A stretch of 64,000 nucleotides of DNA from Apostichopus japonicus (lineage: Eukaryota; Echinodermata; Holothuroidea; Aspidochirotida; Stichopodidae), in the NCBI RefSeq assembly GCF_037975245.1, contig NC_092569.1, positions 6,442,501 through 6,506,500 of the forward strand. Reading direction: 5' to 3'. Below the pieces are notes generated by a model. That model saw only the letters and a list, made by a program, of their open reading frames with translations, was not told the DNA's origin and made no database searches. Below, one piece after another: positions 1 to 64,000 of this stretch (positions are counted from its first letter, which is position 1; every line of letters starts with the position of its first letter). A program made the position numbers and the translations under genes.

Positions 1-3000
1 ACTACCGAACTGAAAAGCACGGAGTCCAGTAAGTCCGATATGCATATCAAATGTTACCATATATTTCGGAACAAAATGCTTTCATAGTCGTCACTGTAGT
101 GTGAGCTACCGTACCCATTGAATAGGGCTTAATACCGCCAGGTCCAATCTAAAGGTTTCCATGTTTTCCATCTCAGGTTTACCTGATGAATCAGTACAAA
201 AAATGGTTTCATCAACATCATTTCTTTTCTTCATTTGTCTCACTTGAATGTAGTTAAGACAACCAAAGAAGCAACGGAACTAAGTACTAGACCCACTACC
301 GAACTGAAAAGCACGGAGTCCAGTAAGTCCGATATGCATATCAAATGTTACCATATATTTCGGAACAAAATGCTTTCATTGTCGTCACTGTAGTGTGAGC
401 TACCGTACCCAATGAATAGGGCTTAATACCGCCAGGTCCAATCTAAAGGTTTCCATGTTTTCCATCTCAGGTTTAACTGATGAATCAGTACAAGAAATGT
501 TTTCATCAACATCATTTCTTTTCTTCATTTGTCTTACTTGAATGTAGTTAAGACAACCAAAGAAGCAACGGAACTAAGTACTAGACCCACTACCGAACTG
601 CAAAGCACGGAGTCCGGTAAGTCCGATATGCATATCAAATGTTACCATATATTTCGGAACAAAATGCTTTCATTGCCGTCACGGTAGTGTGAGCTACCCA
701 ATGAATAGGGCTTAATACCGCCAGGTCCAATCTAAAGGTTTCCATGTTTTCCATCTCAGGTTTAACTGATGAATCAGTACAAAAAATGTTTTCATCAACA
801 TCATTTCTTTTCTTCATTTGTCTTACTTGAATGTAGTTAAGACAACCAAAGAAGCAACGGAACTAAGTACTAGACCCACTACCGAACTGAAAAGCACGGA
901 GTCCAGTAAGTCCGATATGCATATCAAATGTTACCATATATTTCGGAACAAAATGCTTTCATAGTCGTCACTGTAGTGTGAGCTACCGTACCCATTGAAT
1001 AGGGCTTAATACCGCCAGGTCCAATCTAAAGGTTTCCATGTTTTCCATCTCAGGTTTACCTGATGAATCAGTACAAAAAATGGTTTCATCAACATCATTT
1101 CTTTTCTTCATTTGTCTTACTTGAATGTAGTTAAGACAACCAAAGAAGCAACGGAACTAAGTACTAGACCCACTACCGAACTGAAAAGCACGGAGTCCAG
1201 TAAGTCCGATATGCATATCAAATGTTACCATATATTTCGGAACAAAATGCTTTCATTGTCGTCACTGTAGTGTGAGCTACCGTACCCAATGAATAGGGAT
1301 TAATACCGCCAGGTCCAATCTAAAGGTTTCCATGTTTTCCATCTCAGGTTTAACTGATGAATCAGTACAAAAAATGGTTTCATCAACATCATTTCTTTTC
1401 TTCATTTGTCTTACTTGAATGTAGTTAAGACAACCAAAGAAGCAACGGAACTAGGTACTAGACCCACTACCGAACTGCAAAGCACGGAGTCCAGTAAGTC
1501 CGATATGCATATCAAATGTTACCATATATTTCGGAACAAAATGCTTTCATTGTCGTCACGGTAGTGTGAGCTACCCAATGAATAGGGCTTAATACCGCCA
1601 GGTCCAATCTAAAGGTTTCCATGCTTTCCATCTCAGGTTTAACTGATGAATCAGTACAAAAAATGTTTTCAACAACATCATTTCTTTTCTTCATTTGTCT
1701 TACTTGAATGTAGTTAAGACAACCAAAGAAGCAACGGAACTAAGTACTAGACCCACTACCGAACTGCAAAGCACGGAGTCCAGTAAGTCCGATATGCATA
1801 TCAAATGTTACCATATATGTCGGAACAAAATGCTCTCATAGTCGTCACTGTAGTGTGAGCTACCGTACCCATTGAATAGGGCTTAATACCGCCAGGTCCA
1901 ATCTAAAGGTTTCCATGTTTTCCATCTCAGGTTTAACTGATGAATCAGTACAAAAAATGTTTTCATCAACATCATTTCTTTTCTTCATTTGTCTTACTTG
2001 AATGTAGTTAAGACATCCAAAGAAGCAACGGAACTAAGTACTAGACCCACTACCGAACTGCAAAGCACGGAGTCCAGTAAGTCCGATATGCATATCAAAT
2101 GTTACCATATATTTCGGAACAAAATGCTTTCATTGTCGTCACGGTAGTGTGAGCTACCCAATGAATAGGGCTTAATACTGCCAGGTCCAATCTAAAGGTT
2201 TCCATGTTTTCCATCTCAGGTTTACCTGATGAATCAGTACAAAAAATGTTTTCATCAACATCATTTCTTTTCTTCATTTGTCTTACTTGAATGTAGTTAA
2301 GACAACCAAAGAAGCAACGGAACTAAGTACTAGACCCACTACCGAACTGAAAAGCACGGAGTCCAGTAAGTCCGATATGCATATCAAATGTTACCATATA
2401 TTTCGGAACAAAATGCTTTCATTGTCGTCACGGTAGTGTGAGCTACCCAATGAATAGGGCTTAATACCGCCAGGTCCAATCTAAAGGTTTCCATGTTTTC
2501 CATCTCAGGTTTAACTGATGAATCAGTACAAAAAATGTTTTCATCAACATCATTTCTTTTCTTCATTTGTCTTACTTGAATGTAGTTAAGACAACCAAAG
2601 AAGCAACGGAACTAAGTACTAGACCCACTACCGAACTGCAAAGCACGGAGTCCAGTAAGTCCGATATGCATATCAAATGTTACCATATATTTCGGAACAA
2701 AATGCTCTCATAGTCGTCACTGTAGTGTGAGCTACCGTACCCAATGAGTAGGGCTTAATACCGCCAGGTCCAATCTAAAGGTTTCCATGTTTTCCATCTC
2801 AGGTTTAACTGATGAATCAGTACAAAAAATGTTTCATCAACATCATTTCTTTTCTTCATTTGTCTTACTTGAATGTAGTTAAGACAACCAAAGAAGCAAC
2901 GGAACTAAGTACTAGACCCACTACCGAACTGAAAAGCACGGAGTCCAGTAAGTCCGATATGCATATCAAATGTTACCATATATTTCGGAACAAAATGCTT

Positions 3001-6000
3001 TCATTGTCGTCACGGTAGTGAGAGCTACCCAATGAATAGGGCTTAATACCGCCAGGTCCAATCTAAAGGTTTCCATGTTTTCCATCTCAGGTTTAACTGA
3101 TGAATCAGTACAAAAAATGTTTTCATCAACATCATTTCTTTTCTTCATTTGTCTTACTTGAATGTAGTTAAGACAACCAAAGAAGCAACGGAACTAAGTA
3201 CTAGACCCACTACCGAACTGCAAAGCACGGAGTCCAGTAAGTCCGATATGCATATCAAATGTTACCATATATTTCGGAACAAAATGCTTTCATAGTCGTC
3301 ACGGTAGTGTGAGCTACCCAATGAATAGGGCTTATTACCGCCAGGTCCAATCTAAAGGTTTCCATGTTTTCCATGTCAGGTTTAACTGATGAATCAGTAC
3401 AAAAAATGTTTTCATCAACATCATTTCTTTTCTTCATTTGTCTTACTTGAATGTAGTTAAGACAACCAAAGAAGCAACGGAACTAGGTACTAGACCCACT
3501 ACCGAACTGCAAACCACGGAGTCCAGTAAGTCCGATATGCATATCAAATGTTACCATATATTTCGGAACAAAATGCTTTCATTGTCGTCACGGTAGTGTG
3601 AGCTACCCAATGAATAGGGCTTAATACCGCCAGGTCCAATCTAAAGGTTTCCATGCTTTCCATCTCAGGTTTAACTGATGAATCAGTACAAAAAATGTTT
3701 TCAACAACATCATTTCTTTTCTTCATTTGTCTTACTTGAATGTAGTTAAGACAACCAAAGAAGCAACGGAACTAAGTACTAGACCCACTACCGAACTGCA
3801 AAGCACGGAGTCCAGTAAGTCCGATATGCATATCAAATGTTACCATATATTTCGGAACAAAATGCTCTCATAGTCGTCACTGTAGTGTGAGCTACCGTAC
3901 CCAATGAATAGGGCTTAATACCGCCAGGTCCAATCTAAAGGTTTCCATGTTTTCCATCTCAGGTTTAACTGATGAATCAGTACAAAAAATGTTTTCATCA
4001 ACATCATTTCTTTTCTTCATTTGTCTTACTTGAATGTAGTTAAGACATCCAAAGAAGCAACGGAACTAAGTACTAGACCCACTACCGAACTGCAAAGCAC
4101 GGAGTCCAGTAAGTCCGATATGCATATCAAATGTTACCATATATGTCGGAACAAAATGCTCTCATAGTCGTCACTGTAGTGTGAGCTACCGTACCCATTG
4201 AATAGGGCTTAATACCGCCAGGTCCAATCTAAAGGTTTCCATGTTTTCCATCTCAGGTTTAACTGATGAATCAGTACAAAAAATGTTTTCATCAACATCA
4301 TTTCTTTTCTTCATTTGTCTTACTTGAATGTAGTTAAGACATCCAAAGAAGCAACGGAACTAAGTACTAGACCCACTACCGAACTGCAAAGCACGGAGTC
4401 CAGTAAGTCCGATATGCATATCAAATGTTACCATATATTTCGGAACAAAATGCTTTCATTGTCGTCACGGTAGTGTGAGCTACCCAATGAATAGGGCTTA
4501 ATACTGCCAGGTCCAATCTAAAGGTTTCCATGTTTTCCATCTCAGGTTTACCTGATGAATCAGTACAAAAAATGTTTTCATCAACATCATTTCTTTTCTT
4601 CATTTGTCTTACTTGAATGTAGTTAAGACAACCAAAGAAGCAACGGAACTAAGTACTAGACCCACTACCGAACTGAAAAGCACGGAGTCCAGTAAGTCCG
4701 ATATGCATATCAAATGTTACCATATATTTCGGAACAAAATGCTTTCATTGTCGTCACGGTAGTGTGAGCTACCCAATGAATAGGGCTTAATACCGCCAGG
4801 TCCAATCTAAAGGTTTCCATGTTTTCCATCTCAGGTTTAACTGATGAATCAGTACAAAAAATGTTTTCATCAACATCATTTCTTTTCTTCATTTGTCTTA
4901 ATTAATTGTAGTTAAGACAACCAAAGAAGCAACGGAACTAAGGACTAGACCCACTACCGAACTGCAAAGCACGGAGTCCAGTAAGTCCGATATGCATATC
5001 AAATGTTACCATATATTTCGGAACAAAATGCTCTCATAGTCGTCACTGTAGTGTGAGCTACCGTACCCAATGAATAGGGCTTAATACCGCCAGGTCCAAT
5101 CTAACGGTTTCCATGTTTTCCATCTCAGGTTTAACTGATGAATCAGTACAAAAAATGTTTTCATCAACATCATTTCTTTTCTTCACTTGTCTTACTTGAA
5201 TGTAGTTAAGACAACCAAAGAAGCAACGGAACTAAGTACTAGACCCACTACCGAACTGAAAAGCACGGAGTCCAGTAAGTCCGATATGCATATCAAATGT
5301 TACCATATATTTCGGAAAAAAATGCTTTCATTGCCGTCACGGTAGTGTGAGCTACCCAATGAATAGGGCTTAATACCGCCAGGTCCAATCTAAAGGTTTC
5401 CATGTTTTCCATCTCAGGTTTAACTGATGAATCAGTACAAAAAATGTTTTCATCAACATCATTTCTTTTCTTCATTTGTCTTACTTGAATGTAGTTAAGA
5501 CATCCAAAGAAGCAACGGAACTAAGTACTAGACCCACTACCGAACTGCAAAGCACGGAGTCCAGTAAGTCCGATATGCATATCAAATGTTACCATATATT
5601 TCGGAACAAAATGCTCTCATAGTCGTCACTGTAGTGTGAGCTACCGTACCCAATGAATAGGGCTTAATACCGCCAGGTCCAATCTAAAGGTTTCCATGTT
5701 TTCCATCTCAGGTTTAACTGATGAATCAGTACAAAAAATGTTTCATCAACATCATTTCTTTTCTTCATTTGTCTTACTTGAATGTAGTTAAGACAACCAA
5801 AGAAGCAACGGAACTAAGTACTAGACCCACTACCGAACTGAAAAGCACGGAGTCCAGTAAGTCCGATATGCATATCAAATGTTACCATATATTTCGGAAC
5901 AAAATGCTTTCATAGTCGTCACTGTAGTGTGAGCTACCGTACCCATTGAATAGGGCTTAATACCGCCAGGTCCAATCTAAAGGTTTCCATGTTTTCCATC

Positions 6001-9000
6001 TCAGGTTTACCTGATGAATCAGTACAAAAAATGGTTTCATCAACATCATTTCTTTTCTTCATTTGTCTTACTTGAATGTAGTTAAGACAACCAAAGAAGC
6101 AACGGAACTAAGTACTAGACCCACTACCGAACTGAAAAGCACGGAGTCCAGTAAGTCCGATATGCATATCAAATGTTACCATATATTTCGGAACAAAATG
6201 CTTTCATTGTCGTCACTGTAGTGTGAGCTACCCAATGAATAGGGCTTAATACCGCCAGGTCCAATCTAAAGGTTTCCATGTTTTCCATGTCAGGTTTAAC
6301 TGATGAATCAGTACAAAAAATGTTTTCATCAACATCATTTCTTTTCTTCATTTGTCTTACTTGAATGTAGTTAAGACAACCAAAGAAGCTTCGGAACTAA
6401 GTACTAGACCCACTACCGAACTGCAAAGCACGGAGTCCAGTAAGTCCGATATGCATATCAAATGTTACCATATATTTCGGAACAAAATGCTCTCATAGTC
6501 GTCACTGTAGTGTGAGCTACCGTACCCAATGAATAGGGCTTAATACCGCCAGGTCCAATCTAAAGGTTTCCATGTTTTCCATCTCAGGTTTAACTGATGA
6601 ATCAGTACAAAAAATGTTTTCATCAACATCATTTCTTTTCTTCATTTGTCTTACTTGAATGTAGTTAAGACAACCAAAGAAGCAACGGAACTAAGTACTA
6701 GACCCACTACCGAACTGAAAAGCACGGAGTCTAGTAAGTCCGATATGCATATCAAATGTTACCATATATTTCGGAACAAAATGCTTTCATTGCCGTCACG
6801 GTAGTGTGAGCTACCGTACCCATTGAATATGGCTTAATACCGCCAGGTCCAATCTAAAGGTTTCCATGTTTTCCATCTCAGGTTTAACTGATGAATCAGT
6901 ACAAAAAATGTTTTCATCAACATCATTTCTTTTCTTCATTTGTCTTACTTGAATGTAGTTAAGACAACCAAAGAAGCAACGGAACTAAGTACTAGACCCA
7001 CTACCGAACTGCAAAGCACGGAGTCCAGTAAGTCCGATATGCATATCAAATGTTACCATATATTTCGGAACAAAATGCTCTCATAGTCGTCACTGTAGTG
7101 TGAGCTACCGTACCCAATGAATGGGGCTTAATACCGCCAGGTCCAATCTAAAGGTTTCCATGTTTTCCATCTCAGGTTTAACTGATGAATCAGTACAAAA
7201 AATGTTTTCATCAACATCATTTCTTTTCTTCATTTGTCTTACTTGAATGTAGTTAAGACAACCAAAGAAGCAACGGAACTAAGTACTAGACCCACTACCG
7301 AACTGAAAAGCACGGAGTCCAGTAAGTCCGATATGCATATCAAATGTTACCATATATTTCGGAACAAAATGCTTTCATTGCCGTCACGGTAGTGTGAGCT
7401 ACCCAATGAATAGGGCTTAATACCGCCAGGTCCAATCTAAAGGTTTCCATGTTTTCCATCTCAGGTTTAACTGATGAATCAGTACAAAAAATGTTTCATC
7501 AACATCATTTCTTTTCTTCATTTGTCTTACTTGAATGCAGTTAAGACAACCAAAGAAGCAACGGAACTAAGTACTAGACCCACTACCGAACTGAAAAGCA
7601 CGGAGTCCAGTAAGTCCGATATGCATATCAAATGTTACCATATATTTCGGAACAAAATGCTTTCATAGTCGTCACTGTAGTGTGAGCTACCGTACCCATT
7701 GAATAGGGCTTAATACCGCCAGGTCCAATCTAAAGGTTTCCATGTTTTCCATCTCAGGTTTACCTGATGAATCAGTACAAAAAATGGTTTCATCAACATC
7801 ATTTCTTTTCTTCATTTGTCTTACTTGAATGTAGTTAAGACAACCAAAGAAGCAACGGAACTAAGTACTAGACCCACTACCGAACTGAAAAGCACGGAGT
7901 CCAGTAAGTCCGATATGCATATCAAATGTTACCATATATTTCGGAACAAAATGCTTTCATTGTCGTCACTGTAGTGTGAGCTACCCAATGAATAGGGCTT
8001 AATACCGCCAGGTCCAATCTAAAGGTTTCCATGTTTTCCATCTCAGGTTTAACTGATGAATCAGTACAAAAAATGTTTTCATCAACATCATTTCTTTTCT
8101 TCATTTGTCTTACTTGAATGTAGTTAAGACAACCAAAGAAGCTTCGGAACTAAGTACTAGACCCACTACCGAACTGCAAAGCACGGAGTCCAGTAAGTCC
8201 GATATGCATATCAAATGTTACCATATATTTCGGAACAAAATGCTCTCATAGTCGTCACTGTAGTGTGAGCTACCGTACCCAATGAATAGGGCTTAATACC
8301 GCCAGGTCCAATCTAAAGGTTTCCATGTTTTCCATCTCAGGTTTAACTGATGAATCAGTACAAAAAATGTTTTCATCAACATCATTTCTTTTCTTCATTT
8401 GTCTTACTTGAATGTAGTTAAGACAACCAAAGAAGCAACGGAACTAAGTACTAGACCCACTACCGAACTGAAAAGCACGGAGTCTAGTAAGTCCGATATG
8501 CATATCAAATGTTACCATATATTTCGGAACAAAATGCTTTCATTGCCGTCACGGTAGTGTGAGCTACCGTACCCATTGAATATGGCTTAATACCGCCAGG
8601 TCCAATCTAAAGGTTTCCATGTTTTCCATCTCAGGTTTAACTGATGAATCAGTACAAAAAATGTTTTCATCAACATCATTTCTTTTCTTCATTTGTCTTA
8701 CTTGAATGTAGTTAAGACAACCAAAGAAGCAACGGAACTAAGTACTAGACCCACTACCGAACTGCAAAGCACGGAGTCCAGTAAGTCCGATATGCATATC
8801 AAATGTTACCATATATTTCGGAACAAAATGCTCTCATAGTCGTCACTGTAGTGTGAGCTACCGTACCCAATGAATGGGGCTTAATACCGCCAGGTCCAAT
8901 CTAAAGGTTTCCATGTTTTCCATCTCAGGTTTAACTGATGAATCAGTACAAAAAATGTTTTCATCAACATCATTTCTTTTCTTCATTTGTCTTACTTGAA

Positions 9001-10310
9001 TGTAGTTAAGACAACCAAAGAAGCAACGGAACTAAGTACTAGACCCACTACCGAACTGAAAAGCACGGAGTCCAGTAAGTCCGATATGCATATCAAATGT
9101 TACCATATATTTCGGAACAAAATGCTTTCATTGCCGTCACGGTAGTGTGAGCTACCCAATGAATAGGGCTTAATACCGCCAGGTCCAATCTAAAGGTTTC
9201 CATGTTTTCCATCTCAGGTTTAACTGATGAATCAGTACAAAAAATGTTTTCATCAACATCATTTCTTTTCTTCATTTGTCTTACTTGAATGTAGTTAAGA
9301 CATCCAAAGAAGCAACGGAACTAAGTACTAGACCCACTACCGAACTGAAAAGCACGGAGTCCAGTAAGTCCGATATGCATATCAAATGTTACCATATATT
9401 TCGGAACAAAATGCTCTCATAGTCGTCACTGTTGTGTGAGCTACCGTACCCATTGAATAGGGCTTAATACCGCCAGGTCCAATCTAAAGGTTTCCATGTT
9501 TTCCATCTCAGGTTTAACTGATGAATCAGTACAAAAAATGTTTCATCAACATCATTTCTTTTCTTCATTTGTCTTACTTGAATGTAGTTAAGACAACCAA
9601 AGAAGCAACGGAACTAAGTACTAGACCCACTACCGAACTGAAAAGCACGGAGTCCAGTAAGTCCGATATGCATATCAAATGTTACCATATATTTCGGAAC
9701 AAAATGCTTTCATTGCCGTCACGGTAGTGAGAGCTACCCAATGAATAGGGCTTAATACCGCCAGGTCCAATCTAAAGGTTTCCATGTTTTCCATCTCAGG
9801 TTTAACTGATGAATCAGTACAAAAAATGTTTTCATCAACATCATTTCTTTTCTTCATTTGTCTTACTTGAATGTAGTTAAGACAACCAAAGAAGCAACGG
9901 AACTAAGTACTAGACCCACTACCGAACTGCAAAGCACGGAGTCCAGTAAGTCCGATATGCATATCAAATGTTACCATATATTTCGGAACAAAATGCTTTC
10001 ATAGTCGTCACGGTAGTGTGAGCTACCCAATGAATAGGGCTTATTACCGCCAGGTCCAATCTAAAGGTTTCCATGTTTTCCATGTCAGGTTTAACTGATG
10101 AATAACTACAAAAAATGTTTTCATCAACATCATTTCTTTTCTTCATTTGTCTCACTTGAATGTAGTTAAGACAACCAAAGAAACAACGGAACTAAGTACT
10201 AGACCCACTACCGAACTGCAAAGCACGGAGTCCAGTAAGTCCGATATGTATATCAAATGTTACCATATATTTCGGAACAAAATGCTCCCATAGTCGTCAC
10301 GGTATTGTGA
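1..10310 (+). repeat. Tandem array of 36 stalk-exon units (289/294 bp each)
   Basis: Each unit holds a polypyrimidine tract, acceptor (gaatgtag), a 69-bp exon and a gtaagtcc donor, then about 220 bp of intron. Exon starts: (1), 254, 548, 837, 1131, 1425, 1714, 2008, 2297, 2586, 2879, 3168, 3457, 3746, 4040, 4334, 4623, 4912, 5206, 5495, 5788, 6082, 6371, 6665, 6959, 7253, 7541, 7835, 8124, 8418, 8712, 9006, 9295, 9588, 9877, 10166; all full copies are 69 bp. Exons are phase 1 at both ends, so any number keeps frame. The encoded unit starts KTTKEATELSTRPTTELQST and has 10 Thr/Ser in 23 residues, with Lys and Glu but no Asn: a mucin-like, O-glycosylation-prone stalk. None of the 36 copies contains a stop. 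Rare changes are mostly single residues (Ser to Gly, Ser to Arg, Thr to Ser). Two length classes differ by a 5-bp indel near 'gagctacc(gtacc)caatga'. Confidence 0.9.
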
Positions 10311-11929
10311 GCTATCATATATATATTTTCACGACTTAGCGGTACATGCAAATTGAATAAAAAAACAATCATATATTCTTGTGAAAATTCAATGGTTATG
10401 TCTCGATTTAATCAACTCGCAGGTACATTTGTTCCTACGTGCCCTACGAACATGATCTACGGAACCTGTAGTTGCCAAGCAACATGTGAAGATCCCAACG
10501 GACAATCTGGTTGTAATAGTGACTGTTTGGGAAGTGAGGGCTGTGCCTGTCCAGCTGGTTTCTTAATGCAAGGGAGTGACTGCATCAGTGCGAGTGAATG
10601 CGGGTGTTTCGTAGCAGAGGCCAACTTGGTTATACCAGTGAGTATTTGCATGATCAAAATATCACGTGCCTGTGCAAACGAATCAGAAATGAACTTAAGC
10701 TAACGGACTTTGCGATAACACAAAATGTAAGTATAAAGTCCATTGTTTTATAAATGACATTTTTATATTTTCATCTATTCAATTCAAGAATGGGGAAACA
10801 TACGTTAACGATGACTGCACACAAAAGTGTTCTTGTAACAATAACCAACTGATCTGTGAAGATGACTACAGCTGTAGTACCGATGCTGTGTGTGATCTGA
10901 AGAATGGAGTACGACAGTGTTATTGTAATGAAGGATATGAAGGTGATGGTGAAACTTGTGTATGTTTGTATACAGACTGTAAGGATGTCTACGACGCTGG
11001 TCATACAGAAGATGGCGTTTACACAGTCCTTCCATCTAGATGGCCCGGTCCAGCGTTCAGTGTCTACTGTAAAATGGATAATGGTGGAGGATGGACTGTA
11101 AGTTATTACAGCATAAATCAACTTTGTATGAGAGTATAGTATAAAGTGTATTTTCAAACAGTTGTATTGCCTGATAATCAAAAATAACCTTTTACAACGA
11201 ATTTAGAAAATGCTTCAAATAATGATTATTAAACAAAAATATATCCATAGCCTATTAGTGGTGTAATTCATAAGTTCCCAAGAGACTGTTTAACATTTAT
11301 GTTACTCAGCGCCTTCCCTTAGAGGTCCATTTAGATCATTTCGCTGCCTTTCTCTTATTCAGGTTTTTCAACGTCGCAGTGGTGGCAGTACTAGTTTTTA
11401 TCGAAACTGGGCTGCGTATAAAAATGGTTTTGGTGATATCAATGTGGATTTCTGGCTTGGGAATGAGAAACTTTATTACTTGACAAATCAGAAATATTAC
11501 TCGCTTCGCTTCGATGTTACTACTTCAAATAGATACTCCAAATATGCTTTATATTCGGAGTTCCGAATAATGTCAGAGAGCCATAACTACAGACTCGACA
11601 GACTTGGCAGCCATAGCGGAACTACAGGTTTGTCAAGCCCTCTTCTAATTTCCCCATTTTAATATGTTTCACTCTAAGCCACCACAAAAGACAGACAGAT
11701 CGATACGCCAAGTAACTGTGATATTTATTAAATGCCTTCAGTATTCTAAAGCGGTCGGCCGTGTTATGAGACCTGGGCATACTCGTAAAACGATAAAAGA
11801 AGATAGCACCTTTAAATAATAGGAAAAAAAGGAAAATATAGGCCCTTTCATATCAGAAATTTGTTTTCGGTCATACGCTTTAGTTGTCGTGTTTTATTTG
11901 TATCTATCTATCTATATATATATAAATAT

Positions 11930-11978
<49 letters not shown>

Positions 11979-12448
11979 GAAATGGCATATCCAAAATATA
12001 GGTAAACCTATAAGTGATCTTCATACTTGCATTGTAAACAAGTAAATATATTCCGCGATGTACTGTTTTTTCAAGTTAATTATATGGAATCCTCGTCGAT
12101 GAACCGTCCTAATTGTCTGTTCCTTTGGCAGGTACACGTTTTCTCAATAACAACAAGGGCAAAGATTTCAGCACGTATGATGAAGACAATGATGGATGTG
12201 ATAAATACAACTGCGCGTACAGACACAGAGGGGGTTGGTGGCATTCGGGTAATTGGTGCAATTATTGCAATAGTGGTAGTAATCATTGTGACCAATTCCA
12301 CTACACAGGAGAATCAAGCTGTTACACCGTTTGTACCAGTGAAAATCTTAATGGTTACTACAACGGGGCCCATGGACAGAACATCTTCTCTAACCACGAT
12401 TCCTACTGCGATATAACCTTTACCGAGATGAAAATTCGGCCGACTTAA
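1..12448 (+). CDS. FREP-1: fibrinogen-related protein with giant repeated-exon stalk (5' end outside window)
   Basis: Secreted FREP/lectin-type protein, inferred from the paralog FREP-3, which has a signal peptide. Visible coding exons are the 36 stalk exons (first cut by the window edge, 1-28; last 10166-10234), then 10423-10637, 10789-11097, 11363-11627 and 12132-12448, with TAA at 12446-12448. Joined, they keep one open frame of 1182 codons plus stop (3549 nt). Order: about 830 residues of Thr/Ser-rich stalk, TIL module, TILa and EGF-like region, then an FBG domain with [22 protein letters not shown] (calcium-site-like acidic loop) and terminal EMKIRP. The stalk exon and TIL exon share a split codon (A+GT). 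Signal peptide and first exons must lie upstream of base 1. The family is linked to innate recognition; the ligand is unknown. It is unseen how many stalk exons enter the mature mRNA. Confidence 0.85.
10423..10637 (+). CDS. FREP-1 TIL (trypsin-inhibitor-like Cys-rich) exon
   Basis: 215-bp exon, phase 1 in and phase 0 out; acceptor cgcag, donor gtgagt. It encodes a cysteine-rich module opening with [16 protein letters not shown], with later GCACPAGF and CISASECGC, matching the TIL fold known from zonadhesin/FCGBP-type proteins. It ends in VIP, which continues into [10 protein letters not shown] in the next exon (TILa-like). It is base-for-base identical to the corresponding FREP-3 exon. Confidence 0.85.
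10789..11097 (+). CDS. FREP-1 TILa / EGF-like / start of fibrinogen domain exon
   Basis: 309-bp phase 0-0 exon (103 codons). It starts [16 protein letters not shown] (TILa-like), continues with an EGF-like stretch ending [12 protein letters not shown], then enters the FBG domain: [28 protein letters not shown]. The same exon size and splice sites occur in all three paralogs here. Differences from FREP-3 include Asp/Asn, Gln/Lys, Tyr/Ser, Glu/Lys and SR/TE. Confidence 0.85.
11363..11627 (+). CDS. FREP-1 fibrinogen domain, middle exon
   Basis: 265-bp exon, phase 0 in and phase 1 out, following a ttcag acceptor. It encodes VFQRRSGGSTSFYRNWAAY and [14 protein letters not shown], classic FBG core motifs, and ends ...GTTG at an ACAG|gtttgt donor. 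By eye it differs from the FREP-3 exon at 14 bases, of which 12 change the amino acid. Confidence 0.85.
11901..11976. repeat. TA-rich microsatellite in last intron of FREP-1
   Basis: ATCT then (TA)n with interspersed A residues. The matching intron of FREP-3 has a much longer TA tract (41205-41463). Confidence 0.9.
12132..12448 (+). CDS. FREP-1 fibrinogen domain, terminal exon
   Basis: 317-bp terminal exon after a ttggcag acceptor, ending in TAA. It contains FSTYDEDND (putative calcium loop), GGWWHSGNWC, the ENLNG motif and the C-terminal EMKIRPT typical of FBG domains. Extra cysteines (NYC, HCDQF, CYTVC) suggest additional disulfides compared with vertebrate ficolin-type domains; that disulfide reading is inference. 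Confidence 0.85.
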
Positions 12449-12661
12449 ACGTAATGACTTCAAACATACTTGAATATTTAGTCTAACGAGTCAGATTAAC
12501 TGTTTGAACCAAACCATTAACAAATAGAGCGGCTAAACGTTGAATTGAAGCAGCTTTGTTCATGTGGTTCATTCAGCTTTCAAAACTGATCATTAATTAT
12601 ACTAAAACTAACATCAATGGATTTCATGAGCTCGATTATTATGTCAAAATTCAATTTCGAA

Positions 12662-12667
12662 AATAAA
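12662..12667 (+). promoter_or_regulatory. Possible polyadenylation signal AATAAA of FREP-1
   Basis: AATAAA 214 bp downstream of the FREP-1 stop; the same signal sits at the matching place after FREP-3 (42134-42139). The cleavage site is not visible. Confidence 0.45.
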
Positions 12668-13832
12668 ACTGCAAAAAAATACATTCTGAAACTTTCTGAT
12701 ATTCTCTGTATGTGACAATCACGTGTCTGGGCGTCAGGCGATTTCAAATAGGATATTATCATGTATGCAATTAAACTTTAGCATTCGTGGAAACGTGGTG
12801 ATATAAGCTTGAAGCTGCTGAATTTCCTTACCATCATTATTTTCCTGATTTGAGTTTCCATGATCCTCAATCAATAACTCAATCAGAAAACATTTATATA
12901 GCCCCAATATCAACAGCAGTTGCACGAAGGCGCTAAAAGACATTTACATGTAGTTAACGTCTCTTTTCCTGGGAAAATGAGAGGCGTCATCGATGATATC
13001 GTGCACGTCATCAGATCACGAGATGAACACTGGATGAGAATCCGTCTGTGGTCAAATCTCGGGGGACCACACATAACAGCTTGCGGGTTTGATGACGACC
13101 GCGTTATTTGCATGTGAATACAGTGTTAATTAACTAAGGACCTAAGTACTTATTATCCAAATATTTCTTAAATGTACTTCAAAATATATTGAAAAGTAAG
13201 GAAATTGAACTATACTCATCAAACATATCTAAATTCCATGGAACAATAACTGCTCGATAAACCATCAAAGTGTTAATTTGATAATTGGTATCACGTAGTT
13301 TCCTGTAATTCGATACTAATTCCTTATGTTTATAGGAGTGTGGAAATGACGGAATAAAAAAAAAGGTATTCTGAAAGATACAATAGAGTATTATGATCAC
13401 CACTGCGTGTCAACAAGTTGTGAGGCTATAGCGTCGTTTATTATAATAGTAATTGATCTTTTATTGATTTCATCAGAAATGCCCTTCTTTCTTGTAAATG
13501 AAATGTAATATTATATCTATATTTATGTTATCATGTGGAAATCATTAGAGTTTAAATTAAATTGGCAATCATTGTTTAATTTTGTTGCTTTTGTTTTACG
13601 TTGTTACTTAACAAGGAGAAAGGGTGGTTCAGTTGCGTAACGCCAGGATGCTGAGGGGATGGATGGGAGAAGGGCAACCGGGACCCCAGAGGCTTAAACC
13701 CTTGAGCCTGAAGCAAACCTTAATACGCTTCACACTGCGTTCAAAAGTAGCAGTTTGCCATCATCACAAAATGTGGAAACCGAATATTTTGCTCAAGAGG
13801 GAAGGTTATTCTGACGATCATTACGTCAGTAC
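12668..13832. other. FREP-1 3' flank, no gene seen
   Basis: AT-rich sequence with a collinear counterpart at 42140-43256. Short open frames differ or break between the two copies, so I see no coding region here. Confidence 0.6.
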
Positions 13833-14995
13833 ATCTGGCTCTGTCAGTATATATGGTCCTACAAGTGTATATGGTTGGTCATATATCTGGCCCTGTCAGT
13901 ATATCTTGGTCCTGTCAGTATATCTGCCCTGTCAGTACATGCAGCAAAACCAGTATATCTGACCTTGTCAGTATATCTGACCCTTTTAGTACATGCGGCA
14001 CAGCAAGTATATCTGGCCTTGTCAGTATAACTGGCCCTGTCAGTATATATCTGGTCGTGTCAGTATGTCTCCCCCTGTCAGTACATGCGGCACATCCAGA
14101 TTATCTAGCCTTGTCAGCACACGCGGCACAGCCAGTTTATCTGGCCCTGTCAGTATATGGCCTTGTCAGTATATTTGACCCTGTCAGTATATATCTGGCC
14201 CTCTCAGCGGCACAGCCAGTATATCTGGCCTTGTCAGTACATGCAACATAGTCAGTATATCTGGCTCTGGCAGTATATCTGGCTCTGACAGTACATGCGG
14301 CACATCCAGTTAATCTGGCTCTGGCAGTATATCTGGCTCTGACAGTACATGCAGCACATCCAGTTAATATGGCCCTGGCAGTATATCTGGCTTGTCAGTA
14401 TATCTGGGCCTGTAAGTATTTCTGGCCTTATCAGTAAATCTGGCCCTAACAGTACATGCGGCACAGCCAGTTTATCTTGCCCTATCAGTATATCTGTCCC
14501 TAACAGTACATGCAGCACATCCAGTTAATATGGCCCTGGCAGAAAATCTGGCTTGTCAGTATATCTGGGCTTGTAAGTATTTCTGGCCTTATCAGTAAAT
14601 CTGGCCCTAACAGTACATGCGGCACAGCCAGTATATCTGGCCCCATCAGTATATCTGGCCCTGTCAGTATATCTGGCCTTGTCAGTATATCTGGCCTTGT
14701 CAGTATATCTGGCCTTGTCATTATATCTGGCCCTGCCAGTATATCTGGCCCTGACATTAAATGTGTCATCGCCAGTATATCTGGCCCTGTCAGTACATGC
14801 GGCACAGCAAGTTTATCTGGCCCTGTCAGTTCATGCGATTGAGCCAGTATATCTGGCCCTGGCAGTATACTTGGCCTTGTCAGTATATCTGGCTCTGTCA
14901 GTATATCTGACCCTGTTAGTATATCTGGCCCTGTCAGTATATCTGGCCCTGACATTAAATATGTCACAGCCAGTATATCTGGCCTGTAAGTTCAT
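13833..14995. repeat. 18-bp satellite downstream of FREP-1
   Basis: Degenerate tandem copies of CAGTATATCTGGCCCTGT, interrupted by a variant module around 'agtacatgcggcacagc'. Because 18 is divisible by 3, several frames stay open on both strands (runs such as SISGPV or TGPDIL); these are repeat artefacts, not genes. The counterpart is at 43257-44235. Confidence 0.9.
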
Positions 14996-16040
14996 GTGAC
15001 ATCGGTCACTTTTCATAGAAATGAACTTGTAATATTCGATGATATGAATCCTGAGATGTCTGAGGTCTAACCAAGTAGAGCCATGGCACTACTCTTTTTC
15101 CAAAAGTGTGCGTGTGGGGGGGGGGGGGGACATTTGATAGTGTGTCCTCCACCCATCGAAATGGATTGACGCCCATGCATTAAACGAAGGTAAACACAAA
15201 CACAAATCCATCTAAAATACCAGTTTGCATGTTTACTACATTAATTCATATAAAACGCCATATATGTCACGTGGTCAATGGAGTTCAATGGGTCAAAACT
15301 TGTTATGAGAACTTTCAAAACAAATATGACGAAAGCAACATTGAAGTGGAAAGATTTTTATATTTCTTTGGAAAGTACGCAGGTATCGAAATTTATGTAA
15401 CCTATGAAGTCCATATTAAAGGACGTCATCGTTTGTGGTAATGGTGTCCCATAAGATGTGTGTATAATACCTAACGGGGATAAATTAGCACTTCTTCAAA
15501 CTCGAAATGAGCCACCACCCCCCCCCCCCACCCCGCCACCCCTCTGCTTCCTCCTCCGGCTATGTTATTTGCATTAAATATGAATAGATAAATTATGGTT
15601 TTGAAATATTAGATACTATGTTGATATTGTTACCGTGGGGACCGCAGTTGTTGGCAATGTACAATCCTCCTTTAAAGAAGAGAAGTCTGTAAAGATGAAT
15701 GGCAAGAGTTGCTTTTAAAGTATTACCTTGACGCTGATTAAGATATAAAATCGTCATGCTGTTACACTGTCACTGAAATGCTTTTACATTTACACCCAAT
15801 CAGCAGCTCGAACGGTGTGGCATACTATTGTTAAGAATGGTTAAGTGTATAAAAAAGCCCGATGTTATGACGAAATTCTTCCATTTTAGTTCTTAACATC
15901 ATTTTTTATTTTATTATGCTATAACTATAACATTATGACGCATATGCTATTCAACTCAAACATGAATCTCTAATTCTAAGCAATGGATTAATTTTGTAAA
16001 CATAAGGGTCGGAAATCTTATCTTCCTATTGTTGCATATT
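14996..16040. other. Duplicated spacer, nothing recognised
   Basis: Collinear with 44236-45279. It contains poly-G near 15118 and poly-C near 15520. No conserved reading frame was found between the copies. Confidence 0.6.
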
Positions 16041-16082
16041 CAGGCTAACCTAACATAGATTCCTTTCTTTTGTGTAACACGG

Positions 16083-16205
16083 GAATTCTTTCACGCGGTA
16101 TAGAGGCACTTAGCACGCATTACCGTGATAATGACGCTTACGGTAATTTCAACTGTGATGAGAGACACCGTAGCGATTGGTGGCACTCGCATTCTTGGTT
16201 CATTG
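16083..16205 (+). pseudogene. Broken FREP terminal-exon fragment (copy A)
   Basis: In one frame it reads LSTHYRDNDAYGNFNC then DERHRSDWWHSHSW, clearly related to [16 protein letters not shown] and HRSGWWHSNTW of the FREP-2 last exon. Similarity stops near 16205 and a LINE 3' end begins about 50 bp later. The cysteine-rich end and EMKIRP terminus are missing and no upstream FREP exon lies nearby, so this is a truncated relic. Confidence 0.7.
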
Positions 16206-16255
16206 ATTCATTCATAGCCATTTGGATTATTGCAATAGTTCGCTCCATGGTTTTC

Positions 16256-16694
16256 CAGGGTATCTGATTCAGAGACTGCAACGTCTGCAGAACAGCGCAG
16301 CCAGGCTTGTTGTAGACTGCTATGACTTCAACACACCATCGTTGAGTATCAGAATTCAGAATTAAGTTCAAAGTACTTCTCATGGTGTATTCATGGAATG
16401 GCACCCGCCTATTTGTCAGACGATCTGTCCTTCCAGGTCAATACTCATTATACCTTGCGTTCTAGCAATACACTCACTCTCACTGTTCCCAGAACTTAAC
16501 TGAAAACCTATAGCGACCGTGCCTTTCCATCAGCCGGGCCCAAGCTCTGGAATGGTCTGCCCATATCTCTGCGGAGTTCTCCCACTCTCAGTCAGTTCAA
16601 GTCTTGTTTGAAGACCCATTTTTTCAAGTTGGCGTTCTGTTAGGGTTGTACAGCGCTAGTGAATACTTCGTAGATTTTAGCGCTTTATTAGTTC

Positions 16695-16725
<31 letters not shown>
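16256..16725 (+). mobile_element. 5'-truncated LINE 3' end (copy A)
   Basis: In shifting frames it encodes the C-terminal tail typical of Jockey/CR1-like non-LTR retrotransposons: LQRLQNSAARLV, APAYLSDDL, LKTYSDRAFPSAGPKLWNGL and FKSCLKTHFFKLAF. The 3' end is a TTA/ATT microsatellite (16697-16724), as in such elements. Frameshifts show it is dead. The counterpart is 52709-53180. Confidence 0.75.
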
Positions 16726-17996
16726 GGTGTTCATTTTGCAATAATAATCAGCGAGTTCACAAGGTCTAATAACCCCCAAACACAGTAATGTGGCCATTTC
16801 ACGTATTACTTATTTTCTTATCGTCAATAGGATTGCACTTATATTTAACTAAGTTAAATTAAATTATATTAAATTAACCTAGAGCAGTTAACAAGACAAC
16901 GTTACGTAACAAACTGTAATATTTATATACCTTTACATGGCATTCGTAAATTTCAATCATAATTACTTCATCCCTTCTGTGAATTGTATGTTCTTTGACA
17001 ATGTCCGTCGTAAGTTATCAGTCAATGTCGATCGACTTGATGACGTTTGTTGTGAAAGAGAAATCATCTCGTTTTTAAGAATGTCGCCCTCACACTCTTG
17101 TTATATTGATTTTGTGTTTCTTCAAAGTTGCTATCGTGCGCTTTTTGCAATAGTTCATAACTACACCAGTTTGCAGTTAAATAGCTCCTCACAGCTCTTT
17201 TATATTTTTAACTTAAGGTAAGGGATCTATACTCCCCCCTCCCCCTTCACCCCGTAACTGCAAGTTAAAATCCGTTTAGATGAAAATTCGCCCATCCTCT
17301 TGAGAATGTACATGTTCATGATGGCGAGAGAATTTTCAGATAGAAAATACCAGAACTCGGAAAGCTATTATGAGAAACAAATAAGTTAAATATGAAATTG
17401 ACTGTAACTACCATGTTGAACAATACAATACTATTTACAATACTTACTTACTCTTGAATTAATTTTCCACAATGACTGTCAGATTAAATCATTTCAGTTA
17501 GACCCAGTTTTTGTAAAATTTCATTCACACTTGTTCTAATGACACTTTTGGAATATTTTATTATATATCAGACCTTCGAATTATTTAAAGAAATAGAGAA
17601 GTAAAGCCAAATTAACCCTAACATGTGTCTTCAAATCTCTGACTTTTTGTAAAGACCAAGGAATATTAGCGAATACGTTCAACGTAACACTTTCAATATG
17701 ACGGTTCTAATTAGAAAGGGTTAGAAAAATGGAAGTTGGATTAACACATCGGTTGATACATGTTTTTTTCCTTAAAACTAATGGCTTTACCATCCGTTAA
17801 GAATTTCAAATTTTGGCGGGTTGCCACAACATTCAGTTTTAAGGAACAGGGACAACTTGTTTGCTGGCGTAAGTCCTGCGCGTTGCCTCAGAAGAGAAAT
17901 GCGCACTCACCTTTATGAAAACTTTGTTTCGATAGGAAATTAGAGCAGGGGAGTAGGGTGAGGAGGGTGAAGAAGGGACAAGGCACGGATGGAATG
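16726..17996. other. Duplicated spacer, no gene seen
   Basis: Collinear with 53181-54700. An open frame at 16937-17221 is disrupted by indels in the second copy and has no recognisable domain. Copy B carries an extra 100-bp segment (about 53338-53495) absent here. Confidence 0.55.
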
Positions 17997-18057
17997 ACGG
18001 ACGGACGGACGGACGGACGGATAGGATGGGATGGGATGGGATGGGATGGGATGGGAT
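17997..18057. repeat. Short GGAC then GGGAT microsatellite
   Basis: About six GGAC units then GATGG-type units. It occupies the same place as the approximately 400-bp GGAC/GGAT tract at 54713-55117. Confidence 0.85.
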
Positions 18058-18931
18058 AGCATGTTAAATATAGATCATTTTCATAAATATATATACTTTT
18101 TTAAATTTAATTCATTTCTGTAAAGATATTTCAATTAACAAAATTCTGAAAACATATTTTAAACGCCAAAGAAGGTAGTTTTGCTTAACACCATTCCTCC
18201 ATCCAAAGCTAATTGTATCTTGATTATTATCACCGGTTAACTGAAAGTTACTAACAGCAAGTTACCCCACAATATACCCCACCGTCAAAAATTATAGGAA
18301 ATTTCTGAAGACCGAAACTATAGAAAAAGCTAAAGATATAGATATATATATTTACAGTTAAGGTGTAAGGTGAAATACTCATTACACTACTGTATTAATA
18401 CATGTCATTTGACATATATGCATTTTTAAAGCTTATAACCACTTTTTAAAAAAAATACATTATATTGGTATACTGATATTTGTTAAATAAGAATGAATTT
18501 GAAAGCGCAAAGAAGAAAATGGTTGTTTATTTAAAAAAAATGTCATTAAACTTCTCAGCCAGTTCTTTTAATGATTTTCTTTATCTGCTTTAAGGTAATT
18601 AATAACCAATTTCTCAGTTTTCATTGATACGTTGTAAACAGTCAACCTCTCTTTTATATTACTTTTCGAATTAATAAAGAGCCTTTCTAGTAACAAGAGT
18701 GCGTCTGCTTAAGCTGGGAATAAATTAAAGTTTATCACGTGAAACAAATAATAAGCGGTTGAAAATGTATTGACTGAATAGAACGGGAGACGCTATATGC
18801 GTAGCTTCAACTCCTGTTAGTATAAGTTAAATATTGCTGGAAGCGTTATTTATTATTTAATTCTAGTAAATGACGTAATCACAATATCGTTGTACAATTC
18901 GTGCTCTGATATTGATACTTATTCGCTTTGG
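18058..18931. other. AT-rich spacer upstream of FREP-2
   Basis: No open frame, repeat or RNA gene recognised. Confidence 0.5.
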
Positions 18932-18990
18932 CCAATCAGCTTTAACTTAATACAGGAACATATATGAGACAAAGTTACGTAGTATATATT
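18932..18990 (+). promoter_or_regulatory. FREP-2 core promoter: CCAAT box and TATA box
   Basis: CCAAT at 18932-18936 and TATATATT at 18983-18990, the latter 91 bp before the ATG at 19074. FREP-3 has an inverted CCAAT (ATTGG, 34658) and CTATTTAAG 89 bp before its ATG, so the layout is shared. The start of transcription near 19012 is inferred from spacing. Confidence 0.5.
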
Positions 18991-19073
18991 AACGACATCA
19001 CAGCAGCCAAGTCAGTCATTCAAAGCCTAACGGAGAACATCAACGACAAGTAGAGCGGTCAACTTAGAACACA

Positions 19074-19143
19074 ATGAAGAGAAAGAAATTTTTTCAGCTT
19101 TTCTATTTAGCACTAATCATCATCGATATGACGGATGCCGGAA
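19074..19143 (+). CDS. FREP-2 signal-peptide exon
   Basis: 70 nt from ATG, ending phase 1 at A|gtaagt. It encodes Met-Lys-Arg-Lys-Lys, a hydrophobic core LFYLALIII and an Ala-Gly cleavage-like end. Exon 1 of FREP-3 has the same length and phase, which fixes the start. Confidence 0.75.
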
Positions 19144-20098
19144 GTAAGTATATATTTTTACATGATCATAAGAATTGTGTATTCCATTTTTCTTTCTTTT
19201 TACCATAAACAAAATAACAATATGTTGAGTCTCTTTAAGTCTCCCGTGGGGGTTGTCAGGCTGTCTTGGTTGAAGAATTTGAGCATACATAAAGTACATC
19301 TTGTTCTGTTCTCAATTTCGTTTCTGTTTGATTAACTATGTAGACTTCCACTTTTCTTTATCACACTATTCTTAGACATACTGCAGCAGATTTGAAGTTC
19401 TTCTAATGGCTTATTTTAGTAACCTTGTGAAACAAGAGCAACGTGAGCAAGGCAACTTTCACAACATTTCGCCAATTTCGAGCAAGGATTCTTCACTCTT
19501 GTGGGGCCTCGAACTGCTTGAATATTAACATATTTACCCTTCCCTATTCGTGTATCCGTCTAGATTACAGGTTACCTATATTTTACTAACTTCTGTATGT
19601 TTATCTAGGTTTTTTGTGATATTAGAGTCACACCAGTTGATTTCTAGAAATATGCTGTGTTTACAGTTCCTAGGTCAGTTAATATATGACAACTTAAATT
19701 TCGTTTACAAAAGTTAACCTTATGCCTAAGGAATACGTTTCATCAGAACTTGAGTCTAGTTCTAGATGGTTGTACAAGAGAAATAGTATCACAAACCTGA
19801 CAAATAGATTAGTTATCTAAAGTTACACCACATAACTGGCCATCATACCCAGAAACGCTTCTTCTCTCTTAGTATACAGACAACTAGTTCAATATGCAAA
19901 GAAACACATCTGGACTGGAATTTGCAGTACGAGAACTGCTGCCAAATGCATCATTTAAGGTTTGACGATTCCAATATTGGTTTTTTATACCATCCGAATT
20001 TAAAATTTACTTATTTACTTTTTAATTCCATGTTCTGTTCTGATTTGTGCTTGTACATGTAGCTGCTTCTGATGTTTCTTCATTTTTTGTATTCATAG

Positions 20099-20164
20099 GA
20101 TTGTGTGACTTTGCTTCGAAATTTCCATGTAAAGGAAGTCACTGTTTACCTTCGCCTGGTAAAT
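20099..20164 (+). CDS. FREP-2 exon 2, short Cys-containing module
   Basis: 66-bp phase 1-1 exon encoding [20 protein letters not shown]. The FREP-3 equivalent (37758-37826) reads [20 protein letters not shown]. Function unknown; conserved cysteines suggest a small disulfide-bonded N-terminal cap or oligomerisation point (inference). Confidence 0.7.
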
Positions 20165-20759
20165 GTAAGTAAAAATATGCAGAACACAAAATGTTGACAA
20201 ACTATGGTTTATATTATAAGAAGTTTAACATGCCAAAAAGTTGATGTATTTCCGTTGCCTGTGTTACAAGTTGTTTTGAAACTCGACGTGAACCTAGCTC
20301 GTTTAAGTTTTATTTCAACCAAAAATACTGGTACAAAACTCCATTGTTTTAGAGACATCACTTAAGACCGGTATTTGTTGGTTCGTTATTATATCTTCAT
20401 GATCTGCGTGCATAAATTCATTAGTTAAACTTTATATAACAAATTTCTGTCACCAAAGACACGTCATCCTCCTCACTTCAATTTGAAAATATTCTTTCAT
20501 TTCATTATCTTTTTTTTTTAAAAACAAGGTCTTGATTTGGAAAAATAAAGTATAGGTCTAGAAGATATTGTCCCTTAGAACAGGCTTGTAAATTTGTACA
20601 ATATTTACATTATTAACAATATTCTGTCTATAAAGACAGCCACTTCAAACATCCGCTTCTCTTCCTTGTTTGGTCTGTTAAGATAACATCATGTTAATTT
20701 ATTTGTGTTGTGAGTGATATTCTTATTTGCGACTATCTTAGACCACTTTAATATGAAAA

Positions 20760-21458
20760 CTGAGAACTGTAGTGCAAACTAATCAGAAAGAGGGCTTAAT
20801 TCAACAATATTCTCTTTCCATTTAATTGAACTCACTTTACAGCATTTATGTTAATACAAACTTGTCACTAAACATCCTTACTATCCTTTTTTCTAGGTGA
20901 GGCAATGCAAGAAACAAAGGAACCAAATACTGCAATGGCCACTGAACCACAAAACACGACTTCATGTAAGTCCCGTAGTATCACACGCATTGTTATAATA
21001 TCAGGTAACAATATTTAAAACCACTTTAATTATGCATTAGTTTGCAATTTTTATGACTAAGTTCCTGTTATGTAGTGAGTGGGTCATGACTATAGAAGAG
21101 ATTATTAAATTATGATACACAGACATATCATTTTATTATTATCTGTTTCATGGGGAATACGATAACAATTAAGCTGCTAATTTATATATGTTGTTAATGA
21201 TATTCTTATTTTCCACCGTCTCATGCCATCTTCTTACTAAACAAGATAAGTCTATAGTCTAAACTGAAGTGCAAGCAACCAGAAAGAGGGCTTAATTAAA
21301 TACAGTTCTCTTTCCAATTAATTGAACCCACTTTACAGCATTTATATTAATACAAAATTGTCACCAAACATCCTTCCTATCCTATAAAGGTAAGACAATG
21401 CAAGATACAAAACAACAAACTACTGCAGTCACTACTGAACCACAAAGCTCCACTCTAG
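20760..21458 (+). repeat. FREP-2 duplicated stalk-exon unit (two copies, 493 bp apart)
   Basis: Exons 20897-20965 and 21390-21458 are both 69 bp, phase 1-1, with GTAAGT donors, encoding EAMQETKEPNTAMATEPQNT... and KTMQDTKQQTTAVTTEPQSS.... About 130 bp of preceding intron is duplicated too ('agaaagagggcttaatt...ctctttcca', 'ttgtcac.aaacatcctt'). The motif agggcttaat also occurs in every FREP-1 unit, pointing to a common ancestral repeat. Confidence 0.8.
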
Positions 21459-21647
21459 GTAAGTCACGTAGCATGTTACTACTAATATCATGTAATTATA
21501 TAAGTGATCAGTGATTTATTAACATGCTTTCTTTCAAGTTGCAATCAGCTTTCCGTCGTTTAGTTCATATTAAGATGATACGACATGGAAATATGTAAAA
21601 AAAAAATCATGAGATTTCAATGCTTAACTGCTCTTATCTCCATGCAG

Positions 21648-21862
21648 GTTCTTTGATGTATACGTGTCCTCCGAACATGATCTATGGAAACTGCACTTGT
21701 GAAGCAACATGTGAAGATCCCAAAGGAGAGTCCGCTTGTAAAAGTACCTGTTTAGCTAGTAAGGGCTGTATCTGCAAAGCTGGCTTAATGCTGAATGGAA
21801 GTGACTGTATCAGTGCGAGTAGATGCAGCTGTTTCGTTACAGATGTCAACTTGGTTATATCG
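21648..21862 (+). CDS. FREP-2 TIL exon
   Basis: 215 bp, phase 1 to 0, same size as in the paralogs. It encodes CPPNMIYGNCTCEATCEDP and GCICKAGLMLNGSDC, with the TIL cysteine pattern kept. Confidence 0.8.
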
Positions 21863-22007
21863 GTGAGCTATTGTGACATCTATTTAAATGTCAGCTGACA
21901 ATTTAACGATTTTCCCTTTAAATGGATATTTGATCACATCATTTAATTAATCTTACGACATTTGTGTTAAGGCTACCAATGTATAGATTACATTTCATCT
22001 GTTTTAG

Positions 22008-22316
22008 AATGGAGAAACATACGTTAACGAAAACTGCACCCAGAAGTGTTCCTGTAGCAATAACCGATTGATTTGTGAGGATGACTACAACTGTAGTATC
22101 AATGCTATGTGTGATGTCAAGAATGAAGTACGACAGTGTTATTGTAATGAAGGATATGAAGGTGAAGGTGAAATTTGTGAATCCTTGTACACAGACTGCC
22201 AGGATGTATATGACGATGGAGAGAATCCAGATGGCGTATATACAATCATACCTACTGGATGACATGGTTTACCATTCAACGTATCTTGTAAAATGGAAAA
22301 CGGTGGAGGATGGACC
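22008..22316 (+). pseudogene. FREP-2 TILa/EGF/FBG-start exon with premature TGA
   Basis: 309 bp as in the paralogs, with NGETYVNENCTQKCSC and CNEGYEGEGEIC. TGA at 22260-22262 falls at the Trp of the paralogous sequence [11 protein letters not shown]. The frame is open again to CKMENGGGWT and the gtaagt donor. Confidence 0.8.
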
Positions 22317-22675
22317 GTAAGTCTTTATTGAACAACATGAATGTTTCAACTGTGTATATGTGAGGTATAATGATTAAGTCTATAGCAGACGCTAATGGAA
22401 GTACGAGTTTCGGTTTTCAGTTTTGTTGCACTTTTATAATTCCTTACCAGGGATCGAGTATAACTTAAAAATACTTTAGTAGATGAAAAGGATGACAATC
22501 CTAAAAAATTGCCCTCCCCCTAAAGAAAGAAAGGAAGTCCTACGTTCTTTATACTGAAATAATATTTGTTAAATATATATTCGTTTGGTATTTCGTAAGT
22601 TAAATTTTCCTGTTAGTATGATTCAACTGCTCGCCCATCATTACCTTTCATTATTTTGACCCGCTATCCTTTCAG

Positions 22676-22938
22676 GTGTTTCAACGTCGTACTGATGGCT
22701 CTACTAGTTTTTTATCAAAACTGGACTGCGTATAAAGAAGGGTTTGGTGACAGCAGGAACTTATGGCTGGCAAATGAAAAGCTCCATTACTGGACGAACC
22801 AGAGAAACTACAAGCTTCGCTTTGACATCACTACTTCTAGTGGATCGGCTTTATATGCTGAATATACAGAGTTTCAAATACAGTCTGAAAGCAATTACTT
22901 CACAATGAATAAACTGGGCAGTAGCATTGGAAATACAG
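22676..22938 (+). pseudogene. FREP-2 middle FBG exon with +1 frameshift
   Basis: 263 bp against 265 in FREP-1 and FREP-3: one codon shorter plus one extra T in the run after 'actag' (22708-22713). Reading starts VFQRRTDGSTSF and resumes one frame over as YQNWTAYKEGFGD, ending SSIGNTG at ACAG|gtttgt. Confidence 0.8.
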
Positions 22939-24014
22939 GTTTGTTGCATACTTGTTATTTGCGCCTCTCCTTGGATAGTAGGTCAAGTTAGAATTACTTG
23001 TTATGTTCACACTAAACTTCATGAGAAAATGGTCGTCACGGTTCCACCACATTTTGATGTTAAAAATTACCAACAAATTATGTATAAGTACACTTGAACA
23101 GAAACCCTTACAACAACAATCCCCCTCCTCATTTCACACTTCACACTTCTCCAGTTGTATCGACGAGAAAATTATATAGTTTATCATCCATTTCAGGGTA
23201 TGTATGATCAGTGTCGCGCATTAACTAGAAAGCAAAAACCGATAGAAACAGAACAAGTGATGAAGTAATCAAAAATACCATGTTGTTGTTGATTTGTATC
23301 TCCCTTTCAACCATCTCAAGTAGTTGTAATTGATGTAAAGAAGCGCCTTTTTACTTTCGCAAGTTTTGATTTTATCATCTTGGAAAAGCAAAGAACGCTT
23401 TCTTTCGAATGGGATTTGAGCCAGTAATCTCAGGATTTCTTTACAAAAATCAATTTGCAAACAATCTCGTCCTATCTGGGCTCATTACTTTAAATAGACC
23501 GTATAGTGTTAGATATTTATCCTATACACATATCAATTCGATATCATTGGTATCACTGACAAAATATTGAAGTAGTCTGACCAGCAGATGAATTTGAACG
23601 TATGCAGAAATAGCAAGCATCAGTATAAGAGCAGGACATATTATGGAAGAGAAATACGACTATATATCTTCACAGAACCAGTAAAAGAGAATTAAAAATT
23701 GAGGGCGTGCAGTAAACACACACTATTAGCAGAATAATGATTAGTATAACATCTGTAAAACAATATAATCAAGAAGAGCCATACACCGTGATTCAAGACA
23801 AAGACCACCCGAGACATAGATAAAATTACAAATATTAAAAAATAATAACTAAATAAAAACTAGTTAATGGAAAGCCCATGATTGAGCTCTCCGTTAGGAC
23901 AGAATACAATTTTTACTAATTTTATCATAATATTCAATATCTGAATAAAACAAACTGTTAGCAAACTGCTTATCCACTGAAGAGCCTGTGTAATATAATA
24001 TGTAAACGTAATAG

Positions 24015-24165
24015 GGCGTGACGTCTTGATCCTAGCAGGATCCTCCTCATAGGCCGAATGACAAATTATAGTGACAAGTTACAGAAACAGAAGGGACCCT
24101 TCCGTTACTGTAACTTGTAATTCGGCCTCTGAGGAGTATCCTGCTAGGATCGAAACGTCCGACCC
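24015..24165. repeat. ~150-bp foldback repeat in FREP-2 last intron
   Basis: Left arm (24019-24059, 'gatcctagcaggat...aggccgaat') and right arm (24119-24160, 'attcggcct...atcctgctaggat') are nearly perfect reverse complements. The pairing continues inward through 'acaagttacag' and 'ctgtaacttgt'. Confidence 0.8.
24122..24165 (+). ncRNA. Hammerhead-ribozyme-like motif (right arm of foldback)
   Basis: Contains CTGAGGA (core CUGANGA, 24129-24135), stem II ATCCT/AGGAT with a GCT loop, GAAA (24152-24155) and a following CGTC cleavage-like site. The left arm has the degenerate reverse-complement version lacking the CUGA and GAAA cores. Such motifs are known in the terminal repeats of Penelope-like elements; activity is not shown. 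Confidence 0.45.
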
Positions 24166-24510
24166 TCTGACTTTTACGCAATAAGTAATATCAACAGACA
24201 ATATTCTCCTGTTGGCAAGCATAGTTTGTATGTTAATTTACATCAGTTTATTTAAATCCACCTCGATTCAGAAGGAAACCTAATTTAAATTAAGAACAGT
24301 AAAGAATAAATCAGCACTTGAAATATAATGAATTCTGAATCTCTTTCAAGGTAATCCTCCCCTCCCTCCCCTCCCTCCCCACCCTCCTTTCTTCCCAGTA
24401 CATTGTGAAACTTATTTATTATCAAAAGTGTGCAATATATCAGGATACGTACGCTATTGTTTATTGTACTAGCATTAATTACTGATGGTTCTTACTATCT
24501 TACCTCACAG

Positions 24511-24809
24511 GTAATTTTTTCGAATACAGTAGAGGAAAACAATTCAGCACTTATGACAGAGACAATGACGCATGTGGTATCTACAACTGTGCAGAGAAGC
24601 ACAGAAGCGGCTGGTGGCACTCGAATACTTGGTGTCGGTGCTTTTCTACTTACAATTGCGATTATTTCCAATACAGCAGCAGCTGTACGTCAGGTTGTAC
24701 TTATGAAAACCTCAACGGTGTCTACGATGGTAACAACGGAGAAAACACTTTCTCTAATGCTAACTGCAACCTCCAATTCGTTGAGATGAAAATTCGACCG
24801 TCCTCTTAA
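24511..24809 (+). CDS. FREP-2 terminal FBG exon (open in its own frame)
   Basis: After a ctcacag acceptor, phase 1 in: [47 protein letters not shown], then TAA at 24807-24809. There are no lesions in this exon. Confidence 0.75.
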
Positions 24810-24952
24810 CTTGATGAACAAGATGCCTGTGAAACTGAGCATTTTAGGACACATTTTTCATCAATATTCAAAGTTCAAAAAGTCTGGCCAAACGGAGCGT
24901 GGTTGGAATAGATTTTATGAAAGACTTTTACTTGTGTGTAAAGTTCATGTTT

Positions 24953-24958
24953 ATTAAA
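24953..24958 (+). promoter_or_regulatory. Possible variant poly(A) signal ATTAAA of FREP-2
   Basis: ATTAAA 144 bp past the stop codon. It is a common variant signal; no downstream element was checked. Confidence 0.3.
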
Positions 24959-25307
24959 GGTCACATTGGTTATAATTGAAATTGACTTCTCCAACTTTTT
25001 AACTTAAAAGCATAAACAATATAGATTAATGGGACAATCGCTTTAGTATATACTATATTTTAAACATCTGGTAAAAACTGAACTCTGGTTCAAAGTATAT
25101 CCCCGCCCAGAGGAGATAGCTTAGTAATTTATTAAGTAAAACTGTCTGCCCCGTTAATCGGCAATGCTTCGCTTAGTCATTGCAACCAGTGCATCGCAAG
25201 TAGGGGATGAGTATACAGAGTTTCTAGAGAGTCTATACAAAAACAAACTACAGAATGAAAAAAAGGAGCAGAGGAAACGCGTTGCGATAGGGTAGTCCTA
25301 ATGAAGC

Positions 25308-25347
<40 letters not shown>

Positions 25348-26261
25348 AATATATTGTAAACAATGTGGTAACTTTCATTGCGCAGAGAAAAACGCGCATA
25401 AACTTGACACATAGGCCACACCCACGTCTTACAGCATAATTATGATGCAAGTGACATATCCAGCATCATCGTTGTTCTTTGTAATCATAGCCATCTCAGT
25501 AAATATAATAACGGCAAATATATATTTGTTCAACGAAATCTTCGTACTTAAAACTCATGCATTTATATCACAGCGCACATATAATCTGTATTCCGATAAT
25601 CCAAACAGACCATAAGACGATAATATTGGTGTTCGTCACTACAGTTTCTCCTAATCCTTAAAAGATTAAAACTTAGGAAGAGACTTTGGAAGACAATTTG
25701 CCAGAACCTGCGCATTAATACCCGCCCACACCCTCGTCCCCATAAATCAGTGCAACATGATCACTTTTATCTTTCAATATATGCTGGTTCATTCACTCTT
25801 TGGTCATTTGAGCTTTCAGCCTTAACTGATACTAGAATGTTCTCATACTGTTATATACGAATAACCTCTAATGACTACGTTACCATACCGCAATGAGAGT
25901 TAAACAAACATCTTTGTATCATTGACTAATAAAGCTTCTAGGCTCAGTGGTTCTAACTTTATACTGTATCAACCAAAAATAACCACAAAAAGCCCAAACA
26001 CCATCCTTTTCCCACATTTATAGATTTTGGGAGTTAAAATAATTTTAAATTTACTTTCCGTTTAATTGTTCCATTCCTTGTTCAGCGATATAGAAGATCG
26101 GGGTACTATGACGTGCCTACTCTGGCTACTACGCAGTGCACTTTCATCATAATTCTGCTGTCAAGTTGCAGGCTGATTGAATGATTTCGTCAAGCAAGTT
26201 CCATTTAATGTTCAGTTATAAAGTGAATTTTAAATATAGAATGCATTGTTACATTGTTGTA
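24959..26261. other. FREP-2 3' flank
   Basis: AT-rich, with a TA microsatellite at 25309-25354. No gene or element recognised. Confidence 0.5.
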
Positions 26262-26308
26262 TAGTATATATATATATATCTATATATATATATATATATC
26301 TATATATA

Positions 26309-26355
<47 letters not shown>

Positions 26356-26409
26356 GTACCCCGATATATATATATATATATCTATATATATATATATATC
26401 TATCTATAT

Positions 26410-26443
<34 letters not shown>

Positions 26444-26446
26444 ATA
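26262..26446. repeat. TA/TATC microsatellite
   Basis: Long (TA)n with TCTA interruptions, directly abutting the left end of the element at 26449. Confidence 0.9.
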
Positions 26447-26448
26447 CA

Positions 26449-29400
26449 CACTCTAAAAACTGAAGTGCTAATTTAGTAGCTCCAACACGGTGCTAGTCAT
26501 CAATTAGCACTTTAAGAGCTAGTATCTCAACCTTCAAGTGTTAAATAACTTGCACCATACCAAAGTGCTATCGCCGTAGTTGTGATGCACTGCACTTATT
26601 AAGTGCTGAAAGTTTCGTATTAACTTTTGATTGGCTGAAGGCGGTGACGTCAGTAACATGCAACAACGCTATTGGTTATAACCAAATAGTTGCATATCGC
26701 GTCGCTAGACGTGACAACTGACGAACGTTCCCCCGGTAGACGTAAGTTTCTGAATTGAAATCTGTGAATATTCACCAGAGTAAGGAATATTTGAAAGCTG
26801 ATATGGCGACCTTTTATGAAATTTGAGTGATCATTCATGTTTTCAATAACCTAGCTTCGCTGATGACGTCGGGAATTCCCTTGAAATAATTCCTCTGTCG
26901 ACGTCTTAGTGATGGTAGCCTACCACTTATTTCATAGGTCTATTCACGTATGTAAATGCCAAATGCGCTCTGATATAACATTAGGTTATGCCAAGTTTAT
27001 GATTGGGCGTTTATAGGCCTAGCCTACCTCCTTATTGTAACATTTATAAGGCCTAACTTTATGGCCGCCAATGGTGATTCGATTGAGGTGTGCTACTGGT
27101 ACTACAGTCTACTGTGTTTGCACAAGTGACCATCACAGAGTCTTAACGTATAAGAGAGGCAGGCCCAATGCAATAAGTATTAGTATTGGTTTATATGCCA
27201 ATGCCTAAAGAATATGAGCCGATGGCCGCTAGACGACCACAAGAGAACGTTGTGGAAGGCCTGCCACTCCATATTACGCTTTGAATTTGTGGTAGCCTAG
27301 CCTAGGCCTAACATTATTGTGGTAACAGGCCTCACGTTGGTGTTGTTAATGTTACTTTGCAGTGTAAGGTCTGTGTGTGATTGCCGACTACAAAATGAAG
27401 TAGCCTACAAAGTACAAGTACAAACCATACTTCACAGTCATACATTATTCAGGTTTAGAGAAAAATTAAAGTAAATGTAAACATAAAATAATGATCAGAG
27501 TAATTGTATACATCCTATTCTTATTTGACCTTCATAGTGTTTCCCATTTTTCATGCATCGTTTAATGTTGTGTACCCTAATGTTTGCCTTGTTTGCACCT
27601 ATCAAGGAAGGCCTACTAAAAGTATGTTTTTCTTTTGAAATGATGACTCCCAATGTAAATATGCTTCATTTAAGATGTTCTGTCATGAAAAGTGAAAGAT
27701 TATAGGTAGGCTAAATTTTCCAATTAATTTGAAACAAATTTCGGTGAAACTTTTAACCATGCTTTTTTTATCGAAACTGTTTATAGACTCGAGCTTTTGC
27801 AGAAAAATGAAAGAAACCTGACATGTTTTGAGATTCATTGCATGTTTTCTTGTTCTATTCTTGTACTTGTAGATTTTGCAAGACTTTGAGCAGATGTATG
27901 GATATCAGGTCGCCAATAACTTTTTGATGAAATGGGGGGAACATTCCCGCTTCATTTGGAAGTACATAGCATGTACTCACCAACTCAGCTCTGCTGTTTG
28001 AATTTGAAGAAACAGAAAAGTCTGAGGGTATGTTTCAAAAAAGTGCTAACATTTTGTAGTCATGTGACTCTCATTATGCAAGTTCAGTCAAGTTTTCTGT
28101 AGTGAATATTTGGTATGCTAGCTCTTTAAAAGACTGCTATAGGTAAAATCATGTACAGAAAAGTGGCAATGCTGTTAACAGTTTGTCTGGTACCCAACTT
28201 TCTTTAAACATACATGGAAGAAATGAATGAAAGTGATTAAACCGAAACTGAATTACATTCCAATCTAGATTTTGAAGAAGACTTAAGTTCTGACACCATA
28301 GAAGCTGGTGGGAGCTTATGTGGTTGGTGGGCATCTACCTGTTTAACGATAGTTCATTAAGTGGTATTATCTCCTGCAGTCTTATGTGAATTTTCAAGTA
28401 CTGAAGCTAACTTGGCTAAACTGATCCATGGGAGGGGACCCATCACGAATGTATCCAAAAATTGAGGTCAAAGATCATTTAAGTGTCAATTCAGGCTGCA
28501 GCGTGTGAATCAAAAGTAGCCAGATTATTATCAGATTGCTCGCAAATTGTTGAAATCAGTGGATTAAAACTTGTATCCAGATTTCAGATCAAAGGTTATA
28601 ACTAAAATTTGTAGCCAGTTCTTAGGCCCATGCACTAAAATTGACTAAGCTGGCAATCCTGTTCACTTTTGCTTTCTTTACAGCTGTGGAGTAAGAGTTA
28701 ACTGAAGGAAATTTGTTTCTTGAGCCACGTACTGTTAAAGCGCTGTGGGTGGAGGGGTGTGTTATTATTCTAGAAACATTCTAGAACCAATGTTGTAGGT
28801 CTGGTGGTGTAGGGTTGTACCTGTATAGCCACTTGCTTGGTTCATTCATTGATACGAGTTACTGTACCACTTGATGCCTTAGTTTCCTCCACCCAACAGT
28901 GTATTCAATAAGCAAAAGTATTAATTTCCTGGCCTAACCAATTTCAATTATAGAAGCATCCCAGAAATCCTTCAGTCTTCCACCATATTTATTTTAGTGA
29001 CTTTGAAAAGACCTATGACTGTGAAATTGACATAGGCGTATGTAATTGGGTTCAGTGGACATGAAAGTATATCAGATTAATGTTTTTTTTTTTTTTTTTT
29101 TGGGGGGGGGGGCATGCAGTGCCTATGTGTAATTTGTATATTGCAATTTCTAGAGCAAGTAGTAGGAACAAACAATTACTAACTGACACGTCACACTATT
29201 TTGTTGACATATACATCTGTTTTGTTGAGATATGTAATCTGTTTTTATGTTTTTCATTATTAAGAAACTTCATTTTCTGCTTTAGAACATGCATCCATGT
29301 ACGGTCTCTTTGCATTGGTTCACCTATTGCCGTCTTTCAACACAAAGAAAAGTGGAAAATGCAGTCGAGATGACAATGTCCGTTACTTCATCGCCCGGCA

Positions 29401-31705
29401 ACCAGTAAGTTGTTTTGTGTGTTGAGTGGGAAAGATCTGCCAAAATTCATGCAGATTGATCAATCTTCAACCATTTGAGCCTAGGGGATATTGGTGCTGA
29501 CATTCTGTCCTCTAGGCCTCAGCCCCTTGGCTCAATCTGCGCTGGGCGGTCCAGGTAGGTGCTTTTATTAAGTGTGTCTTTCCTTCAGGAGATAAGAGTC
29601 AACCACATAAAACTATCTGATACAGATGTGGGTCAATGTAGACTATTCTGTACCTGAGCCAGATCATCCTTAATTATATATCAAGTAATATCTGCATATC
29701 TTTTTAGCTGGTTAGATATTAACATGGATTTTATATTTGGTTAAAATATGGCACTAGCCAGGCAGCAGTTCAGGCAAGATACATAATAGTACGGTTAGTG
29801 ATGCAAGCAGGATGTGAACTAATTTTCACCCGGACTTGTTGAAGTTTTCAGAGGTTACTAGATAAATTGGCATTATTTTGGAAATTAATGCTTGCTTAAT
29901 TTATTTTCTTCTTAGATCGGAACAAATGTGGAAGAATATGCAAGGAAAAGCCAACTCAGCAGTAAATAGCCACACCTCTTGGCCATTGGAAGCAATGTGA
30001 CTGACTTGCAGCAGTTTTTTTGTAGTTCTGGATGGAGTTGCCCTACCTGTTTCCAGGCAAGCATGTGGAATTGTAGCAGCTACAGATAATTTAATGAAAG
30101 TTCATTATGTTTTTAATGTAGCATATGCGGTGCAGCTCACAGATTTCAACACCTTTATCCAAACTGTGTTGTATGGCATACGCCTAACAGGTCAAAAGAT
30201 AAGTAATCATGTTAAGGAGATAAGGATTGCTTTGCAAAATGTGGAGTAGAGACTGTTCACAGTTTAGTTAAAAAGCATTAAGGAAAGTCTGTTGCAAGCA
30301 TGTCTTAAAATTTATTCGTTTTAATTACTAGCATTAATCTCTTTCAACATTTCTCTTAACGTTTCTTAAGTTGCATTGGCCATTTTGTAGTAGAAAAACA
30401 TGCTGTATGTTTTTACTTTGGGATCAGTGTTTCAATTCTAGTAATCCTTTAGAGCTCAGCATATACCTATTATATAAAGTGTAGTTGGATTTTCGACATT
30501 AACAGAAATATAAGGCCTACAACACAGGGTTAACAAATACAAAACTGAACACTACACAACTTAGACCCACATATATCTCTAAAATCATCTCCAGATGAAC
30601 CTGGTTATGATGGATAAATTCAGGTTTTGACCAGTTATTCAGGTTGTACAGTTGATGATTTAAGTTTGGGCTTATAAAAATGGGAGGGATACTGCTTGCA
30701 CCAGATCTCAGCCACAGCCACTCACACAAATTACTCATTACTAATTAATGACTCACAATATGTCAGGTACTTGCTCGCCCTTCGGGAGCGTAGGTTTACC
30801 TAACTTAGTCTTGATTGGGTGTTGTCACTGTTAATTTTATCATGTTTTAAAACATTCATTCAGACTGTTAGATGTTATTCAGTGTTATGTTTCAATTTAA
30901 TTTTGCCCCATTTGGGGATCAAGTTGGTGTTATTTTCATTTGACTTAATCAAAAGAGTGGAGTGAATAGGTTTGAAGGTGTTGTCCAAAATAAGGGACCA
31001 TGGGAACAAAGCCTCATTGGGTCACGGGTGGTCAAAAAAGTGTTTTTTTTTTAAATTTAATTTTTGTCTAATCTGAGATCTTTTCCAGTTGGAATCTTGA
31101 TTTTACTGAATTTTAGGGGTGCATAGTCCCATCTCCTGTAAATATCACTCAGTACTAATACAGAAAATTAATATCATGTTTGAAAATTGTAACATCCATG
31201 GCTAAATGTAAACATAAAGTTAGGCTAGAACACTATGCATGGATATACTCTAGCACTTCTGGTCAACAGCCTTAAATTTATAGTAACCAAAGGGTTTAGC
31301 TGAGATACTTAAGCTAATCCGTCTTTACTATTTGGTATAAGTGTAACTTATGAATTTTTATTTCTCAAGTACAGGAAGCAATACAAGGAAGAAAGAAAAA
31401 AAAATGTGTTCCCTTTTATTTCAGTCAGGAGATGCTGTGTTTTGACCTACCCTTTGCATTCCATATTTTGCAAGTGATACAGATTAATTAGGACTTGCAC
31501 TTACAGGTGCTATATTTGCTCTTTCCAGTGCTGGTGGTAGCACTTAAAGTGCGGGACTGTTGTAGCACTTTTCAGGTGCTTGTATGGTTAGCACCTTTGA
31601 GAGCGCTGTTTATAGCACTTAGGGTGCAGTCCCTCATAGGGCTCTTGGTAAGTGCTATAAAATAGCACTCTATGTGCTGTTTTCAGCACTTTGTTTTTTA
31701 GAGTG
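26449..31705. mobile_element. 5.26-kb DNA transposon-like element with inverted ends
   Basis: Ends are inverted: left CACTCTAAAAAC, right (reverse complement) CACTCTAAAAAACA. Flanks are tatataca and tatatata, so the target-site duplication cannot be read cleanly inside the TA microsatellite. Both subterminal regions (26460-26615 and 31495-31695) are packed with AGTGCTA or TAGCACT and close variants in both orientations, like transposase-binding arrays. The superfamily is not identified. The interior carries a decayed gene (29286-30249). Confidence 0.65.
29286..30249 (+). pseudogene. Decayed two-exon gene inside the 26-31 kb element
   Basis: Exon 29286-29404 reads HASMYGLFALVHLLPSF and ends YFIARQP at a CCA|gtaagt donor. 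Exon 29916-30249 follows in phase 0: IGTNVEEYARKSQLSS, then TAG, then LLAIGSNVTDLQQFF, an extra T in a T7 run (+1 shift), and VVLDGVALPVSRQACGIVAA. Its style resembles uncharacterised proteins often found with invertebrate transposons, but I cannot name the family. It is non-functional as read. Confidence 0.45.
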
Positions 31706-32916
31706 TATATATATATGAATATAAATAATATTGCTGATTGAATGTATTGGTCTATTTTTGACTTGCTTAATCTTTCATTCTTCGAGGGTGGGCATCACAA
31801 TACGTGGTCTGCATTGATGTCATAATGGCAAATGTTTTCGAGACCTTTGCTTTTTCTATAATAATCTCCCGTTTGATGTATCCATAAACCTGATAGGCCT
31901 ACAGTCTGAAGATTTGCTTAGTTGTCAACGTTCTCAGCATTAAAATTTCATCAACATGAAACTTTTCTTTTTTTGTGGAAACTTTATTCTTCTCTGTGCA
32001 TATGCAAGTAAAATATTATGATGAATGAAAAACATTTTTCAGTTCAATTGCCGTGATAACATCATTCACTTTGCTGTAGTTAGATTCACAAATAACACAA
32101 AATTTGAAAACCTAACACGTGTACCAAACGAAATACTAAGAGGATTTTGTTTTGACCCCAGGATTTTTTTTATTTTAATAACCAGCATTTATATTTAGCA
32201 AGCAACTCCAGCAGTCGGATATCCCTTTAAAACATACAACGATTGGCGTGTACCGATGATTATTATTAATTCTATATCTCCATGATTGTACTATCATATT
32301 CCATATTTAATGGTAATATACTTAGCCTATTTCTTGTAAGCTCAATATAAGCTTTCGTACTAATTGAAAGTAACTCGACCGGATTTATTTGAATATCATA
32401 TAGCGCTTGTTTTCATAGAATATGCTCCATTTTTTACTATAATGATGGTACAAACAAAGAAGTCGGTCGTATGTATACATGTCCTTGCTATATTATTGCA
32501 TCGATAATAGATGCCTGTCATACAAGGAAAGTAATGCATATAATAACTTGGCAGAAACTCTTTTGCTGTTGATTAATTATAGCTGCAGTGTCAACTCGTT
32601 CTCGATCAGGCGACGTGATAAAAGATTTAACGACCCTTTTTTAATTGAAATTTAATTTGACAGATGAATACAGGCTGCATAAAGAGTATAAATTATATCC
32701 AAAAATAACACGCAGACGTGGTATATGTTTTGATAATGATAATGATCGCCAAAGCTGATGCCATACATGATTCCATCGTAATCGCAACAGGAACAATAAA
32801 CTGAAGCGAACCTTCGAAACTTTGGAGATAAAAAACGACACAAACAGCTAGACTATCTAAAGCGCTTAGTATCGATCTGTAATACATGGATATCTGTATA
32901 CACACACAAACACACG

Positions 32917-32949
<33 letters not shown>

Positions 32950-33234
32950 CCATATCCATTTCCATATACATATCCATATATAATTAGGAGCAATAAAAGG
33001 TTTTAAGAACATTGACCTTTCAATTTCATTTTTTTAAATCCCTTTCCGAGGGCAAAGGAAGATATTGGATGGTGATGGCGATGTGTATGTGTGTTGGGAG
33101 GGGGGGGGGGGTAGGACGTGTTCCCTAGCCTACTAAATTATCTCGTGATGTGATTATCTTATTGGAATTTGTTTCAATGCGTTATACCCTACTTACCCCC
33201 ACCATCCCCCCCCCCCCTCTATCACTTGGGAAGG
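31706..33234. other. Spacer, no gene seen
   Basis: AT-rich, with a CA/TA microsatellite at 32900-32950 and poly-G near 33100. Short minus-strand open frames around 32650-32980 overlap the microsatellite and show no domain. Confidence 0.5.
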
Positions 33235-34508
33235 CTGGAGCCAGCACTGTTTAATTTGCCTTATCCTTACGTTATCCTCACGATGAGAGTACTCTCACAC
33301 ATAATGATCGCATCTTGTACATCGCAGTTACGTCACATAATTGAGGATGCGGTGTTGTTATATCTGCACAAAGTTTACTCTCATTTAGATAATGGTAGAC
33401 AGTCTACGAGATCTACTTTTATAGACTTTTCTAGTGCATTCAACAAAATTGTCCCCCACTTACGGCTAAATTAATCGCATACTGTGTATCTCCCCGAATT
33501 ACCCTATGGATTCATGATTTCCTTAGAAATAGACCTCAGAGGGTGAAGGTAGGCGATGTCTAATCAGGGGAAATGATTTTAAGTGTAGGTGCGCCTCAGG
33601 GCTGTGTCCTCTCCCCATGATTTTTTCCCTGTATACCAGCGACTGTCAGAGTATGACCAGTGATTGTAGCGTCATCAAATATGCGGATGATATTGTCATT
33701 ACTGGTTACCTGTCAGATGACATTGACTCATACGCCACCACGATTGTAAGGTTTGTCCAGTGGTGCGATGATCATTTGTTACAACTTAATTTAATGTGTC
33801 CAAAACTAAGGAGCTGATTATGGATTGCGTCGCAAGCCAGTAACTCACGCTCCCATTTATGTTCATGGGGAACACGTAGAAGATAAGTAGATACAAGAAC
33901 CATGCTGAGTAACAAAATTGACTGGTCTAGTAATGTCACAATTGTACATAAGAAATCAAACCAGAGGCTGTATTTCTTGAGAAAACTGAAGAACCTCAGA
34001 GTGGATAAAAACAATCATGACCTTGTTCAATAAATCCCTCATTCAAAGTGTTTTGATGTATAACATAATTTGTTACTTTGCCAATGTTACAAGAATCGAT
34101 GTGAAGATGACTGAGCAATCTAGGAAAGTTGTTCAGCGGGTTAATTGTTGTTCACTTACCTCCGTTAGACTGCTCGTATATCATGAGAGAGTCTGCAATA
34201 CATTGAAACAAATCATGCAAGACCCAACACCCCTTGTTTGAGCACTACATTTACAACCCCTCTGGACTGCGTTTATGCCCACCACGTACACTTGGGGCCC
34301 GCTACAGATACTAATATGTGCCTAATTATATCCATATATTAAATTCACAAGTGAGAAGATAAGTTTCTTATTTGTAGGACTTGCTGTATATATGTTTGTA
34401 ATACTATACTTGTATCGCAGTCTATTGATACTTATACTATTGCTTTTTTTTCTTTTACGACCTGTGTAAGCCGAATTTCCTATTCTGGGAAATAAGTTCA
34501 ATTCAATA
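33235..34508 (+). mobile_element. LINE reverse-transcriptase remnant
   Basis: Successive frames give the RT core: STFIDFSSAFNKIVPHL, WIHDFLRNRPQRVKVGDV, GAPQGCVLSP, IKYADDIVITG (YADD catalytic box) and FVQWCDDHLLQLNL, followed by the C-terminal region. Frameshifts and stops interrupt it. It ends near 'aaataagttcaattcaat', a usual LINE tail form. It stops about 150 bp before the FREP-3 promoter boxes. Confidence 0.8.
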
Positions 34509-34657
34509 ATGCTGTGAACATAAAGGCCAGCGAGACAGCTCCAATTAGAGAGCTGTCACAAAACGTTCTCCAATGAAATAAACGATGTGATCACCGTATC
34601 GCTTTATAATTGGTTCTCTAATATTTATGCATATTAATTTTTCATCAAGTGCTCTTG

Positions 34658-34704
34658 ATTGGTGCCCATATTTGCGAGATTAAGTTCCATGTGCTCTATT
34701 TAAG
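34658..34704 (+). promoter_or_regulatory. FREP-3 core promoter: inverted CCAAT and TATA-like box
   Basis: ATTGG at 34658-34662 and CTATTTAAG at 34696-34704, with the TATA core 89 bp before the ATG (91 bp in FREP-2). The 5'-UTR ends of the two genes are also alike ('gtagarcgg' block and an A-rich stretch before ATGAAGAGAAAGA). Confidence 0.5.
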
Positions 34705-34785
34705 ATACCGCAGCATCCAATAAGTTACAGATTACAGCTCAACGCCAAACATCAGTGACACGTAGAACGGCGAAACGTAAGAAAA

Positions 34786-34855
34786 ATGAAGAGAAAGATG
34801 TTTTTTCAACTTTTCTTTTTGGAAGTGATCGTCATCGGTACGGTGCAAGCCGGAA
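34786..34855 (+). CDS. FREP-3 signal-peptide exon
   Basis: 70 nt, phase 1 end at A|gtaagt. It has a basic N-terminus MKRK, hydrophobic core and an Ala-Gly end. Confidence 0.85.
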
Positions 34856-37800
34856 GTAAGTATTTCTCTTTCATAATAACCAAAAATAATCCAGTTCCAC
34901 AAAAACGGAGTAGAGTACGTTATGATTTTTGTTCTATTTTAAATGTAAATAGGATTAATAGGGTAAACAGGATACTGTATCTGTCTTATTGAATTTAAGA
35001 AAAAATACTACAGATTAAACCCTTTTGTAACCTTGTGTTCGCATCGCTGTATGGAAATTAAATTTTCTTTGGCAGCCATCTTGCAGCTAACAAGATCATT
35101 TATATATCTCTATTTAGTTTCTTGCATACCCCTCTGCACCCAGTTATGTTTCTATGCTATATCGGGATGCAATCATAACATGATTCTGTCAGTGAGCCTA
35201 TCTGCATTTTACACACTTTTTCACTACTTCCTCAATTGGTTACAATAGATAGTCCTATAGCAACATTATATGGAATAGTATTCCATATTATTGGCAGTTT
35301 AGGTTCAAAGAAATCTGTACTCGGATGGAACTTTACTTAAGGAAAGGCTGTATGGGATAATAGTGTTTATGCTAAGTATATAGGCTTCGAACAGGGTTAT
35401 AAGAGAACACTAACAACATAACGTGTAATCTAGATCATAATAAAGAAATATAATCAAATGGTGGTTGAGTTTAAATAACAACAATTGTACACCAAAATAT
35501 TTCTTTCATCGTCATCGTCCCTTTTAACAACATGTTTTACTATGGATGATCTACATAACGGCTTCTTACTGAGAAGGTAGTCCACGTTTGCTTATACAGT
35601 TATTCGAGCAAACCAGTCCGAGCAAAACAGTCCGCGAGTTCAGGACTGAGAGCGATAATGCATCTTTCAATACTTCCCTCACTAGGCTTCGATGCATGTA
35701 CCCTATATTTTGTTTATACTTATTTAAGTTCCTAAAATATGTCATTTCTATGCTATCTGAAATTCAATTTCTTAATCAAAATTCCGCATTAGTATCTGTT
35801 CACGTAAAGGAGGCTTGCTATAAAAGATCAAATTTTAGTTCACTTGATTATAGGCTACTGAAAGAGATTTTCCCTAAGAGTAGGCCTACTCCACATGAAT
35901 TACGTGTAATCCAGATTATAATAGAAGAATGGTGGTTGAATTCAAGAGTTTATATAACAACAATTTATTACCAAGACATTTCTTTCATCGTCATCATCAC
36001 GTTTTAGAATAGAGTGTACAAGACGCACTAACATCATCTTACTCAGAAGGTGTTGACCGTTAAAGTAATTCGAGCAATGAATCAATAGGGCTCGAATAAA
36101 GAATTGAGAGGAGCAATGATTTCTTTATGGCAAATTAGAAATTGCCTTGGCTATCCATTGAAATGGCAGGGCACCATGACAATTCTTTAGCTTTCAAAAA
36201 TGACAAACACAATTTTCAAAGTTTGAAACGTCATTAAGGACTTTCTATTTCAACGTGCATAACATATTGAGTCCTATAATTTAGTTTTGACCCTTGGTTT
36301 GATGTTGAAATTGAATGATCGAGATTCGTCTGAGGGCTCATAATACATAACTTATTTAAATGGCCACGACATTTGTTGCCGTAGGTAACTGGCAAATTTG
36401 TAAGGAATATGGATACCTAGCCAATTTGCCACAGACTCAGTCCTTTTGATGTGTGTAATAAGCTCATTCAAAATCTCTTGACATTTTTGAAAAAGCTCTT
36501 TTCGATTCCAAGATATACACATTTGACGCTTTGATAAATCGAGAAACTCATTATATATATATGCAAACTATGGCATGGAGTGTTACGCTCATCAATATTT
36601 CTTATTTTAGCCTTTAATAAGTTATCCCCTAATTAAAAGCCCAAAAATATTATTCCACATATATTATTCCTTCGTATTATATATATAGCTATATATATAT
36701 ATTTTTATATTAATATTTAAGCTGCGTCCATTTTATTTTTCATATCCATATTTTAAGGGTTTTGTCATTTTGTTCTCATCGTAAAGCGCTATTGAACATG
36801 TTTAAGCATGAAAAGAGCGCTACATAAATATGGTAAATAATAATAACAAAAAACAATAATATTAATATATCATTTGAATTATGTGACGTTCTTCTTTTCA
36901 AAGAATACAATAAAATATTTCAAAAAATCGCCCGTATTCAGTGTCCTTGAAAAGGAGGTTGTGATAACAAAGGCAAAACATAACAGAAAAATAGGCAGTC
37001 ACTCCCTTTACATCCTCAATGTGCATAAGTAGCTAATGTTTATTCATAAATAAAACTAGAATTAAGAAAAGATTTGTAAATTGGTCAAACCTTGATGGAT
37101 TTTGATGGAAATTGCAGCTATTTTCATGGCTTCTAAAGACTATTAAAGTGATTAAAACAATGTTGTTCATAGGTGTTCGTAGACATTTAAAGGCATTGCA
37201 GACTCGCCCCAAACCGCGTGCGGCCATCTTAAAAAGTTAGCTTTCTGTTGCTGGCAAGTGACGTTTTGTTCGTGTCGCTACAACATGCAGACAGTATGAA
37301 ACGTGATACCTTGTTATGTTTAGCTGGACCTGAGATGTCCATCGCTGTATCGTTTATACACTGTGCTGTGGGTATTGACCGCAGCTGTATGTACTGACTG
37401 TACACTAGTGTCTAATACTCTAATTACCGACGGTAGTAGGCTGTGTGTGTATTTTCTGGGATTGATGATGGTGTCTAACACTTCTGTTACACCTCATTCA
37501 AAACTAGGTCAGGTTACCGGCATTAGACGTTTCTTTTGCGTGAGTCTTCACACCCTTTAAAGACGGTTAGCGCGCCGATGTTCCGCTGGTGACGTCAGTT
37601 AACTCCAGTCCTGCCGTACCCTTCTGTGTCATTGAATAATGATCGAACATAAACTATAAAAAATAGGATAAAACCTCAAAGGTTAACATTACCAAAATTA
37701 GTTTATCGTTTTCAAATCTTGTTTTTGCGCTTTTTTATTCTTATTTTCGATTCGCAGGATTGTGTGATTTTGCTTCGAAGTTTCCATGTAAAGGAGATCA

Positions 37801-40800
37801 TTGTTTACCTTGTTTGGGAGACAAAAGTAAGTCAAAAACTGATATATTTAGTTTAGCAATTTCAAATGCAAATAAAAAAAAATCAAATTAATGATTTTTT
37901 TTTCCAGCGAACTGACTGTTTTATTTGGCATTGTTGATTGTTCATGGTCGGAAAGTTTCGCATTCCCCCCTAAATTTTCAACAAGAACAGAAACAAAGAG
38001 AAACAAATAGAAATACAATCATTTCATTGTTAAAGCAGAAACACGAGAGAAACAAACGGGAAAAAATCATCCATTGTTAAAGAAGAAAACAAATTGAAAC
38101 AAATAGAAAAAGAAAAAACAATCATTTCATTGTTGAAGAGACGAAATTAATTATCAAATTGGATTTTTTTCCTGCATTTTTCAATATTTCAGCTAAGTAA
38201 ACAATCCATGGTCCATTAATTTTAGTCGTGCTTGAAAATAAAACATTTGAAATTATGTTGAGGTCTAAAAGGGGGTTAAGGTTTACACACTATATTCATC
38301 TGGATCCACGCCTGACGTCACTGTGTTTCATTAATTTATTTATTTTTGTTTTTTCACAAAATTCACAACTTTCAACGAAATTATCAACATGGACATGACA
38401 AAGTTTATTAGTAAATGACAGCTATCACTGTGTTTGTTATTTCATGACAAGCTGGACGATTGTTAACAATGTTCGCATTTGTTGTCAATCTTATATCAGG
38501 TAAAGTAATGTAGTCGAATCCACCTTTCCGTTTATAATGATATTCCGACCATTGAATCAACACTCAGAAAGACGGACAACAATGTTTGGTTAAAGACGAA
38601 AGAAAGTTTACTCTGTAGAATTATGTTAGATCCATATTTGCTAAAAAGTTCATATTCCATAGTCTTATACGGCGTTTATATCATAACAAAATACTCTCGT
38701 AGTCGTCACGGTAGTGTGAGCTACCCAATGAAGAGGGCTAAATTGAAATACCGCCAGGTTCAATCTAAAGGTTTCCAATTTTCCTATCTCAGGTTTAACT
38801 GATGTATCAGTTGAACTGATTTTACATTAACATCGTTCTTCTTTCCTTTTTTTGTCTTACTTGAATATATAGTTAAGACAACCGAAGATACAACGGAGAT
38901 AAGTACTAGACTCACTAGCGAACAGCAAGGAACGCAAACCAGTAAGTCCGATTTGCATTTCAAATGTTATCATATATTTCGGAACATATCGCTCTCATAA
39001 ACGTCACGGTAGTGTGAGCTACCCTATGAAAAAGGCAAAATTCAATCAATATACCGTCAGGTCCAAGCTAAAGGTTTTCTTGTTTTCCACCTCAGGTTTA
39101 ACTGATATATGAGTACAAAAAAATGTTTTCATCAACATCATTTCTGCTCTTCTTTGTCTTACTTGAATGTAGTTAAGACAACCGAAGAAACAACGGAACT
39201 AAGTACTGGATCCACGACTGAACTGCAAAGCACGGAGTCCAGTAAGTCCGATATGCATATCAAATGTTACCATATATTTCTGAACAAAATGCTTTCACAG
39301 TCGTCACTGTGGTGTGAGCTACCCAATGAATAGGGCTTAATACCGCCAGGTCCAATCTAGAGGGTTTCCATGTTTTCCATCTCAGGTTTAACTGATAAGT
39401 ACAAAAAAATGTTTTCATCAACATCATTTCTTCTCTTCTTAACTTTGTCTCACTTGAATGTAGTTAAGACAACCAAAGAAACAACGGAACTAAGTACTAG
39501 ATCCACTACCGAACTGCAAAGCACGGAGTCAAGTAAGTCCGATATGCATATCAAATGTTACCATATATTTCTGAACAAAATGCTTTCATAGTCGTCACGG
39601 TAGTGTGAGCTATCATATATATATTTTCACGACTTATCGGTACATGCAAATTGAATAAAAAACAATCATGTATTATTGTGAAAATTCAATCATGGTAAAG
39701 TCTCGATTTAATCAACTCGCAGGTACATTTGTTCCTACGTGCCCTACGAACATGATCTACGGAACCTGTAGTTGCCAAGCAACATGTGAAGATCCCAACG
39801 GACAATCTGGTTGTAATAGTGACTGTTTGGGAAGTGAGGGCTGTGCCTGTCCAGCTGGTTTCTTAATGCAAGGGAGTGACTGCATCAGTGCGAGTGAATG
39901 CGGGTGTTTCGTAGCAGAGGCCAACTTGGTTATACCAGTGAGTATTTACAAGATCAAAATATCACGTGAATGTGCAAACGAATCAGAAATGAACTTAAGC
40001 TAACGGACTTTGCGATAACACAAAATGTAAGTATAAAGTCCATTGTTTAATAAATGCCATTATTATATTTTCTTCTATTCAATTCAAGAATGGAGAAACA
40101 TACGTTAACGATGACTGCACACAAAAGTGTTCTTGTAACAATAACCAACTGATCTGTGAAGATGACTACAGCTGTAGTACCAATGCTGTGTGTGATCTGA
40201 AGAATGGAGTACGAAAGTGTTCTTGTAATGAAGGATATGAAGGTGACGGTGAAACTTGTGTATGTTTGTACACAGACTGTAAGGATGTTTACGACGCTGG
40301 TCATACAAAAGATGGCGTTTACACAGTCCTTCCAACTGAATGGCCCGGTCCAGCGTTCAGTGTCTACTGTAAAATGGATAATGGTGGAGGATGGACTGTA
40401 AGTTATTACAGCATAAATCAACTTTGTGTGACAGTGTAGTATAAAGTGTATTTTCAAACAGTTGTATTGCCTGATAATCAAAAGTAAATTTTTACAACAG
40501 ATTTAAAACAAATGCTTCAAATAATGATAATTAAACAAACATGTATCCAAAGCCTATGAGTGGTATATTTCATAAGTTCCTAGGAGACTGTTTAGCATTT
40601 ATGTTACTCAGCGCCTTCCCTTAGAGGTCCATTTAGATCATTTCGCTGCCTTTCTCTTATTCAGGTTTTTCAACGTCGCATTGGTGGCAGTACTAGTTTT
40701 AATCAAAACTGGGCTGCGTATAAAGATGGTTTTGGTGATATCAATGCGGATTTCTGGCTTGGGAACGAGAAACTTTATTACTTGACAAAACAGAAAGATT

Positions 40801-41377
40801 ACTCGCTTCGCTTCGATGTTACTACTTCAAATGGAGACTCTAAATATGCTTTATATTCGGAGTTCCGAATAATGTCAGAGAGCGATAACTACAGACTCGA
40901 CATACCTGGCAGCCATAGCGGAACTACAGGTTTGTTAAGCCTTCTTCTAATTTCACCTTTTTAATATATTTCACTGTAAGCCACCACAAAAGACAAACAG
41001 ATCGATACTAGCCAAGTAACTGTGATATTTATTAAATGCCTTCAGTATTCTAAAGCGGTCGGCGATGTAATGAGACCAGGGCATATTCGTAAAACGATAG
41101 AAGAAGATAGCACATTTACATAATATGAAAAAAGGAAAATATAGGCCCTTTTATATCAGAATTTTTTTCGGTCATACGCTTTAGTTGTCGTGTTTTATTT
41201 GTATCTATCTATGTATATAGATATATATATATATATAGATACATATACATGTACATATATATATACATATACATATACATATATATATATATATCTATAT
41301 ACATATACATATATATATATATACATGTATATATATATATATATATTAATATATATATATATACATATATATATATT

Positions 41378-41448
<71 letters not shown>

Positions 41449-41918
41449 ATATTTATATATATTGTGAAATATAGGTAACCTATAAGTGATCTTCATACTT
41501 GCATTGTAAACAAGTAAAAATATTCCGCGATGTACTGGGTTTTTTTTCAAGTTAATTATATGGAGTCCTCGTCGACGAACCGTCCTAATTGTCTCTTCCT
41601 TTGGCAGGTACACGTTTTCTCGAAAAAAACAAGGGCAAAGATTTCAGCACGTATGATCGAGACAATGATGAATGTAATAAATACCACTGCGCGTCCAAAC
41701 ACGGAGGCGGTTGGTGGCATTCGAATTATTGGTGCAATATTTGCGATACTGGTGGTACTCATTGTGACCAGTTCTACTCAGCAGTAAGCTGTTACACCGT
41801 TTGTACCAGTGAAAACCTTAATGGTAAATACAACGGGGGCCAGGGACAGAACATCTTCTCTAACCACGATTCCTACTGCGATATAACGTTCACCGAGATG
41901 AAAATTCGGCCGACTTAA
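34786..41918 (+). CDS. FREP-3: complete fibrinogen-related protein (stalk-TIL-EGF-FBG), 481 aa
   Basis: Exons 34786-34855, 37758-37826, 38873-38941, 39173-39241, 39464-39532, 39723-39937, 40089-40397, 40665-40929, 41608-41918 total 1446 nt in one open frame. Residues about 1-23 are a signal peptide ([20 protein letters not shown], then QA-G); 24-46 a four-Cys segment; 47-115 three 23-residue Thr/Ser-rich stalk repeats; 116-187 TIL; 188-215 TILa-like; about 216-244 EGF-like; 249-481 FBG with [22 protein letters not shown] (calcium-loop-like) and EMKIRPT. It is likely a secreted pattern-recognition lectin or clotting/agglutination factor; ligand unknown. All introns are GT-AG. The start is fixed by exon 1 matching FREP-2 in length, phase and promoter spacing. 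Confidence 0.88.
35415..36125. repeat. Tandem duplication in FREP-3 intron 1
   Basis: A segment of about 230 bp starting 'acgtgtaatc(t/c)agat.ataat' and including 'atttctttcatcgtcatc' occurs near 35415 and again near 35895, roughly 480 bp apart, with moderate divergence. An open frame at 35588-36007 spans it and looks non-coding. Confidence 0.6.
36130..37186. other. FREP-3 intron 1, rest
   Basis: AT-rich, with a TA tract near 36680-36720. No gene recognised. Confidence 0.5.
37187..37560. mobile_element. TTAA-flanked MITE (copy 1), in FREP-3 intron 1
   Basis: Flanked by TTAA (37187-37190 and 37557-37560). Imperfect inverted ends: AGGCATTGCAGACTCGCC on the left and, as reverse complement, AGGGTGTGAAGACTCACGC on the right. 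No coding capacity; the full sequence recurs at 57422-57792. It ends 197 bp before exon 2. Confidence 0.7.
37758..37826 (+). CDS. FREP-3 exon 2, four-cysteine module
   Basis: 69-bp phase 1-1 exon after a ttcgcag acceptor: [20 protein letters not shown], ending A|gtaagt. Compared with FREP-2 it has an extra codon and one Cys in place of Ser. Confidence 0.8.
37980..38160. repeat. Degenerate ~60-bp tandem repeat in FREP-3 intron 2
   Basis: Three loose copies built on 'gaaacaaatagaaa...caatcatttcattgttaaag'. Confidence 0.6.
38873..38941 (+). CDS. FREP-3 stalk exon 1
   Basis: 69-bp phase 1-1 exon with acceptor atatatag and donor gtaagtcc; diverged Thr/Ser/Glu-rich repeat. Confidence 0.8.
39173..39241 (+). 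CDS. FREP-3 stalk exon 2
   Basis: 69-bp phase 1-1 exon with acceptor gaatgtag and donor gtaagtcc. Confidence 0.85.
39464..39532 (+). CDS. FREP-3 stalk exon 3
   Basis: 69-bp phase 1-1 exon; its last base A joins GT of the TIL exon to make a Ser codon. Confidence 0.85.
39723..39937 (+). CDS. FREP-3 TIL exon
   Basis: 215 bp, phase 1 to 0; identical by eye to 10423-10637 of FREP-1. It has the full TIL cysteine set and ends VIP. Confidence 0.88.
40089..40397 (+). CDS. FREP-3 TILa / EGF-like / FBG-start exon
   Basis: 309 bp, phase 0-0. [53 protein letters not shown]. The Trp in EWPGP is the codon mutated to a stop in FREP-2. Confidence 0.88.
40665..40929 (+). CDS. FREP-3 middle FBG exon
   Basis: 265 bp, phase 0 to 1: [53 protein letters not shown]. 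Confidence 0.88.
41205..41463. repeat. TA/TACA microsatellite in last FREP-3 intron
   Basis: Over 250 bp of alternating TA with CA and TTA interruptions. Open frames of repeated Tyr-Ile are artefacts. Confidence 0.9.
41608..41918 (+). CDS. FREP-3 terminal FBG exon
   Basis: 311 bp with TAA at 41916-41918. [46 protein letters not shown]. It differs from FREP-1 at about 20 codons, concentrated around the acidic loop and the cysteine-rich segment. Confidence 0.88.
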
Positions 41919-42133
41919 ACGTAATGACTTCAAACGTAACTGAATATTTAGTCCAACGAGTCAGATTAACTGTTTGAACCAAACCATTAACAAATAGAGA
42001 GAGGCTAATCGTTGAATTGAAGCAGCTTTGTTCATTGTGGTTCATTCAGCTTTCAAAACTGATCATTAATTATACTAAAACTAACATCAATGGATTCATG
42101 AGCTCGATTATTATGTCAAAATTCAATTTCGAA

Positions 42134-42139
42134 AATAAA
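42134..42139 (+). promoter_or_regulatory. Possible poly(A) signal AATAAA of FREP-3
   Basis: AATAAA 216 bp after the stop, collinear with the FREP-1 signal. Confidence 0.45.
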
Positions 42140-43256
42140 ACTGCAAAAAAATACATTCTGAAACTTTCTGATATTCTCTGTATGTGACAATCGCGTTTCT
42201 GCGCGTCAGGCGATTTCAAATAGGCTATTATCATGTATGCAATTAAACTTTAGCATTCGTGGAAACGTGGTGATATAAGCTTGAAGCTGCTGAATTTCTT
42301 TACCATCATTATTTTCCTGATTTGAGTTTCCTTGATCCTCAATCAATAACTCAATCAGAAAACATTTATATAGCCCCAATATCAACAGCAGTTGCACGAA
42401 GGCGCTAAAAGACATTAAAATGTAGTTAACGTCTCTTTTCCTGGGAATATGAGAGGTGTCATCGATGATATCGTGCACGTCATCAGATCACGAGATGAAC
42501 ACTGGATGAGAACCCGTCTGTGGTCAAATCTCGGGGGACTACACATAACAGCTTGCGGGTTTGATGACGAGCGCGTTATTGCATGTGAATTAACTAAGCA
42601 CCTAAGTACTTATTATCCAAATATTTCTTAAATGTACTTCAAAATATATTGAAAAGTAAGGAAACTGAACTTTACTCATCAAACATATCTAACTTCCATG
42701 AAACAATAACTGCTAGATAAACCATCAAAGTGTTAATTTGATAATTGGTATCACGTGGTTTCCTGTAATTCGATACTAATTCCTTATGTTTATAGGAGTG
42801 TGGAAATGACGGAATAGAGTATTATGATCACCACTGCGTGTCAAAAAGTTGTGAGACTGTAGCGTCGTTTATTATAATAGTAATTGATCTTTTATTGATT
42901 TCAACAGAAATGCCCTTTTTTCTTGTAAATGAAATGTAATATTATATCTATATTTGTGTTATCCTGTGGAAATCATTAGAGTTTAAATTAAATTGGCAAT
43001 CATTGTTTAATTGTGTTGCTTTTGTTTGACGTTGTTACTTAACAAGGAGAAAGGGTGGTTCAGTTGCGTAACGCCAGGATGCTGAGGGGATGGATGGGAG
43101 AAGGGCAACCGGGGCCCCAGAGGCTTTGACCCTTGATCCTGAAGCAAACCATAATACGCTTCACACTGCGTTCAAAAGTAACAGTTTGCCATCATCAAAA
43201 AATGTGGAAACCGAATAATTTGCTCAAGAGGGAAGGTCATTCTGACGATCATTACG
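42140..43256. other. FREP-3 3' flank, no gene seen
   Basis: Collinear with 12668-13832; open frames are not kept between copies. Confidence 0.55.
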
Positions 43257-44235
43257 TCAGTACATCTGGCTCTGTCAGTATATATGGTCCTACAAGTGTA
43301 TATGGTTGGTCATATATCTGGCCCTGTCAGTATATCTTGGTCCTGTCAGTATATCTGGCCCTGTCAGTACATGCAGCAAAACCAGTATATCTGACCTTGT
43401 CAGTATATCTGACCCTTTTAGTACATGCGGCACAGCACGTTTATCTGGCCTTGTCAGTATAACCGGCCCTGTCAGTATATCTGGCCGTGTCAGTATGCTT
43501 GCCCCTTTCAGTACATGCGGCACATCCAGATTATCTAGCCTGGTCAGTACATGCGGCACAGCTAGTTCATCTGGCCCTGTCAGTATATGGCATTGTCAGT
43601 ATATTTGGCCCTGTCAGTATATATCTGGCCCTGTCAATACATGCGGCACATCAAGTATATCTGGCCCTGTCAGTACAAGCAACATAGTCAGTATATCTGG
43701 CTCTGGCAGTATATCTGGCCCTGACAGTACATGCGGCACATCCAGTTAATCTGGCCCTGGCAGTATATCTGCCTTGTCAGTATATCTAGGCCTGTCAGTA
43801 TAACTGGCCCTGACAGTACATGCGACAGAGCCAGTATATCTGGCCCTGGCAGTATATCTGGCCTTGTCAGTATAGTTGGCCATGTTAGTATAGTTGGCCT
43901 TGTCAATATATCTGGCGTTGTCATTATATCTGGCCCTGTCAGTATATCTGGCCCTGACATTAAATGTGTCATCGCCAGTATATCTGGCCCTGTCAGTACA
44001 TGCGGCACAGCAAGAATATCTGGCCTTGTCAGTTCATGCGACAGAGCCAGTATATCTGGCCCTGGTAGTATATCTGGCCCTGTCAGTACATCTGGCCCTG
44101 GCAGTATATCTGGCCTTGTCAGTATATCTGGCTCTGTCAGTATATTTGGCCCTGTTAGTATATCTGGCCATGTCAGTATATCTGGCCCTGACATTAAATA
44201 TGTCACAGCCAGTATATCTGGCCTGTCAGTTCATG
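43257..44235. repeat. 18-bp satellite downstream of FREP-3
   Basis: Degenerate CAGTATATCTGGCCCTGT array with 'agtacatgcggcacag' variants. It is about 180 bp shorter than the copy after FREP-1; the copies differ by unit gains and losses. Confidence 0.9.
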
Positions 44236-45275
44236 TGACATCGGTCACTTTTCATAGAAATGAACTTCTAATATTCGATGATATGAATCTTGAGATGTCT
44301 AAGCCCTAACCAAATAGAGCCACGACACTACTCTTTTTCCAAATGTGTGTGTGTGTGTGGAGGGGGGGGGGGGGCATTTGATAGTATGTCCTCTACCCAT
44401 CGAAATGGATTGATGCCCATGCATTAAACGAAGGTAAAAGGTAAACAGAATCACAAATCCATCTAAAAAACCAGAGTTTGCATGTTTACTACATTAATTA
44501 ATGTAAAACGCCACATGTCACGTGGTCAATAGAGTACAACGGGTCAAAACTTACTATGAGAACTTTTAAAATGAATATGACGAAAGCAACATTGAAGTGG
44601 AAAGATTTTTATATTTTTTGAGAAAGTACGCAGGTATCGAAATTTATGTAACCTATGAAGTCCATATTAAAGGACGTGATCGTTTGTGGTAATGGTGTCC
44701 CATAAGATGTGTGTATAATATCTAACGGCCATAAATTAGCACTTCTTTAAACTCGAAATGAGCCACCACCACCCCCCCCACCCCGCCACCCCTCTGCTTC
44801 CTCCTCCTGCTATGTTTTCTAGCGTTAAATATGAAAAGATAAATTATGGTATTGAAATACTTAGATACTATGTTGATATTGTCACCGTGGGGACCGCAGT
44901 TGTTGGCAATGTACAAATCTCCTTTAAAGAAGAGAAGTCCGTAGAGATGAATGGCAAGGGTTGCTTTTAAAGTATTACCTTGACGCTGATTAAGATATAA
45001 AATCGTTATGCTGTTACACTGTCACTGAAATGCCTTTATATTTACACCCAATCAGCAACTCGAACGGTGTGGCATAATATTGTTAAGAATGGTTAAGTGT
45101 ATAAAAAAGCCCGATGTTATGACGAAATTCTTCCATTTTAGTTCTTAACATCATTTTTCATTTTATTATGCTAAACCAAAACATTATGACGCATATGCTA
45201 TTCAACTCAAACATGAATCTCTAATTCTAAGCAATGGATTCATTTGTAAACATAAGGGTCGGAAATCTTATGTTC
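44236..45275. other. Duplicated spacer, nothing recognised
   Basis: Collinear with 14996-16025; poly-G near 44361 and poly-C near 44772. Confidence 0.55.
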
Positions 45276-45817
45276 CTATTGTTACGTTGGAATGCGAGAG
45301 GTCTCGATAATAGTTTCCGTAAGGAACACAGACAAATTGACGAGTCTAGAGAATTTGAATGAGAACGTAAACTACATTGAACAATGGAGTCTGAACCAAC
45401 AACAACAAATGGTAATTACAAATATATAGAAAATTACTCACAAACTTAAAGGTCAAGTGACACGTAACAGATTTCCTTCAAACTTACACAAATTGAAAAG
45501 CAATATATCAAAACCCTATATTCCAAATTTGGAGTTCCACAATTGTTCCTTTGCTGTTTTAATTAAGTTAATAACCAAGCTAATTCCGTAAGATAATGAC
45601 GTCACGGGGGAACCGCCAATGTTACCAAAACTAGATATGCCTAATATGCTAATCGAGATCAAAGCCGTAAACAATACGTCACGAACAGTTAACAAAATAT
45701 CAGATGAGAATGGGTACACAACAGTACAAGAAAGTTTCGTGTTCGTCAAACACTGTATACAGCGATATCTTAGTACCAGTGCACTCAGCCAGCCTATAAC
45801 TGCCTATAAGTAAAGAT

Positions 45818-46036
45818 TGGCTTGGACCTTCGAGCGAATCTTATGTTTGCAGTGCGCCCTTCACCAGTTAAAGTTTCGATTCCTATCGCCTATCCGCGCA
45901 ACTTGGACCTGGAACACCAACAGCTCGCCGTCTACAAGACAATGCTGTTCCTTCTCTATTTGGAGAAAGTATCTTCAAATCTCGAGGAGATATAGAAACA
46001 AGTAGACCAGTAGTTGCGAAGCTGGATCGGAAAAGA
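45818..46036 (+). pseudogene. Decayed THAP zinc-finger domain exon
   Basis: The frame reads WLGPSSESYVCSAPFTS, then TAA, then SFDSYRLSAQLGPGTPTARR, then LQDNAVPSLF, ending with a GTAAGT donor at 46037. THAP domains carry W, a C..C2H zinc site with CSxHF, and a terminal AVPxxF box. Here the box is intact but the zinc His is Pro (CSAPF) and a stop sits where an acidic residue is usual. The N-terminal Cys pair was not found. In a transposon this would be the DNA-binding part of the transposase; it is dead as read. Confidence 0.65.
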
Positions 46037-49000
46037 GTAAGTGTATTTTCTGGCCTAGGCCTACTACAACAAGGATTAACTTGGTGTTATTACTAAATTA
46101 CAGTAGGCTAATTCTTATTAATTCGTACAGTTAGTTAGGCCCTAAATTAGGTACGGCGACGATAAAGTTAGGCGTAGGCTAGGGCTATATTAACTTTTAT
46201 CTGTGGTACATCATGAAAAATCCAGAATAACAAGCATAAGATGTTTGCATGTCATTTTGCCCAATATTATAATGTGCTCCCACCTATCTATATACTCAGA
46301 GTCATAGCTCATATGTTTCACAGTAAATTACATCCTTACATTTTGCCATTTTTGTTGGTAGGGCTGCAATTTTTGTTACAAGAGAAAACGCTTGTGACAG
46401 GTACTTTCAAACATATCAAACTGCTTCTTAAATGAACTTTCATAACTTCCTTGTTATTTTTTTTTCTCCCAATTTTCAATACTTAGATTAATCTAGAAGC
46501 TGTTCCCCAACCAACTGCAGTGAAAATAAAGGCAGGATTCTGCAGAATGTACATCTCCATCTAAAGGTAGCATGATCTTGTAGACATGTGCTTGATATTA
46601 CCGAAAAACAGTTGGGAAATGGGGGAGGGGAGGGTGGTGACAGGCATTAAAGATTTAAGTAGTCAGTTTTGAACGGGATACAAGGAATCCACCAGTAAAA
46701 CATCGAGGCAATTATATGGGGGGCAAGCTACCAGACAAAAAGGAGGCAGCAGTATTACGGCAGAAAGGTCCCCATAAATAGGCTTTAATAGAGTGATGGA
46801 TGGGGAGGGGGTGGGGGGGGGGAGAAAATGTGGTAGAGAAGTGTAAGCTAGGGTAATACAAGGAAGAATGGAAAACTTTCATACATCTAGAGTATTCTAT
46901 AGCAGAAGTGAGTACAGGGGCCAAAATTTTAGAAACAGGACTCGTTGAAAGCAAAATAGCAATTAAAACTGCACATCGGGCAGGCTGACTAGGGGATAAT
47001 ATACATTGTATTTTATCCATCATATCCACCTGCCTGACGAGAGTGGTTGAGGAGGCTATACCTGATGGCTTCACAGGAAAATATAAAGGCTACATCTATA
47101 GTTACTGAGAGAAGGGAGATTACATTGTAGTTATACTATATGAAACCAAGCTGAAGTCAATTGCAATGCTCATGGTGTGAGTGGCCCATATTTTTGCAGC
47201 CACATAAAGCAGAAGGATATGCTCTCCTTCAGAAAAGATAAGTGAACCATCTAGGCAGCTGACCCCTGTCCAAGAGCATCCCACTGTATGTGAGTGGTAT
47301 AATAAGCGTTTATTCTAATTTTCACTGAATGTAATACATGTAGAAGTCCAGTGTTCACTGGTCCCCCTACCACCATTGAAGTTGCTGACTGGACCAACAG
47401 AGACAAGAACACCATCAAAGCAACCAGGGCCATCTCACAGTGGCGATGATAGTCCGTCTGCTGCTGTGGCATCCACATCGGGATACATCGAAAAACCGCC
47501 AGGTAGTCCGGACTACACTCCATCAGTTAACTCATCTGAACATGACAAAGATGACGCTTCAAGGTAATTTTCAAGATTGATAGTAGATAAGTCTGGAAAA
47601 TCAATTGGTGCTATAACTTTCTGGAAAGAGGATCAATATTAATTTTGACACCAACACTGTGGGGCAGTCTGGAATGTGTGGTGAGGCCATCAGTCTTTAC
47701 TTCAGTTAGCATATACATACTGTATCTGGTAGAGTTGTCACAGCTGTATGTGAACAAGAAATAAAGGCACAAAACAAGTAGTTGGATTTAACAGAGTATA
47801 TTATATCTTCACTTGGCTGGATATCTGCTACTGAATACAAATGGTGAAAGTTGCATCTTATACACTCTTTTACCATGGATTACAAGGGGATGGGACAGGA
47901 TGTTACTTTGTCCACATGTTTACTTTACTATATAAACAGTGGTTAAGCTACTGAGACAATGACCACACATCCTGCCTGCAAACCTGACCCATGTATCCAC
48001 ACCAATTGAGGTGTACTCAGCTGTCGCCTTAGTTGGGCATCCAAAGACTTGACTGACTGTGCCATGCCTATTGACCGAAATGGAGTGATTGGAATGCCTC
48101 TATCTAAATGGTATGTTTTTATGAACTATTATTATATTATTCTTCATATCTTTACTATTCTACAGATTATGTATGTGAAATTCTTGACTGCTTGCCACAA
48201 CTTCTGCAGAATTGTAACTCCGGGAGAGGAGTGTCCTGTTCCTGTCAGAAAAGAGCCCCCACCACTTGCAAGCTCCTATGTTCATCCGAACAATGAGGAT
48301 GCCATAAACCAACACCGAAGCAGATTTCAAAAGCTTTGCTGAGGTACTGTAGTTGATGGCCTCCCAATTTCTAATTTTATTTCATTGTAGTGGGGAGCAA
48401 TCGACTCTGTGAATCGTCTGTTCACATGATGTTTTGGCACAGCTGCAGAGCAGTGTTAATTAACAGGTCGCTACCAGCCTTTAGGGAAGTTGCTAAAGTT
48501 TTACATTAAAGTTTTACTTACATCTGGTTTCCGTTGTAACTAACTAAATGATAACATTATATTTAAAAATAAGTTCCAATGACAAGTATTCCTCTCTAGA
48601 GAGCTTAGACTTCATAAATATAAATTTCATGCTGACTTACTATTTGTATGCAACTTTGGTGTTTCATACATGTTGCCAATTTTTTGTTTTTCTCGAAAAG
48701 AATTGACAGAAATTTGCTGTTTGTTCCCCGCATGGGGTAAAATGTGATTTTTTTTATCCCATTTATGATCAAGTAACCTTGATATTCCATGGATTAATGA
48801 ACAATTTCAGATTGATTCTCATTACACTTTTATTAAAATGAAAGCCTAAGCTCTCCAGATCCCATTGACATAGTGGTTTAGGGTACTTTATTCAAACTAT
48901 TCTTCTATTTTAACCTAGTATATTTGAGATTTCAATCATCCAGATTTTGTTGGCAGGCTACTAGAAGTGACAGCTTTGCTTACAAGAGAGAATACATACA

Positions 49001-49903
49001 AAAAATTAACTTGAGTTTTTATTATTTATTACTGTTATGTACTTCGCAAACTTGAAAATGTAAAATTTCATCCAAGATTGTAGTTAATACCATGAACCAG
49101 AAAAATGTAAGCTGGAATTCCAAAATGTTCACCATTCAGCCACAAAACAGACAGGACTGAACCCTGTTTCTATAAAACTTTGCAGAAATGATACTATGAC
49201 TTGGCATAAACAGTCCACATTCTCACAGTCTTGATAATTTAAATCCTTCATACTGTTCAGATGGTAAAGCTTCTCTAATCCTCCTTACTGCATAGGATGG
49301 GAGAACAACACAAATCTCCTTCCCTAAAAATTGCTAGCGCATCCGTGGAAGTTGTCTGTATGCTGTGTGTCTATATTTCCTGTATAATAATCATATGAAA
49401 ACCAGCTATAAAAGATGAAGACACACAAAAGCTTGGTAGCCATCTGTGGACGTCAATTTAAAATAAATTTCTATATGATTTCCAGAATTTGCTTGGCCCC
49501 TAAATCTGCCTCCCCTAAAGTAAGCCTAGCTATGCCATTTATACAAACTGATCGTTGTATCTCGGGGACTAAAATTTGTAAATGGATCGTGCACAAGCAT
49601 GGTGGACATTTTTTGTGTGGCACTTGGTTCCATGGCTCAGTGTTAATGACTACTATGTCAGTCATCATGATAAGGGTTAACCTCAAGGGCATTACACCAG
49701 TTTTTGGACAAAATGACCTCATCAGAAGCAGGTTTTGAACATGGTGCACAAATTTTCTTGATCAAATCAATATCTTAATGTTATTCCTTTCACAACGAAA
49801 CAAACTAAACTATGAATACACCCTCTGTATTGTTACATCTTTCAACAGCAGGTCAGAGCAATGAATAAAGGTATACAACAAAAATAATGTATTCTATACT
49901 TAC
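46037..49903. other. Rest of TTAA element interior
   Basis: Apart from the acidic exon at 47376-47563, a possible + exon lies at 48167-48300, in one frame DYVCEILDCLPQLLQNCNSG, after a ttctacag acceptor; a minus-strand frame at 49471-49749 has no recognised domain. Poly-G at 46807-46822. No transposase catalytic core identified. Confidence 0.4.
47376..47563 (+). other. Possible exon inside the TTAA element (acidic, Ser/Pro-rich)
   Basis: Open for 62 codons up to a GTAATT donor at 47564: MKLLTGPTETRTPSKQPGPS, then an acidic Ser-rich tail ending DKDDASR. It could be a linker exon of the transposase. No domain, weak evidence. Confidence 0.3.
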
Positions 49904-51027
49904 TCTTGGATCCTGTTTTCCTGTGCACATCCACCATACTGTTGACGGTGCATGTAGTAGGCTGTCTGAAGAAACAATGGGTTCAGGCACATAGCTTCAA
50001 AACCTGGGTGTAAGGTGATGCATGCAGCACCTTCTTCATCCATCACAGTCCTTACTTATCTATTTCGCTGCAACATCTACACTCCTTTGCTGTAGGCATC
50101 ACAGCACATTGGCCACAATGACACCTGTAAACAATACAAACCAGTTCAAATAATAAAGAGCCAATTCAATGACTTCATAGCGACCTCAATTATTGGGGCA
50201 TACTGTACTAACATGTCAAAATAGAAAAGGGGCACCTCTGAAGGGCAATCTACTGTTGAAGCTCCTTACAAGTAACATCACTAGTAAGGAGGGGGTAGCC
50301 TCTTCTTATAAGTCTTGCCTCTGTTGGGACAATGCTGCAAAGGAAAATAAAACAGGCCGATGTTGCCTCGTTTCCAACTCTTTCCCACTTCTGAATCCAT
50401 TCCCTAGATTGAGAAAATCTGGTTATGAAATTAGCTCAAGCGGAAATGACAAAAAGCTGGTGTGAGGTGCCACCTTCTCCATCCCCCTACCCTTTCCCTG
50501 ATTTGTGGTAACTTCACTAATTTGCCACTATAACTGCTAGGAAATTAATAATAGACCACCTCTGAATTTGTTGTGCACTCTTCCAATTGGCTCCTTCAAT
50601 CTACTAACCAAATGAAATATGTCTGTGTGACATGTTCCGGGGCATGTGCTGCCACAACTTTTAAGGAAAATAGTAACTTCCTTAACTTTAACTCGACCGC
50701 ACTTTCATGTTAATTTTGCTGCCCCATCAACAAATTGGCTAGCTAAGAGTATGAACAAAGTTAGGAAACATTTATTGGTTCTAGGCCTAACTAGTGACAC
50801 AACTATCCTATATACAGTATAGTAGTACGCTAGGCGTAACGTTACCGTTGTATTCCGTCAAGACGATCAATTTCGACATCGCTGTCCGATCCCGGTTCCT
50901 CTTCGCTGGTCTCCGGTTCGAACATGTAGGGAAAAACTTCCCCACGATAGTCCACCATGTCCTCCATTTCCCTTACTTCTTCGCTGTTGCTATCTAAATA
51001 CTGTGTGTCAATGCCACCGGCAGCCAT
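49904..51027 (-). pseudogene. P2X7-cytoplasmic-domain-like gene remnant (minus strand, inside TTAA element)
   Basis: Exon 51027-50846 starts MAAGGIDTQYLDSNSEE, continues GEVFPYMFEPETSEEE and ends DGIQ, splitting codon Arg at CG|gtaacg. Exon 50124-49904 continues the frame: CHCGQCAVMPTAKECRCCSE, then after a frameshift near 50050 GAACITLHPGFEAMCLNPLF and LQTAYYMHRQQYGG, to a GTAAGT donor. The CxCGxC...CxCC pattern and the GACIT...LQ stretch match the cytoplasmic C-terminal domain of P2X7 receptors, found in invertebrates as stand-alone or transposon-linked proteins. There is no channel part here. The indel (11 nt where a multiple of 3 is needed) disables it; later exons were not found. Confidence 0.6.
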
Positions 51028-52535
51028 GTCGCGATATGTATAAGCTATGCTGTGCTGTGTATATATGCGTACTACAGTGCGTGTGTAGAAACTGTATGTT
51101 GTAGCAATAAGCATGCACTTTCGATTTGGTAAACAAATGACGTCATTTGTTTCGGCTTTCCCTGAACGAGTCAATCTAGCCGATTTTTGCGGAGTTTATG
51201 TTGCTTGATAGGAAGAAAATGCAAGGAATTTATGAAAAACGAAGTCAGTGGATGTTTTGTTCGATGTCTTATGTATAAATTTGTGATTTTTCATCTTAAT
51301 CCAAATCTTAACTTTCTTGTAACAGACTGCTGAAAAAGGTTATATTTTCGAGAAGTTTGAGATTTCTACATACCCAATGCACTGCGCAGAACATATACAG
51401 TTTGCACTCTTCTGCGCTCCCCCCGTGACGTCACTGAATCTTTTACGTAATAGTACTTTTTACCGATTTCTACCCCTTTGGAGACGGAAAAAAATCGCGG
51501 TGTTGGGTTTTTGTTAATGTAAGAATTGTTAAGTTTAATATTATGTAAAGTCAAGTCTACGTGTCGCTTGACCTTTAACAAGATAGGATACACTTTAAAA
51601 CACGCTGGTCTCTTCCAACGGTGATATCCCTCAGCGGCCACGACCTTGATGACGACGATTCTCGGTCCGTTGTACCGCGAAATTCACTGGTCCTCGACGG
51701 AGTTTCTCGCGATCCCAGAAACAGCAGTCACCTTCTTTCCGGCGATGCTCCAAAATAGAAGACGGACATCCAGCCACAATAGAGTGAAGCACAAGTCGAA
51801 CTTCTCGCCGACTAAATATTACCAGAGTCAGTCCAAAATCAGCTTTATAGCCATTAACTCCTGGCGTAACGAACTTCCTCAACGGAGACTGAAATTCTTC
51901 ACCATCTCCGAAATAAAGACTGGAAAACTGTAGTTTCACAGCAAAGTCCTCTTCAAACTTTCGAATGGAAGTGTAGAATCAATCTTGGTATCGATATCTC
52001 AATCCTTCAGAAACTACTGGCAGTTGAGCACTGACGATATATAGTAGAATGGTATAATATGTGTCGTCGCTTGTATTCGCTCAGAAACTGAGAAACTCTC
52101 CGATCTGGGCGGGTTTATATACGATTCGCCATGTCAAGAATCCTCCAGATCTTTCTCGATACACCTGAGTAACAACGCGACCCGGTTTCTCTATTCGCGG
52201 AAGTCCTTTGCATATCTCGCGAACATTCCAGAGAATCCACAAAGATGCGTGCACAGCTTACACGCGATTTCACGTAAACCGACGTTAACCCGAGACCAGT
52301 GTGTCATCATAAGGAATATACCAGAACAATCGTGTATTATAACATTCTGACACGGTAACCCGACCTAATTTCTCAAATAATGATTGTCACGTAGGCCATT
52401 TCAAATACTTTCTATATTATAACATTAGGTTCCTCAATAGCAGTAACTAGCGTTAGGCTACAATGGGCCCTCGTAACACTTTTGTTGCATATTCAGGCTA
52501 ACCTAACATAAATTCCTTTCTTTTGTGTAACACGG

Positions 52536-52658
52536 GAATTCTTTCACGCGGTATAGAGGCACTTAGCACGCATGACCGTGATAATGACGCTTACGGTAAT
52601 TTCAACTGTGCTGAGAGACACCGTAGCGATTGGTGGCACTCGCATTCTTGGTTCATTG
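52536..52658 (+). pseudogene. Broken FREP terminal-exon fragment (copy B)
   Basis: Same relic as 16083-16205: LSTHDRDNDAYGNFNC, AERHRSDWWHSHSW. This copy keeps THDRDND and a cysteine-alanine closer to the functional FSTYDRDND...NCA, so copy A has changed more. Confidence 0.7.
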
Positions 52659-52708
52659 ATTCATTCATAGCCATTTGGATTATTGCAATAGTTCGCTCCA
52701 TGGTTTTC

Positions 52709-53143
52709 CAGGGTATCTGATTCAGAGACTGCAACGTCTGCAGAACAGCGCAGCCAGGCTTGTTGTAGACTGCTATGACTTCAACACACCATCGTTGAGT
52801 ATCAGAATTCAGAATTAAGTTCAAAGTACTTCTCATGGTGTATTCATGGAATGGCACCCGCCTATTTGTCAGACGATCTGTCCTTCCGGGTCAATACTCA
52901 TTATACCTTGCGTTCTAGCAATACACTCACTCTCACTGTTCCCAGAACTTAACTGAAAACCTATGGCGACCGTGCCTTTCCATCAGCAGGCCCAAACTCT
53001 GGAATGGTCTGCCCATATCTCTGCGGAGTTCTCCCACTCTCAGTCAGTTCAAGTCTTGTTTGAAGACCCATTTTTTCAAGTTGGCGTTCTATTAGGGTTG
53101 TACAGCGCTATTGAATACTTCGTAGATTTTAGCGCTTTATAAG

Positions 53144-53177
<34 letters not shown>

Positions 53178-53180
53178 GGT
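52709..53180 (+). mobile_element. 5'-truncated LINE 3' end (copy B)
   Basis: Same insertion as 16256-16725, with the LQRLQNSAARLV, YLSDDL and LWNGL-type remnants and a terminal TTA tract (53142-53176). Present in both duplicates, so it predates the duplication. Confidence 0.75.
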
Positions 53181-54712
53181 GTTCATTTTGCAATAATAAT
53201 CAGCGAGTTCACAAGGTCTAATAACCCCCAAACACAGTAATGTGGCCATTTCACGTGTTACTTATTTTCTTATCGTCGATAGGATTGCACTTATATTTAA
53301 CTAAATTAAATTAAATTATATTAAATTAACCTAGAGCAGAGCATGTCGGATACGCGAGACTCAACTTACTACTACTACTACTAGAGCAGAACATGACCAG
53401 AAAGTATGAACTTGATGATCCTCTTTCACGACAAACTTCTTCAAGTCAATTAATATTGACTGATAACTTAGGACGGAACGCAGAAACGTTTTCAACAAGA
53501 CAACGTTACGTAACAAACTGTAATATTTATATACCTTTACATGGCATTCGTAAATTTCAATCATAATTACTTCTGTGAATTGTATGTTCTTTGACAATGT
53601 CCGTCGTAAGTTATCAGTCAATGTCGATCGACTTGGAGACGTTTCTTGTGAAAGAGAAATAAATCTCGTTTTTAACAATGTCGCCCTCACACTCTTGTTA
53701 TATGATTTTGTGTTTCTTCAAAGTTGCTATCGTGCGCTTTTTGCAACAGTTCATAACTACACCAGTTTGCAGTTAAATAGCTCTTCACAGCTCTTTTATA
53801 TATTTTACTTAAGGTAAGGGGTCTATACTCCCCCCCCCCGCCCCTTCACCCCGTAACTGCAAGTTAATATCCATTTAGATGAAAACTCGCCCATCCTCTT
53901 GAGAATGTATATGTTCATGTTGGCGAGAGAATTTTCAGATAGAAAATCCCATAACTCGGAAAGCTATTGTGAGAAACAAATAAGTTAAATATGAAATTGA
54001 CTGTAACTACCATATTGAACAATACAATACTACTTTGACTTGTTTTGACCTTCAAGAATACTCGTGATGTAATTTTCCACAATAACTGTCAGATTAAATC
54101 AGTTCAGTTAGACCCAGTTTTTGTAGAATTTCATTCACACATGTTCTAATGACACTTTTGGAATATTTTATTATATATCAGACTTTCGAATTATTTTAAA
54201 GAAATAGAGAAGTAGAGCAAAATTAACCCTAACATGTGTCTTCAAATCTCTGACTTTTTGTAAAGACCACGGAATATTAGCGGATACGTTCAAAGTAACA
54301 CATTCAATAAGACGGTTCTAATTAGAAAGGGTTAGAAAATTGAAGTTGGATTAACACATCGGTTGATACATGTTTTTTTTCCTTTAAACTAATGGCTTTA
54401 ACATCCGTGAAGAATTTCAAATTTTGGCGGCTTGCCACAACATTCAGTTTTAAGGAACAGGGAAAACTTGTTTGCTGGCGTAAGTCCTGCGCGTTGCCTC
54501 AGAAGAGAGATGCGCACTCACTTTTATAAAAACTTTGTTTCGATAAGAAAGTAAGATCATTGGCGAGTAGGGGTGAGGGGAAGGGTGGGTGATGAAGAAG
54601 GGAGAAGGCACGTGTTCCAGTGCTCCGTGGCTATGCCTCTGCATACCTGGGGTAGGTAGACGCATGTAATGTATATCTCTATATATAGAACATTGGGAAA
54701 CAAAATAGATGG
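53181..54712. other. Duplicated spacer, no gene seen
   Basis: Collinear with 16726-17996, with an extra segment near 53338-53495 containing a CTA triplet run. Confidence 0.5.
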
Positions 54713-54926
54713 ATTGACGGACGGACGGACGGACGGACGGACGGACGGACGGACGGACGGACGGACGGACGGACGGACGGACGGACGGACGGACGGACGG
54801 ACGGACGGACGGACGGACGGACGGACGGACGGACGGACGGACGGACGGACGGACGGACGGACGGACGGACGGACGGACGGACGGACGGACGGACGGACGG
54901 ACGGACGGACGGACGGACGGACGGAC

Positions 54927-54960
<34 letters not shown>

Positions 54961-55117
54961 ATGGATGGATGGATGGATGGATGGATGGATGGATGGATGG
55001 ATGGATGGATGGATGGATGGATGGATGGATGGATGGATGGATGGATGGATGGATGGATGGATGGATGGATGGATGGATGGATGGATGGATGGATGGATGG
55101 ATGGATGGATGGATGGA
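54713..55117. repeat. GGAC then GGAT tetranucleotide microsatellite (~400 bp)
   Basis: About 54 GGAC units (54717-54932) switch abruptly to about 45 GGAT units (54936-55115). All three frames are open on each strand ([16 protein letters not shown] runs), an artefact of a pure 4-bp repeat. Confidence 0.95.
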
Positions 55118-57421
55118 CATCGAAGGTGTTCAAAGTAACATTCAGTTTATTCGTTATTGGCGGTGATTAATTGATCGCTCAAACTCTTGTTAAAAGACAG
55201 CTGTGGAGGTTTATCTGCATATCATCCTATCAGAAATCAACATCGTAGCAAATGTATTGAAATCTTTTGTTACTCACTATCAATAAAATGGAAGAAAATC
55301 GAAAGTTTTTAATAAAGTTTGTTTTTGAATATATCAAAAAAAGTTTTTTCATTGGCAACCGCAACAAAGATGTATTAAGAACACCATTCTATTAAAATTA
55401 TATTGCTATAAATCTCTCGATAATCATGCCTGTTCACAGTAACTAAAATCTAAGGAAAAATATCGTCTTTAATAAAGGTTCTTTTGTGTTCAATATACCA
55501 GTAAGTTTATTCATTAATGGCGGCGAGAAGTGACTAATTGTTTGAATCAAGGCTAGGCTTTATGAGATAGAGGAAAAGGATCTGTACTTTGATGAGAACA
55601 ACCACTTATAGAAGAGCATCATGTATGATTTCAATAAAACTCGAAGAAGCCGAGGTGTACTTTAAATTGAGGTTAAAAAAGGACGGAATGTTATCCGTAA
55701 TAAACAAATGCACACGCGATCATATATTTTACTGTTATAGTTGTGTTTATGTCTTACAGGCACTAGCCAAGGAGATGTCACCCCTTGTAGGTTGATCCAG
55801 GGCCTTCCCAACAACTAGCAGAACTTCCAATATAGTCATGTTTATAACATTGCATTAGTAATGATGGTACAGTACCGTAACGATATTGATTGAGCCTATC
55901 TTATCAAGCCATGCTATCTGCTAGATTGTATGCATATGTGGCGTTCTCCTTTTATAGTCTGTACCAATCCGCCCGAATGTTCTCCCTCAGGAAAAGTGCC
56001 AAAAAGCAGTAGGAGAACATCTTTGTTATATGTCTGTTGCTTGCGTGTTGAAGAAAATGAATAGAAGTACATGTGGTGCATAAATTGGGTCAATTGAGCC
56101 AATGTAAGATCCCTTTAGGCTTCCCAACAGCAGCGTACGAAAATTGTTGACTAGTGAGTGAAGAAGTTTGTTTACAAGTGACGGAAACTTTAGGCTCTCA
56201 TAGCGTACATGCAAGCTGTGTGTCGACCAATATTTATTTTTTTCTTCAAGTCAACATACAAGTTACTGTAAATAAGCCATTTGTATTTGGAATCAGGGTT
56301 TCGCATCTCCGTTATACCAAACTGACAATTTTACTTTCTGTCCAGGATAAGCTTATCACGCTCATAGTATATTACCTGTTTTCATAATGCTCTGAAAAGA
56401 TTGATTATAAACAAGAAGAAACAGGAAATAAAATGTGTAGCTCAACAGTAGATTTATTCCATTAATGTTGAATGCAAAGTTCTGCATTGCAATTCTGCCT
56501 GTTAATTACAGCTTATACAGTGAAATGCATGTTCCAGTGTTTTGATGATCCCAAATCAAGCCTTGAAAGTTGGTATACTATCTTAAGACTTTCTTCATGT
56601 GGCCCCAAGTACTTAACTGATAAATGACGTAACAGTGTGTACTATCTGCTACACCATACGTCATTCAACATCTGCTATTAAGCCAGTAGCCACGAATTCT
56701 GAAATGGAAACACAATATTTGAGTCATCTTATACTTGTAAAATTATATCTGATACAGTACTACATCGTTATACTTCCCGTGAACTAATTGTAAACAGTGC
56801 CACCATTATAAAAGCAAGACACTTATGGTGGCATACTCCTATTTGAGTCTACATCAGACTGCCCGAATGTTCTCCTTCAGCAAAAGTGACAAAAAGCAGT
56901 AGGTAAACATCATTTCTGATTATCAATCAGGATCTGGTTTTTGTTTTGTGTGGCTTGCATTTTGAAGACCATGAATGGAAGTACATGTGGTTCGAAACTT
57001 GGGTCAATAAACTCATCTTGCTTAAGTTACACGATTTATCACTGCAATGATAAAATATGTTCTGTCTCTTTTCTCTGAAGTCCTCTGTATGTATAATTTT
57101 TGTCGATTTTATAGCTTTCTGCTCTTAATATATCATTACGATTTTTATTCATCTCAGTAACGGCATAGATATTTACATTTAATACCGGTCCGCGTTTATT
57201 TTCACAATAATTGGGTACATATATGGCAAATTTTGTACCCAGTAACTCAAACAAAAGTATTATATCAAGGAAATTATATTTGGCTTATTTAATTTATCAG
57301 TATGCCTTAAGTTTTACTTTTAAGTATTGTCATATATATGTTCCTATTTAAGGGGCGGGGGGGGGGTATGTAAAGTTTCAATGTGTTCCCGGTAAAACTT
57401 AAAATATTTGCCTGTCTCTTC
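55118..57421. other. Spacer with a diverged direct duplication
   Basis: Segments about 55950-56110 and 56845-57015 are related ('gcccgaatgttctcc.tcag.aaaagtg.caaaaagcagtagg', 'gaagtacatgtggt'), about 900 bp apart. No gene recognised. Confidence 0.5.
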
Positions 57422-57792
57422 TTGAAGGCATTGAAGACTCGCCCCAAACAGCGTGCCGCCATCCCGAAAAAGTTAACTTTCCGTTGCTTGCAGGTGAAGT
57501 TTTTCTCTTGTCGCTACAAAATGCAGACAGTAATGAAACGTGATACCTTGTTATCTTTAGCTGGACCTGAGATGTCCATCGCTGTATCGTTTGTACACTG
57601 TACTGTGGGTATTGACCGCAGCTGTATGTACTGACTATAAACAATAGTGTCTAATTACCGACGGTAGCAAGCTGTGTGTGTATTTTCTGGGATCGATGGT
57701 GGTGTCTAACACTTCTGTTACACCTCATTCGAAACTAGGTCAGATTACCGGCAATAGACGTTTCTTTTTGCGCCAGTCTTCACACCCTTTAA
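57422..57792. mobile_element. TTAA-type MITE (copy 2)
   Basis: Same sequence as 37187-37560 at roughly 90 percent by eye. Right flank TTAA (57789-57792); the left flank has mutated to TTGA (57422-57425). Confidence 0.7.
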
Positions 57793-57957
57793 GTTCTTTC
57801 CTTTTATCTTTTATCTTTTATTTAGTCGATTTTTCGTGAATACGGTTACATTGTTCAATTATTAATATAAATGTTGTTTTGGTTACTTTTCTGTCAAAAA
57901 ACAGAGATTGGCTACGTGAACAAAGGGATACACACAAATGGTCATGTGAAGAACAGA

Positions 57958-57958
<1 letters not shown>

Positions 57959-58027
<69 letters not shown>
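57959..58027. repeat. TA microsatellite
   Basis: Nearly pure (TA)n. Confidence 0.95.
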
Positions 58028-61278
<3,251 letters not shown>

Positions 61279-61366
61279 TCTACCTAGCACAAATCTCGAT
61301 AATAAAAAAATTGAAAACACCACAGACTTTAACTTATACATCTATTTACCAAAATTGATACAAAAA

Positions 61367-61412
61367 GAACGACATGTTTCGAAAGTAGCGACTTTCATCA
61401 TCAGGTTACAGA
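61367..61412 (-). ncRNA. Hammerhead-ribozyme-like motif next to Penelope-like element
   Basis: On the minus strand: CTGATGA (61404-61398), stem II GAAAG/CTTTC with a TCGCTA loop, GAAA overlapping 61381-61377, then CATGTC and a short outer stem AAC/GTT. All conserved hammerhead core positions are present. It lies about 70 bp downstream of the Penelope-like stop codon, the usual place in such elements. Self-cleavage is not demonstrated. Confidence 0.5.
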
Positions 61413-61475
61413 CGCAAAATGAACAAGTAATAGCAGACAAATGTACACTAGCAATAACACACAAGGAAAAGTAGA

Positions 61476-61604
61476 TTAATTCAACAAAGATAACACTGGA
61501 CAGTCAAGCTGCTTGTTGAGATTAGGTTTATCCCAATTGATATGTAGACTTTCTTTGATCCTAAGCTGGAGTTTAGTGGGAGCGGAGTCGATAATTTTGT
61601 AAGC
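61476..61604 (-). pseudogene. C-terminal fragment of a Penelope-like element protein
   Basis: 43 codons in the minus frame, reading IDSAPTKLQLRIKESLHINW, DKPNLNKQL and then ...LLN-stop. The L+IKE.L.I.W..P.LN.Q pattern is the usual C-terminal tail of the GIY-YIG-endonuclease region of Penelope-like retroelements. Upstream on the minus strand the frame breaks (TAG, TAA), so only the tail survives. Confidence 0.55.
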
Positions 61605-61639
61605 GGCTATGTGACAACAACTCATTCAAAATGTGACTG

Positions 61640-63039
61640 TCACAGAGTCCTGTACCGGGTTAGCAGTTTAAGTGGTGGCGCTCTTTGAATAAATGAAATG
61701 ACAATAAAGAAATGATATCGTCCCGTCATAACACCTAAAAAAACATAAGATTACTTTCCAGGGTTATGTTGTTATCTAAATGCTAAAGACTAGTTAATGC
61801 AGTCCCTTGATGGTAACACAGATTGTTGCGAAATTCCCTCTTCCAAGAAATAGCTTATTATAAATCTCAAGGGGCCAGAATGTACCCCTCTTCCGAATTT
61901 GTGACAATCCTATACAACACCCATTTTATAATTGCAAGAACTTTTCTCTCATCCATTTACCATTGGACAAATCCCCACCCCTATCCCACACCCCATCCAC
62001 ATTGAATATTTTTTTAAATATCTTCCACCATAATATTATAGGTACCATCATATTGTCGGCCTGGGTCCTTCTACGGCTTTACACAATGAAACGGGCATAC
62101 AGAGAAATAAACACAAGATAACTCAAGTGTTTGTGATTCACTATCTAATAAACGTGTTACTCCAGAATTATGAATGGAATAAAATAAACAGTAGTTATGA
62201 ACAATGTAACCGAAAATGATATCTGAAGTTGAAAAGAACTTAAAGTCATTTGTATTAACAAGTGCATTTGCACTATAATTTTTTACTATATGAATATCAA
62301 AGAAACACACACATAAAGAAAACATTTCTAAAAATATTGTTCTAATAGCCAATATAATGCTTTACTGAGGATGATATGACTAAGTTAAATTCTATACGAA
62401 AAAGCCAACACGAGGGCTATCAAGTTCACTGCTCAAACACAATCAATTTTCTTTGACACTGAAAGAGCGGCGAAAGAATATTTTCTGGAAGGCTACCAAA
62501 TTTAAAGGATAGTAATTTTGATTTGTCAAATCCCCAAACTCCATCTCAAACCTTACAGAAACGGCCCTCTATGCTACATACTGTTCATTTTGGGATTAAA
62601 GACAGGCACAATGTAGTTTACAAATAGGTACAAATGGACTTTTCAGTTTGGCGCAAGAGTGTAGGTGATGGTGAACACACATCCCCATGGTTACCATCAC
62701 ATCCCAGTCGTGGCCTGATGTCAAACAGTTTGGATTTGTGATCAGTACAAACTCACATTTATTCGAACTCAAAATCATCAAACAAATAGAATTAAAACAA
62801 ATCAATTTACCTTATCTCAATTAAAGGTAATGAAGCCTAGTGAATAATTAATGGAAAAGATTGTGGCCTTAACTATATTTCTCTTAATATTATCTTTCTA
62901 CATGTATATACATATGTACCACAAGTAGCATATATCGGATTGGTTGTGGTAGTTGTGGTAGAAGAAAAATCACGTTTTACACACAACGTACTTCTTAACA
63001 TAATTATCTTTATGCGAAAATTCAAATATGGATTACAAC
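61640..63039. other. Spacer, no gene seen
   Basis: AT-rich. A minus open frame at 62071-62352 has no recognisable domain. Confidence 0.45.
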
Positions 63040-63500
63040 TAAGCTGTTTTGAACGTTACGTTAAAGTTTTGGGACGTTATAACTTTTAATAAAATCTAAA
63101 AACTAAAACTGAATTTAGAAAAGGAACATTTGTTTGTTGTTTCATTTGATGAAAAATATGTCGTGGTTATTAACATGATCCCAGTACAGTCCATTGGCAT
63201 AATAATAAATTTATCGATAGTAAATATATACAAAAAATGAACTAGTTTTCCATTTAATTAAAAAGCAGTATTAAAGAAAAGTTTACGGAAACCCATAACC
63301 ATTTGGACATTATGCTAAAGGTTTTGGAACGTGTAACTTTAAATAAAAACTAAAAAAACTAAAACTTTAATTAAATATTTACATTTGTTAGTTGTTTCAT
63401 TTGATATAAATTTGCTATTTACATTATCCCAGTACAGTGCATTAGCATAATAATGAATTTATCGTTATTAATATATACAGAAAATGAAACTATTTTTTTA
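63040..63500. repeat. Two-copy tandem duplication (~250-bp unit)
   Basis: About 63040-63245 and 63290-63490 share 'gtttcatttgat', 'atcccagtacagt.cattggcataataat.aatttatcg' and 'aatatataca.aaaatgaa' in the same order, with many indels. Confidence 0.7.
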
Positions 63501-63924
63501 TGCGGAAGACCTCAAAACTCAGTGTCATGAGATAGATAGGCTGTCCATGGGGACTGAGCCTTAATATTCCAGACCCCAACAATCATATTCAATGCTCAGT
63601 ATGCATGAAACCTTGGTAGGATGGTAGCGGACTTGATGTTTCAAAAGAATAGTTCAATTTCAGAACAAAACAGAACAGAAAAGAAACTGCAAAAGCCTAG
63701 TAAACATAAAATACCTTCTCACAACCTGCTGGGCGGAAGGAAACATGTCAGTTTTCCTTTGAAGGTGTAGGAGAAAGCATACCAGTAATGTGTAATATTA
63801 ATAGGAAAGTACTTCTAAACCTGGGGAGCAACATAACGAACACTGTGAAGTGAAAGTCTAAACAGTGGTGTACTTATAAGGTTAGCGGATCGGGTTCGTA
63901 AAGATTTAACCTCATTTACACATC

Positions 63925-63949
63925 ATGAAGAAATCTCCAAAGGTATCAG
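63925..63949 (+). other. Weak candidate first exon at right edge
   Basis: ATG at 63925 opens MKKSPKVS up to CAG|gtaagt at 63950; a TATA-like 'cttataagg' lies about 50 bp upstream. It is too short to judge, and FREP exon 1 starts MKRK with a longer signal core, so homology is not supported. Confidence 0.12.
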
Positions 63950-64000
63950 GTAAGTTGGATATTTAGAAAATTGTAGACAAGTGTGCCAAATTGATAACGA

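Follow-up and report, generated by a model that had tools for sequence, protein, structure and literature searches.

A large exon minisatellite encoding the stalk of a predicted fibrinogen-domain protein in the sea cucumber Apostichopus japonicus

A fibrinogen-domain gene of Apostichopus japonicus (gene A) carries a real and unusually large exon minisatellite, in which 65 stalk exons of 69 bp are strung along units of about 290 bp. The window analysed is a stretch of 64 kb (positions 6442501-6506500 of contig NC_092569.1, here C9, in a parent genome of 671.6 Mb on 35 contigs), and its left edge falls inside the array, which extends 8.5 kb further left. Coordinates below are those of the window unless prefixed C9, negative ones lying to its left, and features within it are on the plus strand. 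Our reading, to which we give a probability of about 0.6, is that gene A would encode a secreted fibrinogen-domain protein whose stalk is built from cassettes, its arm length being set by unit duplication and having grown from some two or three cassettes to 65.

Within the window the array occupies 1-10234 and comprises 35 complete exons (the first at 254-322, the last at 10166-10234, spaced 288-294 bp apart) plus one cut by the left edge (1-28), which together are the 36 tandem exons that an earlier note on this DNA had counted. TRF reports a single array at 1-10314 with a period of 294, 35.4 copies and 96% matches, and as a neighbouring paralog (gene C) has stalk exons of the same length and phase the array is not a product of chance. 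Counting in the 40 kb of contig adjoining the window adds 30 exon starts, the edge-cut exon among them, to the 35 inside it, and the full array runs from C9:6433961 (−8539) to C9:6452734; the note, right for the window, undercounted the gene. All 65 exons are 69 bp long and of phase 1-1, with AG before and GTAAGT after, and none contains a stop codon, so any subset of them keeps the frame as was claimed. The 35 complete window exons, all 69 bp and free of stops, are preceded by TAG in 34 cases and CAG in one, and followed by GTAAGTCC in 35 of 35. The complete splice module ascribed to each unit is thus present, pyrimidine tract included, although its 15-base acceptor score is weak. An Ile from A+TT, expected at each junction, is found at 33 of the 34 stalk-stalk junctions in the window, the remaining one being Val where exon 548-616 ends in G, and the last stalk exon does join the TIL exon as Ser (A+GT). 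In all, 47 distinct sequences occur among the 65 units, the last of which is shorter. The description of an exon-level minisatellite encoding an in-frame stalk in a fibrinogen-related gene, with array length setting potential stalk length, is supported by 65 of 65 exons.

The array is preceded by exons for the signal peptide (C9:6429879) and the cysteine module (−9658 to −9590) and followed by a TIL exon (10423-10637, phase 1 in and 0 out), an exon for TILa, the EGF-like part and the start of the fibrinogen domain (10789-11097), fibrinogen_C exon 1 (11363-11627) and fibrinogen_C exon 2 with a Cys-rich insert and the stop codon (12132-12448). Spliced in order the 71 exons give 1,909 codons from ATG to a single terminal stop, and predict a signal peptide, a four-cysteine module, a Thr/Ser-rich stalk, TIL, TILa and EGF-like parts and a fibrinogen_C domain. 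The stalk so encoded has 1,495 residues, and a ceiling of about 830 proposed from the window does not hold; it is 43% Thr+Ser, 17% acidic and 15% basic, and its 1,495 residues include no Cys and no N-glycosylation sequon. Pfam recognises fibrinogen_C (PF00147, E 6.4e-46), TIL and TILa, with EGF_3 at 25.7, below its cut-off of 28.5. By structure matching the TIL-TILa part resembles FCGBP, a likeness confined to the neck, and the head resembles angiopoietins, techylectin and ficolins. The predicted product would be secreted and probably multimeric, with the four-cysteine module at its N-terminus, a long stalk, a TIL-TILa-EGF neck and a fibrinogen head. The cysteines may multimerise the protein, the stalk is probably O-glycosylated and extended, and the head is expected to bind ligands.

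Three paralogs lie nearby, in the order D-A-C-B. Gene B (34786-41918) is open throughout and has the exon order and phases of gene A with three stalk exons: signal peptide (34786-34855), cysteine module (37758-37826, identical to that of gene A), stalk exons (38873-38941, 39173-39241 and 39464-39532), TIL (39723-39937), TILa/EGF (40089-40397), fibrinogen_C exon 1 (40665-40929) and fibrinogen_C exon 2 with the stop codon (41608-41918). Since it is open throughout, it fixes the exon frame and order independently of the gene A array, and its upstream phase-1 exon independently predicts the stalk phase. Pfam finds fibrinogen_C in gene B at E 1e-49, TIL and TILa above cut-off and EGF_3 at 29.0 bits against a cut-off of 28.5, and from the signal peptide through the TIL exon it matches TIL only. 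Gene C (19074-24809) has a signal-peptide exon (19074-19143), a cysteine-module exon (20099-20164), two 69-bp phase 1-1 stalk exons (20897-20965 and 21390-21458) and TIL, TILa/EGF and fibrinogen exons (21648-24809), in which an in-frame TGA occurs at 22260 and the reading frame of fibrinogen exon 1 is shifted; compared with the third stalk exon of B, its own two show 24 and 25 differences in 69 bases, with length and phase unchanged. Gene D, left of the window, has two homologous stalk exons of 69 bp, a first donor of AATAAGT in place of the AGTAAGT seen in A, B and C, and a match to the EGF exon that breaks up. Gene D resembles C, and A resembles B, so that the order fits tandem duplication of a two-gene block. 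Across the 304 kb examined, units of the A type are found at E 1e-6 in A and B only and those of the C type in C and D only; more TIL/EGF/fibrinogen exons, 32-57% identical to those of gene A, lie left of D, and one inverted set on the right is 32-60% identical. Ten neighbouring open reading frames were also compared with Pfam, of which eight gave no match, one a weak RVT_1 below cut-off and one the fibrinogen exon of gene C.

Both A and B end in a C-terminal fibrinogen_C domain and are fibrinogen-related domain (FReD) proteins by that token. Molluscan FREPs are described as having one or two IgSF domains and a fibrinogen domain, and FReMs as having EGF-like and fibrinogen parts (PMC7588048). 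Pfam matches no IgSF domain in the whole of B, signal peptide included, or in the part of A that begins with TIL, and over those spans neither is a FREP in the molluscan sense; of the FREP label given earlier it is the fibrinogen-related part (PF00147 at 1e-49 in B) that stands. The EGF-like part by which a FReM is recognised just passes the EGF_3 threshold in B and falls short of it in A. Sea cucumber FREPs are fibrinogen-domain proteins in tandem clusters (PMC5638244); a TIL-TILa neck and an exon-array stalk go unmentioned for these and for the molluscan proteins in the portions of those papers drawn on here (PMC7588048, PMC5638244).

The array appears to change length in blocks. Units 7-12 recur without a difference as units 12-17, and comparison of units 50-54 with units 56-60 gives 0, 1, 0, 0 and 0 differences, a recent duplication within 5788-9005 by which the five units at 5788-7252 recur at 7541-9005; the mean difference between units at lags 1-12 is 7.5-9.4 alignment columns. 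Near-exact repeats of runs of five or six units indicate block duplication or unequal exchange, a mechanism that is well supported by the unit sequences. On the left of the array the A-B comparison gives 51 differences in 4,784 bases (12 bins, −13281 to −8482, the sum omitting an outermost bin at 13/250 with many gaps and an 11-base remainder at 0/11), and on the right 174 in 3,513 (10235 to 13800, in bins that include exons), so that both copies are mosaics with a switch near the array. Stalk exons 1 and 65 of gene A are nearest to exons 1 and 3 of gene B, and exon 2 of A resembles exon 2 of B, and the exons between the ends of A would have been gained by A or lost by B. That both C and D have two stalk exons favours expansion in A over contraction in B without proving it, and it is probably A that grew. 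A tree of units gives no resolution within the array: B2 and B3 fall into one open fork together with the A units, B1 stays out of that fork, and the C units separate with full support.

In the reading we prefer, each stalk exon would be a self-contained cassette of 23 residues carried on a 290-bp intron-exon unit and able to join any other in frame, and unequal exchange or block duplication between near-identical units would alter the number of cassettes and hence the length of the arm. The count in gene A most likely rose from about two or three, as in B, C and D, to 65, most of which are probably spliced into mRNA. Where the earlier note anticipated allelic and splice-based length diversity, the sequence shows length change between genes and not alleles: the neighbours A, B, C and D have 65, 3, 2 and 2 stalk exons, and the array contains recent block duplications. 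Alleles of gene A may differ in length as well, and splice choice may add further diversity. A possible immune role is suggested by the fibrinogen domain. A more far-reaching and tentative version, which we think possible although short of even odds, is that of a recognition protein with an adjustable arm, in which a length-hypermutable array would let individuals or transcripts put the same fast-evolving head on arms of tens to about 1,500 residues. By analogy, and with the same reserve, such an arm could be the host-side counterpart of a parasite's variable-length mucins, the SmPoMuc proteins. If spliced as drawn, gene A would show in extreme form how a minisatellite with an entire splice module as its unit can set the length of a protein, and this in a recognition family. 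Two close neighbours with 65 and 3 stalk exons offer a clean system for relating arm length to the reach or multivalency of a lectin-type head, and the array is a test case for how the spliceosome handles dozens of near-identical exons.

The arrangement is not new in kind. In SmPoMuc genes of Schistosoma mansoni exon 2 with its introns is tandemly repeated, at most about 20 times per gene, giving a variable-number region with predicted glycosylation in a clustered multigene family with recombination, and transcripts with variable repeat number, 1 to 100, have been demonstrated (PMC2576457). Gene A is of this kind, an exon with flanking intron being repeated head to tail and homogenised. The two differ in that SmPoMuc is a parasite mucin with a 27-bp exon on units of about 1 kb, for which the sections of that paper used here mention no fibrinogen head (PMC2576457), whereas gene A has a 69-bp exon, units of about 290 bp and such a head. 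The hinge of human IGHG3, an immune molecule, is encoded by repeated exons as is the stalk of gene A, 2-5 of them with the number differing between alleles (PMC8674132); it belongs to an immunoglobulin, with five copies at most and proven allelic variation, whereas the 65 of gene A are from one assembly. Spider silk and Coccidioides SOWgp genes, named as similar to SmPoMuc, have repeated exons and introns under concerted evolution, but in structural or surface proteins and not in a fibrinogen-domain stalk (PMC2576457). What is new in gene A is the size of the array, 65, and its place in the stalk of a fibrinogen-domain protein. The suggestion that the arrangement is undescribed for a FREP holds as far as no fibrinogen-related gene with a stalk-exon array was found among the literature matches listed (titles and abstract openings, with most subscription papers outside their scope), and gives way as regards the general kind. 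SmPoMuc-like arrays are hard to assemble (PMC2576457), and so similar genes may be missed elsewhere.

The rival that survives best, though unlikely, is a neutral minisatellite in which exon and intron were amplified together like a satellite, most copies are skipped, the mature stalk is as short as in B and the open frames were inherited from recent founders. Protein-level constraint was looked for inside the array and gave no signal. Exon and intron diversity are 0.0204 and 0.0204 in 34 window units, 0.0241 and 0.0189 in 62 inner units and 0.0347 and 0.0231 in 64 units; among 69-nt windows slid along the unit the exon ranks 205 of 294 for diversity; coding variants number 6 synonymous, 15 nonsynonymous and 0 stop where random expectation is 51:145:8; and pooling six of ten stalk-exon comparisons gives a pN/pS of 0.158/0.197 = 0.8, near neutral. 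All this suits the neutral view, as do the weak acceptors. Against it stand 65 exons with none broken, the frame and length kept in the diverged exons of C and D, and the stalk acceptors of B, which are equally weak though B has no other stalk exons to use. When four of the eight unit comparisons are pooled, the 276 exon columns contain 0 gap runs and the 827 intron columns 14 (P = 0.027 by Fisher's test, the other four comparisons also having 0 exon gaps), while substitutions do not differ (40/276 vs 130/827, P = 0.70). From 33 variable of 225 intron columns and 4 variable intron gap runs, a hand estimate expects about two to three disrupting variants in the inner exons where none is seen (about P 0.07), and with so few expected the absence of broken exons is weak evidence; in simulations of neutral drift 30 changes left the exon open in about half of cases. 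Of 678 window-frame combinations scanned for openness, 64 were open in each of 36 units (34 from A, 2 from B) and 59 of those 64 ran on from the exon frame; the scan adds little because the units are near-identical. The stalk exons appear to be coding by their anatomy rather than through a strong selection signal.

How the units are spliced bears on a second alternative. Stalk donors are at the 98th percentile of the GTs of the window, and among its AGs the stalk acceptors reach the 98th percentile for the pyrimidine tract at −6 to −35 and the 95th for the AG-free zone, whereas the 15-base acceptor score has a median of about 0 bits (68th percentile); these scores use human consensus frequencies, which may not fit this animal. 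Acceptors of A and B stalk exons score −1.6 to 2.1 bits, those of C 9.8 and 2.7, those of the TIL, fibrinogen and cysteine-module exons 4.5-11.3 and that of the EGF exon 0.9. About 77 nt upstream of the stalk exon a CAG scores 8.0-10.7 in ten A units and 10.7-11.9 in B. On this alternative, which we consider improbable, the stronger upstream acceptor competes and mostly adds a stop or frameshift, and the array would tune productive output more than length. Extended to that CAG, the exon stays open and in frame in B3 and in only 5 of the 65 units of A, with 0 among the 35 window units, and intron retention in the array brings a stop in 64 of 64 cases; set against this, a motif can persist in a homogenised intron without having a function, and the comparison leans on the human consensus. 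On our preferred reading, use of all 65 stalk exons in mRNA is plausible judging from the sequence, as is their partial inclusion. RNA structure as a splice regulator was set aside, as folding of one unit gave z −1.45 against shuffles with 15 of 200 shuffles as good, no strong signal. Dscam-type mutually exclusive arrays are marked by alternative exons that diverge in sequence and by competing RNA structures; the exons of gene A are near-identical, and the fold of its unit is slightly better than that of most shuffles. Rfam gave no match within the 64-kb window.

Inflation of the copy number by misassembly or by joining of two haplotypes, to which the exact five-unit repeat lends something, is slightly less probable again, given that the 65 units comprise 47 distinct sequences whose variants occur in order, that N runs are absent, and that the array has unique flanks on both sides within one 37-Mb contig. 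Least probable of all is that gene A is unexpressed or decaying, as C (stop and shifted frame) and D (altered first donor and broken EGF-exon match) appear to be and as an A-B dN/dS of 1.09 over TIL-fibrinogen might hint, for none of its 71 exons has a stop or frame break, dN/dS in TIL-EGF is 0.43 (though just 4 synonymous and 7 nonsynonymous differences underlie it), and a single insert in the head accounts for 15 of the 49 nonsynonymous changes.

A and B have also diverged in the head. Their second fibrinogen exons show 35 differences in 309 compared bases, a higher rate than the 74 in 1,726 of the 3' flank taken with two introns (P = 6e-6) or the 98 in 2,124 of all noncoding sequence (P = 1e-5). 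The intron before it is raised too (24/398), and the exon exceeds that intron at P = 0.013, so some share of conversion or mosaic origin is indicated. Within the Cys-rich insert, which precedes the ENLNG motif, dN is 0.24 and dS 0.07 (15 vs 1 changes). This insert presumably lies near the ligand side, as would be expected from ficolin-type structures, and the pattern suggests either fast change close to where ligand would be bound or conversion from an unseen paralog.

The heads of two fibrinogen-domain paralogs, gene A, which carries the array of 65 stalk exons, and gene B, an open gene with three stalk exons (34786-41918), diverge strongly in a Cys-rich insert (fibrinogen_C exon 2, 12132-12448 in A and 41608-41918 in B). 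Changes between them within this insert comprise 15 nonsynonymous and 1 synonymous, and divergence is likewise raised in the intron adjoining the head exon; diversifying selection or conversion could account for the divergence of the insert. A third paralog, gene C (19074-24809, two stalk exons), looks damaged: a TGA codon interrupts its reading frame at 22260, and its fibrinogen exon 1 is frame-shifted.

An 18-bp minisatellite (GTCAGTATATCTGGCCCT) lies 3' of both A (13825-14984) and B (43256-44230). Downstream of B there follow some 7.2 kb (45283-52479) missing from the corresponding site after A, near 16030. Flanked by TTGTT on both edges, this segment resembles a mobile-element insertion, and none of its five tested ORFs had a Pfam match. 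Fragments of fibrinogen exon 2 occur at 16109-16198 and 52562-52651, and are probably a gene relic copied along with the duplicated block.

More distant TIL/EGF/fibrinogen genes lie on the same contig at G000:C9:6310645-6402945 (loci L013-L022 and L009), with a fibrinogen exon-1-like stretch 5' of the TIL exon that perhaps replaces the stalk; one such stretch contains an in-frame stop. Elsewhere the window holds a weak reverse-transcriptase match under the Pfam cut-off (33533-33814), a two-copy repeat of 89% identity (37187-37560 and 57422-57792) and, at 54716-55118, a tetranucleotide run of about 100 GACG copies (TRF) with GATG variants among them.
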